Shown: positions 1-64,000 of the stretch, one piece after another
Position numbering within the stretch: the first letter of the stretch is position 1
How the letters are laid out: the number at the start of each line of letters is the position of its first letter
Origin: Cellulosilyticum lentocellum DSM 5427
GTDB lineage: Bacteria > Bacillota > Clostridia > Lachnospirales > Cellulosilyticaceae
Assembly: GCF_000178835.2 (NCBI RefSeq)
Contig: NC_015275.1
Location: 827,001 to 891,000 of the forward strand
Length of the DNA stretch: 64,000 nt
Direction of reading: 5' to 3'
Position numbers and translations under genes: made by a program
Notes under the pieces: model-generated
Databases searched by the model: none
What the model saw: only the letters and a program-made list of their open reading frames with translations
What the model was told of the DNA's origin: nothing

Positions 1-3000
1 TAAATAAAACAGTAATAGCAGGAGCAACAACCAAAACCTATGTGCTTACGAGTACAGATATAGGTAAATATATTAGTTTTGAAGTGACACCAGTAGCAGC
101 AACTGGAATAGCACAGGGCATTGCAGTTGAAAGTGCTAGAACAGGACCAGTCGTTTTAGCTGAAGCAGTACCTACAGCTACAGTGAAAGCTATTACAGGA
201 ATACTGCAAGTTGGAGAGACTTTGACAGGTAACTATATCTACAGTGATGTAAATGGTGATTTAGAGGGAGCCAGTACATACAAGTGGTACAGAGCAGATA
301 ACTCAGCAGGATTTAATAAAACTGAGATAGCAGGAGCAAACGCTAAAACATATGTACTTACCAGTTCAGATGAAGGAAAATATATTGGCTTTGAGGTAAC
401 GCCGGTAGCTTTAACCGGAATAGAGCAGGGAACAGCAGTATTAAGTACATGGGCAGGAATAATAGTACCAGCAGAAGCACCTCCTACAGTAACAGTACAG
501 GCAATAACAGGAACATTGCAGGTAGGAGAAACTTTGACAGGTAACTATACCTACAGTGATGTCAATGGTGATTTAGAAGGAACTAGTACTTACAAATGGT
601 ATAGAGCAGATAATGTAGCAGGTTTGAATAAGACAGCAATAGAGGGGGCAACTTCTTTCACCTATGTACTTGTTAGTGCAGATTTAGGAAAATATATAAG
701 CTTTGAGGTAACACCTGTAGCAGCAACTGGAATAGCACAGGGAACAGCAGCATTGAGTTCATGGACAGGAGCAATAGTAGCAGCTGAAGTAGCACCTACA
801 GCAATAGTGCAGCTGATAACAGGAACATTACAAGTGGGAGCGACTTTGACTGGTCACTATACCTATAGTGATGTCAACGGAGATCTAGAGGGAACCAGTA
901 CATACAAATGGTATAGATCAGATGATACAGCAGGACTAAACAAAACAGTAATAGCAGGAGCCACAACGAAAACATATGTGCTTACTAGTGGAGATATAGG
1001 TAAATACATAAGTTTTGAAGTAACGCCAGTAGCAGTAACTGGAACTTTGCAAGGCATTGCAGTTGAGAGTGGGATAACAGGACCAGTCGTTTTAGCAGAA
1101 GCAGTACCTAAAGCTACCGTACAGCCTATAACAGGAACACTACAGGTTGGAAGAATGCTAACAGGTCACTATACTTACAGTGATGTTAATGGAGATAGTG
1201 AAGGAACCAGTATATTTAAATGGTATAGGGCAGATAATTCATCAGGACTTAATAAAACAGAGATAGCAGGAGCAAATGCTAAAACATATGTACTTACCAG
1301 TTCAGATGAAGGAAAATATATTGGCTTTGAGGTGACGCCGGTAGCGCTAACCGGAATAACGCAGGGAACAGCAGTATTGAGTGAATGGGCAGGGGCAATA
1401 GTGCCGGCAGAAGCAGCACCTACAGCAACAGTACAGGCAATAACAGGAACATTGCAGGTAGGAGAAACTTTGACAGGTAACTATACCTACAGTGATGTCA
1501 ATGGTGATTTAGAAGGAACTAGTACTTACAAATGGTATAGAGCAGATAATGTAGCAGGTTTGAATAAGACAGCAATAGAGGGGGCAACTTCTTTCACCTA
1601 TGTACTTGTTAGTGCAGATTTAGGAAAATATATAAGCTTTGAGGTAACACCTGTAGCAGCAACTGGAATAGCACAGGGAACAGCAGCATTGAGTTCATGG
1701 ACAGGAGCAATAGTAGCAGCTGAAGTAGCACCTACAGCAATAGTGCAGCCGATAACAGGAACACTACAAGTGGGAGAGTCTTTGACAGGAAACTATACCT
1801 ACAGTGATGTAAATGGCGATTTAGAGGGAGCAAGCACTTACAAATGGTATAGAGCAGATAATATGGCAGGACTAAATAAAACAGTAATAGCAGGAGCCAC
1901 AACCAAAACCTATGTGCTTACTAGTGGAGATATAGGTAAATACATAAGTTTTGAAGTAACGCCAGTAGCAGTAACTGGAACTTTGCAAGGCATTGCAGTT
2001 GAGAGTGGGATAACAGGACCAGTCGTTTTAGCAGAAGCAGTACCTAAAGCTACCGTACAGCCTATAACAGGAACACTACAGGTTGGAAGAATGCTAACAG
2101 GTCACTATACTTACAGTGATGTTAATGGAGATAGTGAGGGAACCAGTATATTTAAATGGTATAGAGCAGATAATTCATCAGGACTTAATAAAACTGAGAT
2201 AGCAGGAGCAAACACTAAAACATATGTACTTACCAGTTTAGATGAAGGAAAATATATTAGCTTTGAAGTGACGCCAGTAGCAGCAACTGGAATTACTCAA
2301 GGAATTGCAGTTGAGAGTGGGAGAATAGGACCAGTAGCAGTAGTTTTAGCTGAAGCAGCACCTACAGCAACAGTACAGCCAATTACAGGAATATTAAAAG
2401 TAGGTGAGACACTGACAGGTCACTATACCTATAGTGATGTCAACGGAGATTTAGAGGGAAACAGTATATACAAGTGGTACAGAGCAGATGATATGGAGGG
2501 GCGAAATAAAACAGTAATAGTAGGAGCAAGAACCACAACATATGTGCTTACCAGTGCAGATGAAGGAAAATATATATGCTTTGAAGTCACACCAGTAGCA
2601 GCAACTGGAATAGCACAGGGAATAGCAATAGAAAGTGTAAGAACAGGTGTGGTAGGAAAGAAAGCGGGACAAAGTGGTGGTGGTGGTGGTAGTTCATATT
2701 CTCCTAATCCAGTCATTACTCCAACTATTGATATATTGATTAACAATGATAAAGTGAACTATGCAACCTCCGAAATTAAAATGGAAAATGGCAGAAAGAA
2801 AACGACCATTCAACTAGATGATGAAAAGCTTACTGCCAAGCTAAATACAGAAAACGTTGGGAGCACGATTATAATTCCTGTATATAACAACTCAGATATT
2901 GTAATAGGACAGCTCAACGGTCAAACGGTCAAGAATATGCAAGATAAAGATGCAACCCTCGAGATTAAAACAGAGAATGTTACTTATACTATTCCTGCAG

Positions 3001-3971
3001 CGGCTATTAATATAGGTAGCATTTCAGAAAGAATAGGTAGTCAGGTTCAGTTAAAAGATATCAAAGTAAACATTAGTATTTCAAATTCATCAAAAGAAAC
3101 AATAACAAAGGTTGAAACCAGTGCTAAAATGAATAACTTCCAGCTAGTAGTACATCCTACGGACTTTGAAATAACTTGCACAAACGGTAGCAAAACGCTT
3201 GAGGTATCTAGGTTTAACCATTACGTAGAAAGAACAGTACTTTTACCAAAGGGAGTTGAGCAGAATCAAATAACGACAGGTGTAGTATTGAACAAAGACG
3301 GCACTTTCACACATGTTCCTACTGTAGTAAAGTTTGTTGATGGAAGGTATTATGCAAAGATCAACAGCCTTACTAACAGTACCTATACAGTTATTTGGAA
3401 TCCTGTAACATTTAAGGATGTAGAAAAACACTGGGCAAAGGATTATGTCAATGATGTTGGTTCAAGGCTAATTGATGATGGTGTGGGAAATGGAAATTTT
3501 GCTCCAAATAGAGATATTACAAGAGCAGAATTTGCTTCAATGGTAGTCAAAGCACTTGGACTAAAAGGAACCAATTTCCCAGAGAAGTTTGGTGATGTTA
3601 ACAAAGGTGATTCCTATTATTACTCTATTTATACTGCCTATGAGTATGGCATACTTACTGGTTATTCAAATGGAAATTTTGGACCACAAGACTTAATTAC
3701 CAGAGAGCAAGCAATGACAATGCTTGCAAAAGCCATGGAGATAGTAGATTTGAATGTAACAGTATCTGATGCGGATGTGAGTAATCAACTTAAGTTATTT
3801 AAGGACTCTGATAGTATTTCATTATACGCAAGACAGACAGCTACAATCTGTGTGAAAAATGATATTTTTGCAGGAGATAATACAGGGAAGCTTACGCCAA
3901 AAGATAACCTTACAAGAGCAGAAAGTGCAACTATTATTATAAAGCTTTTGAAGAAGGCTGAACTCATCTAA
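1..3971 (+). CDS. SLH-anchored surface protein with tandem Ig-like repeats (5' end missing)
   Basis: The reading frame is open from the first codon of the window (NKTVIAGATTKTYVLT, in register with the later repeats), so the start lies upstream. Residue numbers below count from the GTG at 42. One partial and eight full copies of an approximately 104-residue module follow, each with a core like GTLQVGETLTGNYTYSDVNG, a KWYRAD strand and a GKYISFEVTPVA strand, typical of bacterial Ig-like beta-sandwich repeats. A Gly/Ser linker lies near residue 880, followed by a beta-rich module (about 890-1115) and three SLH domains (about 1124-1305). SLH domains bind pyruvylated secondary cell-wall polymers, so the protein is an exported, non-covalently anchored surface protein. 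The ligand or enzymatic role is unknown; the repeats probably act as a spacer or adhesin stalk. The stop at 3969-3971 is followed by a gene-poor region. Confidence 0.9.
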   Translation, partial: NKTVIAGATTKTYVLTSTDIGKYISFEVTPVAATGIAQGIAVESARTGPVVLAEAVPTATVKAITGILQVGETLTGNYIYSDVNGDLEGASTYKWYRADNSAGFNKTEIAGANAKTYVLTSSDEGKYIGFEVTPVALTGIEQGTAVLSTWAGIIVPAEAPPTVTVQAITGTLQVGETLTGNYTYSDVNGDLEGTSTYKWYRADNVAGLNKTAIEGATSFTYVLVSADLGKYISFEVTPVAATGIAQGTAALSSWTGAIVAAEVAPTAIVQLITGTLQVGATLTGHYTYSDVNGDLEGTSTYKWYRSDDTAGLNKTVIAGATTKTYVLTSGDIGKYISFEVTPVAVTGTLQGIAVESGITGPVVLAEAVPKATVQPITGTLQVGRMLTGHYTYSDVNGDSEGTSIFKWYRADNSSGLNKTEIAGANAKTYVLTSSDEGKYIGFEVTPVALTGITQGTAVLSEWAGAIVPAEAAPTATVQAITGTLQVGETLTGNYTYSDVNGDLEGTSTYKWYRADNVAGLNKTAIEGATSFTYVLVSADLGKYISFEVTPVAATGIAQGTAALSSWTGAIVAAEVAPTAIVQPITGTLQVGESLTGNYTYSDVNGDLEGASTYKWYRADNMAGLNKTVIAGATTKTYVLTSGDIGKYISFEVTPVAVTGTLQGIAVESGITGPVVLAEAVPKATVQPITGTLQVGRMLTGHYTYSDVNGDSEGTSIFKWYRADNSSGLNKTEIAGANTKTYVLTSLDEGKYISFEVTPVAATGITQGIAVESGRIGPVAVVLAEAAPTATVQPITGILKVGETLTGHYTYSDVNGDLEGNSIYKWYRADDMEGRNKTVIVGARTTTYVLTSADEGKYICFEVTPVAATGIAQGIAIESVRTGVVGKKAGQSGGGGGSSYSPNPVITPTIDILINNDKVNYATSEIKMENGRKKTTIQLDDEKLTAKLNTENVGSTIIIPVYNNSDIVIGQLNGQTVKNMQDKDATLEIKTENVTYTIPAAAINIGSISERIGSQVQLKDIKVNISISNSSKETITKVETSAKMNNFQLVVHPTDFEITCTNGSKTLEVSRFNHYVERTVLLPKGVEQNQITTGVVLNKDGTFTHVPTVVKFVDGRYYAKINSLTNSTYTVIWNPVTFKDVEKHWAKDYVNDVGSRLIDDGVGNGNFAPNRDITRAEFASMVVKALGLKGTNFPEKFGDVNKGDSYYYSIYTAYEYGILTGYSNGNFGPQDLITREQAMTMLAKAMEIVDLNVTVSDADVSNQLKLFKDSDSISLYARQTATICVKNDIFAGDNTGKLTPKDNLTRAESATIIIKLLKKAELI
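177..2655 (+). repeat. Eight tandem 312-bp Ig-like repeats with a 936-bp higher-order duplication
   Basis: Each repeat unit is about 312 nt (104 codons). Repeats 3-4-5 (489-1424) correspond one-to-one with repeats 6-7-8 (1425-2366), giving a three-module unit duplicated with an offset of exactly 936 nt (for example gcaataacaggaacattgca at 501 and again at 1437). Repeats 3 and 6 appear almost identical at the DNA level over about 310 nt, whereas neighbouring repeat types differ. This points to recent segmental duplication or gene conversion. Repeat 8 carries an extra two-residue insertion (GPVAVV). Confidence 0.9.
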
Positions 3972-4044
3972 GAGGTTGGTTGTTAGAGCTTCTAGAACGG
4001 TTAAAGATATGATTACATTTTAAATAGCAGTATGACTTTACTAC

Positions 4045-4173
4045 GTGGGATTATTTAAATTTCTAAATGACAACCAAAAGTTTGACTTGCCATTTATCCT
4101 AAGCGAGGAGATAAAAGAAGTAGCTTTAAATATTATGGATGTAGATAAAGAGGAACTAGTAAAAACTCAATAA
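4045..4173 (+). pseudogene. Short C-terminal gene remnant
   Basis: A 42-codon stretch from GTG at 4045 to TAA at 4171-4173 encodes GLFKFLNDNQKFDLPFILSE and then a charged tail ending EELVKTQ. It is preceded in frame by a stop (TGA 4033-4035), has no ribosome binding site and runs straight into a good terminator (4182-4227). This looks like the tail of a decayed gene rather than a functional peptide. The family is not recognised. Confidence 0.3.
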
Positions 4174-4181
4174 ATGCGCAA

Positions 4182-4227
4182 CAAAAATACCACCCTTTTA
4201 GAATAACTAAAAAGGTGGTATTTTTGT
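4182..4227 (+). terminator. Rho-independent terminator
   Basis: The inverted repeat caaaaataccacc / ggtggtatttttg sits between short A- and T-runs, followed by tttttg. It lies just after the decayed reading frame at 4045-4173 and would also end read-through from the SLH gene. The sequence is nearly symmetric and could act on both strands. Confidence 0.7.
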
Positions 4228-4239
4228 TTACCAGTCCCT

Positions 4240-4620
4240 TTGATTTAACCTTTACACCTATGCTTTAGCTCTAAATGGCATAGCAGCAGCTCCTCAGTAC
4301 GACTAGTTGTAAAGAGACTAAGACATAAGTATGAAAGCTAAACCGAAGAGTGAGGAGCTCCTAAAAGTCATAGCCGGTGCACCCTTTATGATGAGGAAGC
4401 TAAGGCTTTAAGACTCTGGTTTTAAACTTTAGTTGGGGTGCTACTAGATGTAAAGCATGATCAAACAACTTATAATGAGCGCCTCCCTTGCAGCGCATCA
4501 GTGAACATTTTTCTTAAGTCCAGAGGTACCTATAACAATAGATTGAGACTTGGCTGACCCGGTCAGTTCCTCAGATTGAAGCTGTGGTGATTCTGCTGTG
4601 GGAAGTTATTTGATTTATCT
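4240..4620 (+). other. Non-coding, multi-stem region; possible group II intron domain I relic
   Basis: No reading frame is convincing here, but the sequence is rich in stems. agctcctca (4288-4296) pairs with tgaggagct (4351-4359). gcaccc (4379-4384) pairs with gggtgc (4436-4441). ctgacc (4554-4559) pairs with ggtcag (4561-4566). The string aaaccgaagagtgaggagct followed by cctaaaag and then tatgatgagg is reminiscent of domain I of bacterial group II introns (the CCTAA..TATGG-type receptor). No domain V and no intron-encoded reverse transcriptase is visible, so at most it is a fragment. It could instead be an unrelated structured RNA. Confidence 0.3.
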
Positions 4621-4638
4621 TTACACTATACTATATGT

Positions 4639-4788
4639 GATAAGAAGAATGATTCCCTAAAAAATTTATTAAAAAAGTTTGATATTGTGAATAGAAAAGC
4701 TTTTGATTATATAAAACTAGAGAAGTATTAAGCCTATGAAAGAAAAAATCTTATTAGAATAGGATTAAAGATACTTAAAGTTTCATAA
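4639..4788 (+). pseudogene. Decayed reading frame with internal stop
   Basis: An in-frame track encodes KNDSLKNLLKKFDIVNRKAF and continues to an internal TAA (4729-4731), then AYERKNLIRIGLKILKVS to a second TAA at 4786-4788. Apart from the internal stop the composition is protein-like, resembling the basic tail of a transposase. It has no start or ribosome binding site. The family cannot be assigned with confidence, but a relic of a mobile element fits the gene-poor context. Confidence 0.25.
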
Positions 4789-4861
4789 GAATAGTAATGG
4801 AGAGTGCAACTTGACAGCATTAAAATAGTATGACATGATAATACAGAAATAATACAAATGA

Positions 4862-5065
4862 ATAAAGCATAGAAGGTGTCCGTAAGGACTTAATAGGGAA
4901 AGCTAAGAACTGCAGCCCCCGCTACTGTTAATAGGGACGAAGGCAAAAGCCACTGTAAACCAAGGTTTATGGGAAGGCGCCGGAGGAAGAACTATGAGCC
5001 AGGAGACCTGCCTTGTATGTGTGAGAAAGTATTCTTTCGGAGGGAGAGAATAGTACGCGAAACTA
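4862..5065 (+). promoter_or_regulatory. Cobalamin (B12) riboswitch
   Basis: The strongly conserved B12 box agccaggagacctgcc is at 4997-5012, and the upstream core element gccactg is at 4949-4955, with the expected purine-rich spacer between (gggaaggcgccgg). It lies about 195 nt upstream of the btuFCD-like importer and is followed by an intrinsic terminator hairpin (5093-5128). The layout fits a transcription-attenuation riboswitch that shuts off import when adenosylcobalamin or a related corrinoid is plentiful. Confidence 0.92.
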
Positions 5066-5092
5066 TCAAAAATAGTTGATGGTGCTATTAAT

Positions 5093-5128
5093 GCTGCCCT
5101 AAGAAATCTTGGGCAGCTATTTTATTTT
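5093..5128 (+). terminator. Riboswitch expression-platform terminator
   Basis: gctgccct (5093-5100) pairs with the 3' arm ending gggcagc (5109-5117), followed by tattttatttt. It sits between the B12 riboswitch aptamer and the start of the importer operon and is the likely ligand-controlled terminator. Confidence 0.8.
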
Positions 5129-5260
5129 GCCGAAAAATTTTTCAAAGAAAAGCAGGCAGAGATAAAGGGAACTTTTGTCAAAGTGTAAGTGATTAAAAGG
5201 TCTCTAAGAAAAGAAGAAGAGAAAAGGGATTCTTCTAAAAAATAGCATAGGAGGCTAAAA

Positions 5261-6262
5261 ATGAGAAATAAGAAAGCACTTAAAGGAAAAGTCATTAGTT
5301 TATTATTAGTAACCTTTTTAATGAGCTTATTATTAGTAGGCTGTGGCAGTAAAAATCAAGGGGACCAAACAGCTCCAAGTACATCACCAGAAGTCTCAGC
5401 AGAAGTCACAAGTCAGCCAGAGCAAACTGCAGATGAAGCATTTAACGTGACCATTACTGATTCTACAGGAACAGAAATTACTTTAACGAAGAAACCAGAG
5501 AGAATCGTTTCTTTAGCACCAAGTACAACAGAAATTCTTTGTGCTTTAGGTTTAGAAGATAAAATGGTAGGTCGTACAAAATACTGCAACTATCCAGAAA
5601 GCATTACAGCACTTCCAGAAGTAGGGGGTACTTCTAACCCTAATGTAGAAGCAATCGTAGATTTAAATCCAGACCTAGTAGTAGGTGCAACTCACGTATC
5701 AGAAGAAGTCATTGGTAAATTAAGAGAAGTAGGGATTAATGTGGCTTTCCTTAATGAACAAGAAAACTTTGAAGGAACTTACTCTGCTATTGAAAAAGTA
5801 GGTATGCTTACAGGTACAGATGAAAAAGCAGCAGAGGTAGTTGCTGAAATGAAACAAAAAGTAGCTGACTTAGAAATAGCTCTTCAAGGACTTAACTTAA
5901 CTGAACTTCCAAAAGTATATTATGCAACAGGCTTTGGTGAAAGTGATTACGGTGCAGGTGGAGATACTTTCATTGGTGAAATCATTCATTTAGCAGGTGC
6001 TACTAACATTGCCCAGGAAATCTCAGGTTGGTCTATTAGCAAAGAGCAAATCGCTGATGGTGACCCAGATATAATTATTGTACCATCAGGCGTAAATATG
6101 GCTGCTGACATGGCAACAACTGATTTCTATAAAGATTTAAGAGCTGTGAAAGAAGGCAAAGTTTATGAAATAGACGGAGATAGTATTTCAAGACAAGGCC
6201 CTAGAGTAGCAGATGCCCTCGTAGAGATGGCGCAAAAAATTCATCCAGAACTTGCAAAATAA
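5261..6262 (+). CDS. btuF: Corrinoid ABC transporter, substrate-binding lipoprotein
   Basis: This 333-residue protein has a lipoprotein signal (hydrophobic stretch then LLVGC; Cys28 is the lipidated residue), a short Ser/Thr/Pro spacer and a periplasmic-binding domain of the TroA/BtuF class (RIVSLAPSTTEILCALG, TKYCNYPE, GGTSNPNVEAI). It binds substrate outside the membrane and delivers it to the BtuC-type permease. The family also includes siderophore and heme binders, but the cobalamin riboswitch upstream makes corrinoid the best call. The start has ggagg at 5251-5255 at good spacing. It is the first gene of a tight three-gene operon; the stop at 6260-6262 is 1 nt from the ATG of the permease gene. 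Confidence 0.87.
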   Translation: MRNKKALKGKVISLLLVTFLMSLLLVGCGSKNQGDQTAPSTSPEVSAEVTSQPEQTADEAFNVTITDSTGTEITLTKKPERIVSLAPSTTEILCALGLEDKMVGRTKYCNYPESITALPEVGGTSNPNVEAIVDLNPDLVVGATHVSEEVIGKLREVGINVAFLNEQENFEGTYSAIEKVGMLTGTDEKAAEVVAEMKQKVADLEIALQGLNLTELPKVYYATGFGESDYGAGGDTFIGEIIHLAGATNIAQEISGWSISKEQIADGDPDIIIVPSGVNMAADMATTDFYKDLRAVKEGKVYEIDGDSISRQGPRVADALVEMAQKIHPELAK

Positions 6263-6263
6263 G

Positions 6264-7286
6264 ATGAAACATAAAAAAGCGTTAATAGGAAATATAAGCT
6301 ATTTATATTTCCTATTAACTTTATGTCTGATTTTATTTGCGTGTATCTCCGTGATTATAGGTGTTGCTGATATTACTGTAGGTGACATCATCAATATTAT
6401 TGGCGCTAAGTTAAAGCTAGTTCCTCTTAGTGAATCTATTTCCAAGGGACAAGAGACCATTGTGTGGAATCTAAGAATCCCAAGAATTTTAATGGCACTA
6501 CTTACAGGCATTAATCTAGCCATAACTGGCGCTGTTTACCAATCCCTTTTTAGAAATGATATGGCAGACCCTTATATGTTAGGCGTTTCTTCAGGAGCTT
6601 CTTTAGGCGCGGCTATGGGTTTTATATTAGGAGGTTTTTTACCTGTTTGGGCTTTTGTAGGTGCTATGCTTGCTAATGGTTTAGTCATTAGCTTATCAGG
6701 CATTAAAGGAAAAGTATCACCTATTAGGCTGCTGCTCTCAGGTCTTGCTATTAACTATTTCTTTTCTGCCCTCTTATCTTATATACGAATTCAAAGCGAA
6801 GATAAGCAGTTAGCCGTATTTGTATGGGGGATGGGTTCTCTAAATGCAGCTTCTTATAAGCGAGTTGGTATTCTACTAGCTATTACTGTGCCTATTCTAT
6901 GCTTATTTTTTGTTTATCGTAAAGAGCTCAATTTACTTTTAATGGGAGAAGAAGCGGCTAAAGCAATGGGGGTAGACGTAAGCAAAGTGAGGAAAAGGCT
7001 TTTAGTAGCCAGCAGTATTTTAATTGCCACTAATGTGGCTTTTACAGGGACTATTGGTTTTGTGGGACTTATTATTCCCCATATGGTGAGATTGCTATTT
7101 GGATCTAATTATAAGCGTACCTTACCATTGTGTGGCTTTTTCGGGATGTACTTTGTCCTCTTTTGTGATGACTTAGCAAGGGCAGTGTCTAGTAAAGGGG
7201 AAGTGCCATTAGGTATTGTGACTGCTTTATTCGGAGCACCTTATTTTATGTATTTGATTTATAAAGAGCGCAGGAGGGAAAGCTAG
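6264..7286 (+). CDS. btuC: Corrinoid ABC transporter permease
   Basis: This is a FecCD/BtuC-family integral membrane protein of 340 residues with about ten hydrophobic segments. It carries the family signature regions: RIPRILMALLTGINLAITGA, the SSGASLGAAMG loop, and the cytoplasmic coupling segment GFVGLIIPHMVRLLFG that contacts the ATPase. The ATG at 6264 is chosen over an in-frame TTG at 6252, because TTG would overlap the btuF stop. Neither start has a strong ribosome binding site, consistent with translational coupling to btuF. The last codon overlaps the next gene's GTG by one base. Confidence 0.87.
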   Translation: MKHKKALIGNISYLYFLLTLCLILFACISVIIGVADITVGDIINIIGAKLKLVPLSESISKGQETIVWNLRIPRILMALLTGINLAITGAVYQSLFRNDMADPYMLGVSSGASLGAAMGFILGGFLPVWAFVGAMLANGLVISLSGIKGKVSPIRLLLSGLAINYFFSALLSYIRIQSEDKQLAVFVWGMGSLNAASYKRVGILLAITVPILCLFFVYRKELNLLLMGEEAAKAMGVDVSKVRKRLLVASSILIATNVAFTGTIGFVGLIIPHMVRLLFGSNYKRTLPLCGFFGMYFVLFCDDLARAVSSKGEVPLGIVTALFGAPYFMYLIYKERRRES

Positions 7287-8053
7287 TGATTTGTATTCGA
7301 AACTTAAGCTATGAAAAAAGTCATAAGACAATCTTAAACAGTATTTCCTTCCAGTTTGAAGAAGGCAAAACCTATGGGATTATTGGACCTAATGGTGCAG
7401 GAAAAAGTACCCTTCTTAAGCATATGATGAACCTCATCGTGCCACCTAAAAATACGATTTTTTATGAGGATAAAGATATAAGAAACTTTCATGTCAAAGA
7501 TTATGCTAAAAAGGTGAGCTTTGTTTTTCAAGAAAATACAAGGCAAGTGGACTTTAGCGTCTATGAAATGCTTTTAATGGGAAAATACACAGAAATGGAT
7601 CTATGGGGAAACCTTTCTAAGGAAGTTGAGGAGGAAGTTGTAGAACTTTTAAAGGAACTACAGATTTTGCACCTTAAAGACCAACCTATTAATACCTTAA
7701 GTGGAGGCGAAGCACAAAAGGTGTTTATTGGTAGAGCATTACTTCAAAATACCCCACTTTTATTATTAGATGAGCCCACCTCTATGTTAGATATGCATAA
7801 TAGCATTGAGCTGATGCACTGCATCGAAAGGCTCAAAGCAAAGCGTCATTTAACGATTGTCATGGTGCTCCATGACCTTAATCTAGCTCTCCAAAGCTGT
7901 CAGGAGTTACTACTTATGGAAGAGGGAAAGATTATTATGTCAGGTACACCACAAGAAATGGTGCAAGGCATAGAATTACAGCGTGTCTATCATCAAAAAT
8001 TGCATCTCATAGAAGAAGCAGGGCAAAGCTATATTGTACCACGTTTATTCTAA
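7286..8053 (+). CDS. btuD: Corrinoid ABC transporter ATPase
   Basis: This 255-residue ABC ATPase has Walker A GPNGAGKST (residues 35-43), Q-loop VFQEN, signature LSGGEAQKV (about 138-146), Walker B LLLLDEP (about 158-164) and an H-loop in VLHDLN. It energises uptake by the BtuFC pair. The start is GTG, overlapping the permease stop (TAGTG), with aggaggg 8 nt upstream at 7272-7278. It ends the riboswitch-controlled operon. Related FecE/FhuC ATPases are similar; corrinoid specificity rests on the riboswitch. Confidence 0.87.
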   Translation: MICIRNLSYEKSHKTILNSISFQFEEGKTYGIIGPNGAGKSTLLKHMMNLIVPPKNTIFYEDKDIRNFHVKDYAKKVSFVFQENTRQVDFSVYEMLLMGKYTEMDLWGNLSKEVEEEVVELLKELQILHLKDQPINTLSGGEAQKVFIGRALLQNTPLLLLDEPTSMLDMHNSIELMHCIERLKAKRHLTIVMVLHDLNLALQSCQELLLMEEGKIIMSGTPQEMVQGIELQRVYHQKLHLIEEAGQSYIVPRLF

Positions 8054-8365
8054 GCTAAAGGAGCTAATAATATTAAAGGCATTTAAACAGAGAAGATAGG
8101 ACATGAGTACGTTTATAAAATGATTTATTTGTGCGAAATATACAAAAATAGTCAGATTATTTATCAGGTAAAGGCCCTTGATGAAAGGGCTTTCAAAGAC
8201 CAAATGACAAAGGAAACCTACTAATGGCGAAGTAAGGCTGGCTGTCAAAATTAAAAAAACAACATTGACAAACAAAAATTATCCACTTATAATAAACCTA
8301 ATTTAAAACCACTAGTAAATACTGAAAATTTGAAAATAAAATTTTGAGGGAAAGGAGATCTATTG
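8054..8365. other. Intergenic region, no gene recognised
   Basis: This is AT-rich spacer after the importer operon. A small hairpin (aaggccc / gggcttt around 8171-8193) and a late stretch that may hold the promoter of the small reading frame at 8366 are the only structures noticed. No riboswitch or tRNA signature was recognised. Confidence 0.4.
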
Positions 8366-8497
8366 ATGAGTACTTTAACTAAAAAACTTGCAGCACAATT
8401 TAACTTTTACTTTTTTAGCTGGGGCTATTTTTATTTTAGCGCTGGTTATTTTTGCTGCAAACAAAATAAGTTAAAGTCTTCTAGCATATTAGTCTAA
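8366..8497 (+). pseudogene. Small single-pass membrane protein, apparently frameshifted
   Basis: The ATG at 8366 has an excellent ribosome binding site (aaaggagat, 8351-8359). The frame starts MSTLTKKLAAQFNFYF and then becomes an atypical aromatic-rich tail ending at TAA 8495-8497 (43 residues). In the +1 frame the same DNA reads FLAGAIFILALVIFAANKIS and stops at 8472-8474, a perfect transmembrane helix with a basic end. The simplest reading is a roughly 36-residue small membrane protein broken by a one-base indel in the T-rich run near 8405-8415. The function is unknown. Confidence 0.45.
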
Positions 8498-8533
8498 GTC
8501 AATATATCTTATTTCCGAACTCATAAAAGATAT

Positions 8534-8574
8534 AAAGGCCTTATGTTCCTAGGAGCATAAGGCCTTTATTTTTT
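8534..8574 (+). terminator. Rho-independent terminator
   Basis: aaaggccttatg (8534-8545) pairs perfectly with cataaggccttt (8556-8567), followed by atttttt. It ends the small membrane-protein transcript and insulates the aromatic-amino-acid genes. From 8575 to 8831 there is only AT-rich leader with no recognised T-box or attenuator. Confidence 0.88.
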
Positions 8575-8831
8575 ACCATAGAAAACTCATTTATTGAGAT
8601 CAGATGACCTTACAATGAAGAAAGGGCCCAGTACTCTAGTAAGTCAAGGATGATTTCAATAATTTGATATAAATAGAGTAGTTTAATTTTAAAGTGAAAG
8701 ATTTGCTGTAAGAAATAGGTTCAAAATGTAGATTAAATCATGTAAGCAGAAGTAATAGCCAAAAAATAACAACCATTAAAAAATAAACTTTAAAAAATAG
8801 TAAATACTAAAATTATGGGAGGTCATTTAAT

Positions 8832-9860
8832 ATGATTATTGTAATGAAAAACAACACACCAGAAGAGGAAATTAATAGATTAATGAAAGAATTGACATCT
8901 AGTTATGACATAAAAATTCAAAAGATTACAGGAAGCCAATGTACAGTTTTAGGACTCATTGGAGACACATCATCTATTGAAGTCGATGATATTTCAAGAG
9001 ATAGCCGCGTAGATAAAGCAATGCGTGTGAAACAACCTTATAAGAAAGCCAATAGAGCTTTCCATCCAGATGATAGCATATTTGAAATTGGGGGCAGAAA
9101 AATCGGAGGAAAGGACATTGCTATTATTGCAGGACCTTGCTCTGTAGAAAGTGAAGAACAAATTGTGGGGATTGCAGAAGCAGTAAAAGCATCCGGTGCC
9201 ACTTTCCTTAGAGGAGGGGCTTACAAACCTCGTACTTCTCCATATGCTTTCCAAGGACTTGAAGCAGAAGGCTTAGAGCTTCTTAAAATTGCTAGAGCTA
9301 AAACTGGCCTTCCAATTGTTACAGAAATTATGGACCCAGCAACACTTGACCAATTCGTAGAAGATGTAGATATTATCCAAGTAGGCGCAAGAAATATGCA
9401 GAACTTCTCACTCCTTAAACAGCTTGGTCAAACTAAAAAACCTATTTTACTTAAAAGAGGTCTTTCAGCTACAATTGAAGAGTGGATTATGTCAGCAGAA
9501 TACATTATGGCAGGCGGTAATGAGCAAGTTATCTTCTGTGAAAGAGGTATCAGAACCTTTGAAAATTATACACGTAACACTTTAGATTTATCAGCTATTC
9601 CAGCTATTAGAAAGCTTAGTCACTTACCTATTATCATTGACCCAAGCCATGCCACAGGTCTTCGTTATATGGTAGAACCAATGTGCGCAGCAGCTGTTGC
9701 AGCTGGAGCAGATGGTCTGATCATTGAAGTTCATAACAATCCAGAGAAAGCACTTTGTGATGGGCCACAATCTGTAACACCAGAAGGCTTCAGCCACATT
9801 ATCAGTAAAGTTGCTAAATACGCAGCAGTAGAAGATCGTCATATCAGTGGGGTGAGATAA
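8832..9860 (+). CDS. aroF: 3-deoxy-7-phosphoheptulonate synthase (DAHP synthase, type I-beta)
   Basis: This enzyme condenses phosphoenolpyruvate with erythrose 4-phosphate in the first step of the shikimate pathway (cytoplasm). The 342-residue protein has the extra N-terminal ferredoxin-like regulatory domain of the type I-beta class (residues 1-70: VMKNNTPEEEINRLMKEL), then the barrel with IAGPCSVESEEQ (about 98-109), RGGAYKPRTSPYAFQG, IQVGARNMQNFSLL, LLKRG and the metal-site region IIDPSHATG. The start is ATG 8832 preceded by gggagg. It is followed directly (ATG at 9861) by prephenate dehydratase, so the pair links the first committed step to phenylalanine synthesis. Confidence 0.95.
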   Translation: MIIVMKNNTPEEEINRLMKELTSSYDIKIQKITGSQCTVLGLIGDTSSIEVDDISRDSRVDKAMRVKQPYKKANRAFHPDDSIFEIGGRKIGGKDIAIIAGPCSVESEEQIVGIAEAVKASGATFLRGGAYKPRTSPYAFQGLEAEGLELLKIARAKTGLPIVTEIMDPATLDQFVEDVDIIQVGARNMQNFSLLKQLGQTKKPILLKRGLSATIEEWIMSAEYIMAGGNEQVIFCERGIRTFENYTRNTLDLSAIPAIRKLSHLPIIIDPSHATGLRYMVEPMCAAAVAAGADGLIIEVHNNPEKALCDGPQSVTPEGFSHIISKVAKYAAVEDRHISGVR

Positions 9861-10805
9861 ATGGGAGAAGCGGACTATAAAGGCATTACAGCTAGATTAA
9901 AATCATCTATTGAAAACTTATATCAGCATAGTGATTATATTTTAAACCAAATAGAAGAGGGGATTAACGGAACAGTTAAACCCTCTCCTAGAGTGGGTTA
10001 CCAGGGGTTACCAGGTGCTTACGGGGAAGAAGCTACCTATACTTACTTTAAAGGTCAGTGGTCAGAGCTAACCCACCATGACTCATTTGAAGATGTCTTT
10101 GAAGCACTTTTAGAAGGCAGTATTGACTATGGGGTAGTGCCTATAGAGAATTCTAGTGCAGGTGAGGTTTTTGATACATATGATTTAATCAAGGAACATC
10201 AGCTTTACATTGTTGGGGAGCAGACCATTAAGATCGAACATAACTTATTAGGACTAAAGGGAGCAAAGATAGAGGATATTAATGAGGTTTATTCTCATCC
10301 TCAAGGTCTTTCACAAACTAAAGCTTTCTTAAAAGAACATCCCAAAATGAAACAAATACCTTATATCAATACGGCTACAGCGTGTCAACATGTAGCAGAG
10401 CTTAAAGATGCTAGTAAAGCTGCTATTGCTAGTAAACGTGCTGCAAGCCTTTATGGTCTGGATATTCTAAAATCGAATATCCATTTTAATAAAGATAATT
10501 TTACTCGCTTTATTATATTAGCTAGAAAAATGCATATTACAGATGAGTGTGATAAAATCAGTATTGTTTTTAACACAGCTCATACGAGTGGGTCACTTTA
10601 TAATATTCTAGGTCATTTCGCGTACAATGGATTAAATCTATTAAAGATTCAATCTAGACCACTACTTGAAAAGAAATGGGAGTATTATTTCTTTGCAGAC
10701 TTAGAAGGTAATCTGCAAGATGTGAGTGTGCTTATAGCGTTGAGTAAGATTAAAGACGAGTGTCCTTATTTTAAAATATTAGGGAACTATAAGCAAAGCG
10801 AGTAA
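9861..10805 (+). CDS. pheA: Prephenate dehydratase with ACT domain
   Basis: It converts prephenate to phenylpyruvate. The catalytic domain starts near residue 45 (RVGYQGLPGAYGEEATYTYF), includes VPIENSSAGEV and the diagnostic NFTRF motif, and is followed by a C-terminal ACT domain (about 225-310; SGSLYNILGHFAYNGLNLLK, IQSRP) expected to bind phenylalanine for feedback control. The N-terminal 45 residues are helical and too short to be a full chorismate mutase domain, so this is probably a monofunctional dehydratase with a remnant extension. It starts immediately after the aroF stop, so translational coupling is likely. Confidence 0.93.
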   Translation: MGEADYKGITARLKSSIENLYQHSDYILNQIEEGINGTVKPSPRVGYQGLPGAYGEEATYTYFKGQWSELTHHDSFEDVFEALLEGSIDYGVVPIENSSAGEVFDTYDLIKEHQLYIVGEQTIKIEHNLLGLKGAKIEDINEVYSHPQGLSQTKAFLKEHPKMKQIPYINTATACQHVAELKDASKAAIASKRAASLYGLDILKSNIHFNKDNFTRFIILARKMHITDECDKISIVFNTAHTSGSLYNILGHFAYNGLNLLKIQSRPLLEKKWEYYFFADLEGNLQDVSVLIALSKIKDECPYFKILGNYKQSE

Positions 10806-10902
10806 GAAAGTAAATAATATTGAATAATAATAGCCTCTTTGGTCTAAGTTATAAAGGAAGTCATTTTGACAATATTTAACGAGAACCGAAGGGGTTGTTT
10901 TT

Positions 10903-12663
10903 ATGAAAAGAAGAAGAAAAAAAGCATCACCCACGCCTATAGTGGTAGCTAGCGTTGTTATAGGTGCAGCAGCAGGAGCTATAGCTATGTTAAGTAGTAA
11001 GAAGTTAAAAGAACAAAGGGAGGAAAAGTCACAAAGAGCAAGCTGGGAGGCAGCCACTAGAGCTGCTCATGGCCTAAGGCATCAAAAGGGTCATGTGTAC
11101 TTTGTTGGTGGAGGCTTAGGATCTCTAGCTGGAGCAGCATACTTGATTAGAGATTGCCAATTTAAAGGCGAAAACATCCATATTATTGAAGGTTTAAAAG
11201 TATTAGGTGGTAGCAATGACGGTGCAGGTGAAGCCGTATATGGCTTTGTATGTCGTGGAGGTCGTATGCTTAATGAAGAAACCTATGAGAATTTTTGGGA
11301 GTTATTTTCTAGTATTCCTTCCTTAGATATGCCAGGTATGAGTGTGACAGAAGAAATCTTGAATTTTGACCATTTACATCCTACTCATGCCCAAGCACGT
11401 TTAGTAGACAAGAGGGGCGTTATTCAAGATGTAAAAAGCATGGGGTTTAATAAGGCCGACAGGCTAGCTCTTGCAAAACTTATGGCTACACCAGAAAGTA
11501 AACTTGATGATATGACTATTGAACAATGGTTTGCAGATACCCCACATTTCTTTACTACTAACTTTTGGTATATGTGGCAAACTACCTTTGCTTTTCAAAA
11601 GTGGTCTAGCTTATTTGAATTTAAACGTTATATGGATCGCATGATTTTTGAATTCTCTAGAATTGAAACTTTAGAAGGGGTTACACGTACACCTTATAAT
11701 CAATATGAGTCTGTCATCTTACCGTTAAAAGCCTATTTAGATGCTTTCAATGTAGACTTTAGCATTAATGCGACGGTGACAGATATAGACTTTAAGCCTG
11801 GTCCAGGTATAACAGTTTCAGCTATTCATATAACAGATCAAGAAGGCGAAAAGATCATTAAATTAAAGGAAGAGGATGTTTGTATCATGACCAATGGATG
11901 CATGACAGATTGTGCAACCTTGGGAGACTTTAATACACCAGCACCTTATGAACCCAAGCATCCCATTTCCGCAGAACTGTGGAAGAAGGTTGCTAAAAAG
12001 AGATCTAATCTAGGCAATCCAACACCGTTTTTTGGGCATCCTAGTGAAACCAACTGGGAAAGCTTTACAGTCACTTGCCGTGGTAATAAGCTGCTTAAAA
12101 TGATAGAGAAATTCTCAGGAAATATCCCAGGTAGTGGGGCTCTTATGACCTTTAAGGATTCTAGTTGGCTTATGAGTATTGTTGTTGCTGCTCAGCCTCA
12201 TTTTAAGAAGCAACCAATGGATGTCACCATCTTTTGGGGCTATGGCCTTCATACAGACCGCATTGGCGATTATGTGAAAAAACCTATGAGGGATTGCAGT
12301 GGTGAAGAAATTTTAACAGAGCTTCTTCATCACCTTCACATGGAAGAAGAGCTAGAAACCGTAATGGAGACAATCATCAATGTCATTCCATGCATGATGC
12401 CATATATTGATGCCCAGTTCCAACCACGTAAAATGAAGGATAGACCACAGGTAGTACCAGAAGGCTCCACTAATTTTGCCATGATTAGTCAGTTCGTTGA
12501 GATTCCAAAGGACATGGTCTTTACTGAAGAGTATTCAGTAAGAGCAGCTAGAATAGCTGTCTATACCTTGTTTGGGGTAAAAGATAAGGAAATTTGCCCT
12601 GTTACACCTTATAATAAAAATCCTAAAGTGCTAGCTCAGGCGCTAAAAACAGCTTACCGTTAG
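10903..12663 (+). CDS. ohyA: Oleate hydratase (MCRA family) with N-terminal membrane anchor
   Basis: This FAD-dependent fatty-acid hydratase adds water to cis-9 double bonds of unsaturated fatty acids such as oleate. The 586-residue protein carries the FAD fold FVGGGLGSLAGAAYLIRD (about 67-84), GGSNDGAGEAVYGFVCRGGR, the ETYENFWELFSSIPSLD region and DHLHPTHAQARLVD, all hallmark MCRA segments. Unlike the usual soluble enzyme, it has a basic N-terminus and one transmembrane helix (about residues 10-30, TPIVVASVVIGAAAGAIAML) followed by a charged helix, implying membrane attachment. The start ATG 10903 has aagggg upstream. It appears monocistronic, ending before a terminator at about 12799-12843. 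Confidence 0.92.
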   Translation: MKRRRKKASPTPIVVASVVIGAAAGAIAMLSSKKLKEQREEKSQRASWEAATRAAHGLRHQKGHVYFVGGGLGSLAGAAYLIRDCQFKGENIHIIEGLKVLGGSNDGAGEAVYGFVCRGGRMLNEETYENFWELFSSIPSLDMPGMSVTEEILNFDHLHPTHAQARLVDKRGVIQDVKSMGFNKADRLALAKLMATPESKLDDMTIEQWFADTPHFFTTNFWYMWQTTFAFQKWSSLFEFKRYMDRMIFEFSRIETLEGVTRTPYNQYESVILPLKAYLDAFNVDFSINATVTDIDFKPGPGITVSAIHITDQEGEKIIKLKEEDVCIMTNGCMTDCATLGDFNTPAPYEPKHPISAELWKKVAKKRSNLGNPTPFFGHPSETNWESFTVTCRGNKLLKMIEKFSGNIPGSGALMTFKDSSWLMSIVVAAQPHFKKQPMDVTIFWGYGLHTDRIGDYVKKPMRDCSGEEILTELLHHLHMEEELETVMETIINVIPCMMPYIDAQFQPRKMKDRPQVVPEGSTNFAMISQFVEIPKDMVFTEEYSVRAARIAVYTLFGVKDKEICPVTPYNKNPKVLAQALKTAYR

Positions 12664-12798
12664 AAAAGTAAAAGAGAGTTAACGCACAATGGTATATTCT
12701 TAGTAAAAAAGGCACTTAGCTCCCCTATGCTTTTAACGGATAAGGGTTAGTTAGAAGTATTGATAGTAAATAAGAAATGGCTAATTTCTTATGAGGAA

Positions 12799-12843
12799 AG
12801 CACTATATGACTACGATTTTAGGTGAGTCATATAGTGCTTTTC
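12799..12843 (+). terminator. Terminator, repeat copy 1
   Basis: agcactatatgact (12799-12812) pairs perfectly over 14 bp with agtcatatagtgct (12826-12839), followed by tttt. A near-copy with the same loop start (acg) and downstream ttatta context lies at 18971-19014. A smaller hairpin (aagaaat / atttctt, 12772-12790) precedes it. Confidence 0.88.
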
Positions 12844-12859
12844 ATTTATTAAAACACTG

Positions 12860-13010
12860 TATGCTTGTTCCTAGACTATAAGGGGTGCAGGGGAAGAATT
12901 CCCAGCCGTATTTAGGAGGGGGCTTAGCTGACATGTTTTTTGTCAGCGTCGAAGGGAATCTAGGGTTCCCTAGCGGGAGAAATGTGGACGTTAGTCCACT
13001 TTCTTGTGAT
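12860..13010 (+). ncRNA. Candidate structured RNA or leader upstream of the multicopper oxidase operon
   Basis: At least four compact stems follow each other: gggaa/ttccc (12891-12903); gctgaca/tgtcagc (12927-12947, 7 bp, loop tgttttt); agggaa/ttccct (12953-12971), which competes with ctaggg/ccctag (12960-12973); and gtggac/gtccac (12984-12999, tetraloop gtta). The region is distinctly more GC-rich than its flanks and has no reading frame. It lies just after a terminator and about 130 nt before the first gene of the operon, so it could be a cis-regulatory leader or an independent small RNA. No known riboswitch consensus is matched. Confidence 0.4.
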
Positions 13011-13137
13011 GTAGAAATTTATTAATAAATAGAACCAAATAGCATATCGAACATACTATGATAACAGAAACAAGCGTGACGAGTTAGTAGAGATAGTAAT
13101 GAAAAGAAAACCTTAAAGTGAGAAAGGGGGAGCTTAT

Positions 13138-13782
13138 ATGTCTAAAAAGAAAAGATATAAAAAAGAAGATACAGACTGTAAAGAAATGTGCCATACGAAC
13201 GAAATGGAGCGATGTGGAACAGGAGATACAGGCTGTAAAGGGACCGCTATGTGTCATATGTCTAGTAGTATGTGCAATGGTGTATTTGAACCAGTATGTG
13301 CACCCGAGGTATGTAATGTGCCTAGGATACCTCATCATGAGGTATTAGTGGATGGGCAGGGTATTTTATTAGACATCCAGAGTCAGAAGGAAATTTGCTT
13401 TACTATTTTCGTAGAACGTGAAATGCAGGTTTATAAGGGAGAGTTTGAATTGCAAGATATAGGTAAGGAGATTAAAGTGAGAGCAGATGTTCTTAAACTC
13501 TTTGAAAGTGACGGTAAAACGCATATGCTCGCTATATTCCATGAGGAAGCTACAACTAGGGATAGTGTCATTACAGTATATCAAGAAGAACAAAGTGAAG
13601 AAGTACAAGAACAAGGGCATCAAGTAGAGCAAGGAGATCAAAGACATCCAGGGCATGAGGAAGGATCAACTCAGATTTTCATCTATAGTACATCTATGCA
13701 GGCAGGAGCTACTAACTTAGGTGGAGCGCTAATAGCTGGAGACATTAAGTTATATGTAGATCATAATGTGCATGAGCATTAG
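13138..13782 (+). CDS. Cys-rich protein of the multicopper oxidase operon, unknown function
   Basis: This 214-residue protein has no signal peptide. The first 65 residues are strongly basic and contain about ten cysteines with Met/His neighbours (CKEMCH, CGTGDTGCKGTAMCHM, CNGV..CAPEVC), resembling a metal-binding segment. The middle (about 70-145) is predicted beta-rich (VLVDGQGILLDI, CFTIFVERE). A Gln/Glu/His-rich linker (EEQSEEVQEQGHQVEQGDQ) leads to a final beta segment. No family is recognised. The position as first gene before two small proteins and a giant multicopper oxidase, and a coat-protein-like composition, suggest a spore-coat or metal-handling role; this is inference. The start ATG 13138 has aaaggggg upstream. 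Confidence 0.8.
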   Translation: MSKKKRYKKEDTDCKEMCHTNEMERCGTGDTGCKGTAMCHMSSSMCNGVFEPVCAPEVCNVPRIPHHEVLVDGQGILLDIQSQKEICFTIFVEREMQVYKGEFELQDIGKEIKVRADVLKLFESDGKTHMLAIFHEEATTRDSVITVYQEEQSEEVQEQGHQVEQGDQRHPGHEEGSTQIFIYSTSMQAGATNLGGALIAGDIKLYVDHNVHEH

Positions 13783-13800
13783 AAAATGGGGGGATAGAAT

Positions 13801-14154
13801 ATGGGAAAGAGTAGCTGTAATGATAAGGAAAAATGTAGAGAGAAATGCCATTCAAGTGATCAAGAAAGCTTATTTGCAAGGCGTGACCTAGCGCGAGATT
13901 TAGAGGCATTTATGGGAAAATCGCTTCTAGTTGTCTTAGATGATAATCAACTCAATATACTTAATCAAGTATTTAGACCTATTTTTTGCGGTGATGTGGT
14001 AGAAGTAACGGATGAGTATGTGGTACTTGAAAAGGTAAATATTAAGATGAGTAATGCACCTGAATTTATTTTTCCAACACCGTTCATCATTCCACTAATT
14101 AACATTGTATGGTTTACACCATTTGATCCTTCAATTAGATTTTCACTTTTTTAA
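13801..14154 (+). CDS. Small Cys-rich N-terminus / beta-rich protein, MnxE/F-like position
   Basis: This 117-residue protein starts with a polar Cys-rich tail (SSCNDKEKCREKCHSSDQ), then a helix (SLFARRDLARDLEAFMG) and a beta-rich core (GKSLLVVLDDNQ, GDVVEVTDEYVVLEKVNI) with an aliphatic/aromatic C-terminus (FIIPLINIVWFTPFD). The core resembles that of the next gene, so the two may be distant paralogues with a small-barrel (Sm-like or YuzF-like) fold. It lies 18 nt after the preceding stop and 15 nt before the next start. In the Bacillus Mn-oxidase operon two small subunits (MnxE, MnxF) immediately precede MnxG; this gene occupies an equivalent place. Homology is not demonstrated. Confidence 0.75.
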   Translation: MGKSSCNDKEKCREKCHSSDQESLFARRDLARDLEAFMGKSLLVVLDDNQLNILNQVFRPIFCGDVVEVTDEYVVLEKVNIKMSNAPEFIFPTPFIIPLINIVWFTPFDPSIRFSLF

Positions 14155-14169
14155 TAGGGAGGGAAAGTA

Positions 14170-14412
14170 ATGAATCTAACATTAGTAGAGAGAATAAGTC
14201 TTAGCGTAGGAAATAGAGTACTTGTTATGACAGGCGCTTTTCCGTTTTTTGTAGTAGGTAGACTCATAAAAGTAGAACCTGACACCATACATGTCATAAG
14301 TGAATTTGGCGTACCGGGTCCATTAAAGAATCAAGAGTTTGCTATCCAATTAGAACACATTGCAACATTTTATGCAGAGGAAAGCGAGGGAGAAATTCCT
14401 GTTGTGTGGTAA
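14170..14412 (+). CDS. Small beta-rich protein, MnxE/F-like position
   Basis: This 80-residue protein has a GNRVLVMTGAFPFFVVGRLI strand-turn-strand, then KVEPDTIHVISEFGVPG and FAIQLEHIATFYAE, a pattern like small barrel proteins of spore coats (YuzF/DUF2642-like). It has no signal peptide and no cysteines. The ATG at 14170 has a good ribosome binding site (agggaggg). The gene is wedged between the 117-residue protein and the giant oxidase, with 19 nt to the oxidase start, so the subunits are probably made together as a complex. The biochemical role is unknown. Confidence 0.72.
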   Translation: MNLTLVERISLSVGNRVLVMTGAFPFFVVGRLIKVEPDTIHVISEFGVPGPLKNQEFAIQLEHIATFYAEESEGEIPVVW

Positions 14413-14431
14413 ATAGGAAGGGGAGATAATA

Positions 14432-17400
14432 ATGGTTAGACATTTTTGTATATCAGCCATTCAAGTTCCTATTGTCTACAATAAATACGGAGATGTGGAT
14501 CCCAATGGCCTTATGTATGTGCTAGATAAAAATAAAGACGAGGTTAAAAAAAGGATAAAAGAATGTCCAGGAACGTATGTGGATCTCGTACAGCCTTTGG
14601 TTATACGCGCACACCAGGGTGATATCGTTGAAATTACCTTTAAGAATGAACTTTGCTTTTCTGCTTCTATGAATGTCAAAGGCCTACCTTATGAGGTACA
14701 GAATACAGATGGTGCTTTTGTAGGAGGCAATGAAAGTTCATTAGCAGCACCAGGAAAAACCATTTGTTATAGATGGTATGCCCAGGCGCAAGGAGCGTTT
14801 CATTTTAGTGATTTAGGAAATGCACTAAGTTCAGAAATAGGGAGTAATATACATGGCTTATTTGGGGCCATAGTTGTAGAAGCACCAGGTAGTACATGGA
14901 CAGACCCTCAGAGCGGATGTCCACTAGAAAGTGGTGTGTTTGCAGATATTCACCATCCTTTCAAGCCAGATTTTAGAGAATTTGTAACGATTTTTCATGA
15001 TGAAGCAGCTGTTAAAAACAGGTTTGGTGAAACACCTATAGATCCTATGACCGGTTTTCCAGAAATGACGCATTCCATTAACTACCGTGCAGAACCTATG
15101 CGTAATAAAATGCAGCTCATTATGGAAGGTGTTGTCTGTCCTGACTGTGAAGGTGAAGAAGTACATCATGATTCATGGGTGTTTGGAGATCCACCCCCTA
15201 CCGTACTTCCTAGATGTTATAAAGCAGACCCTGTAAGGTGGTATGCCATTCATGGTGGCGTAAAGGAAACGCATATTTTCCATTTACACTTACAACAGTG
15301 GTTATCTGAACCAGAGGTACAAGAATCTTTCTTAAATGATTCACGTGCTTTTGGACCAGGAGAGACCATTACCTTTGATATTTTATATGGAGCAGGTAGC
15401 TTGCAAAAGGCTTATGGAGATGTTATTTATCACTGCCATTTGTATCCTCACTTTGCTGAAGGCATGTGGGGCATTCAACGTATCCATGATGTACTTGAAG
15501 AGGGAAATCGTTGTTATCCTGATGGCACACCCGTTACAAGGCTCATGCCACTTCCAGATAGACCCTGTCCACCCAAACCTACAGAAAAGCACCCAGGCTT
15601 TCCATTCTTTATTCCAGGTAAAGTAGGATGTAGAAGTCCAGTACCACCTAAAGGCTATGATCGAGATTTTCCAATAACAGATTTAGAGTGCAATGCATTA
15701 GCAGATAACGCTGAGCTAGGTGCGCTATTTGTCAATCCTTGCCCAGAAGGTACATCTGTAAGGCGCTATGATATAGTAGGGATTCAGCAAAACCTTGTTT
15801 ATAACGAAGCCAATTGGCATGACCCAGAAGGAAGATTTTATGTACTGAAACAAGATGAAGAAGCTGTTAGAAATGGAACTAAAAAACCCGAACCACTCTT
15901 CATTAGGGCTAAGGCAGGAGAATGTATAGAGATTCATTTTACGAATAAGTTTCCAGAGAAACTAGGACCTAATGCCTTCCAAATTCAAATTAATACCTTA
16001 TTTGCTTCTACCCACGTACACTTTGTAAAATTCGATGTACTTTCATCTGATGGCGCTAATACAGGTTGGAACTACTTTACAGGAACTGCTCATGAACAAA
16101 CAGTTGTTTATAGATGGTATGCTGATGTAGAGCTAAAAGTATGTTTCTTCCATGATCACCTTTTTGCAAATTCTGTACAGCTACATGGTTTATTTGGTGG
16201 ACTAATAGTAGAGTCAGAAGGATCTAGGTTCTTAGATACTCACACAGGAAAACGTATGACAGCAGGTACGCAGGCTATCATACAGAATCCGTTTATTCCA
16301 GATTTCAGGGAATTCTGCTTAGCAGTTCATGACTGGGCACCAGTTTATGATGGAAAAGGTAAGGCACTAAATCCACCAGATGAGCCTGGCATCATGGATG
16401 ATATGGGGGTAATAGCTTTTAATTATACCAATGCACCATTTGATATAAGAGGTGGTGAACCAGCCCACGTATTTAGTTCTTATGTACATGGAGATCCTTG
16501 GACACCATTATTTGAAGGTTATGCAGGGGACCCTGTAAGAGTAAGGCTCATTGATGGAGCCCATGAAGAATCTCATGCTATTAACTTTAACAGGTATGAG
16601 TGGCATAGAGATAGAACGGATGTAGACTCACCCCTTGTAGCAGAACAGCATATAGGGATTTCAGAAACCTTTACCTTTGAATTTTCATTAGAGAGCTTAA
16701 GTGGCAGAGAAGACTTTGATGTTTTGTATTATTCTAGTGGTATGGATGATCTTTGGTTAGGAACATGGGGAATCACTAGGGTGAGGGGAACCTTGATACC
16801 TACCTTATATCCGCTAAAAGATAGACCACTACTTCATAGACGAAAAGAGCCTATGCCATATCAGACCTGCTGCCCACCACCTAAAGCGACTTCACCGGGT
16901 AATCCATTCCCCTGTGGAACTAAAGTAAATCACTTTAATGTAGCTGCGGTGCAAAGGCCTATTATCTATAATCAATTTTGTGATAATGACCCATATGGCA
17001 TGATATTTGTATTACTAGAAGATGTAGAGAAGGTATTATGTGGAGAGAAGAATCCAGAGCCACTTATACTCACTATTAATGCAGGAGAAGGCGTAGAATT
17101 AACTTTAGTGAATCTCATGCCGAAGGAGCTAGATGTACCACAGTTCCCAGAGGTACCTGTACAGAAATGTTGGCCGTATAGTTCAAGAGTTTCTATGAAC
17201 AGCCAAGGCGCAGAATATGATGTACTTGGCTCTGATGGTGCAACGATAGGATTTAATCCAGATCAGACTATAGGAGTAGGAGAATCTATTACCTATAGAT
17301 GGTACTATCCAGAAACAGCCACACAAGCTATAGTTGTAGACTTTGGTGATTCAATGAATCATAGAAAACATGGTTTATTTGGGGCAATTAGCTTTGCAGA

Positions 17401-18064
17401 GGTGGGTTCTAAGCATTACGATCCATTTACTGGCTGTGAAAAGGATAAGGGAGAACAACTTGTTATTAGGAATCCATTTCTACCTGATTATAGGCAATTT
17501 GTACTACTGGCTCATAATGGTATTTATCTAGAAGATAAAAAAGGTGACTTACTTCCCAAATTCTTCTTTAATCCAGAGATTGCAGTAGATGATGAAGATC
17601 TTGATACAGAAGATCAAGGTATGAAAGGGTATAACCTAAGAAGTGAGCCTTTCTATAATAGGCTGTTACAAGATCCTGTAATAGGTAATGTGTTCACTTC
17701 AGATGAGCCGGATTTATCGGATATTTCAACCCCGATATTTTATGCAAATCCTGGAGACCCAATTACTATTAAGTTACTCATGCCAGCTGAGAAGCCAAGA
17801 GCAACTACATTCTATGTACATGGTCATGCAGTGCATTCAGAGAATACAAATATGAATTCACCTATCATAGGAGTAGATGGAGCCATTACAATTGGTGATA
17901 ACTATAGGAAAGACTTACTAGGAGGAGCTACAGCTGGAGTATGTCAAACAGGAGACTATATGTATCAATCTGCTAACATTACTTGGGATATAGAATCTGG
18001 TATGTGGGGGAATATGCATGTGGTTGAAGAAGGAGAAGAGGGATTAATTCCATTAGAGCAGTGA
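14432..18064 (+). CDS. Giant six-domain multicopper oxidase, MnxG-like
   Basis: This 1210-residue protein without a signal peptide is built of repeated cupredoxin domains (recurring IVYNKYGDVDPNG / GLFGAIVVEAPGS-type segments, at least six). Copper ligand motifs are present: ETHIFHLH (His281, 284, 286) and YHCHLYPHFAEGM (His334, Cys335, His336, His340, Met345) give a type 1 copper and half of the trinuclear site; THVHF (His528, 530) and FFHDH (His574, 576) give the other half. The length and architecture match MnxG, the Mn(II) oxidase on Bacillus spores (about 1217 residues), rather than three-domain laccases. It likely oxidises Mn(II), Fe(II) or Cu(I) using oxygen; the substrate is not determinable here. 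It is preceded by two small genes in an operon, as MnxG is by MnxE and MnxF. The lack of a signal peptide fits a spore-coat or exosporium location. Confidence 0.85.
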   Translation: MVRHFCISAIQVPIVYNKYGDVDPNGLMYVLDKNKDEVKKRIKECPGTYVDLVQPLVIRAHQGDIVEITFKNELCFSASMNVKGLPYEVQNTDGAFVGGNESSLAAPGKTICYRWYAQAQGAFHFSDLGNALSSEIGSNIHGLFGAIVVEAPGSTWTDPQSGCPLESGVFADIHHPFKPDFREFVTIFHDEAAVKNRFGETPIDPMTGFPEMTHSINYRAEPMRNKMQLIMEGVVCPDCEGEEVHHDSWVFGDPPPTVLPRCYKADPVRWYAIHGGVKETHIFHLHLQQWLSEPEVQESFLNDSRAFGPGETITFDILYGAGSLQKAYGDVIYHCHLYPHFAEGMWGIQRIHDVLEEGNRCYPDGTPVTRLMPLPDRPCPPKPTEKHPGFPFFIPGKVGCRSPVPPKGYDRDFPITDLECNALADNAELGALFVNPCPEGTSVRRYDIVGIQQNLVYNEANWHDPEGRFYVLKQDEEAVRNGTKKPEPLFIRAKAGECIEIHFTNKFPEKLGPNAFQIQINTLFASTHVHFVKFDVLSSDGANTGWNYFTGTAHEQTVVYRWYADVELKVCFFHDHLFANSVQLHGLFGGLIVESEGSRFLDTHTGKRMTAGTQAIIQNPFIPDFREFCLAVHDWAPVYDGKGKALNPPDEPGIMDDMGVIAFNYTNAPFDIRGGEPAHVFSSYVHGDPWTPLFEGYAGDPVRVRLIDGAHEESHAINFNRYEWHRDRTDVDSPLVAEQHIGISETFTFEFSLESLSGREDFDVLYYSSGMDDLWLGTWGITRVRGTLIPTLYPLKDRPLLHRRKEPMPYQTCCPPPKATSPGNPFPCGTKVNHFNVAAVQRPIIYNQFCDNDPYGMIFVLLEDVEKVLCGEKNPEPLILTINAGEGVELTLVNLMPKELDVPQFPEVPVQKCWPYSSRVSMNSQGAEYDVLGSDGATIGFNPDQTIGVGESITYRWYYPETATQAIVVDFGDSMNHRKHGLFGAISFAEVGSKHYDPFTGCEKDKGEQLVIRNPFLPDYRQFVLLAHNGIYLEDKKGDLLPKFFFNPEIAVDDEDLDTEDQGMKGYNLRSEPFYNRLLQDPVIGNVFTSDEPDLSDISTPIFYANPGDPITIKLLMPAEKPRATTFYVHGHAVHSENTNMNSPIIGVDGAITIGDNYRKDLLGGATAGVCQTGDYMYQSANITWDIESGMWGNMHVVEEGEEGLIPLEQ

Positions 18065-18139
18065 GTGTAGTTAAAGAGCGTAGATTAGTAATAGAATAAG
18101 CTACTATGATTAATTAGATATTGAGAATAGGAATAATAG

Positions 18140-18181
18140 AAAGTGGCTATAACCTAAAAAGTTATAGCTACTTTGCTTTTA
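18140..18181 (+). terminator. Terminator of the multicopper oxidase operon
   Basis: aagtggctataac (18141-18153) pairs with gttatagctactt (18161-18173), followed by tgctttt. It lies about 75 nt after the oxidase stop. Confidence 0.85.
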
Positions 18182-18297
18182 TAAAAGTCAATATAAAATC
18201 ACCGCAGGTAAAGTTAGAAAATAAAGAAAATTTTGCGTGTTATTTTGCAACGTAATATAGTATACTAGATGATATGATAAATAGATGGGGGATACAT

Positions 18298-18927
18298 ATG
18301 AAAAAGAAACATTTTATAGCAGTAGGAATTATTGCGCTGAGTTTATGTTTTTCATTAGGAGCAGCTACGGGGATTAAAATTCAAGCAGAGTTAATGAATC
18401 AAAAGATGAATATTAACGGGAAGGAACAGGTTAAGGAAACAATTAGTTACAAGGGGAAGACTTATGTGCCATTAAGAGATTTAGGCAATATGCTTAATGT
18501 ACCAGTTGATTACAAAAATGGTATAGTATATGTGGGAAAAGAAGAATTAGTTGATGAGTGGATAGAAGTAGATGATGAAGACGGATTAGAATATACAACC
18601 ATGTGGGAAAACAAAAAGCTTAATGCAATTTGTCTTACGACAATAGGTGAGGTTTATCCTGATGCCCCTTTGACAGCTAAGGGTCAACTAGAGGCATTGA
18701 TTGTAAATGAGAATGATAAAGGTTCTATGAAAATAAATAAAAGTAGTATTGAAAAGATAGGCGATAAAGAAATTATATATATAGAGGCTGAGATAAGTGA
18801 TACGCCAATTATAGCAGGTTATCAGGTTTATGATAGCGGGAGTGTGTATACTGTAATTATGTTAAAGCAAGATGACAGTAACCCTAGTGGTTTAAAGGAT
18901 GAATTAATGCGTATTTTAGGTGATTAA
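18298..18927 (+). CDS. Exported copper-amine-oxidase-N (stalk) domain protein
   Basis: The 209-residue protein starts at ATG 18298 (gatgggggatacat before it); an in-frame ATG at 18274 lacks a ribosome binding site. A signal peptide (KKKHFIAVGIIALSLCFSLG) is followed by one PF07833-type repeat (NINGKEQVKETISYKGKTYV, PLRDLGNMLNVPVDY), a small module common in secreted clostridial and Paenibacillus proteins. The rest (about 90-209) is an alpha/beta region with no recognised family (ICLTTIGEVYPDAPLTAKGQ). The function is unknown, probably cell-envelope. A double hairpin terminator follows directly. Confidence 0.75.
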   Translation: MKKKHFIAVGIIALSLCFSLGAATGIKIQAELMNQKMNINGKEQVKETISYKGKTYVPLRDLGNMLNVPVDYKNGIVYVGKEELVDEWIEVDDEDGLEYTTMWENKKLNAICLTTIGEVYPDAPLTAKGQLEALIVNENDKGSMKINKSSIEKIGDKEIIYIEAEISDTPIIAGYQVYDSGSVYTVIMLKQDDSNPSGLKDELMRILGD

Positions 18928-18931
18928 ATGG

Positions 18932-19015
18932 GCATGGGAAATTAGTAATTATTAATTTCCCATGCGTAAAAGCACTATATGACTACGGTTTCATGTGAGT
19001 CATATAGTGTTTTTA
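18932..19015 (+). terminator. Double terminator, repeat copy 2
   Basis: A 13-bp perfect hairpin gcatgggaaatta / taatttcccatgc (18932-18965) is followed by agcactatatgact / agtcatatagtg (18971-19010) and ttttt. The second hairpin is a near-copy of the one at 12799-12839, including the tacg loop start and the trailing ttatta. Confidence 0.85.
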
Positions 19016-19181
19016 ATTTATTAAGAGACTCTGTTCTTTTTTATAAGACATTTATGCATGACGTGGCAGACCCTTTGTAGGAGCTCAAAATAACAAACCA
19101 AAGTAAGAGGTTGATAAAATATGCTATAATAGAAGTAAGTAAATCAAGTTTGTGGTTCTTTATTATATCGGAGGAAAAACA

Positions 19182-19940
19182 ATGTTTAATGAAAACAAAG
19201 CTAATAAACAAAATGCTAATAAATCAAATAGCAGAGGTAACCAAGGTGGTAACTTTAAAAATAAGCAAACAGGTGTGAAGAAACCACCAATGAAGAAAAA
19301 AGCTGAGCCTGGCATTAACTACAAAAATGCAGATAAAACTAATAAGAATTTTATGTATAAGGATTTAAGAAGAAGCCATTGTTATGATTGCGACTTCTCA
19401 GGTTCTAATTTTGACTTTACTAGTTTTAGAGGAGCTCACTTTAAATCTTGTAATTTCTATGGTGCGTCTTTTAAAGCAGCAGAGTTTGTAGGCAGTAATT
19501 TAAAGAAAAGCCGTTTTAAAAAAGCGAGATTTGAAGATGTGGTATTTGAAGGAGCTAATCTAGATGGCGTAGACTTCGCAGGTGCTGTGTTTAAAAATGT
19601 TATATTTGTAGGCACAGATGTGACTAAAGCTAAGAACTTAAATACGATTAGCGTTAATATTAAAATCTATGAAGTAGCACCAACTATAGAAATAAGTGAA
19701 CCTTTAAAAGCAGCAGTAGCACTAGCTATGGAGAATAAACATGTAAAAGCTTCTAGAGTATTAGATACCAAAGAAGGCACCATCAATACCATTAGCATGA
19801 TGAGGCTTCTAGAACAATTTGAAGAAACAACATTAATTAAAGGTTTAACACTTATGAAAGGCAAAATTGACAATGATTTTTGCACTTTAAGTTATCTCAT
19901 AAAATTCCTTGCAAAGCATGAAGCAGAGGGGTTGATATAG
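19182..19940 (+). CDS. Pentapeptide-repeat protein
   Basis: The 252-residue protein starts at ATG 19182 with ggagg at 19170-19174; an in-frame GTG at 19152 lacks a ribosome binding site. The N-terminus is a basic, Asn/Lys-rich disordered tail (about 1-45). Residues about 55-150 form pentapeptide repeats of the A(D/N)LXX class (DFSGSNFDFTSFRGAHFKSC, FEGANLDGVDFAGAVF), which fold into a right-handed quadrilateral helix. The C-terminal 90 residues are helical (AAVALAMENKHVKASRVLD). Family members mimic DNA or act as scaffolds; no specific role can be assigned. It appears monocistronic. Confidence 0.85.
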   Translation: MFNENKANKQNANKSNSRGNQGGNFKNKQTGVKKPPMKKKAEPGINYKNADKTNKNFMYKDLRRSHCYDCDFSGSNFDFTSFRGAHFKSCNFYGASFKAAEFVGSNLKKSRFKKARFEDVVFEGANLDGVDFAGAVFKNVIFVGTDVTKAKNLNTISVNIKIYEVAPTIEISEPLKAAVALAMENKHVKASRVLDTKEGTINTISMMRLLEQFEETTLIKGLTLMKGKIDNDFCTLSYLIKFLAKHEAEGLI

Positions 19941-19961
19941 AGATAAAAGGCATAAAATAAG

Positions 19962-20050
19962 GTTTCCTAAACCGTGCACCGTAAGAAATCATTCTATAAG
20001 GTACAAGTACATGAGACTCGTAAGTTATTGATTATCAATAGCTTATGAGT
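19962..20050 (+). repeat. Dispersed repeat, left copy (contains terminator-like hairpin)
   Basis: gtttcctaaaccgtg (19962-19976) and actcgtaagttattgattat (20016-20035) recur with the same 55-nt spacing at 21654-21737, on the other side of the MFS gene. The 3' part forms actcgtaagttattga / tcaatagcttatgagt (20016-20050) followed by ttttg, so this copy also serves as the terminator of the pentapeptide-repeat gene. Confidence 0.6.
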
Positions 20051-20326
20051 TTTTGTTTGTTGTAAGAAAGTAGTGAGCATTTTCAAGTAGTATTAAGTGA
20101 TTTCAATGAGCCGTCGTTACTACGACGTCGCCAAGGTGGCGTGAAGGTCGGTTTAAAGGTAAGTAAAAATATAAGAAATGAATAACTTATTGTTGGTATG
20201 ACATCACAAGTCCTCTGTGAACGTGATTCTAAAGAAGATGATTATAAAGAGGCATATAACATATTGAATTGGTAATACTGCATATTATACTAGTGGCATA
20301 TGTTACAAAAGAAAGAAGTAGATTAG
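20051..20326. other. Intergenic region with GC-rich island
   Basis: A locally GC-rich segment (20105-20155, with gacgtcgccaaggtggcg) contains cgtcgt / acgacg and cgcc / ggcg pairs. The 12-mer tactacgacgtc is also found at 27366-27377. No gene is seen; the promoter of the MFS gene probably lies after 20200. Confidence 0.4.
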
Positions 20327-21562
20327 ATGGCAAAAAAAACTCTAAATAAAGGAAGATATTTTATAGTATTTGTTTGTTTCTTAATAGGAGCAATACCGTA
20401 TTGTATATCACAAAATTTACAACCACAAATGCAGGTGCCAGTCTCACACTCAGGAGTTATTTCTGAGGTGGGATTTACAATGATATATTTAACAGGAACA
20501 ATTCCAATATTATTTAATGGAGTTACTGCAAAAATATACGATAAATTAAAGATAAAATATATCTATGTTATAGGGTTAATTTTATCTGCGATTGGATTTG
20601 GCTCATTTGGAATTGCCCAAAATGTGATTATGTTTAATATAAGTGCAATGATTACACAATTAGGTGCAGTATTGGTTGTAGGTTTATCATTACCTGTTAT
20701 TATCGGTAGATGGTTTCCAGATAACGGGAGAGGTACTGCACTAGGCATAGCTTTATCAGGAGGATCTGTTGGAAATATATTCTTTCAACCATTGGTAGTT
20801 AATTTGTTAGCTCAATATGGATGGCGAAAAACATATATTATATTAGGAATAGTGATAGCTATTATAGGGGTACCAATTGCATTATTATTTATAAGAGACC
20901 CTAAAAAAGATGAAATCAATGTAGAACATGTTAATAGTAAAAATAAGACTCAAAAAATAAAATTTGAAGGTTTGTCAAATGATGAACTTCTAAAAAATAA
21001 ACATTTTATAATATTTTGTATTGCATCATTACTTATATGTTTTGCAAGTGTTGCATTAGCGACACAGTCTATTCCAGTTTTAACTATTAAAGGACTTACA
21101 GATACACAAATTGGTTTAGCAGGTTCAGTATATGGAATTACTTGTTTAATTGGGAATATTGGAGGAGGAAAGCTATTAGATAAATTAGGTACTTTCAAAG
21201 CTATGATTATATCCTTTATAGGTGTAACAATTGGTTTATTAATTATGATTTTTATGCCAAATGGCAGTCTGATAGGGTTTGGTATTCCATTGTTTGCTGG
21301 TTTGGTCATATTTACATTAACATCTGCACCAGCATTTACTCCTGTAGATGTATTTGGAACTAGAGATAGCACTAAAAAGTTTGCATTAGTCGGCATATTT
21401 TATGCTTTGGGTAGTGCATTATCACCTTTATTATTTACAATTTTATCTAATAAAATAAGCGTACCAATAGCAGCAGTTGTATTTTTAGTAGTAGGATTAA
21501 TAGGGTATATATTAATTGGATATGCAATAATAGAATATAGAAAATCAGTTAATGTAGAATGA
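20327..21562 (+). CDS. MFS transporter
   Basis: This 411-residue protein has twelve hydrophobic segments and a central charged cytoplasmic loop (about 190-230, RDPKKDEINVEHVNSKNKTQ). Segment 4-5 features (LPVIIGRWFPDNGRGTALGI, SGGSVGNIFFQPL) are typical of major facilitator superfamily carriers, in the monocarboxylate/oxalate-formate-like group. It probably moves a small solute by proton coupling; the substrate is unknown. The gene is visibly AT-richer, with long runs of ATA/TTA codons, than its neighbours, and it is flanked by two copies of a diverged repeat. The ribosome binding site is weak (gaaagaagtag). Confidence 0.85.
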   Translation: MAKKTLNKGRYFIVFVCFLIGAIPYCISQNLQPQMQVPVSHSGVISEVGFTMIYLTGTIPILFNGVTAKIYDKLKIKYIYVIGLILSAIGFGSFGIAQNVIMFNISAMITQLGAVLVVGLSLPVIIGRWFPDNGRGTALGIALSGGSVGNIFFQPLVVNLLAQYGWRKTYIILGIVIAIIGVPIALLFIRDPKKDEINVEHVNSKNKTQKIKFEGLSNDELLKNKHFIIFCIASLLICFASVALATQSIPVLTIKGLTDTQIGLAGSVYGITCLIGNIGGGKLLDKLGTFKAMIISFIGVTIGLLIMIFMPNGSLIGFGIPLFAGLVIFTLTSAPAFTPVDVFGTRDSTKKFALVGIFYALGSALSPLLFTILSNKISVPIAAVVFLVVGLIGYILIGYAIIEYRKSVNVE

Positions 21563-21653
21563 GAATAAAAAATTAAAAGCTAAAGGGCTATATACAATGG
21601 TAATCAAGGGGTGTAGCTTTTTGATTATTGAATTAAATATGACAATTCTATAG

Positions 21654-21737
21654 TTTTCCTAAACCATGGGTCATATATCTAAATATTATTAGGAAAAAGG
21701 AGATAATACTCATAAGTTATTGAGTATCGATGACTTA
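21654..21737 (+). repeat. Dispersed repeat, right copy
   Basis: ttttcctaaaccatg (21654-21668) and actcataagttattgagtat (21708-21727) match the left copy at 19962-20044 with identical internal spacing. The copies lie about 1692 bp apart, in direct orientation around the MFS gene. Confidence 0.55.
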
Positions 21738-22109
21738 CCATTTCTTACTTTAAAGTAAATACCCCCCTAGTTTTACTGGGGGGAATTAAAAAATACTTTA
21801 GTATATAGAGAACTATGAGCTGATATAGCTCAAATACTAAGAAAATATGTAATGAAAAAAAGAGGAAGCCATTGAAGCTGAAGCCTGTCCAGATCATATA
21901 TATATATGTTAGTAAGTATGCCCCTTACTTAAGCGTATGACAGTTTATAGAGTTTCTCAAGAGTAAGAGTGCCTTGATGATATTAGACAGACATGCAAAC
22001 TTAAAATATAAGTATGGAAAAAGAAACTTTCAGGGAATCAGCAAGTATTTTTCCATTCTAGGGGAAGAGCAAACCAACAGTTCACTGGTGATTTTGATTA
22101 CTTACTATT
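21738..22109. other. Intergenic region with C/G-rich inverted repeat
   Basis: An inverted repeat cccccc / gggggg with loop tagttttact (about 21763-21784) may terminate transcription from either side. A short (ta)n run lies near 21896-21908. A 35-codon open stretch near 22012-22118 is not convincing as a gene. Confidence 0.4.
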
Positions 22110-23366
22110 TTACTTAAAGTAACCTACCACACGTTCTAACTCTGTTGCTACATTGTTAAGCGAATCACTTAATGTACTAAATTGTTCAATCGTTGTATGT
22201 ATCTCTTCTATACCTGTACAAACTTGTTCCACACTTGTAACGTTTTCTTGTGCTACTGCAGAAACATTTTGTATTGCATTGATAACTTTTTCCCTTGTGC
22301 TATCCAGATTAATAACCTTAGTCTCGATATTTTGAATACCTGTTATTGACTGCTCAATACCATTACTTACTTCATAAAACTGCTTCTTTGTCTCATCTAA
22401 TTTATTTTCCTGCTCATTTACAATTTCTTTAACTTCCTGCATGATATCCACAGTCTTACTAGAATCCTCAATAACCTGAGTAATAACTTCTTCTATGATT
22501 TGTGTGGATTCTTTAGATTGCTCTGCCAAATTTCTGATTTCATTCGCTACAACTGCAAATCCTCTACCTTGCTCACCTGCTCTAGCTGCTTCAATACTTG
22601 CATTTAAAGAGAGTAGATTGGTTTGCTCAGCAATAGTGGTAATCATAGCTACTGCTTGTTTAATTTGCTGTACAGACTGGTTGGTTGTATCTGTTTGAAC
22701 TCCTATGCGTTCTACTGCATTGGTTGTCTTTGTATTAGATTCATTTAATTGATTCATCATTTCACGTGTACTCAGTTGTGTATTTTTCATATACGCTACT
22801 ATTTCATTCAATGTCTTTACATACTCAACTACATTCTCAATGGATGTTCCCATTTCCATAATGAGTTTTGAAAGCTCCTGAGTATCTTCAGCCTGCGACA
22901 TTGTTCCTTCTGAAATAGTATTAATTGCTATATAGAGTTCATCACTTGCCGCATTAATTTGCTGTGATTTAGTTGTCAACTCCATTGCAGAAGTTACAAT
23001 GACATTAGTAGATGTATTTATATCCTTAGAGAAATTTCTTAATGAACTACATAGATTTCCTACTGCCTTTTCAATTCCTCCGCTTTCATCTTTTCGTTTC
23101 ATGATACTTTGACTAATTTTAATTTGAAGATTCCCCTCAGATAATAGTGCTAAATTCTTTACGGCATTTTTTAATGTCCCTATAATTGAGTTAAGTTCTA
23201 ACAATGTACAAACAATCGTTATTACCGTGAGAAAAAATGCCATAATTAATGCACTCCTATTATCAATCAAATTGAATGCATTGCTTACCTGTACTAATAA
23301 CAGGCATACGACGGGGACCATTACCATCAATAAGATCTTACTTCTTAAATCTAAATTATTTTTCAT
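22110..23366 (-). CDS. Methyl-accepting chemotaxis-like protein without extracellular sensory domain
   Basis: The 418-residue start is at the ATG ending at 23366, preceded by ggaggcaggagag; an upstream in-frame GTG is not favoured. Two closely spaced transmembrane helices (about 8-30 and 38-58) leave almost no external loop. A HAMP-like segment and a long coiled-coil signalling domain follow, with the hairpin tip motif [20 protein letters not shown] and [18 protein letters not shown]. It should talk to CheA/CheW. Without an external ligand domain it may sense membrane state or an intracellular or protein partner. It is monocistronic, convergent with the MFS gene. Confidence 0.88.
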
Positions 23367-23632
23367 CTCTCCTGCCTCCATGTTTGTATCTTTTGAGTAT
23401 ACTTTTGTCACAAGTTTAAATAACCTGTAATATATTTTATATTATAATTTATCACAAAATAATTATCAACTAAACAAAAAATTCGTTATTTTTGCACAAA
23501 AAGGGGTGTCGTACAATTAGTCGATTTAATTAATTAGGGGGAGTCCTACTTTTTTGTGAATAATAAGGCAGGATATTATAGAATTAACTGGTTTTAAAGG
23601 ATTGTAGGACTTTTGGATTTGTAATCATTATA
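23367..23632. other. Intergenic region between convergently spaced minus-strand genes
   Basis: AT-rich. agtcctac (about 23544-23551) and gtaggact (about 23603-23610) form a long-range inverted repeat. Promoter elements for the chemoreceptor are likely near 23400-23460 on the minus strand. No gene is seen. Confidence 0.35.
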
Positions 23633-24415
23633 CTAAGTATGGAGCTTGCGATATTCACTAGGCGTATAAGTTGTAACCGATTTAAACTGCCTCATAAAGT
23701 GGACATCATTTTCATAACCACAATTTTCAGCAATAGATTTAATCGGTATATCAATGAGGGTGAGATAGTGTTTGGCATATTCAATGCGTGCATTAATAAT
23801 ATCCTTTAAACAGGAAATATTAAACTGTTTTTTATACAGCTTTTGAAAATAGTAGGGGCTTAGATTAATCTCGTGAGCAAGGCCTTCCACTGTCCATTTT
23901 TCATAAGGACGACTATAGATTTTGCTTCTAAGAAGGACGAGCTGATTAATATGTAAAGATGTTAGAGGCTCATAGTAAGTCTGATAAGCTTCTGAAATCT
24001 TAATGAAAAACAGTGAGAGATAGTGATCTAGGCTCTGATTATGAAAATAAGGTTTTGTATAGTACTCACAGGTCATATGCTTGATAAGTAAAGAAAAGAA
24101 AGGTGAATGATGGAGCGAAATAGGAGTCTCAAAAGGAATTTGCAAAGACTCAAAGAAATCAGATTCATCATCCTCTAGGGTAAAGTGAAACCAATCATTA
24201 GAAAAAGGCTCCATATAAGCTTTGTAATACTGAGGCGTACCTTGTTGATATAAGAAAAAGGTATTTGGTGGTAGAACGACAGGTTGGTTATTTAAAAGAA
24301 AGAGACCATGACTTTTAAGAAGCAGAGCTAAGTAGTCTCCAGAACCATGAGGACGTTGAATCTCAAAATCCATATCATGAGTATGATTGTGTCCAATGTA
24401 CGTAATTTTCATCAT
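23633..24415 (-). CDS. AraC-family transcriptional regulator
   Basis: This 260-residue protein has an N-terminal cupin-like effector domain (PHGSGDYLALLLKSHGLFLL, PPNTFFLYQQGTPQYYKAY) and a C-terminal double helix-turn-helix (about 165-258; KWTVEGLAHEINLSPYYFQK, SIAENCGYENDVHFMRQFK). The minus-strand start region reads aaggaggttttATGATG; the second ATG (24412) has the better spacing. It is divergent from the GH9 endoglucanase gene across about 145 bp and so probably regulates it in response to a sugar. That link is inferred from position. Confidence 0.88.
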   Translation of the reverse strand: MMKITYIGHNHTHDMDFEIQRPHGSGDYLALLLKSHGLFLLNNQPVVLPPNTFFLYQQGTPQYYKAYMEPFSNDWFHFTLEDDESDFFESLQIPFETPISLHHSPFFSLLIKHMTCEYYTKPYFHNQSLDHYLSLFFIKISEAYQTYYEPLTSLHINQLVLLRSKIYSRPYEKWTVEGLAHEINLSPYYFQKLYKKQFNISCLKDIINARIEYAKHYLTLIDIPIKSIAENCGYENDVHFMRQFKSVTTYTPSEYRKLHT

Positions 24416-24559
24416 AAAACCTCCTTAAACAACATGATTTATCAGTTAAATACCATGATACATCATTTTAAAAATTATTTTTAATTGTTAGAATAAGATG
24501 AACTATATGTATACATATAATGCAAGTGGAAGTAATGAACTCAATGAAAAGGAGAGGAT

Positions 24560-27226
24560 ATGATGAGAAAGGCGTTCACCTTATTTTTATCAGCATGTAT
24601 GTTTTTTAGCACTGTAAGTAGTAGTACCTCTACGCTATGGGCACAGACCACACAGTCTAGCACCTCGAATTTAATCAAAGATGGTAACTTTGAAAGTGGT
24701 ATAGGGATTTGGGGATATTTCACTACTCTAGGAGGCAAGGGAACTCTAGGAGTAAATCAAGGGCAGCTTGAAGCAAACATTCAAGATTGTGGAACAGAGT
24801 CCTATAGTATGCAGGTTAATTACGATGACTTTAAATTATATAAAAATGGAAAGTATGTTTTAAAATTTGATATTAGTTCAAGCGTTAATCGACAAGTAGA
24901 TTATAGGATTCAGCTTAATAGCGGGGATTATCGTGGGTATGTAGATGATAGAATAAGCACTACTCCTGTCATGCAGACCATTACCAAAACATTTACCATG
25001 CTAGATGAAACAGACAAAATGCCTAGGCTTGCTTTTAACCTTGGAAATGTAGATGGAGCTGTTGCTAGCCATCAGGTTAGAATCGACAATGTAGAGCTTT
25101 ACCTTGTAGATGACAGCAATGTAGTTTATGACGAAGAAGACAAACCAGTTGAAGAGAAAAAGGTGGTTTTAAACCAAATAGGTTATAAACCAGAAGAAAC
25201 CAAAACGGTTGTCTTTAGAGGGGCTATTGAGGACACTAAGTTTAGTGTGGTGTCAGTAGATACCGGTACTACTGTTTATGAAGGCAATATATCAAACAGT
25301 CGCTATGATGCTGCAACACAAGAAAATACATGCTCAGGAGATTTTTCATCAGTAAAAACACCTGGTACTTATAAGATTGTAACAACTCATGCTGGAGAAT
25401 CTTACAGCTTTAAAATCGGTGAGGATGTTTATCAAAATGTCTTTACAGATGCTTTCAAGATGTTTTATATGCAACGATGTGGACAAGAACTTACGAGTAC
25501 CCTTGCAGGAAAATGGTCACATCCTACTTGCCATACAACCAAAGCTAAGATTTATGGTACTAATGAAACCATTGATGTTTCAGGTGGTTGGCATGATGCC
25601 GGAGATTATGGACGTTATGTAGTGGCAACCTCCAAAGCTGTAGCTGATTTACTACTTGCTTATGGGGATAACAAAGCAGCATTTACTGATCAAATGGGGA
25701 TTTCAGAAAGTGGAAATGGTGTTTCAGATTTACTCGATGAAGTGAAAAACCAGTTAGACTGGATGTTTAAAATGCAAAATCAAACAAATGGAGGTGTTTA
25801 TCATAAGGTAACTTGTGCCAGTTTCCCAGGATATGTGATGCCACAAGAAGAAACGGGGCAGCTAATCGTATGTCCTATATCTACAACAGCTACAGCTGAT
25901 TTTGCAGCTGTTATGGCTATGGGTTATGAGACTTATAAAGACAGTGATTTAGCTTATGCTAATAAATGCCTTGCAGCAGCTAAGAAAGCATGGAGTTATT
26001 TAGAACAAGCACCAAGCAGTAACTTTAAAAACCCATCTGATATTGAAACAGGTGAATATGGTGATACAAGTGACAGAGATGAGAGATACTGGGCAGCTGC
26101 ACAGCTCTTTAAAGCAACAGGAGAAGCTAAATATCATGAGGCATTTAAAAATTACGTCAATCAAAAAGTGGAAATAGGCTTTGATTGGGGTGGTGTTGGT
26201 AACTACGGTAACACCGCTTACTTAAAAGCAGCTTCTACAGATACAGCAACATATAATAAAGTAAAAGCGAGTATAGTTAGCCAAGCTAACGATATTGTAA
26301 CAGCAGCTAAAAATGACAGTTATGGCGTTTCAAATGGCGTGAATTATTATTGGGGAAGCAATATGTCTACTTTAAATAATGCGCTTACTTTGATTACAGC
26401 TTACAGTGTAGAAGCAAATGCAGACTATCTCAAATGGGCTAAAGAGCATCTTAACTACTGTTTAGGTAAAAATGCTATAGGTTTATGCTATGTAACAGGT
26501 TATGGAGCAACTTCTCCTAAAAACCCACACCATAGACCTTCTATTGTACAAAAAGCAGCTATTCCAGGAATGCTTGTGGGTGGACCTAATGCCAGTTTAG
26601 AAGATACCTATGCGAAAGCTTATTTAAAAGGGATGGCACCAGCTAAATGCTACTTAGACCATATCGAAAGTTACTCTACCAATGAGGTGGACATCTATTG
26701 GAATTCACCACTTGTAGCAACGCTTACTAGACTGGATTTAGTAGGAAAGGTTGATGAAGGTCAAGAACCTGGAGAAGGTGAAAATCCAGGAGAAGGTGAA
26801 AATCCAGGAGAGGAAACAGAAAATACAATAGTAGATATAAAGGTTGCAACAACTACAGGAGGCTCTATTAATCAAACTTATACTTTAACGCCTAAAAGTG
26901 CTCAGGCTATAGACTTATCTAAACTTAGTATTAAATACTACTATACAAAAGATGATACTAAGACTATGAATTTTTGGTGTGATAGTGCAGCAGCACAATT
27001 AACCGTATCACCTTGGTATAGTTCTTTTAGTGGTGTAACAGGTACGTTTGGTAGTGATACAGATGGAAGTTATTTGGAAATCAAGCTCAATCAAAATGAG
27101 GTGCTACAGCCTAATACAGGAAGTGTTCAATTACAGGTTCGTTATGCAAACAATGATTGGAGTAATATAAGTAACTTTACTGAGAAGAAAATTATTCTGG
27201 TATATGATGGACAAGTGTACCATTAA
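24560..27226 (+). CDS. GH9 endoglucanase with N-terminal CBM4/9-like, Ig-like and C-terminal CBM3 modules
   Basis: This 888-residue secreted cellulase cleaves beta-1,4-glucan. In order: signal peptide (1-29); CBM4/9-like jelly-roll (about 35-190, NLIKDGNFESGIGIWGYF); CelD_N Ig-like domain (about 205-290, VVLNQIGYKPEETKTVVFRG); GH9 catalytic domain (about 295-735) with GGWHDAGDYGRY (Asp346 and Asp349, base region), HHRP and STNEVDIYWNS (Glu709, general acid); Glu/Gly/Pro linker (GEGENPGEGENPGEE); and a CBM3-type module (about 770-888, DLSKLSIKYYYTKDDTKTMN). There is no dockerin or SLH, so it is a free enzyme. The ribosome binding site is aaggagagg. It sits between the divergent AraC gene and a bidirectional terminator. 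Confidence 0.93.
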   Translation: MMRKAFTLFLSACMFFSTVSSSTSTLWAQTTQSSTSNLIKDGNFESGIGIWGYFTTLGGKGTLGVNQGQLEANIQDCGTESYSMQVNYDDFKLYKNGKYVLKFDISSSVNRQVDYRIQLNSGDYRGYVDDRISTTPVMQTITKTFTMLDETDKMPRLAFNLGNVDGAVASHQVRIDNVELYLVDDSNVVYDEEDKPVEEKKVVLNQIGYKPEETKTVVFRGAIEDTKFSVVSVDTGTTVYEGNISNSRYDAATQENTCSGDFSSVKTPGTYKIVTTHAGESYSFKIGEDVYQNVFTDAFKMFYMQRCGQELTSTLAGKWSHPTCHTTKAKIYGTNETIDVSGGWHDAGDYGRYVVATSKAVADLLLAYGDNKAAFTDQMGISESGNGVSDLLDEVKNQLDWMFKMQNQTNGGVYHKVTCASFPGYVMPQEETGQLIVCPISTTATADFAAVMAMGYETYKDSDLAYANKCLAAAKKAWSYLEQAPSSNFKNPSDIETGEYGDTSDRDERYWAAAQLFKATGEAKYHEAFKNYVNQKVEIGFDWGGVGNYGNTAYLKAASTDTATYNKVKASIVSQANDIVTAAKNDSYGVSNGVNYYWGSNMSTLNNALTLITAYSVEANADYLKWAKEHLNYCLGKNAIGLCYVTGYGATSPKNPHHRPSIVQKAAIPGMLVGGPNASLEDTYAKAYLKGMAPAKCYLDHIESYSTNEVDIYWNSPLVATLTRLDLVGKVDEGQEPGEGENPGEGENPGEETENTIVDIKVATTTGGSINQTYTLTPKSAQAIDLSKLSIKYYYTKDDTKTMNFWCDSAAAQLTVSPWYSSFSGVTGTFGSDTDGSYLEIKLNQNEVLQPNTGSVQLQVRYANNDWSNISNFTEKKIILVYDGQVYH

Positions 27227-27418
27227 TAGGAGCAGCTACTTCTCTTTAGAAAGAATAGAAAACTGTGATTGCTTAAACCGAGTATACTGAATAGAGCTAA
27301 AAATAGATAGAAAATATAAAGACTCTCAAGTTTTTGGTATACTAAGAGGAGAAGATATATGACATACTACGACGTCACATAGTCGTTAAAAAGTGATTGA
27401 TGTTTTATATAATAAATG
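27227..27418. other. Intergenic region after the GH9 gene
   Basis: No gene is recognised. It contains gacatactacgacgtc (27361-27376), sharing the 12-mer tactacgacgtc with 20118-20129, and a short flanking gacta / tagtc pairing. Confidence 0.35.
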
Positions 27419-27462
27419 AAAAAGGTTATATCCATTGCTAAGCAAAGGATATAACCTTTTTT
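27419..27462. terminator. Bidirectional terminator between GH9 and GH3 genes
   Basis: aaaggttatatcc (27421-27433) pairs perfectly with ggatataaccttt (27447-27459), with an A-run before and a T-run after, so it can stop both the plus-strand GH9 and the minus-strand GH3 transcripts. Confidence 0.88.
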
Positions 27463-27492
27463 GAATGAGGGAGGGATAAATAGTAAAATAAA

Positions 27493-30285
27493 CTAGTTAT
27501 TTGAGGGAGCTAATTGGAATGTGACTGAACCGATTTGAAGACCTGGTTTAATAAAGTTTGCTGTAAGATGATAATTGCCACATTCAAGTTCTACTGTAAC
27601 CAGTTTTTGAGTAATCCATTTACCAGATGTACCATTGGTTTGGATGGTAGCAATTAATTCGTTATTTAAGTACACATTAGAAGCAGTTTGTGCTAAGGAA
27701 CTTTCAGGTGACATCATATGAACGATAATATGATAGACGCCAGCAGTAGAAACCTTAATACAGGGAGGACAAACTGGGTCAAAGGTTACTTCAGGGTTTT
27801 CGGCTAAACTATGTGGCTCTATTGAAGTAGGTTCAGAGGAAGCTTTAATAAAACGAAGTTTTGGTTTATTAGCAGTCATTCTAGAAAAAGCAGTCGTTTC
27901 CATTAAGAAATTACATATATTCATGGCACAACGCTGTAATTCACCAATTTGTAATGTGCCACTATTTAAAGCTTCAATCGTATGATCCCCATATATATTG
28001 TTTTCGGCACCGTAATTACCTACTACCATATATAAGTCATTTTGTGAGCGTACCATAAAATGAGTATTTTGAATTGTTGCTTCTCCGCCCTTTACCACAT
28101 CATTCATTTTTGCCCACCAGTCAGTCATAACAATACCTTTAAATCCCCATTCTTCACGAAGGATAGTAGTATTTAAATCATAATTAGAGGCTGTCCAGTG
28201 TCCATTTAGTGGGTTATAAGCTGTCATAATGGCTTTTGCACCACCTTCTTTAACGGCAAGCTCAAAGCCTTTTAAATAAATTTCTCTTAGAGCACGTTCT
28301 GAAACGATTGCATCTACCACTGAGCGTTCTTTTTCTTGATTATTACAAGCAAAGTGCTTAAGGGTAGCATAACTACCACCAAGTTCAAGACCTTGTGTTA
28401 TAGCAGTAGCAAAAACACCACTAATCAGAGGATCTTCAGAAAAATATTCAAAGTTACGGCCATTTAAAGGATAACGCTTGATATTAAGTCCCGGTCCAAG
28501 TAAGAGGTCAATCTGGTTGCGTAACAATTCCTTGCCTTCTAGTTCATAAAGGGACTTAACAAGTTTGGTATCCCAGGTTGCTGCAAGAAGTGTGCCAATA
28601 GGAACTTGGGTGGCATGATGGCCACTTTCCATACGAATACCAGAAGGGCCATCAGCTGTGCAAGCGGCAGGGATACCATAAGCTATTAAGCTATCAGATA
28701 CACCACCAAAGGCAGAAGCTGTGCCCGGGGTTACAAGAGGGCTACTCATCCCTTCCCCTCTAACAAGTGTAGCCAGTTCGTATTCTGTAAGCTGAGCGAT
28801 AAAGGTGGTCATGGGAATTTTCTTTTCATAAACATCTTTTAAGGTATAGCCCTTATTCCCTGTTATAGGTAATGATTCAGGGAGATTCTCTTGAATACGA
28901 TCTGAGAGAGAAATGCTTTGTGTAGGGACATTTTCATAAGTAAGTTCATAAGTACCATCAGCATTTCTTGCACCAGGTTTTATTCTTGTAAAAGCCTTAG
29001 TTGGTGCTAAAGCTTCTGTAAGCTGAAGAGTGACTTCAAGTGAAGCTTGGTGGTAACTGGGTTTGCCATCGATATGAAGCCTTGTGACATTTTTTACACT
29101 GTTTCCAATATAGAATATATATTCACCTGGCTCAAGTATATAAGCAGATTTATGACCAGTAATACCGCTATCATCATAAGAAGCCATTTGGCTAATAGGA
29201 AAGCTTATATGAAGTATTTGAGAGGTACCTGGTGCCAGTAAATCTGTTTTTTCAAAGGCAATCAAAGCTTTAGCAGGTTTGCCTAATTTTCCTTGAGGTG
29301 CACTATAGTAGACCTGGACAACTTCTTTGCCAGCAAAATGAGTACCTATATTTTTAACGAGCACTTCAAGCTGGATGTGTTTTTCATTATTTTTTATAAT
29401 AACAGAAGCTTCCTTAGGCATAATCTCAAATTGTGTATAAGATAGACCATATCCAAATTCATATTGAACTTTCTCAGGACAAAATGTTTCAAAGTAGCGA
29501 TAGCCCACATAGATATCTTCTTGATAGAAATTTCTGATAGGATCACCATAGTTTGAAGCAGAAGGGTAGTCCTGGAGGGAATAAGCTATTGTATCTGTAA
29601 GCTTACCACTAGGTGTTATTGTACCAACTAGTAAATCTACTACTGCACTGGCACCTTCCATACCACCTTGCCAAACGTAGAGAACGCCTTGGATAGGATG
29701 ACGGTGACTAGGATCATTTATCCAGTTCATATCAATGATATTGGCTACATTTAGAATAACAACAACTTGCTCAAAATGTTTTGTTACAAGTTGCAGCATG
29801 TTTTTCTCTTCGTCTGTCAGCTGATAACTACCTGGTTCATTGGTATTATCCTTATCTTCACCAGCAGTACGTCCAATAACAACGATTGCTTTGTTTGATT
29901 TGCCTCTTGCCTCTTTTACAATGTGATCTGAGAGGAGCATTTCTTTTTGGTGATAAGGTTCACAGGCCCAACGTCCACCCCCATTATCAAAAGGATTTTG
30001 GGAGACCCAAGTTTCATAAATAGCAGCTAAATCTTCATTTATTGTAATAGCTTCATGGGTTCTACAAGCACCTAAAAGGTTAGTGTTATAAAGCACATTG
30101 ACGCTGCCACCAGAGCCGGTGCCACTTCTATAATAATTGACTTGAGTTCTTCCAAAGATGGATACCCTATCAGTTGTTTTTATAGGAAGAATTTGTTCTT
30201 GATTTTTGATTAATACAGCACCGTTAGCGGCAACTATTTTGGAAAATTCAGCAAATCCTTCTAAAGGAATACCTATTTTATGCAT
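27493..30285 (-). CDS. GH3 beta-glucosidase with inverted domain order
   Basis: This 930-residue intracellular enzyme (no signal peptide) probably hydrolyses cellodextrins or other beta-glucosides. The order is reversed relative to common GH3 enzymes: the alpha/beta sandwich domain comes first (about 1-260, AANGAVLIKNQEQILPIKTT), then an FnIII-like domain (about 285-400), then the TIM-barrel catalytic domain (about 500-800; PAACTADGPSGIR, LLLGPGLNIKRYPLNGRNFE, KHFACNN) with the nucleophile Asp in GIVMTDWWA (about residue 722). A beta-sandwich of the CBM6/CBM35 type ends the protein. This order is known from Ruminococcus and Butyrivibrio beta-glucosidases. The start used has gggagg 10 nt upstream; an upstream TTG lies within that site. 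It is divergent from an AraC gene. Confidence 0.92.
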   Translation of the reverse strand: MHKIGIPLEGFAEFSKIVAANGAVLIKNQEQILPIKTTDRVSIFGRTQVNYYRSGTGSGGSVNVLYNTNLLGACRTHEAITINEDLAAIYETWVSQNPFDNGGGRWACEPYHQKEMLLSDHIVKEARGKSNKAIVVIGRTAGEDKDNTNEPGSYQLTDEEKNMLQLVTKHFEQVVVILNVANIIDMNWINDPSHRHPIQGVLYVWQGGMEGASAVVDLLVGTITPSGKLTDTIAYSLQDYPSASNYGDPIRNFYQEDIYVGYRYFETFCPEKVQYEFGYGLSYTQFEIMPKEASVIIKNNEKHIQLEVLVKNIGTHFAGKEVVQVYYSAPQGKLGKPAKALIAFEKTDLLAPGTSQILHISFPISQMASYDDSGITGHKSAYILEPGEYIFYIGNSVKNVTRLHIDGKPSYHQASLEVTLQLTEALAPTKAFTRIKPGARNADGTYELTYENVPTQSISLSDRIQENLPESLPITGNKGYTLKDVYEKKIPMTTFIAQLTEYELATLVRGEGMSSPLVTPGTASAFGGVSDSLIAYGIPAACTADGPSGIRMESGHHATQVPIGTLLAATWDTKLVKSLYELEGKELLRNQIDLLLGPGLNIKRYPLNGRNFEYFSEDPLISGVFATAITQGLELGGSYATLKHFACNNQEKERSVVDAIVSERALREIYLKGFELAVKEGGAKAIMTAYNPLNGHWTASNYDLNTTILREEWGFKGIVMTDWWAKMNDVVKGGEATIQNTHFMVRSQNDLYMVVGNYGAENNIYGDHTIEALNSGTLQIGELQRCAMNICNFLMETTAFSRMTANKPKLRFIKASSEPTSIEPHSLAENPEVTFDPVCPPCIKVSTAGVYHIIVHMMSPESSLAQTASNVYLNNELIATIQTNGTSGKWITQKLVTVELECGNYHLTANFIKPGLQIGSVTFQLAPSNN

Positions 30286-30395
30286 ATTTATCTTACCTCC
30301 CAAAATTTGATGATAAAATAAGTATAAATGATTGATAAAATAGATGATATAATATTTTTATAAAAAAGTATAAATATTTTGTCGTGGAGGGTGAT

Positions 30396-31331
30396 ATGCA
30401 TTATCTAGAACAAAAAAAGGAAATTATTGATGGAATATCTTATAATTATCTCTGTCATATTCATAATGTAGAGGCAGAGGGAAACGTTTTTCCAGCACAC
30501 TATCATAGTTATATCGAGATTTTATATGGTATATCAGGTATATACAAAGTGCTTTTAAATGGAGAAGCCCATTTATTCAAGCAAGGAGATTTGGTGATTA
30601 TTAATTCAAAAGAAGTGCATCAAATTGATTCATATTCTTGTGAAGGAGGAAAGTATATTGTCCTTAGATTTGAACCCGAAGTCATTTATAATACAATGTT
30701 TCAAGATTATTTGCAGCTAAAATATGTCTTGCCATTTATTCTAGAAAACGGGAAACATCAAAAGGTCATTGACAAGTCTGAGATTGAAAATACATTTATT
30801 CCAAAGCTTCTTTATGAAATGTTGGATGAATTTGAAATGAGGAGTTATGGGTATGAACTAGCCATAAAAAATCATATAGGAAGAATATTTTTATGGCTAC
30901 TAAGATATTTTCATAAGCAAGGAATAGATATTGTGATGGATGTAGATGTAAATAGAGAAACGATGAAAAGATTGCAGCCTGCTTTTGATTATGTACTACA
31001 TCATTACGACGAGGAAATTAAAGCCGCAGAGTTAGCCAACCTTTGTAATATGAGCTATAGTTATTTTTCTAGAACGTTTAATGAATATCTGGGAATGAAT
31101 TTAAGTGAGTATATTAATCGAATAAGAATTACAGAAGCAGAAAAATTACTTATATCCACAACACTGAATATTACAGAGGTTGCTCATACAGTGGGATTTA
31201 GTACAACGAGTTATTTTATCAAGTTATTTCAGCTATATAAAAATACATCTCCTAAGCAGTTTAGAAAAGGTTATAAGATAGCAAAAAGTAATAATGATTA
31301 CCCCCAGCAATTAAAATACAATCATAGTTAA
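30396..31331 (+). CDS. AraC-family transcriptional regulator
   Basis: This 311-residue protein has an N-terminal cupin ligand-binding domain (FPAHYHSYIEILYGISGIYK, a typical AraC_binding pattern) and a C-terminal HTH pair (about 205-300; IKAAELANLCNMSYSYFSRT, ITEVAHTVGFSTTSYFIKLF). The ATG at 30396 with ggaggg is preferred to the in-frame GTG at 30384. It is divergent from the GH3 beta-glucosidase gene with a 110-bp shared promoter region, which suggests it controls that enzyme in response to an oligosaccharide. Confidence 0.88.
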   Translation: MHYLEQKKEIIDGISYNYLCHIHNVEAEGNVFPAHYHSYIEILYGISGIYKVLLNGEAHLFKQGDLVIINSKEVHQIDSYSCEGGKYIVLRFEPEVIYNTMFQDYLQLKYVLPFILENGKHQKVIDKSEIENTFIPKLLYEMLDEFEMRSYGYELAIKNHIGRIFLWLLRYFHKQGIDIVMDVDVNRETMKRLQPAFDYVLHHYDEEIKAAELANLCNMSYSYFSRTFNEYLGMNLSEYINRIRITEAEKLLISTTLNITEVAHTVGFSTTSYFIKLFQLYKNTSPKQFRKGYKIAKSNNDYPQQLKYNHS

Positions 31332-31343
31332 ATCTATAAATCT

Positions 31344-31383
31344 AATAGCGGACTGTCAATGAATAAGTTGACAGCCCGCTATT
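31344..31383. terminator. Long hairpin between the AraC gene and the convergent hydrolase gene
   Basis: aatagcggactgtcaa (31344-31359) pairs with ttgacagcccgctatt (31368-31383) over 16 positions with one mismatch. There is no T-run, but the convergent gene layout fits a shared terminator. Confidence 0.55.
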
Positions 31384-31468
31384 GTAGTAGTTGGGTATAA
31401 AAAGAATGACATCTCCTAAGGGTTTATCCACTATTTTGGGAAGAGATAGACTAGCTACCTTTTCTATG

Positions 31469-32215
31469 TTAATGGAAAAATTCCAGGATAGCCTCCACAG
31501 TAAGTCGCTTTTGCTCCTCACTAGTGATTGTGGCATGACCATCCCCTTCTTGCTCGCCATACTCACCATAATAGGCATGGTTCCCACCTTCAATGCAAAG
31601 CTCAGTAAAGTCATTAGGAAGAAAAGCTTTGCCTTCTTCATAGTTTGCTTTATTTAAGACTTTATCTTCACTGCCGTAGATAGAAAGGACTTTAAGAGGA
31701 AGCTGAGATAAATCCTTAGTGCTATAAGCACCTAGCAAAATAAGACCTTCTAAAGCTTCACTATGTGTACTAGCATAGCTTGCTGCCATAGCACCACCTA
31801 GTGAGTGACCACCTAAGTACCAATGCTTGATTTCGGGAAAGTCTGCCATAATAGGTGTGGCTGCATCTTGATTAAAAACAGCTAGATTAAAAGGCATCTT
31901 AGGAATAATACAAATATAACCAGCTTCTGCTAGCTTGCTCAGCATAGGGGCGTAAGCTGTATATTCTACTTTGCCACCAGGATAAAAAACAAGGGCTGTG
32001 TCTTGTATATTTTCTTTTGGAGCCAGAACAAGATAATCTTTCTTATATGTTAAGCTAATAGTTTGATTATCTTTTAAGAAGGCCATAGCTAATGGTTCTG
32101 TATGATAATAGTTATTAATATAAATAAAAAAGGTAAGAATAAGACCAGCTAGTATAACACCTATAGTGGTCAAAATCAGATATAGTTTCTTTTTACTATT
32201 AGAGTAATGTTTCAT
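31469..32215 (-). CDS. Membrane-anchored alpha/beta hydrolase
   Basis: This 248-residue protein has an N-terminal transmembrane helix (KKLYLILTTIGVILAGLILT) and an extracytoplasmic alpha/beta-hydrolase domain. The nucleophile elbow is GGHSLGGAMAASYA; an acid is in LSIYGSEDKV; a histidine appears in the GGNHAYYGEYGEQEGDGHAT segment. DTALVFYPGGKVEYTAYAPM looks like the oxyanion region. It is likely an esterase or peptidase-like enzyme acting outside the membrane; the substrate is unknown. The start used (ATG at 32215) has agaggaag upstream; an in-frame GTG three codons earlier is less likely. Confidence 0.85.
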   Translation of the reverse strand: MKHYSNSKKKLYLILTTIGVILAGLILTFFIYINNYYHTEPLAMAFLKDNQTISLTYKKDYLVLAPKENIQDTALVFYPGGKVEYTAYAPMLSKLAEAGYICIIPKMPFNLAVFNQDAATPIMADFPEIKHWYLGGHSLGGAMAASYASTHSEALEGLILLGAYSTKDLSQLPLKVLSIYGSEDKVLNKANYEEGKAFLPNDFTELCIEGGNHAYYGEYGEQEGDGHATITSEEQKRLTVEAILEFFH

Positions 32216-32346
32216 ATTATCCACTTCCTCTCAAAATAATCATATTTTTACTTTTATGTCGCTATGAATGATTATAACACAAAGTAAGAGGAAGAGAATA
32301 AGTCTTTTATATGTTTAAGTTATCATGTTATTAAGTAGAGATACAC

Positions 32347-32413
32347 AATCTTTCAATACTGTTAGATTTGTTTTAAGCGTTGAAAGATTATAGACATCTG
32401 TGAGAGCTATAAT
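32347..32413 (+). promoter_or_regulatory. Probable regulated promoter of the ABC transporter operon
   Basis: An inverted repeat aatctttcaa (32347-32356) / ttgaaagatt (32380-32389) lies just upstream of a consensus -10 box tataat (32408-32413). The half-sites are about 33 nt apart, in a position suited to an OmpR-type regulator such as the one encoded at 35890. Confidence 0.4.
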
Positions 32414-32441
32414 AGATTTATAAACTAAAGGGGGGAATAAA

Positions 32442-33125
32442 ATGCAGATATTAATGACTAAAAATCTAAAAAAGTACTACGGTCAAGGAGATACAGCTGT
32501 ACATGCTTTGGATGGCATAGACTTTACCGTGGATAAAGGAGAATTTGTTTCTATCGTAGGGACTTCGGGAAGTGGCAAGTCTACGCTTTTGCATATGTTA
32601 GGAGGACTTGATCAGCCTACTTCGGGAACCGTTATAGTAGATGGTAAGGACTTATCTAAGCTAAAAGAAGAGGAACTTACTATTTTTAGAAGGCGTAAAA
32701 TTGGTTTTGTATTTCAAAGTTATAATCTAGTACCAGTACTTAATGTTTATGAAAATATTGTTTTACCCATTGAGTTAGATGGTAATAAGCCAGATAAAGC
32801 TTATATAGATAAGATTATACATACTTTGGGCTTAGAAAAGAAACTCACGAGTTTGCCTAGTCAGCTTTCAGGAGGGCAGCAGCAAAGAGTAGCTATTGCT
32901 AGGGCTATAGCAGCTAAGCCAGCTATTATTTTAGCAGATGAACCAACAGGGAATTTAGATAGTCGTACGTCTCAAGATGTTTTAGGTATGCTTAAGATTA
33001 CCAGTGATCAATTTGGACAAACCATAGTGATGATTACCCATAATGAAGAAATTGCTCAACTAGCTGACCGTATTGTACGTATTGAAGATGGTTTACTGGT
33101 TAAGGCAGGTGAGACTTATGTTTAA
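32442..33125 (+). CDS. ABC transporter ATPase (LolD/MacB/BceA type)
   Basis: This 227-residue ATPase has Walker A GTSGSGKSTLL (about 37-47), Q-loop FVFQSYNLVP, signature LSGGQQQRVAIARA and Walker B IILADEPTGNLD, the D-E-P-T-G-N-L-D form typical of the family that pairs with FtsX-like permeases (peptide export, bacitracin/lantibiotic resistance). The start ATG 32442 has aaagggggg. The last codons overlap the permease start by 8 nt. Confidence 0.93.
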   Translation: MQILMTKNLKKYYGQGDTAVHALDGIDFTVDKGEFVSIVGTSGSGKSTLLHMLGGLDQPTSGTVIVDGKDLSKLKEEELTIFRRRKIGFVFQSYNLVPVLNVYENIVLPIELDGNKPDKAYIDKIIHTLGLEKKLTSLPSQLSGGQQQRVAIARAIAAKPAIILADEPTGNLDSRTSQDVLGMLKITSDQFGQTIVMITHNEEIAQLADRIVRIEDGLLVKAGETYV

Positions 33126-35727
33126 GGTGCAAAATACCAAGGCCATTCGTAATCTTGCCAAAAGGAATTATGAGAGCAATAAAAAGCGTAACCAAATAGC
33201 TATTATGGCTATAATATTAACAACTATTTTGTTTACTACGCTATTTACTTTAGGGGCAGGTATTATCAAAAGTATGGAATATAATAATATGCGCATGGCA
33301 GGAGGTTCAGCCCATGCCTCTTTAAAGTATTTAAGCGAAGAAGAATACCAAAAGTTATCTGGGCATCCTTTGATTGAGAAAATTGGTAAAAGTATTTTTG
33401 TAGGACAAGTGGAAGACATAGCCTTAAGTAAAAGACCTGTTGAGATTGATTACTGTGATAAAGTGAGTGCCGAGCTAGGCTTTATTGAATTAAAGGAAGG
33501 AACTTTCCCCCGAGATAAAGATCAAATTGTATTAGATGATTTAACCCTCAAACGACTGGGAATAACCCCTAAGGTAGGAGAGAAGGTTAGTTTGTCCATA
33601 GACTTTAATGATCGAATTGAAACAGTAGACTTTACCTTAAGTGGTTGGTATGAGGGAGACCCTGCTTTTACTGTTGGAATAGGACTTGTTTCAGAAAGCT
33701 TTGTTAAAGCTTATTTGCCAGGTAGAGGACAAGCTGTTAAAAAAGATAATGATATAAATGGTTCTATTAGAGCAGATCTTTACTTTAAAAATAGCAGGAA
33801 CATTGAAGGCAATGTGCAAAAGGTGATTACAGATAGCGGTTACTCTATGGAAGAGGATGCTGATAATCGTATTTACTATGGTGTTAATTGGTCTTATATG
33901 AGTGCCTCCTTAGATCATAACATCGGAAGCATCGTGGCAGTTGTTTTAGGAATAGTACTTATTATGCTAACGGGCTATTTAATTATTTATAATACTTTTC
34001 AAATCTCAGTTATTAAAGAAATACGTTTTTATGGTTTATTAAAAACCATAGGAACAACAGGCAGACAAATAAAAAGCATGATTAAACAAGAAGCCTTTAG
34101 GATGTGTTTATGGGGGATTCCTTTAGGACTTATACTAGGCTTTGGAATGGGAGCACTTTTCCTCCCACTTTTAACAGCTCATATGCAAGGGGGAAAAAGT
34201 AGTTTAAGCTTTAGTCCTATGATTTTTATAGGTTCAGCTGTATTTGCTATGATTACAGTGCTTTTAAGCTGCAATAAGCCTGCTAAAGTTGCTGCTAAGA
34301 TAACACCTGTAGAAGCCGTTAAATGGAGTGGTGTAGACCAAAATTATACCCAGAAACAGAAAAGAACAAATGGGTCTAAGCTTTATCAAATGGCCCTAGC
34401 TAACTTAAGCAGAAATCGAAAGCGTACCATTATAGCCATTATCTCCATGTCACTGAGTTTGGTATTAATGAATGCTGTATTTTGCTTAGCCAATAGCTTT
34501 GATATGAATAAATTCGTAAGTAAATTTATCGATTGCGATTTTCAAGTAGCTCATGCTAGCTATTTTAACAATGATTATCGTCAGGAGCAAAAGGAGGTAG
34601 ATGATGAGCTTGTAGCAGCGCTTGTAGCGCAACCAACTTTTGCAGGAGGTGGAGGCGTTTATACACCTATGGGAATAGAGATTAGGGCTGAATATGAAGG
34701 TGAAGTTAATTTTTATGGCCAGCACATGCACTTTGATAAAACGCAAGGTATTTACACAGGGATTTATGCCATGGATGATTTTAACCTTGAAGGATTAGAT
34801 ATTGTTAAAGGCGAACTAGATATAGAAAAGTTCAAGTCAGGAAATTATTTGCTTTTAGGATTAATGGATGATGACTATGGTAATATACTTTATGATGAAG
34901 CACTTTATGATATAGGAGATAAGGTGAAGCTTAAGGTGCTTGAAGACATTCTAACAGACCCTAATCTGAATGACTTTGATAAAGATACAGGCATAGCTTA
35001 TGATCAGCAAGGAAAAGTCATAGAAAGACCAATTACTGAAGTTTATGGCAGAGAAAAAGAATATGAAATTATGGGTTTCTATCGTATGACCTATACCAAT
35101 ACGAGTAGAACATATGCAGATTTAGTAACCTTTGCTATGCCAGTAGAAGAGCTTAAAACCTATACACCACAAATAAGTCGAATGACTTATTTATGCGAAA
35201 GCATAGAGGGGGAAGAGGCGCAAATAGAATTATTCCTTAAAAATTACACAGAAGCAGTCAATCAAACGATGAATTATTGTTCAAGAGAAAGTTATAAACA
35301 AGATTTTTTTGAGTTTAGAAATGTATTAGTACTTGTAGGAGGCGCTTTGTGCTTAATTATTGGTTTAATTGGCTTACTTAACTTTATCAATGCCATGAGT
35401 ACTAGCATTATTGCAAGACAAAAAGAATTTGCTATGTTAAAAAGTATAGGCATGACAAAAAAACAACTCCTTAGCATGCTCACCTTTGAAGGCATTTACT
35501 ATGCAATATATACTTCTGTAGCTTCTCTGATTATAACCTTGCTGATATCCTATACAGCTTTAAAAAATTTAACCAAGGCTATATGGTTTCTAAGCTTTGA
35601 ACTTACTGTAGCGCCTCTATTAATAGCATGCACTTTATTATTCATTTTAACAGCGCTCATACCTGGTTGGTCGTATCATACGAATAACAAAAATGCCATT
35701 GTTGAAGAACTAAAAGATAGCGAATAG
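33118..35727 (+). CDS. FtsX-type ABC permease
   Basis: This 869-residue membrane protein has two FtsX/MacB permease cores. Each has a TM helix, a large external domain (about 200 and 260 residues) and three further TM helices (IGSIVAVVLGIVLIMLTGYL..., VLVLVGGALCLIIGLIGLLN...). The ATG at 33118 overlaps the ATPase gene; upstream in-frame codons read its other frame. With the ATPase it forms an exporter or a flux-sensor of the type that detects cell-envelope stress or antimicrobial peptides. The following two-component genes support a sensing and resistance role. Confidence 0.9.
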   Translation: MFKVQNTKAIRNLAKRNYESNKKRNQIAIMAIILTTILFTTLFTLGAGIIKSMEYNNMRMAGGSAHASLKYLSEEEYQKLSGHPLIEKIGKSIFVGQVEDIALSKRPVEIDYCDKVSAELGFIELKEGTFPRDKDQIVLDDLTLKRLGITPKVGEKVSLSIDFNDRIETVDFTLSGWYEGDPAFTVGIGLVSESFVKAYLPGRGQAVKKDNDINGSIRADLYFKNSRNIEGNVQKVITDSGYSMEEDADNRIYYGVNWSYMSASLDHNIGSIVAVVLGIVLIMLTGYLIIYNTFQISVIKEIRFYGLLKTIGTTGRQIKSMIKQEAFRMCLWGIPLGLILGFGMGALFLPLLTAHMQGGKSSLSFSPMIFIGSAVFAMITVLLSCNKPAKVAAKITPVEAVKWSGVDQNYTQKQKRTNGSKLYQMALANLSRNRKRTIIAIISMSLSLVLMNAVFCLANSFDMNKFVSKFIDCDFQVAHASYFNNDYRQEQKEVDDELVAALVAQPTFAGGGGVYTPMGIEIRAEYEGEVNFYGQHMHFDKTQGIYTGIYAMDDFNLEGLDIVKGELDIEKFKSGNYLLLGLMDDDYGNILYDEALYDIGDKVKLKVLEDILTDPNLNDFDKDTGIAYDQQGKVIERPITEVYGREKEYEIMGFYRMTYTNTSRTYADLVTFAMPVEELKTYTPQISRMTYLCESIEGEEAQIELFLKNYTEAVNQTMNYCSRESYKQDFFEFRNVLVLVGGALCLIIGLIGLLNFINAMSTSIIARQKEFAMLKSIGMTKKQLLSMLTFEGIYYAIYTSVASLIITLLISYTALKNLTKAIWFLSFELTVAPLLIACTLLFILTALIPGWSYHTNNKNAIVEELKDSE

Positions 35728-35889
35728 GTACATAACTGACTATAAGGGAAAATGTTACAAAGCACTTTTAAATGTTGTATAATAAAGAAAATAGTAATTA
35801 TTTAGTATTTAATACAGAAAAGTACTTATGTAGGCGGCGCTCATTATAAGACTAAATAATGATCATCAGTTGTAAAAGGGAGAAGTAAC

Positions 35890-36576
35890 ATGAAAGCCAT
35901 TCTTATTATAGAAGATGATTTAGCTTTATCCAGAGGAATTGCTTTAGCTATGCAGCAACTAGGCTATGAAATGTCTGAAGCTTCGGATTTAAAAACAGCT
36001 AGACATAAGCTGAGTCTTAAGCCTTTTGACCTAATTCTTTTAGATATTAATCTACCTGATGGAAGTGGACTCGTGCTTTGTAAGGAAATAAGAGAAAAAT
36101 TCAGTTCGGCTGTTATTTTTATTACAGCTAATGACTTAGAGATGGATGAAGTAGTGGGGCTAGAGGCAGGGGCAGATGATTATATTACCAAGCCTTTTAG
36201 CTTAGCTGTGCTGCGTGCTAGGATTCAAGCAGTTTTGAGGAGAAAAGAGCAGATAGATAAGCAAATTATTTATTTAGAGAACTTTAGTTTTAATTTTGAT
36301 GCTATGACCTTTTTAAAAGGGAATGAAGCGTTGGTTTTAAGTAAAACAGAGCAGCGACTACTTAGATTACTAGTAATGAATAGGGGACTAATCCTTTCTA
36401 GAGAGGACTTATTAGAACGCATCTGGGATGGCGGCGAATTTGTGGATGAAAATGCGCTTTCAGTAACAGTTCGTAGGCTCAGAGAAAAATTAGAAGATAA
36501 TCCTGCAAAGCCTCAATATATTAAAACCATTTATGGTATTGGTTATACTTGGGCTATAAGGAGTGAGGCAGAATGA
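35890..36576 (+). CDS. OmpR-family response regulator
   Basis: The 228-residue protein has a receiver domain (about 1-118; IEDD, phosphoacceptor Asp52 in LLDINLPDGSG, ITAND, Lys in TKPF) and a winged-helix DNA-binding domain (about 130-226; LSKTEQRLLRLLVMNRGLIL, SVTVRRLREKLEDNP, YGIGYTW). It should bind a direct or inverted repeat near the upstream ABC promoter. It is followed by the kinase with an ATGA overlap. Confidence 0.95.
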   Translation: MKAILIIEDDLALSRGIALAMQQLGYEMSEASDLKTARHKLSLKPFDLILLDINLPDGSGLVLCKEIREKFSSAVIFITANDLEMDEVVGLEAGADDYITKPFSLAVLRARIQAVLRRKEQIDKQIIYLENFSFNFDAMTFLKGNEALVLSKTEQRLLRLLVMNRGLILSREDLLERIWDGGEFVDENALSVTVRRLREKLEDNPAKPQYIKTIYGIGYTWAIRSEAE

Positions 36577-37493
36577 AGTTATTAACCATCATCATGATAG
36601 TAGTTTGTCTGGTAGCATTAGCATGCATCATTATAGCTGTTAAAGCTTATAAAGAAGCCAAAAGAACTATGCAGGGTTTAGAGGAGATGCTAGAGCTTGT
36701 GATTAAGGATGAGTTTAATGAAAGTAGCTTTGATGAATCAAGGCAATCCGCCTTAGAAGCAAAACTTGCAAAATTTCTTACAAGTAGCCAGCTAGCTCAG
36801 CAAAATATTAAAGTGCAGCATCGGCATATTAAAAGTTTGATTTCTGATATTTCTCATCAAACAAAGACGCCTATTGCTAATTTATTACTTTATAGTGAAC
36901 TTTTAAAGGAAAAAGAATTACCAGAAGAAGTAAGTGAGTTAGTGACTCAAATAAGCTTCCAAAGTGAAAAATTAGATTTCCTTATACGTTCCTTAGTAAA
37001 ACTCTCTCGTCTTGAGAATGGCATAATTACCGTGACGCCAACAACTAATAATCTAGTACCACTTATTAATAAGGCACTAGAAGAAGCAAAGGCAAAACTG
37101 GAGGAGAAGAAGCTAAGACTTCAATGGGAACTAAGTGAAGGAAGATATATAGCAAGATTTGATGGTAAATGGACACAAGAAGTGTTTGCTAATCTATTAG
37201 ACAATGCCATTAAGTATACGGCTGAGGAAGGTAGCATTACTATTAAGATCAGTGAATATGAGATGTTTTGCAGAGTGGATTTTATAGATACAGGAATAGG
37301 TATTACAGAAGAAGAGTTGGCTCTTATTTTTAAGCGCTTTTACAGAAGCCCTAGAGTTGCAAAAAAAGAGGGAGTAGGGATAGGGTTATACTTAGCTAGA
37401 GAAATTGTAGTGGCGGAGAGCGGTTATATAAAGGTCACTTCAGAAGTAGGAAAGGGTAGCTGCTTTTCTGTATTTTTGCCGAGAAGTAGATAA
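36573..37493 (+). CDS. Sensor histidine kinase
   Basis: This 306-residue kinase has one N-terminal transmembrane helix (LTIIMIVVCLVALACIIIAV) and no sizeable external domain, then the H box ISHQTKTPIANLL (His95), N box ANLLDNAIKYT, G1 box DTGIGI and G2 box GVGIGLYLAREI. Small intramembrane-type kinases without a sensor domain are typical of ABC-coupled Bce modules, where the permease senses the ligand. It overlaps the regulator gene by 4 nt. Confidence 0.93.
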   Translation: MKLLTIIMIVVCLVALACIIIAVKAYKEAKRTMQGLEEMLELVIKDEFNESSFDESRQSALEAKLAKFLTSSQLAQQNIKVQHRHIKSLISDISHQTKTPIANLLLYSELLKEKELPEEVSELVTQISFQSEKLDFLIRSLVKLSRLENGIITVTPTTNNLVPLINKALEEAKAKLEEKKLRLQWELSEGRYIARFDGKWTQEVFANLLDNAIKYTAEEGSITIKISEYEMFCRVDFIDTGIGITEEELALIFKRFYRSPRVAKKEGVGIGLYLAREIVVAESGYIKVTSEVGKGSCFSVFLPRSR

Positions 37494-37500
37494 TAAGATA

Positions 37501-37540
37501 CAAATAGAGCCGAACAATTTGTTCGGCTCTATTTGCGTTT
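37501..37540. terminator. Bidirectional terminator
   Basis: caaatagagccgaac (37501-37515) and gttcggctctatttg (37521-37535) form a perfect 15-bp hairpin with loop aattt, followed by cgttttat. It separates the two-component genes from the convergent GH9 cellulase. Confidence 0.88.
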
Positions 37541-37549
37541 TATCTATCA

Positions 37550-39556
37550 TTATTTAATTAATGTATCGTTGTAATAAACTTCATAGCCGTTATCAACTAA
37601 ATTTTCATAGCCAGACCAATCACTTTGAGCAAAGCGAACACCTAAATTAAGTGAACCAGAGTTTGGTGCCATGCTATAGGTAGTATCAAAAGTGATTTCT
37701 AGATAACCATCTTTAAAAGTACCTTTTACTCCAGAAGAAAGGTTCACATACCATGGAGATACATTAAGCTGAAGACCTGCACTATCACACCAGAAGCTTT
37801 GACTCTTTGTACTTGTTTTGGTGTAGTAGTAGCGAATGCTGAGCTTAGAAAGATCAAGATTTTGACTACCTACAGAGGTGATAGCATATTGCTGATTGAC
37901 AGAGCTACCTAACTGCGTAGTAACGCTAACCTTAGGAATAACACCTTCTGTAGGAGTAGGTGTTGGTGTAGGAGTAGGCGTTGGTGTAGGAGTAGGCGTT
38001 GGTGTAGGAGTAGGCGTTGGTGTAGGAGTAGGCGTTGGTGTAGGAGTAGGCGTTGGTGTAGGAGTAGGCGTTGGTGTAGGTGTAGGCGTTGGTGTAGGAG
38101 TAGGCGTTGGTGTAGGAGTAGGCGTTGGTGTAGGAGTAGGCGTTGGTGTAGGTGTTGGTGTAGGAACAGGTCCGTCCTGATTGGAGGCTAAACCTGCAAG
38201 TGCACCAACGAGCCCAGCATTATAATCAATACCTACTTCTGTATAAACATAATCATTACCATTATCACTATATTGGTCGTTAGAGTTAGGACCACCCACT
38301 AATGCACCTGTAAGTACATGTTTGGCAGGTTTTAAGTTACCGCTATCTGCATAGGTATAGCCGTTAGCAGCTCTATGATGTGGATAGAGTGGATATTTAG
38401 AACCATAACCAACCATATAAGACATACGATTAGGGTTGTTACCAAGAATGTAATTGATTTGAGAAGTAGCTAAGGATTTTGCAGCTGTATCTCCTGTTAA
38501 ATCATAATACTGAAGGGCAATCATAGACTCAGCTGCTGAATATCTGAGTACGCCCCAGTTATTTAAGTATTTTAATCCACCAGGTGTGGTTGGAACACTG
38601 TTATACCAGTAATTCAAGTTATGCTCTATGGCATCTAAATAAACAGAATTATTAGTTAGCTTATAGAGCTGGATAGTAGCAGGACTGAGCATATTGTCCC
38701 AGCACATAGTCCATTCATCTACTGCAATACCAGTAGAAGTTTTCATATAATTTTCAGCATCATTAAGATAAGCTGAATTACCTGTAATTTGATATAACCA
38801 AGTAGCTGCCCATGCTAAATCATCTTTGTAGCTACTAGAGGTATAGAAGCTTTGACCTTGGCTAGTACCTGGTTTAACTTTAGCTAAGGCATAAAGTGAT
38901 TTGGCAGCAGCTAAACAGCGATCAGCATAAGCTGAATCAATATCTTTGTAGTTTAGATACATTAAGCTAAGTGCAGCAGAAGCTTCACCAGCTACATCTG
39001 AACCAGCATTATTGGCATCTACCTTAAACATAGTAGAGCGGTCACCTTGAACTTCAGGGGCACCCCAATAACTATGATCGGCATTACCATCACCAACCTG
39101 ATAATAGAAAACATTTGCATTAGGATGAGATTTTAATAAATAATCTGTAAAATGTTTAAGCGTTTGTAATGCTTTTTCTGTAGCACCCGCTTTATCAAAG
39201 CCATCTTTGTATTCATAAAAACTCCAACCAAGTACACTTGCTGCGTAACCTTGAGTGATGCCAAATTTAACATGGTCACCACAGTCATGATAACCACCAT
39301 TTAAATCAAGGCCTACATCTTTGCCATCATTCACATGGCAGGCACCACGCCAGTCAAAGGCATTATTAGTACCAGCTTCTTTACCACATTTATTGGCATC
39401 ATAGAATTGGATACCATACTTTAATGCGGTTAAATAGTCATAATCAGTAGCAGCTTGAGTTGGATTAAAGTTACCTAGTAGTGAGAATATAGAGCCAAAA
39501 ACGGCGCAACCTGTAAGTAAAGCCACATTTCTTTTCATGTGAGTACGTTTTTTCAT
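37550..39556 (-). CDS. GH9 cellulase with (PT)n linker and CBM3
   Basis: This 668-residue secreted enzyme has a signal peptide (1-36, ending QAA), an immediate GH9 catalytic domain without Ig module (about 38-465) with [13 protein letters not shown] (Asp91, Asp94), HHRAANG and the acid Glu in [11 protein letters not shown], a linker of about 70 residues of Pro-Thr dipeptides and a C-terminal CBM3-type module (about 545-668, [18 protein letters not shown]). Expected activity is endo- or processive cleavage of beta-1,4-glucan. The ribosome binding site is aaggagg, 8 nt before the ATG. No dockerin or SLH is present, so the protein is released or bound through CBM3. Confidence 0.94.
37950..38170 (-). 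repeat. 18-bp tandem repeats encoding the Pro-Thr linker
   Basis: On the plus strand the unit taggagtaggcgttggtg repeats about twelve times with small variants, encoding three Pro-Thr pairs per unit on the minus strand. The tract is prone to length change by slippage. An antisense frame through it (Gly-Val repeats) is an artefact. Confidence 0.9.
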
Positions 39557-39864
39557 ACTCTGTTCCTCCTTAGAATTTTGGATTTAGATTTAACAAATTA
39601 TTTCTAAAAGTGATAAGACATGATGTCTAAGACAATACAAATTATACTATAAAGAGATTAATTGTCAGAAAAATAGGGGCAAGTTGTAAGAAAAATTGGC
39701 ATATGTTGAAAGCAATAATCTTATTAAGAGCTCAATAAATCTGTGTTACTGGGGAAATACACTATTAATAATTTGTTTAAAGTTTTGAATTATAGATTTA
39801 TTGTATCTCGATTATGAGAATTTTAATAGATAAGAATGATTTATATTATATAAATTAGCACATT
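39557..39864. other. Intergenic region, no gene recognised
   Basis: AT-rich promoter region of the minus-strand GH9 gene and flanking spacer. No reading frame, riboswitch or RNA gene recognised. Confidence 0.4.
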
Positions 39865-39916
39865 AAAAAGGAGTGTTGCGAACTAGTTACCTAGTTTTAC
39901 AACACTCCTTTTTAAT
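39865..39916. terminator. Orphan long terminator-like hairpin
   Basis: aaaaaggagtgttg (39865-39878) pairs perfectly with caacactccttttt (39900-39913), with an inner aactag / ctagtt stem (39881-39896), a total of about 20 bp. No gene ends just before it on either strand, so it may belong to a small RNA or mark a lost gene. A 68-codon frame downstream (39873-40079) is not convincing. Confidence 0.6.
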
Positions 39917-40098
39917 CCAGGACTTTGTTATCTACTTATGTAAGCTTATACATAGTTTTTTGAGAGCACTGTGTTTAAAAGAAGTTTTTATATCTACTCA
40001 AAATGTCAAAAGATTTAGTCATTTAATTGAAAATTATACTATAACAAGTTATGCTATAAATAGTAATATTTTTACATAATCACAGAAGGGGATGTGAC

Positions 40099-40226
40099 AT
40101 GAGGACATACAAGTTTTATACCTATGGCATACCTATGTCAGTGGATAAAGAGAGGGGTGCTACAAGGACATCACTTTATTAGGAGATAAAGTAAAAATAC
40201 AATTAGCACCTAACCTAACAATATAA
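40099..40226 (+). pseudogene. Truncated, frameshifted gene remnant
   Basis: ATG 40099 has a good ribosome binding site (gaagggg) and encodes MRTYKFYTYGIPMSVDKERG and then stops at 40180-40182. In an adjacent frame the sequence continues TLLGDKVKIQLAPNLTI to TAA 40224-40226. This looks like the start and a shifted end of a small gene that was broken. The family is not recognised. Confidence 0.3.
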
Positions 40227-40288
40227 GAATTAGGTTTATTAGTGTTAGTAGTGGTATAGAAGAGATGAATTTAAGGGGGAAGGCCAGA

Positions 40289-41566
40289 ATGATAATTATA
40301 TTTGATTTGGACGGGACTTTATTTCAAACAGCATTATGCGATATTGCAGCTGTAAATCACTTGTTTGATGAGTTAGCGATAGAAAAAGTAGATGATACGG
40401 CAATAACATATAATATTGGGAAAAAAACTTTTGAGTTTTTAACAAACATACTGCCTCCTCATATAAAACAGCAAGATGTGTATGATCGTTTTCGTGAATT
40501 AGAGCAGAAAGAAGTAAGAGAAAATGGCATATTATTCCCTGGTGTTATAGAGCTGCTTGAAGAACTTGTATCGAAGGGACATACACTTATTATTTGTTCA
40601 AACGGAAGCTCAGAATATATTGAACTTGTACTAAAAAAGACAGGAATAACTAAATATTTTTCTAATATATATAGCGCAAAAGAGGCTAACAATAAAGGAG
40701 AGGTTATAAGAAAAATATTAGACAATAATTCACCAGCAGTTGTTATAGGAGATACCCTATCAGATATAGAGGCAGCTGCGGAAAATAATATTCCATCTAT
40801 AGCTGCTATGTATGGTTATGGCAATATAAATGAATTGGGGGCGGCTACGTATATTATACAGAATGTTACAGACATCATCGGATATGTAAATCGAATAGAA
40901 ATCTTTTATGCCATAACAGACCGAAGTATACGAAAAGGCAAAAAGGTAATAGGTATTAACGGTGTAGATACATCGGGAAAAACAGTATTTACAAAAGCAT
41001 ATTCTAAGTTTCTTTCAAGTTTAAAAATCAAGAATACGATTATACATATTGATGACTACCATAATCCTGCTGAATTGCGTTGTAAGGGAGATAATGAAAT
41101 AGAAGCTTATTATCATAATGCGTTTAACTATGACCAAGTTATTGATGAAATTTTAGGTCCACTGAGTGAGTTGAAATCTATTAATAAAGATGTTTTGTGC
41201 TTGAATTTAGATACTAATAAATACGAAAATTTTATTCATTATAATATAGATGAAAATACTATTGTATTAATAGAGGGAGTGCTTTTGTTTAGAGAACCAT
41301 TGCTCAAATATTTGGATACAACTGTATTTTTGCATATTGATTTTGATGAAGTATTAAGGCGGATGCAGGTAAGGGATGTCCCGAAATATGGAGAAGGATT
41401 TATAAAAAAATATGCAAATAAGTATATACCAGTACAGAGGAAGTATCTTGAAGAATACAGACCTGAGCAAAGAAGTGATATTGTGATTAATAATCAGGAT
41501 TATTTTAATCCAAGATTAGGCGCATATTGTGAAGGAAAGGATGATATTTACAACAATAGAAAATAA
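40289..41566 (+). CDS. HAD phosphatase fused to uridine kinase-like domain
   Basis: In this 425-residue protein, residues 1-210 are a haloacid-dehalogenase phosphatase of the phosphoglycolate-phosphatase type (IFDLDGTLF with Asp6 and Asp8, IICSNGSSEYIE, GDTLSDIEAA). Residues about 215-425 are a P-loop kinase of the uridine-kinase/phosphoribulokinase type: Walker A GVDTSGKT (225-232), HIDDYHNP (catalytic acid and substrate region), LIEGVLLFREPLL and FLHIDFDEVLRRMQVRD. The ATG at 40289 has aaggggg; the upstream ATG 40265 has no site. The fused activities suggest a balanced phosphorylation and dephosphorylation of a nucleoside or sugar, or salvage proofreading. The substrate is unknown. Confidence 0.85.
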   Translation: MIIIFDLDGTLFQTALCDIAAVNHLFDELAIEKVDDTAITYNIGKKTFEFLTNILPPHIKQQDVYDRFRELEQKEVRENGILFPGVIELLEELVSKGHTLIICSNGSSEYIELVLKKTGITKYFSNIYSAKEANNKGEVIRKILDNNSPAVVIGDTLSDIEAAAENNIPSIAAMYGYGNINELGAATYIIQNVTDIIGYVNRIEIFYAITDRSIRKGKKVIGINGVDTSGKTVFTKAYSKFLSSLKIKNTIIHIDDYHNPAELRCKGDNEIEAYYHNAFNYDQVIDEILGPLSELKSINKDVLCLNLDTNKYENFIHYNIDENTIVLIEGVLLFREPLLKYLDTTVFLHIDFDEVLRRMQVRDVPKYGEGFIKKYANKYIPVQRKYLEEYRPEQRSDIVINNQDYFNPRLGAYCEGKDDIYNNRK

Positions 41567-41664
41567 AGCTTATTTCAATTCAGAACTTTTTTCTCATAAT
41601 CTTGCTTTACCTAATGCTGCAATACTAAATATTTGTTTAATCTATTTACCACCAGAGTAAAGTG

Positions 41665-41692
41665 AAAAACTGACCATCAAGGTCAGTTTTTT
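41665..41692. terminator. Bidirectional terminator overlapping the DUF1622 stop codon
   Basis: aaaaactgacc (41665-41675) pairs with ggtcagttttt (41681-41691), loop atcaa. The TGA of the minus-strand gene (41683-41685) lies inside the stem. Confidence 0.88.
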
Positions 41693-42039
41693 TGTTTGGA
41701 GTTATATTCGGGAGCATTCTCGGCGTTATCTTGTTTGATTTCCCAGTAGATGATAAGCGTAATAAGAATACGAAGGAGGACAATGGCTCCAAGGATAGCA
41801 ATTTCTTGAAGGCTTCTAACCAATACCGTTTTTAAGATCTCAGCAGCGAGTTTGAATTCTAAGGCCATAGCCATGGCTTCAGCAAATTGGTATTTGACAG
41901 GGTAATGTTCTTTCAAAAGCAAGGATTTTACGTATTGGTAAAAGGCTTTAAAGGCACCGATGGTAATAACGGTAATTCCCATTAGTTCGAGGAGATGAAT
42001 AGGAAGAGGAAGATAGCGAATGATTAATTCTTCTAACAT
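41683..42039 (-). CDS. DUF1622 family small membrane protein
   Basis: This 118-residue protein has two or three hydrophobic helices (LPLPIHLLELMGITVITIGA; an amphipathic middle EAMAMALEFKLAAEILKTVL; and EIAILGAIVLLRILITLIIY), the pattern of DUF1622. The function is unknown. The ribosome binding site is gggagg, 5 nt before the ATG. It is monocistronic and convergent with the HAD-kinase fusion gene. Confidence 0.82.
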   Translation of the reverse strand: MLEELIIRYLPLPIHLLELMGITVITIGAFKAFYQYVKSLLLKEHYPVKYQFAEAMAMALEFKLAAEILKTVLVRSLQEIAILGAIVLLRILITLIIYWEIKQDNAENAPEYNSKQKN

Positions 42040-42449
42040 AAGAGCCTCCCTTTTAGATTTGAAATTATTTTTTCTCGAATACGAGCAAAATATAAAAGAT
42101 TAAAAATTCACTCTAATAAATCATTAAAAGCTGATAGCAGTTTTTCTGTTCCATAACAAATAAGTAGATAGATATAGGTTGAGATGGATAAATAAAAATA
42201 AGACAATATAAAAATTTAACAAAAAATATCATAAAAACGTTAAAAAGTTAAAAAATATCATAAAATTAATTTGAGTTATGGTGTAATATATAATTAAAAT
42301 TATTTAAATAATTATTAAATTAAATGATAATTATAACTATTGCACAAAATCAAACTAGGAGGTCCTAATTACTTATTTGAGTAAAACTACATACATCAGT
42401 ATGTAATGATACTAATATACATAATTAAATTATTGAAAGGGGATCTATT
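42040..42449. other. Intergenic region upstream of the PL9 gene
   Basis: Very AT-rich. Direct repeats of a ttaaaaa-aaatatcataaa type (42225-42265) and a small inverted repeat catac / gtatg (42391-42404) could be regulatory. An isolated aggaggtcc at 42358-42366 is not followed by a reading frame. No gene is seen. Confidence 0.4.
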
Positions 42450-45400
42450 ATGAGTAAGAAGGTAAAGAATCAGGTAGTAGCATGGATTCTAAGTGTGATC
42501 ATGTTAACCTTAGGGTTACCATTAAATGCAACGATGTTATTGCAAGAAGAACCAGTAGATACGAGCATCCAGGTATTTAATGATAGTATGATGCGAACGA
42601 CTACAGAGAGCAGCATAAAAATACTGAATGCTAGTGATTTAGAAAATGCTAAGTTAGCAGCAGATAAGGTGGCTGGGGACTTTACGATTAAAGCAGCAGC
42701 TGGCAAAGAGGTAGATATTGATGCCAGTAGTTATATGAGTGAGTATTATCATAGCTTTAGCAAACGTATTAAGCTAAATGGTACCGGAAATGCTGCAGCG
42801 CGTACTATTGAGTTTACAACAACGGGATCAGCTACCGTTCAAGTATTTGCTTTAAGTGGCAGTTCTTCTACAGATAGGACATTAGGTATTTATGATGCAG
42901 CAGATAATCAGGTAACTACACTAAAAGCAGTAGGTAAAAGTAGTGATTCAGATGGAAAATTGCCTATGAGTGAAGCAACTATTGATGCGGCAGGTACCTA
43001 TAATATCCGCTCAACTGGTAGTGGAATCAATATTTATTATGTAAAAGTAATACAAGGAGCTGTAGAAACAGTTACTTTTACAGATGGTACTAAGCCTTCT
43101 GTTATGAGTGCAGTGCAAGATACTGTTGATCAAAGAAAAGTGAATGTTACAGTATCTGGTACACTTCCAAATGCTGAGATAGATAAAATATGGGTAAAGA
43201 TTTATGATAGTTCTAATAAGCTAACAACGAGTAAATTACTTGACAATCTAGAAGCAGATGGAACAGGCATTGCTGCTTTAACTCTCGAAAAATCAGGAGA
43301 TTACACAATAGTGGCAGAAGCTATTCGTGAGGGATGTAAAACAAGCTATAGCAGTGATATATTTGCACTGAATGATTTTGTTGTACCATTAGGTGATGTT
43401 AAGATTACGAATGTTAAAACGACAGCTATTGAAGCACCAACCAATGCTACTTTAACAATAGATTGGGATGATGCACTCAATGCGAAAACCTATGATGTGG
43501 AAGTTAAAGATACAGCCAATAATCTTTTTGAAAAAAAGGATTTAAAAGTATCGACTTGTGACATCTTAGGTCTTACAGTGGGTGAAACCTATACAATTAA
43601 GGTAACTGCTTATGGTAGTGGTCAATCTAAGTCGGCTACAACAACTAAAAAGGTGGCAGCTAGCGTAGAAAGATTTTTAGGTGGTTTAGTAGGTTCAGGT
43701 GCTTCTGGAACCATCACTGAAAATAGTGACGGTTCTATTACCTTAGATGCTAGAGCTGTCGGGGGTAATACTGGTGGTAAGTTAGCAGATAGTGAAGATG
43801 GGTTCTTATACTATTATACAGAAATCAATCCAGAAACAGAAAACTTTACTTTAACAGCTACTTTCAGAGTAGATGAATCTGGTAGTAAAGATAATCAATC
43901 AGGCTTCGGCGTAATGGCTATTGATACAATGGTGCTTGGAGATAGTAGTGCACGTTACTTTAACTCAGCGGGTGCTATGTTTAGAAAGTATGTGAAAACA
44001 GTAGATGGCACACTCATTAATGGTTATGGTATTCCAGGAGGTTATTTTGTAACAGGTTATACAGCGGGACCAACTGTTGCAAACTCAGCTAGAAAGACGA
44101 TTGATACAGAGCCATTTGATTGGGAATTTAAGAAAGACTATACAACAGCAACTAATTCAAATCCACCTAAGTTTGAAGATGGGGAAGTTTATACTTTAAC
44201 ACTTAGAAAAAGTAATACTGGTTTCCATGCATATATGAGTAATGATAAAACGAATGAAGTGATTTGTTATGAACCAGAACTTTTATTGAAACAAGATAGT
44301 AGTAAATACTATGTAGGTATGTGTGCAAGCCGTAAAATTATGGTGACTGTACTTGATTATAGTTTTACAACTATTCATCCAAGTGCAGATGAGCCAAAGG
44401 AAGAAAGACCATTAAAATATGTAACACCAACAGTTAGTCTAGATTCGACAACAACAACGTCTAATAAAAACTATGAAGCTGCTTTTAAAGCCAATGTAGT
44501 AGGAACAATTGATATTAAAGATGCAGCAGGAAATGTAGTGGCTTCTAAGGTTGTACTTGATCCTAGAGAGGCAAGCACCTTTAGAGCGGTAGCACCAGTG
44601 AAATTATCAGGAGAAACAAATCAATTTACAGCTATATTTACTCCAGCAGATAAATTAGGTCAAGGAGAATTATTAGCAGATAATGAGGAACTTAGTTCCT
44701 ATGAGCCTGTTGAAATACCTTTTAGTATAACTTACAAACAATATGGAACAAGTGAAAATGCCATTTATGTAGGAGCAAGCGGCTCAGCATCTAACCAAGG
44801 GACAAAAGCCAGTCCTTTAGATGTACAAACAGCTGTTAATTTTGCACAGCCAGGTCAAGAGATTGTTCTTTTGGATGGTACATATAAATTAACAAAGGGT
44901 ATTAATATTGCTAGAGGTAACAATGGTACGAAGGAAGAGCCTATTGTATTAATGTCAGAGCCGGGCAAACGAGTTGTTTTTGATTTATCAAACTGTAGCA
45001 CAAATGGTATTACAGTAAATGGTAACTACTGGCATATTTATAATATTGAGCTTATGAATTCACCAAATGCTAAACGTCCGGTACAAGTGAGTGGACATTA
45101 TAATACGATTGAAAAACTTTTAATTCATGATAATGCAGATACAGGCCTTCAAATTAGTGGTAGTGCATATGAGCCAAACACTATGTGGCCATCTTATAAC
45201 TTGATATTAAGCTGTGAGGTTTATAACAGCTGTGATGCGTTAGGAAATGATGCAGATGGCTTTGCAGCTAAATTAACCGCTGGAGAAGGTAATGTATTCC
45301 GCTATTGTATCGCACATCATAATATCGATGATGGCTGGGATTTATATGCAAAATCAACGACAGGACCAATTGGTACGGTGACGATTGAAAGCTCTGTAGC

Positions 45401-46919
45401 TTATGCAAATGGGACATTACTTGGTAATCCAAGTAAAACAGGTGAAGGTAATGGTTTCAAACTAGGTGGTGAAAGTATATCTGTACCACATGTATTAAAA
45501 AATAGTGTTTCTTTTGCAAACTTAAATAATGGTGTATTTAGTAATAGTAATCCAAGCTGCATGGTTTATAATACAACTTCTTATGGTAATGAAGGTAAGA
45601 ATCTATTCTTTAATACGAATGCCAAAACAACAGATTGGGTATTAGAAAACTTTATATCCTATAAAGGAAATGATAGCGATACAATGGATCTTAAGGGCCA
45701 AGATTCATTAGCAGATAGAAGTAACTATATTAATGGAGTGAATACTGAAGGTACCTCTGTTAGTGATGACTGGTTTACCAATTTGGATACAACTATCGTT
45801 CCTACTATTGCAGAAGATGGAAGTATTGATATGAAAGGTCTCTTGGTATTAACAGCAAATGCACCAGAAGGTGTAGGAGCTATATTAACTGAGAATCCAA
45901 ATCCAACAGTAATAACCATTGGTAAAGAAATTGGCGGAACTAGTACAGGTGGAGGTTCAACAGGTGGAGGTTCAACAGGTGGAGGTTCATCAAGTGGAGG
46001 CTCCACAAATTCTAGTACAACAAAACCGATAGCAACAGTGCTAGATAAAATTATAGAAGCACTTAAGGAGAGTAAAACACCTGTTATTAAAGTAGATGCA
46101 AATAATATGCTTCAATTAGTTGCAGAGGCAGTAAGCGAGTTAATAGATAGTCAAACAGGCATTGTTGTTGAAGGAAATGGTGTAACCATTACCTTGAATG
46201 AGAAACTTATTAAGGAAGTAACAGATGGGGAAAAACTAAGTCTAACGATTAAAGTGCCAAGTCTATTAGCTAGTGAATTAGCAGCTATTAAAACGCAACT
46301 CAGTCAAAATGAAAATTTCAAAACATATTTTGATAGTGTGGCAACAGTAGCTTTTGAAATGAGTACGAATAAAAAAGTAGAAGTTATTAGCGAGCCAGTT
46401 ACACTCACCTTTGATTTATCGAAAGTTAGTGCTGAGAATGCTGATAAGCTAACTCTTGTAAGATACGAAAAACAAGAAGATGGAACTTTTAAAGTTGTAA
46501 AAGTAGGTGGCAGCTATGATGCTAAAACCAAAACTTTCATAGCTAAGGTAGATCAGGCAGGTAACTATGGCGTTTTAGAGGCAAAAGAACTCTTTAAATT
46601 AAATCTGGCTATTGGTAAAACAAGTTCCGAAGTAAATGGTAAAACAATTATTAATGATGTTGCACCTATGATTGTAAAGGATACAACCATGGTACCTATT
46701 CGCTTTACTGTAGAAAATTTAGGTGCAGAAGTAAAATGGGATAATGAGGCTAAACAAGTAACTATCATTTTAAATGGTAAAGCGCTAACATTAGATAGTG
46801 CAAATGGTATGCTGATTAAAGATTCAAGAGCCTTAGTACCTCTTAGATTTATTTCAGAAACAGTAGGGGCAAATGTACTTTGGATACCTACAGAAAAAGC
46901 TATTGAGATTGTATATTAG
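42450..46919 (+). CDS. Multimodular PL9 pectate lyase
   Basis: This 1489-residue secreted enzyme has a signal peptide (about 1-27); a jelly-roll module probably binding pectin (about 50-208, STDRTLGIYDAADNQVTTL); FnIII domains (about 215-405); a LamG-like beta module (about 410-645); a PL9 right-handed beta-helix (about 770-1130; NAIYVGASGSASNQG, NDADGFAAKLTAGEGN and AHHNIDDGWDLYAKS are hallmark segments); a Gly/Ser/Thr linker (about 1160-1190); a beta module (about 1195-1380); and a C-terminal copper-amine-oxidase-N stalk domain (about 1385-1489; MVPIRFTVENLGAEVKWDN, ALVPLRFISETVGANVLW). It cleaves polygalacturonate by beta-elimination. The stalk domain may hold it at the surface. Ribosome binding site aaagggg. 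Confidence 0.9.
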   Translation: MSKKVKNQVVAWILSVIMLTLGLPLNATMLLQEEPVDTSIQVFNDSMMRTTTESSIKILNASDLENAKLAADKVAGDFTIKAAAGKEVDIDASSYMSEYYHSFSKRIKLNGTGNAAARTIEFTTTGSATVQVFALSGSSSTDRTLGIYDAADNQVTTLKAVGKSSDSDGKLPMSEATIDAAGTYNIRSTGSGINIYYVKVIQGAVETVTFTDGTKPSVMSAVQDTVDQRKVNVTVSGTLPNAEIDKIWVKIYDSSNKLTTSKLLDNLEADGTGIAALTLEKSGDYTIVAEAIREGCKTSYSSDIFALNDFVVPLGDVKITNVKTTAIEAPTNATLTIDWDDALNAKTYDVEVKDTANNLFEKKDLKVSTCDILGLTVGETYTIKVTAYGSGQSKSATTTKKVAASVERFLGGLVGSGASGTITENSDGSITLDARAVGGNTGGKLADSEDGFLYYYTEINPETENFTLTATFRVDESGSKDNQSGFGVMAIDTMVLGDSSARYFNSAGAMFRKYVKTVDGTLINGYGIPGGYFVTGYTAGPTVANSARKTIDTEPFDWEFKKDYTTATNSNPPKFEDGEVYTLTLRKSNTGFHAYMSNDKTNEVICYEPELLLKQDSSKYYVGMCASRKIMVTVLDYSFTTIHPSADEPKEERPLKYVTPTVSLDSTTTTSNKNYEAAFKANVVGTIDIKDAAGNVVASKVVLDPREASTFRAVAPVKLSGETNQFTAIFTPADKLGQGELLADNEELSSYEPVEIPFSITYKQYGTSENAIYVGASGSASNQGTKASPLDVQTAVNFAQPGQEIVLLDGTYKLTKGINIARGNNGTKEEPIVLMSEPGKRVVFDLSNCSTNGITVNGNYWHIYNIELMNSPNAKRPVQVSGHYNTIEKLLIHDNADTGLQISGSAYEPNTMWPSYNLILSCEVYNSCDALGNDADGFAAKLTAGEGNVFRYCIAHHNIDDGWDLYAKSTTGPIGTVTIESSVAYANGTLLGNPSKTGEGNGFKLGGESISVPHVLKNSVSFANLNNGVFSNSNPSCMVYNTTSYGNEGKNLFFNTNAKTTDWVLENFISYKGNDSDTMDLKGQDSLADRSNYINGVNTEGTSVSDDWFTNLDTTIVPTIAEDGSIDMKGLLVLTANAPEGVGAILTENPNPTVITIGKEIGGTSTGGGSTGGGSTGGGSSSGGSTNSSTTKPIATVLDKIIEALKESKTPVIKVDANNMLQLVAEAVSELIDSQTGIVVEGNGVTITLNEKLIKEVTDGEKLSLTIKVPSLLASELAAIKTQLSQNENFKTYFDSVATVAFEMSTNKKVEVISEPVTLTFDLSKVSAENADKLTLVRYEKQEDGTFKVVKVGGSYDAKTKTFIAKVDQAGNYGVLEAKELFKLNLAIGKTSSEVNGKTIINDVAPMIVKDTTMVPIRFTVENLGAEVKWDNEAKQVTIILNGKALTLDSANGMLIKDSRALVPLRFISETVGANVLWIPTEKAIEIVY

Positions 46920-46954
46920 GATTGTAGTTGTTATAAAATATATAAGATAAATGG

Positions 46955-46998
46955 GATAGGTCAGTTTAAGAGCAGTTTCTTAAATTGACCTATTTTCT
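46955..46998 (+). terminator. Terminator of the PL9 gene
   Basis: ataggtcagtttaag (46956-46970) pairs with cttaaattgacctat (46979-46993) with one G-U pair, followed by tttct. Confidence 0.82.
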
Positions 46999-47141
46999 AT
47001 ATAATACACAGTTTTGCTTTGTACTAATAAATATAATAGCTAAAAGAGTAACTTAGATAGATTGTTTTTGGCCATAGAACCTTTTATAATAAAAAGGAGA
47101 TAAACAGGAGTATTGAGGAATAGAGGAGAGGCGTGATTCAA

Positions 47142-48008
47142 ATGAAGATCAGTGGAACTACCCAATTAGCATGTCTTTTAGGACATCCAGTAAGTCACAG
47201 TTTTTCACCTTATATACATAATTATTTAGCAGAGAAATGTGGGCTGGATATGCGTTACGTATGCTTCGATGTGGAAGATGAGCAGGTGGAAGCTGCTGTA
47301 AAGGGGATTAGAGCCTTAGGTATAGTGGGGAGTAATGTAACAATCCCTTATAAGATTAAGGTAATGGATTATCTAGATGAGATTGATCCCAATGCAGCTA
47401 TTATAGGAGCTGTGAATACCATTAAAAACGAAAATGGAAAGCTTATTGGTTATAATACAGATGGTGTAGGCTTTGTAAAATCCGTTATAGAAGCAGGTCA
47501 TACCTTAAAGGGGAAAACAGTTATGGTTCTGGGTGCAGGTGGTGCTAGCCGTGCGATTACGGTAGAATTAGCAGCAGCTGGTGTAAAGAAGCTTCTTATT
47601 TGCAATAACACCCTGGCAAAAGCAGAACAATTAAGTGCGCAAATTAAAGAACATTTTGCAGAAGTAAGTATCCAGATTGGACTGTTGAATATTACAGAAG
47701 CTGATTTGCAAGGTGTAGATTTTTTGATTAACACAACTCCGGTAGGTATGAGTAAGCAAAAAGCCCTTTGTCCAATAAATGAAACTATTCAGCCACCAAA
47801 GGGGTTGGTAGTATGTGATATTGTTTATACACCGCATGATACAAAGCTACTTTTGTGGGCTAAAGTCAATGGGTTACAGGTAGTCCATGGCATAGGTATG
47901 CTCATTAATCAAGCGGTTCATAGTTTTTATTTATGGACCGGAAAAGAAGTAGCTGCATATGAGGACATACTAGCATTATTAGTAGAACAAGGTGTTATAG
48001 ATAAATAA
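47142..48008 (+). CDS. aroE: Shikimate dehydrogenase
   Basis: It reduces 3-dehydroshikimate to shikimate with NADPH. The 288-residue protein has the substrate domain (LLGHPVSHSFSPYIHNYLAE; GSNVTIPYK with the catalytic Lys; GAVNTI) and the NADP domain with GAGGASRAI, then NTTPVGM, CDIVYTP and the closing GIGMLINQAVHSF. The ATG at 47142 is preferred over the GTG at 47133, which sits against the aggagagg site. It is separated from aroF/pheA and surrounded by pectinase genes, apparently on its own promoter. Confidence 0.95.
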   Translation: MKISGTTQLACLLGHPVSHSFSPYIHNYLAEKCGLDMRYVCFDVEDEQVEAAVKGIRALGIVGSNVTIPYKIKVMDYLDEIDPNAAIIGAVNTIKNENGKLIGYNTDGVGFVKSVIEAGHTLKGKTVMVLGAGGASRAITVELAAAGVKKLLICNNTLAKAEQLSAQIKEHFAEVSIQIGLLNITEADLQGVDFLINTTPVGMSKQKALCPINETIQPPKGLVVCDIVYTPHDTKLLLWAKVNGLQVVHGIGMLINQAVHSFYLWTGKEVAAYEDILALLVEQGVIDK

Positions 48009-48034
48009 AATAAAAAAATAAAGAGTAGTCTTCA

Positions 48035-48075
48035 AAAAAATCAGAGATCTTATAAAAGGTCTCTGATTTTTTGTT
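48035..48075. terminator. Bidirectional terminator between aroE and PL1 genes
   Basis: aaaaaatcagaga (48035-48047) pairs perfectly with tctctgatttttt (48060-48072). Convergent genes end on both sides. Confidence 0.88.
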
Positions 48076-48080
48076 ATATT

Positions 48081-49991
48081 TTATTGAAGTGTAATGCTTG
48101 TGATTACGGTGTTGCTACCTGACTCAGCACCTGTAATCTTATAAGTACCAGCTGTAAGTGTCATAGTTATTGAACCTGAATTAGTTGTGACTGAGTTTGA
48201 GTTAGAGCCATTGTAATTGATTTGACCATCCGTAGAAGAAACAATAACGCCTTTCCCAGATGCTTCAATTTTTAGTGTGCAGGATGAAGCTACTTTAAAA
48301 GTAATCGTATTGTTACTTCTTAATTTAACACCACTAGATTCTACACTTCTTAAATTAAAAGTAATGTTATTAACAGTACATTCTGTTTTTGGAAGAGTGG
48401 ATTTATTAAGCTCATAGGTACCTAATGCAACAGAATCTGAACTGTCGCCAGGATGGTTATTATCATTGCCACCATCGTCATTACCACCATCGTCATTGCC
48501 ACCGTCATCATTTCCGCCACCTGTACCAGGTATAATAATAGAATCAGATACACTACCCTTCATTCTTCCTGCATACTTCATAACTATTTCCTTAGCAGCA
48601 TCAGCAGAGTGAAGTACATATTTATTGGTATAGAATTTACTTGCATTGGTATCGAAGTTGTTATAGGTTGAGCCGCCTTTATTCGCTGAGAAATTAATGA
48701 TTTGGTCTCTAGATGTAGCTTCGTAGTAATCTGTACCAGGAAGATAATTAGTACAGTTAACTAATTTGTTGCCATATGCTTTGATGGTGCCACCATTTTC
48801 GCTAGAGAAAGTAGTCCCACCATTACCTTGCATAGAAATAACCATTGGTTTGTTTGTATCTTCGAAATAGTTGTTTTCAGAGAAAATATTAGAGTTAACA
48901 GAAGCGCCAATACCATAGGTAGATACACCTTTGTAATAGTTATTATAAACATGAATATCAAAGTAACGTACGCGAGGTGTTCTAGAGCCGGTTCCATCAA
49001 AGAAATTGTGATGGAAAGTAAGACGATAAGTCGCATTTTCTTTTAAACCACATAGAGAAGTTTTTGCGCAATTGTCATAATGATTGTAGGACACTGTTAC
49101 GTAATCGGTATACTTAAAGTCTGTTCCACCATCGCCATGAGCTTTATCTGATTCAGAAGGATTATCTTGGTGGCCAGTTCTAATAGTATTGTTATGTACC
49201 CAAACTCTAGAACAGTTTGATTCAAAGCCCATAGCATCTTCTGGATACCAGTAAAAATCAAGGTTTCTTACTTCTATATTGGAGCTTCGTTGGAAACAAA
49301 AACCCCATTTAGAAATGTTAGCATCTGGTCCAATACCTTCGAGTGTTACATTATCAGCAGCTTTGATCTTAACCATATTCTCAGGGTAGCTTGTAGCACC
49401 TTTAGGAACATTGATTGTACCGATAAAACGAACGACTAAAGGTGTTTTATCATTTTTCCTTGCAGATTCTGAAAGGATATTAGCGATGCCTGTATAGCCG
49501 TTAAGTTGTACAGAATCTTTTGTAGCATCTGTCACATAAACAATATTAGCATTTGATTTAACAGTACCATCCTCATTATAACCGCCCGTAGTTGTACCAT
49601 TAAAGAAAGCATAACCAGAACGATCATAAGTTGCTGGTGTGACACTAAATTGTGCAGTTGCAGAAGTAACCTCGGAGCCAGATACCATAGGAACTACTTT
49701 GATAGTGTAAACCGTATCGCCTTTAAGTCCTGGAATATCAACACGGGTACCTCTAACAAGCTCCTTATCTACTTTGGTGTAATCATTAGAAGAAGATTTG
49801 TAGTATACGTTGTAGCTAGAAGCACCACTATATTGTTCCCATTCAGCATAAGCTGATTCGAACCAGGCGCCACTACTTTTAAGGGTAAGGCTAGAAGCAG
49901 CTAGAAGTGAAGAAGAAGAAACGGTCATGGTACTAAGAGCTACAAAAACGGATAGTGAGTAGTTGAAAATCTTTTTTAAACATTTTAACAT
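48081..49991 (-). CDS. PL1 pectate lyase with FnIII and C-terminal binding module
   Basis: This 636-residue secreted protein has a signal peptide (1-32), an FnIII domain (about 35-125, SGAWFESAYAEWEQYSGASS), a PL1 (Amb_all) beta-helix (about 125-470) with VWVHNNTIRTGH, GDGGTDFKYTDYVTVSYNHY (calcium-binding acids) and the catalytic Arg region FHHNFFDGTGSRTPRVRYFD, a Gly/Asn/Asp repeat linker (GGNDDGGNDDGGNDD) and a C-terminal beta module (about 523-636). It cleaves de-esterified pectin by Ca-dependent elimination. The start has aaggagg, 7 nt upstream. It is convergent with aroE. Confidence 0.93.
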   Translation of the reverse strand: MLKCLKKIFNYSLSVFVALSTMTVSSSSLLAASSLTLKSSGAWFESAYAEWEQYSGASSYNVYYKSSSNDYTKVDKELVRGTRVDIPGLKGDTVYTIKVVPMVSGSEVTSATAQFSVTPATYDRSGYAFFNGTTTGGYNEDGTVKSNANIVYVTDATKDSVQLNGYTGIANILSESARKNDKTPLVVRFIGTINVPKGATSYPENMVKIKAADNVTLEGIGPDANISKWGFCFQRSSNIEVRNLDFYWYPEDAMGFESNCSRVWVHNNTIRTGHQDNPSESDKAHGDGGTDFKYTDYVTVSYNHYDNCAKTSLCGLKENATYRLTFHHNFFDGTGSRTPRVRYFDIHVYNNYYKGVSTYGIGASVNSNIFSENNYFEDTNKPMVISMQGNGGTTFSSENGGTIKAYGNKLVNCTNYLPGTDYYEATSRDQIINFSANKGGSTYNNFDTNASKFYTNKYVLHSADAAKEIVMKYAGRMKGSVSDSIIIPGTGGGNDDGGNDDGGNDDGGNDNNHPGDSSDSVALGTYELNKSTLPKTECTVNNITFNLRSVESSGVKLRSNNTITFKVASSCTLKIEASGKGVIVSSTDGQINYNGSNSNSVTTNSGSITMTLTAGTYKITGAESGSNTVITSITLQ

Positions 49992-50369
49992 TTTATTTCC
50001 TCCTTTATTTAGAAATATAAAAACAAGCTTGAATCTAAAAATATTATATAAATCTAAAAATAAGTATGAAAGTTATTGGCTTAAAATGTAGCAAGATAGG
50101 TGATGAGATGTAAAAAATAATGCAAAAAAGTAAGAATACAAAAATAATTGTCATGGCAAGCGTAATGTAAGTGCAAATATTATGGAATTATTAATAATTA
50201 TTTATAAAAAATATGTACTCACGTAAGTATATAGAGGTAAAATTAAATTTGATAAAAATTTAAAAAAGAATAATCGGTTGCGCAATGTTGCAAACAAGTT
50301 AAATCAATGCATTGTTAAAAATGTTAAAAAATATACTAAAAAATAAGGTTTTGGTGTATAAAATAGACA
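49992..50369. other. Intergenic region between PL1 and the galactan-operon regulator
   Basis: AT-rich divergent promoter region. tcggttgcgcaatg (50274-50287, containing the palindrome ttgcgcaa) matches the operator-like sequence at 50413-50426 in cggttgc-caatg, so it may be a second LacI-type operator about 139 nt upstream. Confidence 0.4.
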
Positions 50370-50426
50370 TTGACAGTGTAGAAAATTGGTGATAGTCTGA
50401 ATATATAAACAACCGGTTGCTCAATG
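50370..50426 (+). promoter_or_regulatory. Promoter with LacI-type operator
   Basis: A consensus ttgaca (-35, 50370-50375) is followed at 17 nt by tagtct (weak -10, 50393-50398). The perfect palindrome caaccggttg (50410-50419) lies at the predicted transcription start, a classical repression position for LacI/GalR proteins. The regulator encoded just downstream is probably autoregulated here. Confidence 0.55.
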
Positions 50427-50441
50427 AAAGGAAGTGTATTT

Positions 50442-51461
50442 GTGGAAGATGCAAGTGTAAGTGAAGTATCTAAAAACCTTACTATTAGTGATATTGCTAG
50501 AGAGTTAGGAGTATCTAAAACAACTGTTTCCAGAGCTATATCAGGAAAAGGAAGGCTTAGTGAAGCTACCAGAAATCGTGTTCTACAATATATTCATGAA
50601 CATGATTACAGACCTAATTTAATCGCAAAAAGTTTAGCGCAATCCAAAACCTTTAATATTGGGGTGGTGCTTCCGGCAGATACAAATCTAACAGAAATTC
50701 CTTTCTTTCAAAGCTGCTTAATGGGTATTTGTGATGTAGCAGCAAGCTTTGATTATGATGTAGTTGTTACAACGGCAACAGAAAATGATATTAGTTTGTT
50801 AAAAAGATTAATAAAAAATAATAAGGTAGATGGTATCGTTCTAACAAGACCAATAGTGAATGACAGATCTATCGACTATCTGAAGCAAACACACCTTCCT
50901 TTTGTAGTAGTAGGTTCTAGTGAAGAGGATGAGGTTATACAGATTGATAATAATCACATAGATGGGTGTTGTGAACTGACATCTGTCCTCATTAAATCTG
51001 GTTATACCACCATGGCCTTACTGGCAGGTAATCAGCGTCATATAGTTAATACAAATCGCTATAAAGGTTTCTTAAAAGCCTTTAAAGATAATGGCATACC
51101 CGTTAATGAAACACTTGTCTACACAGATATGACTAGCAATGTTCTGATTGATAGAGCAGTAGATACGATTATGAATAGGAAAGTAGATTGCATTGTATGT
51201 AGTGATGATATTATATGTAGCAGAGTACTCACAAGACTTAATGAGACTGGGTACAGTGTGCCAAAGGATGTAAAGATTGCATCCTTTTATGACAGCGCTT
51301 ACCTAGAAAATTATAATCCCCCAATTACCTCATTAAGGATTGATATTAAAACCTTGGGTATTGAAGCGGGCAAGTGTTTGATTAACCTCATTGCAGGTAA
51401 AGAAATAGCAAATAAAACCTTATTAGATTATGAAATAGTTTTAAAAAAATCAACCATGTAA
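50442..51461 (+). CDS. LacI/GalR-family transcriptional regulator of the galactan operon
   Basis: The 339-residue start is GTG 50442, with ggaag 7 nt upstream; an in-frame ATG at 50424 lies in the operator. An N-terminal HTH (ISDIARELGVSKTTVSRAIS) with hinge (RPNLIAKSLA) is followed by a periplasmic-binding-protein-like effector domain (GVVLPADTNLTEIPFFQSCL; VDGIVLTRP; IASFYDSAYLENYNPPITSL). It probably represses the transporter and galactanase genes until a galacto-oligosaccharide binds, as GanR does in Bacillus. This role is inferred from context. Confidence 0.9.
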   Translation: MEDASVSEVSKNLTISDIARELGVSKTTVSRAISGKGRLSEATRNRVLQYIHEHDYRPNLIAKSLAQSKTFNIGVVLPADTNLTEIPFFQSCLMGICDVAASFDYDVVVTTATENDISLLKRLIKNNKVDGIVLTRPIVNDRSIDYLKQTHLPFVVVGSSEEDEVIQIDNNHIDGCCELTSVLIKSGYTTMALLAGNQRHIVNTNRYKGFLKAFKDNGIPVNETLVYTDMTSNVLIDRAVDTIMNRKVDCIVCSDDIICSRVLTRLNETGYSVPKDVKIASFYDSAYLENYNPPITSLRIDIKTLGIEAGKCLINLIAGKEIANKTLLDYEIVLKKSTM

Positions 51462-51485
51462 AAATTTACGAGGAGGTATTTTAAT

Positions 51486-52757
51486 ATGAAACTTAAAAAA
51501 ATAGCTTTAGCAGCAGCAGTATGTGTGGCAAGTACAATGGGAGTAGGATGTAGTAGTAATGGGGGTAGTGAGGCAGCAGCTTCACCTGCAGCAAGTGAAG
51601 CACCAGCGGCAAGTACTGAGGCATCTACGCCAGCTGTCTCAACAGATCCAGTTACTTTAACAGTATGGGAATCAACAGCTGGACCTGATGAATTCATTAA
51701 ACAAGCAGGAGCAGCTTTTACAGAAAAATATCCTAATATTACAGTTGAATATGTGAATGTAGAATTAGGTGATACAACTACACAAATCGCATTAGATGGT
51801 CCAGCAGGGGTAGGACCAGATGTATTTGCAGCACCACATGATAAATTAGGGGAATTAGTAGCAGGTGGTCATGTACTTCCAACAGAAAATGCTGAAGAAG
51901 TTACAAAAACTGCATTAGCGGCATCTACATCAGCGCTTACATATGATGGTACTATGTATGGTTACCCAGTATCAGCAGAAACTTATGCTTTATTCTATAA
52001 TAAAGACCTTATTGCTGAAGAAGAAGTACCAACTACATGGGAAGATTTAAAAGCATTTAGTGAAAAATTCAATGCAGAACATAATAATCAATATGGTTTC
52101 ATGATGGACGTACAAAATGGTTACTATACAATTATCTTTACAACAAGCCAAGATAACCGTATGTTTGGACCAGATGGAACAGACACAACCAATTCTAATA
52201 TTAACTCAGCAGCTTCAGTAGAAGGAATGAAATTCTTCCAAAGCCTTAGAAGTGCATTAGACGTTCCTTCAGCTGACCTTACAACAGCAGCCTGTGATTC
52301 AGCATTTAGTAGTGGTAATGTAGCACTTTATATTACTGGTTTATGGAACGTAGCTACTTTTGAAGGTGTAGGACTTAACTTTGGAGTATCAGCACTTCCA
52401 AGTTTACCAGGCAATGATACACCATCAGCTTCTTTCTCAGGAACAAGAGCGATGTTCGTATCAGCTTATAGTGAACATCCAGTAGAAGCTAACTTATTCT
52501 CACAATTTTTAATGTCAGAAGAAATGCAAAAATTACGTTTTGACCTTACAGGGGCATTACCAGCAATCAATGTTGAAGTAGATAGTCCATATATCGACGG
52601 TTTCTTAAAACAATTAGACTACGCTTTCCCAATGCCATCTATACCACAAATGAATGCATTCTGGGATGCTATGAAAGCTGCAAGTGCTAATATTTGGGAC
52701 GGTGCAGACGTTCAAACTGAATTAGACGCTTGTAATGCAACTATCTTAGCCCAATAA
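51486..52757 (+). CDS. Sugar ABC transporter solute-binding lipoprotein (galacto-oligosaccharide type)
   Basis: This 423-residue family 1 extracellular solute-binding protein has a lipobox GVGC (Cys22), an Ala/Ser/Pro-rich spacer, then TLTVWESTAGPDEFIKQAGA, YPNITVEYVNVELGD, DVFAAPHDKLGELV, ALFYNKDLI and a FSGTRAMFVSAYSEHPVEAN region, as in MalE/CycB/GanS proteins. It captures oligosaccharides for the adjacent permeases; the GH53 and GH35 genes downstream suggest beta-1,4-galacto-oligosaccharides. Ribosome binding site gaggagg. A hairpin after the stop probably raises its expression over that of the permeases. Confidence 0.92.
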   Translation: MKLKKIALAAAVCVASTMGVGCSSNGGSEAAASPAASEAPAASTEASTPAVSTDPVTLTVWESTAGPDEFIKQAGAAFTEKYPNITVEYVNVELGDTTTQIALDGPAGVGPDVFAAPHDKLGELVAGGHVLPTENAEEVTKTALAASTSALTYDGTMYGYPVSAETYALFYNKDLIAEEEVPTTWEDLKAFSEKFNAEHNNQYGFMMDVQNGYYTIIFTTSQDNRMFGPDGTDTTNSNINSAASVEGMKFFQSLRSALDVPSADLTTAACDSAFSSGNVALYITGLWNVATFEGVGLNFGVSALPSLPGNDTPSASFSGTRAMFVSAYSEHPVEANLFSQFLMSEEMQKLRFDLTGALPAINVEVDSPYIDGFLKQLDYAFPMPSIPQMNAFWDAMKAASANIWDGADVQTELDACNATILAQ

Positions 52758-52774
52758 GTGCTAGCCTAAAGATG

Positions 52775-52806
52775 AGGTGTACAGAGGAATCTGTGCACCT
52801 TTTTAA
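52775..52806 (+). terminator. Partial terminator between binding protein and permease genes
   Basis: aggtgtacag (52775-52784) pairs with ctgtgcacct (52791-52800) with one G-U pair, followed by ttttt. Such hairpins usually let binding protein be made in excess of permease. Confidence 0.75.
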
Positions 52807-52836
52807 TAAAGGAAATACATAAAGAGGGGTGAATTT

Positions 52837-54159
52837 ATGCAAACCAATCTACAGACAGATGGTTCTTCTAGAAAAAAAGTTCTGCTAACATCCATATTAT
52901 TTATGGGGCTAGGTCATATCGTTTATTTAAAAGAATATATTAAAGGTGCATTCTATGCACTTATCGAATTAATGATGTTAGCTTTCTCACCAATAGTGGT
53001 TCAGAAGTTAATAAATATGATTACTTTAGGAAGTCCTCAACCGAATTTACCAGTGAAACAAAGAGATAACTCCATATTTATGCTGATAGATGGTGTCATT
53101 ATCTTAGCTATTGTTTTTATTTTCATTGCAATCTATGTGATTTCTGTACGTAGTGCTTTAAACTCCTATGAAGAATATTGTATTCAAGGTCAATTTAAAA
53201 GTGAGAAAAAAATCCTATCAGATACAGCTCAGAAAGCCTTCCCTATTTTAGGGCTTGCACCTACTGTAGGTCTTGTTTTGTTTTTCGTTGTTGTTCCTCT
53301 AGTCTTCTCTGCTTGTGTGGCTTTTACAAACTATGCAGCACCAAATCATATTCCGCCTAATAATACGGTAGACTGGGTTGGATTTGCGAATTTTAAAGCG
53401 ATGTTTGGTGGAAGTGCAGCGTGGTCTACAGGATTCGCAAGAGTGGCAATATGGACAGTTGTATGGGGTGCTTTTGCTACGATGACTTGTTATTTCGGTG
53501 GCATGATAATGGCTGTAATTCTCCAGCAAAGTAAATTAAAATTAGCACCCGTTTTTAGAACAATTTTTATCTTGCCTTATGCAGTACCAGCTATTGTAAG
53601 TATGCTTGTATGGCAAAATTTATTAAATGGTAGTTTTGGTATTGTGAATCGTACTTTAGTAGAACTAGGACTTATATCAGGGACAATTCCTTGGCTGAGT
53701 AATGAATGGCTTGCTAAATTCGTTTGTGTACTCATTAACTTGTGGGCTGGCTTCCCTTATTTCATGTTACTCATTATGGGGTCTATGACAGCTATTTCAA
53801 GTGATATTTATGAAGCAGCTAAAATTGATGGGGCAAGTGAATTCCAAATTTTTAAGAAAATGATTTTACCAATTGTACTTTATCAAACAACACCGCTGAT
53901 TATCATGTCTTTTACTCACAATATCAATAACTTCGGTGCAATCTTCTTCTTAACCAGTGGTAACCCTGTTGTAGCAGATAGCACAACCACAGGTGCTGGT
54001 GGAACAGATATACTTGTAACCTGGATTTATAAGTTAACAGTTAACTTACTGAAATACAACTATGCTGCCGTGCTTGCAGTGGTAATCTTCGTTGTCCTTG
54101 CACCATTTGCAATCTACAACTTTAGAAAGACAAAATCCTATAAGGACGGTGAAATCTAA
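52837..54159 (+). CDS. Sugar ABC transporter permease, MalF/GanP type
   Basis: This 440-residue protein has about eight hydrophobic segments; an extra N-terminal region with its own TM pairs (FMGLGHIVYLKEYIKGAFYA) is typical of the GanP/MalF group. The permease core includes the EAA loop YEAAKIDGASEFQIFKKMI, which contacts the ATPase. It partners with the next gene; ribosome binding site gaggggtg. No ATPase gene is in the cluster, so a shared MsmX-like ATPase is expected. The stop overlaps the next start (TAATG). Confidence 0.93.
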   Translation: MQTNLQTDGSSRKKVLLTSILFMGLGHIVYLKEYIKGAFYALIELMMLAFSPIVVQKLINMITLGSPQPNLPVKQRDNSIFMLIDGVIILAIVFIFIAIYVISVRSALNSYEEYCIQGQFKSEKKILSDTAQKAFPILGLAPTVGLVLFFVVVPLVFSACVAFTNYAAPNHIPPNNTVDWVGFANFKAMFGGSAAWSTGFARVAIWTVVWGAFATMTCYFGGMIMAVILQQSKLKLAPVFRTIFILPYAVPAIVSMLVWQNLLNGSFGIVNRTLVELGLISGTIPWLSNEWLAKFVCVLINLWAGFPYFMLLIMGSMTAISSDIYEAAKIDGASEFQIFKKMILPIVLYQTTPLIIMSFTHNINNFGAIFFLTSGNPVVADSTTTGAGGTDILVTWIYKLTVNLLKYNYAAVLAVVIFVVLAPFAIYNFRKTKSYKDGEI

Positions 54160-55001
54160 TGAACAACAAAGTTATTAAAAAAATTAATTTAGCCTTCATC
54201 CTCTTATTTTTAATAGGGACTTCATTATTTGTAATCTATCCTTTGATGTATGTCGTTAGTGGGGCATTTTCACCAGGAAACTCTATAGCTTCACTAAGCA
54301 TTATTCCTTTTGGAGATGGCATTTCTTTTAAGCATTTTGAACGTTTATTTAATGATACGAACTATGTGAAATGGTTCCAAAATACTTTATATGTAGCAGT
54401 ATGTACTTCGTTAGCTACAATTCTGATTGCTTCATTAGGGGCTTATGTTTTTTCTCGTTTTCAATTTGCAATGAAGAAGAGTATGATGATGGCAATGCTT
54501 ATTTTACAAATATTCCCTTCTTTTGTAGGGATGGTTGCTATTTATGTTATTTTACTTAGAATTGGTGGTTTAGATAAACTATGGGGCCTTATTTTAGTCT
54601 ATCTAGCAGGTAATATTCCTTATAATACCTGGATGGTTAAAAGCTACATTGATACGATTCCTAAAAGCTTAGATGAAGCCGCTAGAATAGATGGTGCAAG
54701 TCATTTTAGAATTTTTAGAAGCATTATTTTCCCAATAGCTAGACCTATAATTATTTTCCTTGGTATTACTAGTTTTACAGCACCTTGGATGGATTATATT
54801 TTCCCTAAAATGGTGCTACGTTCATCAGATAAACAAACCTTAGCTCTTGGATTATATAGTAGCTTTTTAACAGAGAAGAAAAATGAATTTACAACTTTTG
54901 CAGCAGGGGCATTATTAATCGCTATCCCATTTATTATTTTCTTTGTAGTTATGCAAAAAACAATGATTACAAGTATGGGTGGATCTGCTGTAAAAGAATA
55001 G
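54159..55001 (+). CDS. Sugar ABC transporter permease, MalG/GanQ type
   Basis: This 280-residue protein has six transmembrane segments, the EAA motif LDEAARIDGASHFRIFRSII and the conserved TNLQIFPSFVGMVAIY-like region (residues about 108-124). It forms the heterodimeric channel with the preceding gene product for oligosaccharide import. It starts within the preceding stop codon and its TAG overlaps a GTG that is not the start used by the next gene. Confidence 0.93.
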   Translation: MNNKVIKKINLAFILLFLIGTSLFVIYPLMYVVSGAFSPGNSIASLSIIPFGDGISFKHFERLFNDTNYVKWFQNTLYVAVCTSLATILIASLGAYVFSRFQFAMKKSMMMAMLILQIFPSFVGMVAIYVILLRIGGLDKLWGLILVYLAGNIPYNTWMVKSYIDTIPKSLDEAARIDGASHFRIFRSIIFPIARPIIIFLGITSFTAPWMDYIFPKMVLRSSDKQTLALGLYSSFLTEKKNEFTTFAAGALLIAIPFIIFFVVMQKTMITSMGGSAVKE

Positions 55002-55021
55002 TGAGAGAAAGAGGATCAGAT

Positions 55022-57097
55022 ATGAAAAGTACAACATTTAGCTACAATGAAAAATACATGCTGAAAGATCAAAAGCCTTGGTTTCCTATTATGGGTGAAA
55101 TCCATTATTCTAGGTATCCAAGAGAATATTGGAGAGAATCTATTTATAAAATGAAGGCAGGAGGGGTAGATGTTATTTCCTCTTATGTCCTTTGGATTCA
55201 CCATGAAGAAATTGAAGGAGAGTATGATTTTACAGGTGGTAAAGATTTACGAAGTTTTGTAGAGACCTGCAAAGCTTGTGATGCTTATATGATTCTTCGT
55301 ATAGGGCCTTGGTGTCATGCCGAAGTGAGAAATGGTGGTTTTCCTGATTGGTTATTACAGAAGGACTTTGAAGTAAGAACGAATGATTCGGCATACTTAG
55401 AAGAAGTAAGAAAATTTTATAGTAAAATCTATGAGCAAGTAAAGGGATTGTTATTAAAAGATGGAGGCCCTATTATTGGTCTTCAAATAGAGAATGAATA
55501 CGGTCATTGTGGTGGATTAACAGGAGAAGAAGGCGAAGAACATATGCGTATTCTGACCCAAATGGCAAAAGAGATTGGCTTTGAAGTCCCTATTTATACA
55601 GCCACAGGCTGGGGAGGTGCAGTAACAGGAGGACTTCTTCCTGTAATGGGCGGTTATTGTGAAGCGCCTTGGGACCAACGCTTAACAGATATTGAGCCAA
55701 GTGGTAATTATATTTTTACTCATGAACGTAATGACCATAATATTGGTAGTGATTACGGCTTTGGTACAGGGATTACCTTTGATATGAATAAGTTCCCTTA
55801 TTTAACAGCTGAACTTGGAGGTGGTCATCAAGTGACACATCATAGAAGGCCTATAGCAACTTCAAAGGATATTGGGGCTATGTCTATGGTGAAGTTAGGA
55901 AGTGGTGTTAATTTATTAGGTTATTATATGTATCATGGTGGTACTAATCCAAAAGGTAAGCTTTCCTTTTTACAAGAATCAAAGGAAACAGGGTCTATTA
56001 ATGACTTGCCAGAACTATCTTATGACTTTAGAGCACCTATTAGGCAATATGGTCAGATCTCAGAAACCTATAAAGAAATTAAGCTATTAACCATGTTTAT
56101 CAAAGATTTTGGTAGTGAACTTTGTGAAATGCCAGCTACTATGCCAGAAAGTAATCCACTATACCCAACCAATTTCACAGATTTAAGAACGAGCTATAGA
56201 CATAATGGCAAATCAGGCTACCTTTTCATTAATAACTATCAAAGACGCTGCCAGATGGCAGAACATAAAAGTGTGGTGTTAACAGTACCTTTACAGGACG
56301 AAACACTTACTTACCCAGCTATAGATGTGAGAAATGAAGACTTTTTCTTCTTCCCATTTAATATGAAGTTAGGAGACGCTTGGCTTAAAACAGCTGTAGT
56401 AACACCACTGTGCAAATTAAATAATGAAGATATGACAACTTATGTTTTTTATGGAGATAAGAAGCCTTGCTATCAAATTGAAGGTGAGTTAAAGCAAAGT
56501 GAATTATTGACTTTATCGAGACAAGAAGCTAAAAATGCATGGAAGATTAAGCTAGATAAAGAATATTTAATCATCACTGAGGGAGCAGTTCTACAAACAG
56601 ACAAAGGTACTCAATTAATAGGAAGAGGTAAAGCTGGTTTAAAAGCTTATCCAGCGCTAAAGGAAACACCAAAAGGCTTTGTAAGAAAAGTAGATCAAGG
56701 CCAATTTGCAGTATATGAAGGGAAAGAAGAAATGATGACATCCATAGTGAGCTATAAGCTATTAGAAGAGACCAAGGAAAAGAAGACCTATGAGATTAAC
56801 ATTGGTCAAAGAGATCAATCAGCAAATGATTTATTTATTAAATTACGTTATGTAGGAGACAGTGCAAAATTATATATCAATGATGAGTATGTAGATGACC
56901 ATTTCTATACTGGTAGATCGTGGGAGATTGGTTTGAAACACTTTGGATTCCCTAAAACACTTAAAGTAGAAATTATGCCTTTACAAAAGAATGCAGAAAT
57001 CTTCTTGGAAGAATGGCCAACAATGGAAGCTGACTGTGTTTGCGAACTAATGAGTGTAGAAGTAATGACAGAATATAAGCATGACATTTCTTTATAA
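55022..57097 (+). CDS. GH35 beta-galactosidase
   Basis: This 691-residue protein without a signal peptide acts in the cytoplasm on imported galacto-oligosaccharides. The GH35 catalytic barrel (about 10-330) shows GEIHYSRYPREYWRESIYKM, ILRIGPWCHAEVRNGGFPDW, the acid/base Glu in IGLQIENEYG and the nucleophile Glu in LTAELGGGHQ. Beta-rich domains follow (TSYRHNGKSGYLFINNYQRR; a jelly-roll near the end). The ATG at 55022 has a gagg site; the upstream GTG at 55001 overlaps the permease stop and is less likely. Bacillus gan operons use a GH42 enzyme here, so this is a functional replacement. Confidence 0.92.
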   Translation: MKSTTFSYNEKYMLKDQKPWFPIMGEIHYSRYPREYWRESIYKMKAGGVDVISSYVLWIHHEEIEGEYDFTGGKDLRSFVETCKACDAYMILRIGPWCHAEVRNGGFPDWLLQKDFEVRTNDSAYLEEVRKFYSKIYEQVKGLLLKDGGPIIGLQIENEYGHCGGLTGEEGEEHMRILTQMAKEIGFEVPIYTATGWGGAVTGGLLPVMGGYCEAPWDQRLTDIEPSGNYIFTHERNDHNIGSDYGFGTGITFDMNKFPYLTAELGGGHQVTHHRRPIATSKDIGAMSMVKLGSGVNLLGYYMYHGGTNPKGKLSFLQESKETGSINDLPELSYDFRAPIRQYGQISETYKEIKLLTMFIKDFGSELCEMPATMPESNPLYPTNFTDLRTSYRHNGKSGYLFINNYQRRCQMAEHKSVVLTVPLQDETLTYPAIDVRNEDFFFFPFNMKLGDAWLKTAVVTPLCKLNNEDMTTYVFYGDKKPCYQIEGELKQSELLTLSRQEAKNAWKIKLDKEYLIITEGAVLQTDKGTQLIGRGKAGLKAYPALKETPKGFVRKVDQGQFAVYEGKEEMMTSIVSYKLLEETKEKKTYEINIGQRDQSANDLFIKLRYVGDSAKLYINDEYVDDHFYTGRSWEIGLKHFGFPKTLKVEIMPLQKNAEIFLEEWPTMEADCVCELMSVEVMTEYKHDISL

Positions 57098-57128
57098 AAT
57101 AGTGATAATGACATTATAACTTCGACAT

Positions 57129-57178
57129 AAGTTACCCAATAATAAGTGAAAATTATTAGAGTTGGGTAACTTTTTATT
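57129..57178 (+). terminator. Terminator after the GH35 gene
   Basis: aagttacccaa (57129-57139) pairs with ttgggtaactt (57162-57172), with an inner aataat / attatt extension and a tttattttg tail. It splits the galactan cluster into at least two transcripts. Confidence 0.85.
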
Positions 57179-57227
57179 TTGCATGAAGTAAGGTGTAAGG
57201 AAGAGTGTATAAAGGAGGGGAGAAAGA

Positions 57228-63073
<5,846 letters not shown>

Positions 63074-63171
63074 TTATTCAAAGTAGCTCATCCCTTTGTT
63101 GTCATAGGATATAAAGAAGTTTCATATACATAGTATAGAATGACTAACAAGGACAACGGAGGGATAGAGAA

Positions 63172-64000
63172 ATGTATGTAAATAATTTGATTAGCTTGCA
63201 AGAAAACATTTCTACATATGGCATAGACGACCGCAAAGTAACAGGGCATGTAACACTTTCTTCTCCAGGTATGATTAAATGCTATGTACAAAATCTAAAG
63301 GCATTGCCATCAGGTAATCGTTATGTGTTTTGTATATTTAGTAAAAATCATAACGAAGGCATTAAGGTGGGAAAGTTAGGGGCAGAAAAGGAAACAAAAT
63401 GGATTGTAGATGAAAAAAATATTCTAGGAAGTGGCTTAAGGTTAGAGGAGATTGACGGTGTAGCATTAGTGGCTGAACATGAAATGAGAGGGGCAGAGGC
63501 TGTAGTAGTTGGCTTTAGTAGGGATAGGTATATGCTTTTATCGATGGTCGATAGTCTATTTCCAAGAAAAGAACAAAAGTCTACGAATCAAGTGTCGCCT
63601 AAAACCGTAACAAAGCAGCCAACAGGAACTGTAGAAAAACCTAAAGTAGTAGTAAAGGAACCAATGCCAGTAGAAAAGTCTAAAATAGTGGTAAAAGAAC
63701 CAGAATCAGAGGAAAAGGTCAAAGTGATAGTGGTAAAGGAACCAGTGCCAGTAGAAAAGCCTAAAGTAATGGTAAAGGAACCAGTGCCAGTAGAAAAGCC
63801 TAAAGCAGTAGTACAGGAACCAGTGCCAGTCATATTGCCAGCGCCAGTAGTAGCCGAAAAGTCAATTTCCATAGAAAAAATTAAAGGGGTAGTTTCACAG
63901 GAATCAGGACCAGTCATATTACCAAAGCCAAAAGTACCATTGGAACCAGGACCTGTGATATTACCAAAGCCAAAAGTACCGTTAGAACCAGGACCTGTTA
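63172..64000 (+). CDS. Lys/Pro/Glu-repeat protein, unknown function (3' end beyond window)
   Basis: The frame is open from ATG 63172 (ggaggg at 63159-63164) through the last base, at least 276 residues. Residues 1-140 form a compact alpha/beta domain without signal peptide (MYVNNLISLQENISTYGIDD, HVTLSSPGMIKCYVQNLKAL). From residue about 145 the sequence becomes a low-complexity array of KPKVVVKEPVPVE-like units that turns into PGPVILPKPKVPLE units at the window edge. The repeats suggest an extended spacer or adhesive segment like those of spore-coat or wall-associated proteins. No family is recognised. Confidence 0.8.
   Translation, partial: MYVNNLISLQENISTYGIDDRKVTGHVTLSSPGMIKCYVQNLKALPSGNRYVFCIFSKNHNEGIKVGKLGAEKETKWIVDEKNILGSGLRLEEIDGVALVAEHEMRGAEAVVVGFSRDRYMLLSMVDSLFPRKEQKSTNQVSPKTVTKQPTGTVEKPKVVVKEPMPVEKSKIVVKEPESEEKVKVIVVKEPVPVEKPKVMVKEPVPVEKPKAVVQEPVPVILPAPVVAEKSISIEKIKGVVSQESGPVILPKPKVPLEPGPVILPKPKVPLEPGPV
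63585..64000 (+). repeat. Lys/Pro/Glu-rich coding repeats
   Basis: Imperfect 36-48 bp units such as gtagaaaagcctaaagtagt with gtaaaggaaccagtgcc recur from about 63630 to 63840. A second unit (ggacctgtgatattaccaaa, ccaaaagtaccattggaacc) begins near 63905 and continues out of the window. Confidence 0.8.

Follow-up and report, generated by a model that had tools for sequence, protein, structure and literature searches.

An mnxEFG-type operon in the genome of an apparently anaerobic, spore-forming bacterium

The Mnx enzyme, studied in spores of Bacillus, depends on O2 for its oxidation of Mn(II). What, then, would an operon of this type do in an apparently anaerobic host? The question is raised by four adjacent genes of Cellulosilyticum lentocellum DSM 5427, found in a stretch of 64,000 nucleotides, referred to here as the window. 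In the 4.71-Mb genome neither cytochrome bd oxidase (PF01654) nor heme-copper oxidase (PF00115) is matched, which fits an apparently anaerobic way of life. That the organism is apparently also a spore former is consistent with its Spo0A, which scores 404 bits.

The MnxG homologue and its neighbours

The open reading frame list places four genes on the same strand (Table 1). The product of the last one, by sequence, is a full-length, six-domain homologue of MnxG. In a phmmer search of the PDB, its residues 1-1209 match MnxG of Bacillus sp. PL-12 (9bxa_A) with 1171 bits, and a score of this size across the full length excludes a chance match. All 12 ligands of the type-1 and trinuclear copper sites are kept, namely His281/284/286, His334-Cys335-His336, His340, Met345, His528/530 and His574/576, and the same 12 letters are aligned in 14 other mnxEFG-type proteins. 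A type-1 histidine seemed at first sight to be missing from PL-12 MnxG, but this is explained by 9bxa being an H340A mutant. Two-domain laccases and copper oxidases have the cupredoxin copper motifs in common with the window protein. However, the best laccase-type match is partial and does not exceed 41 bits, as against 1171 bits for MnxG, and a laccase identity was rejected. The NCBIfam model NF041487 (1894 positions), which we take to describe the Pseudomonas-type MnxG, gives 275 bits, far under its cut-off of 3100 bits, i.e., it represents distant multicopper-oxidase kin.

Table 1. Features of the mnx locus, in window coordinates
Feature	Position	Strand	Description
Cys-rich first gene	13138..13782	+	214 aa, open reading frame; without convincing relative
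mnxE homologue	13801..14154	+	117 aa; phmmer match to 9bxa_B, identity to other loci
mnxF homologue	14170..14412	+	80 aa, Sm/LSm-type fold; phmmer, profile and Foldseek matches, all to 9bxa_E
mnxG homologue, six-domain multicopper oxidase	14432..18064	+	1210 aa; phmmer match to 9bxa_A, ligand table, tree
Relaxed sigma-K-like promoter, AC-N16-CATACTATG	13034..13060	+	104 nt 5' of the first start codon; weak alone
Terminator-like hairpin 3' of mnxG	18140..18174	+	14-pair stem, then GCTTTTATAA

Beyond the ligands, the window MnxG departs from the consensus at 38 of about 270 near-invariant columns, the changes including H288Q, E193A and R271Y; seven yardstick proteins depart at 0-8 of these columns, except L086, at 29. 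Position 288 is His in all 75 other proteins compared. Such residues are widely kept features outside the 12 ligands, and are not known to be defining ones.

The two genes directly upstream of mnxG are homologues of mnxE and mnxF. The 117-residue protein matches MnxE (9bxa_B; phmmer, E 1.7e-17) and is 35-43% identical to its counterparts at nine other loci; it carries an extra N-terminal Cys tail (C6, C12, C16). The 80-residue protein matches MnxF (9bxa_E) at E 9.6e-5 in phmmer, and a profile built from it and 10 other loci does so at E 4.1e-37. Its predicted structure consists of one helix and five strands, and has 9bxa_E as its top PDB match (Foldseek, E 3.1e-5). Compared with one another, MnxE and MnxF match weakly (62%). 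Window MnxF has Gln60 at a position that is His in 14 of 15 relatives, and Met in the remaining one, L086; this His, too, is widely kept and not known to be defining. The original prediction of an Mnx-like oxidase with a full ligand set, preceded by mnxE and mnxF in that order and with a beta-rich 80-residue product, is thus borne out, by sequence for all three proteins and additionally by profile and fold for MnxF. Neither of the two outcomes that it named as fatal to the Mnx analogy, a closer kinship to laccases or a lack of likeness to MnxE and MnxF, was found.

The Cys-rich first gene had been described as having no recognisable Mnx counterpart, and the searches made gave it no convincing relative. 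Its product has no match in Pfam or NCBIfam, and nothing below E 0.15 in the PDB; there is no second copy in its own genome and none in the other 91 of the 92 relatives searched, while 390 other genomes of the class gave two marginal, partial matches. Assignments as MnxD (-1.2 bits to the MnxD profile) or as a relative of MnxE or MnxF (hhalign probabilities of 0.7% and 0.1%) received no support, and a single-sequence structural model (mean pLDDT 32.7) was too poor for use. One may guess, with equal justification, at copper handling or at a Cys-rich scaffold of a spore layer.

Two clades of MnxG-like proteins

At least 80 MnxG-like loci, among the matches listed, were kept for comparison. In a tree obtained by a quick method and rooted at the midpoint, the window MnxG sits on a long branch (1.64) inside a 16-row mnxEFG clade with an SH-aLRT of 100, in which it groups with the Bacillus proteins. 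At least 63 of the 80 loci, among the matches listed, form a second clade, which consists mostly of Clostridia, judging from the names of the sequence records. Both MnxE and MnxF are matched in the window and at 15 other loci, but at none of the 63 second-clade loci, nine of which offer less than 1000 nt of upstream sequence. The second-clade proteins of these anaerobic Firmicutes are similar in length, and have the same copper ligands in the aligned rows, with one H-to-R exception (L083). A DUF2935 gene often lies upstream in this clade, within 2.5 kb of mnxG at 37 of 54 loci by tblastn; this count is preferred to the ORF-based ones (36 loci by clustering, 28/53 by adjacency), which vary with the choice of ORFs. 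MnxG-like proteins of Clostridium perfringens D JGS1721 and C. methylpentosum DSM 5476 were already listed in 2013 (PMC3600357). Given these two species and the size of the second clade, the view that an oxygen-using enzyme is unexpected in an anaerobe is not supported in that form, MnxG-like proteins being unexceptional among anaerobic Firmicutes. What is new is the presence of mnxEFG in a genome where neither cytochrome bd nor heme-copper oxidase is matched.

Within the window, the MnxD profile has no matching ORF. Among the 15 other mnxEFG loci, 12 have such a match, upstream of mnxG at nine and only downstream at three (L015, L017 and L018); since L016, L019 and L086 likewise have none in the locus DNA examined, mnxD does not define an Mnx cluster. 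At E 0.001, mnxG has no match in the six other genomes of this genus, of which three are 81-86% complete. No empty site could be demonstrated in these sister genomes, because the gene at 19152 is matched in just one of them, and weakly.

Relative to MnxEFG of PL-12 (PDB 9bxa; PMC5622069), the window shares the three proteins, their order, the full-length MnxG homology, the modelled Sm-like fold of MnxF and, if the H340A mutation of 9bxa is set aside, the copper ligands. It differs in its apparently anaerobic host, the Cys-rich first gene, the lack of a detected MnxD-like gene, an MnxE with a Cys tail and without the second Cys of 9bxa_B, and the replacements in MnxF and MnxG described above.

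Promoter evidence for a link to sporulation

The site upstream of the operon has one mismatch to the sigma-K consensus AC-N15-17-CATANNNTA. When the 138-bp region is shuffled 2000 times, such a one-mismatch site arises in 1.2% of cases, and the relaxed pattern also occurs upstream of 3 of 32 other window genes. Judged by its own promoter alone, a spore location of the window operon is weakly indicated.

The comparative evidence is stronger for the family. The consensus precedes 4 of 14 mnxEFG-type starts, compared with 5 of 132 genes in the control set (p 0.005 in a Fisher test), and 15 of 31 DUF2935 starts of the second clade, as against 2 of 194 control genes (p 4e-13), with p values that overstate independence because the loci are related. 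Of the 14 regions in the mnxEFG set, 2 also contain the relaxed motif on their reverse strand, and 9 have no forward match. This set left out L016 and L027 and represented L020 by its second unit; when L027 and L020 were examined afterwards, a strict match was found in L027, 60 nt upstream of mnxD, and no match around mnxE in the first unit of L020. The DUF2935 set is ORF-based, with 31 of 33 same-strand loci having enough upstream sequence; it includes L034 and L036, whose DUF2935 ORF is downstream of mnxG, and L050, where this ORF is an 88-residue fragment; none of the three has a match. Taken together, the sigma-K enrichment and the frequent upstream DUF2935 gene make a spore location likely for the MnxG family, and the spore location originally proposed gains support at this comparative level. 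Of the sigma-E and sigma-K motifs originally named as worth checking for upstream of the operon, sigma-K is represented by the relaxed site only; sigma-E and sigma-G patterns are absent from both sets.

The hairpin downstream of mnxG is merely suggestive of a terminator, since the scan finds six such sites in the region and shuffles give 3.6 +/- 2.1. An mnx riboswitch in the leader RNA was rejected; what matches there is a Clostridiales-2 sRNA, behind which lies a terminator-like hairpin.

Possible roles of the complex

The homology of E, F and G, the gene order, the copper ligands, the place in the mnxEFG clade and the lack of a match to two terminal-oxidase families form the observed basis of the reading that we prefer, with a probability of about 0.6: the window carries an mnx operon for an Mnx-type complex that would be produced late in the mother cell and act as a metal oxidase of the spore surface once the spore meets O2. 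MnxG would pass electrons from a metal ion at the type-1 copper to the trinuclear copper cluster, where O2 would be reduced to water, and MnxE and MnxF would support it as an Sm-like ring. Most likely, the mother cell would produce the complex towards the end of sporulation and place it on the spore surface, where it would work only after the dormant spore encounters oxygen. Mn(II), or Fe(II), would then be oxidised, and the spore surface coated or detoxified. Against this reading stand the one-mismatch promoter site, the departures of MnxG and MnxF from widely kept residues, and the lack of a detected MnxD-like gene.

It is rather unlikely, though worth weighing, that the spore-surface enzyme instead oxidises Fe(II) or Cu(I), or chiefly removes O2, Mn-specific features having been lost in this lineage. 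The 38 departures in MnxG, including those at His288 and Glu193, and the replaced His of MnxF argue for this, as does a related MnxG-like gene (L007/L014) that adjoins an HMA-domain gene, a CsoR-type regulator and, by eye, a P-type ATPase, the upstream side ending at the contig end. However, the window has kept E and F, and at least mnxEFG is needed for Mn-oxidising activity in PL-12, according to PMC5622069.

A vegetative, cytoplasmic oxidase that detoxifies oxygen or copper and has no tie to sporulation is improbable. Inspection by eye reveals no signal peptide, and the operon's own promoter evidence is weak, both of which would suit such an enzyme, but the sigma-K enrichment of the family speaks against it, as does the case of PL-12, where spores and not vegetative cells carry out the oxidation (PMC5622069). 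Least probable by far is an acquired operon in decay, without present function: the long branch and the isolated occurrence within the genus are compatible with it, but the four reading frames are intact and the copper ligands complete across a gene of 1210 codons.

Returning to the spore-surface oxidase, we tentatively suggest, at somewhat less than even odds, that anaerobic spore formers broadly carry a MnxG-type oxidase, controlled by sigma-K in the late mother cell, in two architectures, mnxEFG and DUF2935-mnxG, active once the spore leaves its anoxic habitat. The window lineage would have lost histidines of MnxF and MnxG and gained Cys-rich segments in the MnxE tail and the first gene, perhaps with a shift of copper loading to thiolates. 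These replacements, the Cys tail and a Cys-rich gene without convincing relative appear to be new.

If mnxEFG in an apparent anaerobe and a sigma-K-like, E/F-less MnxG family in Clostridia are what they seem, dormant spores of anaerobes would perform oxygen chemistry beyond that of the growing cells. The purpose of metal oxidation by spores would then become directly testable in organisms where a role in aerobic energy metabolism is unlikely.

Identity of the operon

The mnx cluster is a compact run of four genes in the ORF listing of the window, which we infer to form a single transcript; it lies in a genome of 4,714,237 bp on a single contig (window, 827001-891000). The 1210-residue protein aligns over residues 1-1209 with MnxG from Bacillus sp. 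PL-12 (PDB 9bxa_A) at 1171 bits, versus 41 bits for the top laccase-type match, and a laccase identity was rejected. Against NF041487, an NCBIfam model of 1894 positions named MnxG, it scores 275 bits, below the cut-off of 3100. The 117-residue protein matches MnxE (9bxa_B; E 1.7e-17) and the 80-residue protein matches MnxF (9bxa_E; E 9.6e-5). A profile of the latter with 10 other loci reached 9bxa_E at 4.1e-37, a score mostly owed to the other members. When the AlphaFold model of this protein (pLDDT 84.5) was compared with the PDB using Foldseek, 9bxa_E ranked first (E 3.1e-5, TM 0.76); most of the hits below it were Hfq and other Sm/LSm proteins. The original prediction of a Mnx-like oxidase in mnxE-mnxF-mnxG order is therefore borne out by the three 9bxa matches and by the modeled fold of MnxF. 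The cluster is a genuine mnxEFG operon, though a divergent one, in a host that appears to be anaerobic.

The T1 and trinuclear copper ligands had been described as complete, and indeed all 12 are present in the aligned window MnxG, as in 14 other mnxEFG-type rows; across the whole table the sole departure is one H-to-R change in locus L083, and the N-terminal part is missing from L007. Leaving the ligands aside, the window MnxG departs from near-invariant columns (about 270) at 38 positions. The same columns give 29 departures in L086, 8 in L084, 6 in L017, 4 in L015, 2 in L094, 1 in L025 and 0 in L041. The window changes include H288Q (His in 75 of 75 others), E193A (Glu in 74 of 75) and R271Y (Arg in 74 of 75). 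In MnxF, Gln60 replaces a residue that is His in 14 of 15 other loci and Met in L086; His63, present in no other row, could compensate for it, judging from the alignment. The N-terminal tail of MnxE bears Cys6, Cys12 and Cys16. Of 14 other MnxE sequences compared, seven contain no Cys and six (L017, L018, L024-L027) carry a Cys pair, of which the window keeps just the first, Cys63; a Cys N-terminal to the domain occurs in the L086 fusion alone, where it is part of the linker.

Sequence searches place two of the three small proteins, as MnxE and MnxF. Against the MnxD profile, the Cys-rich product of the first gene scores -1.2 bits, no match; the same profile recognizes a Cys-rich MnxD-like protein from L020, which was not among its members, at E 2.9e-19. 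It has no match in Pfam or NCBIfam, and its best PDB hit is no better than E 0.15. The gene has no second copy in its own genome and none in 91 other relatives; 390 other class genomes gave two marginal partial matches (E 0.006 and 0.008). Copper handling or spore-layer scaffolding are guesses at its role.

Coordinates of features in the window, own genome (G000) and related loci (L)
Feature	Location	Detail
mnx cluster	13138-18064	+ strand
Clostridiales-2 sRNA (RF02937)	12873-12959	68.1 bits; between oleate hydratase gene and mnx operon
Terminator-like hairpin	12984-12999	with the sRNA, between oleate hydratase gene (upstream) and mnx operon
Sigma-K-like site	13034-13060	one mismatch
Hairpin 3' of mnx cluster	18140-18174	terminator-type, hairpin scan
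Cobalamin riboswitch	4857-5029	94.3 bits
Genes behind riboswitch	5261-8053	include FecCD-type permease, ABC ATPase
F-E ORF	L086:5399-6010	203 aa, upstream of mnxG
Tandem mnxG pair	L020:3-9642	1337-5080 and 6001-9642
Downstream MnxD-like genes	L015:9653-10456; L017:9708-10472; L018:9509-10330	MnxD profile
Downstream MnxD-like genes	L022-L027, L029	near 9600-10570; MnxD profile
DUF2935 examples	L040:4431-5984; L032:5073 onward	second clade, among L030-L094
DUF2935, two-domain	G000:C1:4525731-4526594	far from mnx operon

The hairpin scan, over 6 kb, gave 6 terminator-like sites versus 3.6 +/- 2.1 in shuffled sequence.

Relatives and their gene neighborhoods

A contig scan found 247 stretches encoding relatives. 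Locus counts rest on the best 80, which comprise 15 loci of the mnxEFG type and 63 of a second clade; the remaining two, L021 and L087, have their upstream side cut and were left outside both classes. In a quick, midpoint-rooted tree, 16 rows form the mnxEFG group (SH-aLRT 100): 13 Bacilli rows from 12 loci (one with two copies), L017 (a Clostridiales MAG), L086 (a Bacillota MAG) and the window. The exact place of the window is unsure, given its long branch (1.64), the quick method and the midpoint root. The other group of 62 rows holds L007 and 61 of the 63 second-clade loci, by record titles chiefly Lachnospiraceae, Ruminococcus and other Clostridia, with gut samples as a frequent source. 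An ORF search of the loci from the best 80 found no MnxE or MnxF in this group; hits to MnxE and to MnxF came from the window and the 15 other loci, counting L016, which has a disrupted mnxG frame and just a fragment of mnxE at the contig edge. In L086 one ORF matches both MnxF and MnxE and is a natural F-E fusion. Outside its own genome, mnxG is rare in the sampled genomes, with one strong long match in 95 relatives and one among 390 class genomes, each search also giving two short weak matches.

The MnxD profile, built from seven Bacilli proteins that count among the matched loci, hits ORFs in 12 of the other 15 mnxEFG loci from the best 80. In L020 and L022-L029 a hit precedes E, and in L015, L017 and L018 the sole hits follow mnxG; several loci show hits on both sides. 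Within available flanking DNA, none was found in the window, L016, L019 or L086. An MnxD-like gene sits just 3' of mnxG in ten loci (E 5e-21 to 1.6e-9), seven of which also have upstream MnxD. In L020 (Halalkalibacter alkaliphilus), MnxD, E and F precede the first mnxG, and a Cys-rich MnxD-like gene separates the two.

In 37 of the 54 second-clade loci from the best 80 with at least 1000 nt upstream, a DUF2935 (PF11155) gene precedes the mnxG-like gene on the same strand at a distance of no more than 2.5 kb. A PDB relative of DUF2935, 3d19, is titled 'conserved metalloprotein'. The mnxG-like gene of L007/L014 (G028:C96, a contig shared with L087; upstream side cut at the contig end) adjoins an HMA-domain gene, a CsoR-type regulator and, by eye, a P-type ATPase. 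L092, a second-clade locus, is on a contig labelled Methanosarcina sp. Ant1, probably contamination.

The apparently anaerobic host and a probable link to sporulation

Neither cytochrome bd oxidase nor heme-copper oxidase has a match in the own genome, versus 10 and 8 of 14 control genomes, respectively; this is consistent with strict anaerobiosis of the host, though no proof of it. The oxidase had been called unexpected in an anaerobe. This view needs revision: PMC3600357 already includes MnxG-like proteins from both Clostridium perfringens D JGS1721 and C. methylpentosum DSM 5476 and places them together with Bacillus MnxG, so that MnxG in clostridia is in print. In the openly available literature searched, neither an anaerobe with mnxEFG nor the DUF2935-mnxG pairing was found reported; DUF2935 alone turned up a single paper, on a fungus. 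In Bacillus sp. PL-12 the spores do the oxidation, and at least mnxEFG is needed, according to PMC5622069.

Spo0A is encoded in the own genome (404 bits). Upstream regions were compared for promoter motifs, with AC-N15-17-CATANNNTA as the sigma-K consensus. This motif precedes 4 of 14 mnxEFG-type starts (shuffle mean 0.20) and 15 of 31 second-clade DUF2935 starts (shuffle mean 0.73). Control genes from the same loci carry it in 5 of 132 and 2 of 194 cases, giving p values of 0.005 and 4e-13, respectively, which overstate the strength because the sequences are related. Reverse strands gave 1 of 31 for the DUF2935 starts and, with a relaxed motif in mnxEFG-type regions, 2 of 14 versus 5 of 14 forward. 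Among 192 permuted variants the true motif ranked first, with runners-up at 10, 7 and 6 of 31; these share its CATA...TA part, and therefore the signal is mainly in the -10 element. Thirteen of the 15 DUF2935 matches begin 49-64 nt ahead of the ORF start. Sigma-E and sigma-G patterns were found upstream of neither set of starts. For the window operon, where a check for sigma-E or sigma-K motifs upstream of 13138 had been suggested, a one-mismatch sigma-K-like site was found (a similar site occurs in 1.2% of shuffles and upstream of 3 of 32 other window genes), and the full consensus and the sigma-E pattern were not. The most interesting outcome is comparative: in Clostridia, oxidases of the MnxG type resemble sigma-K-controlled enzymes of the spore surface.
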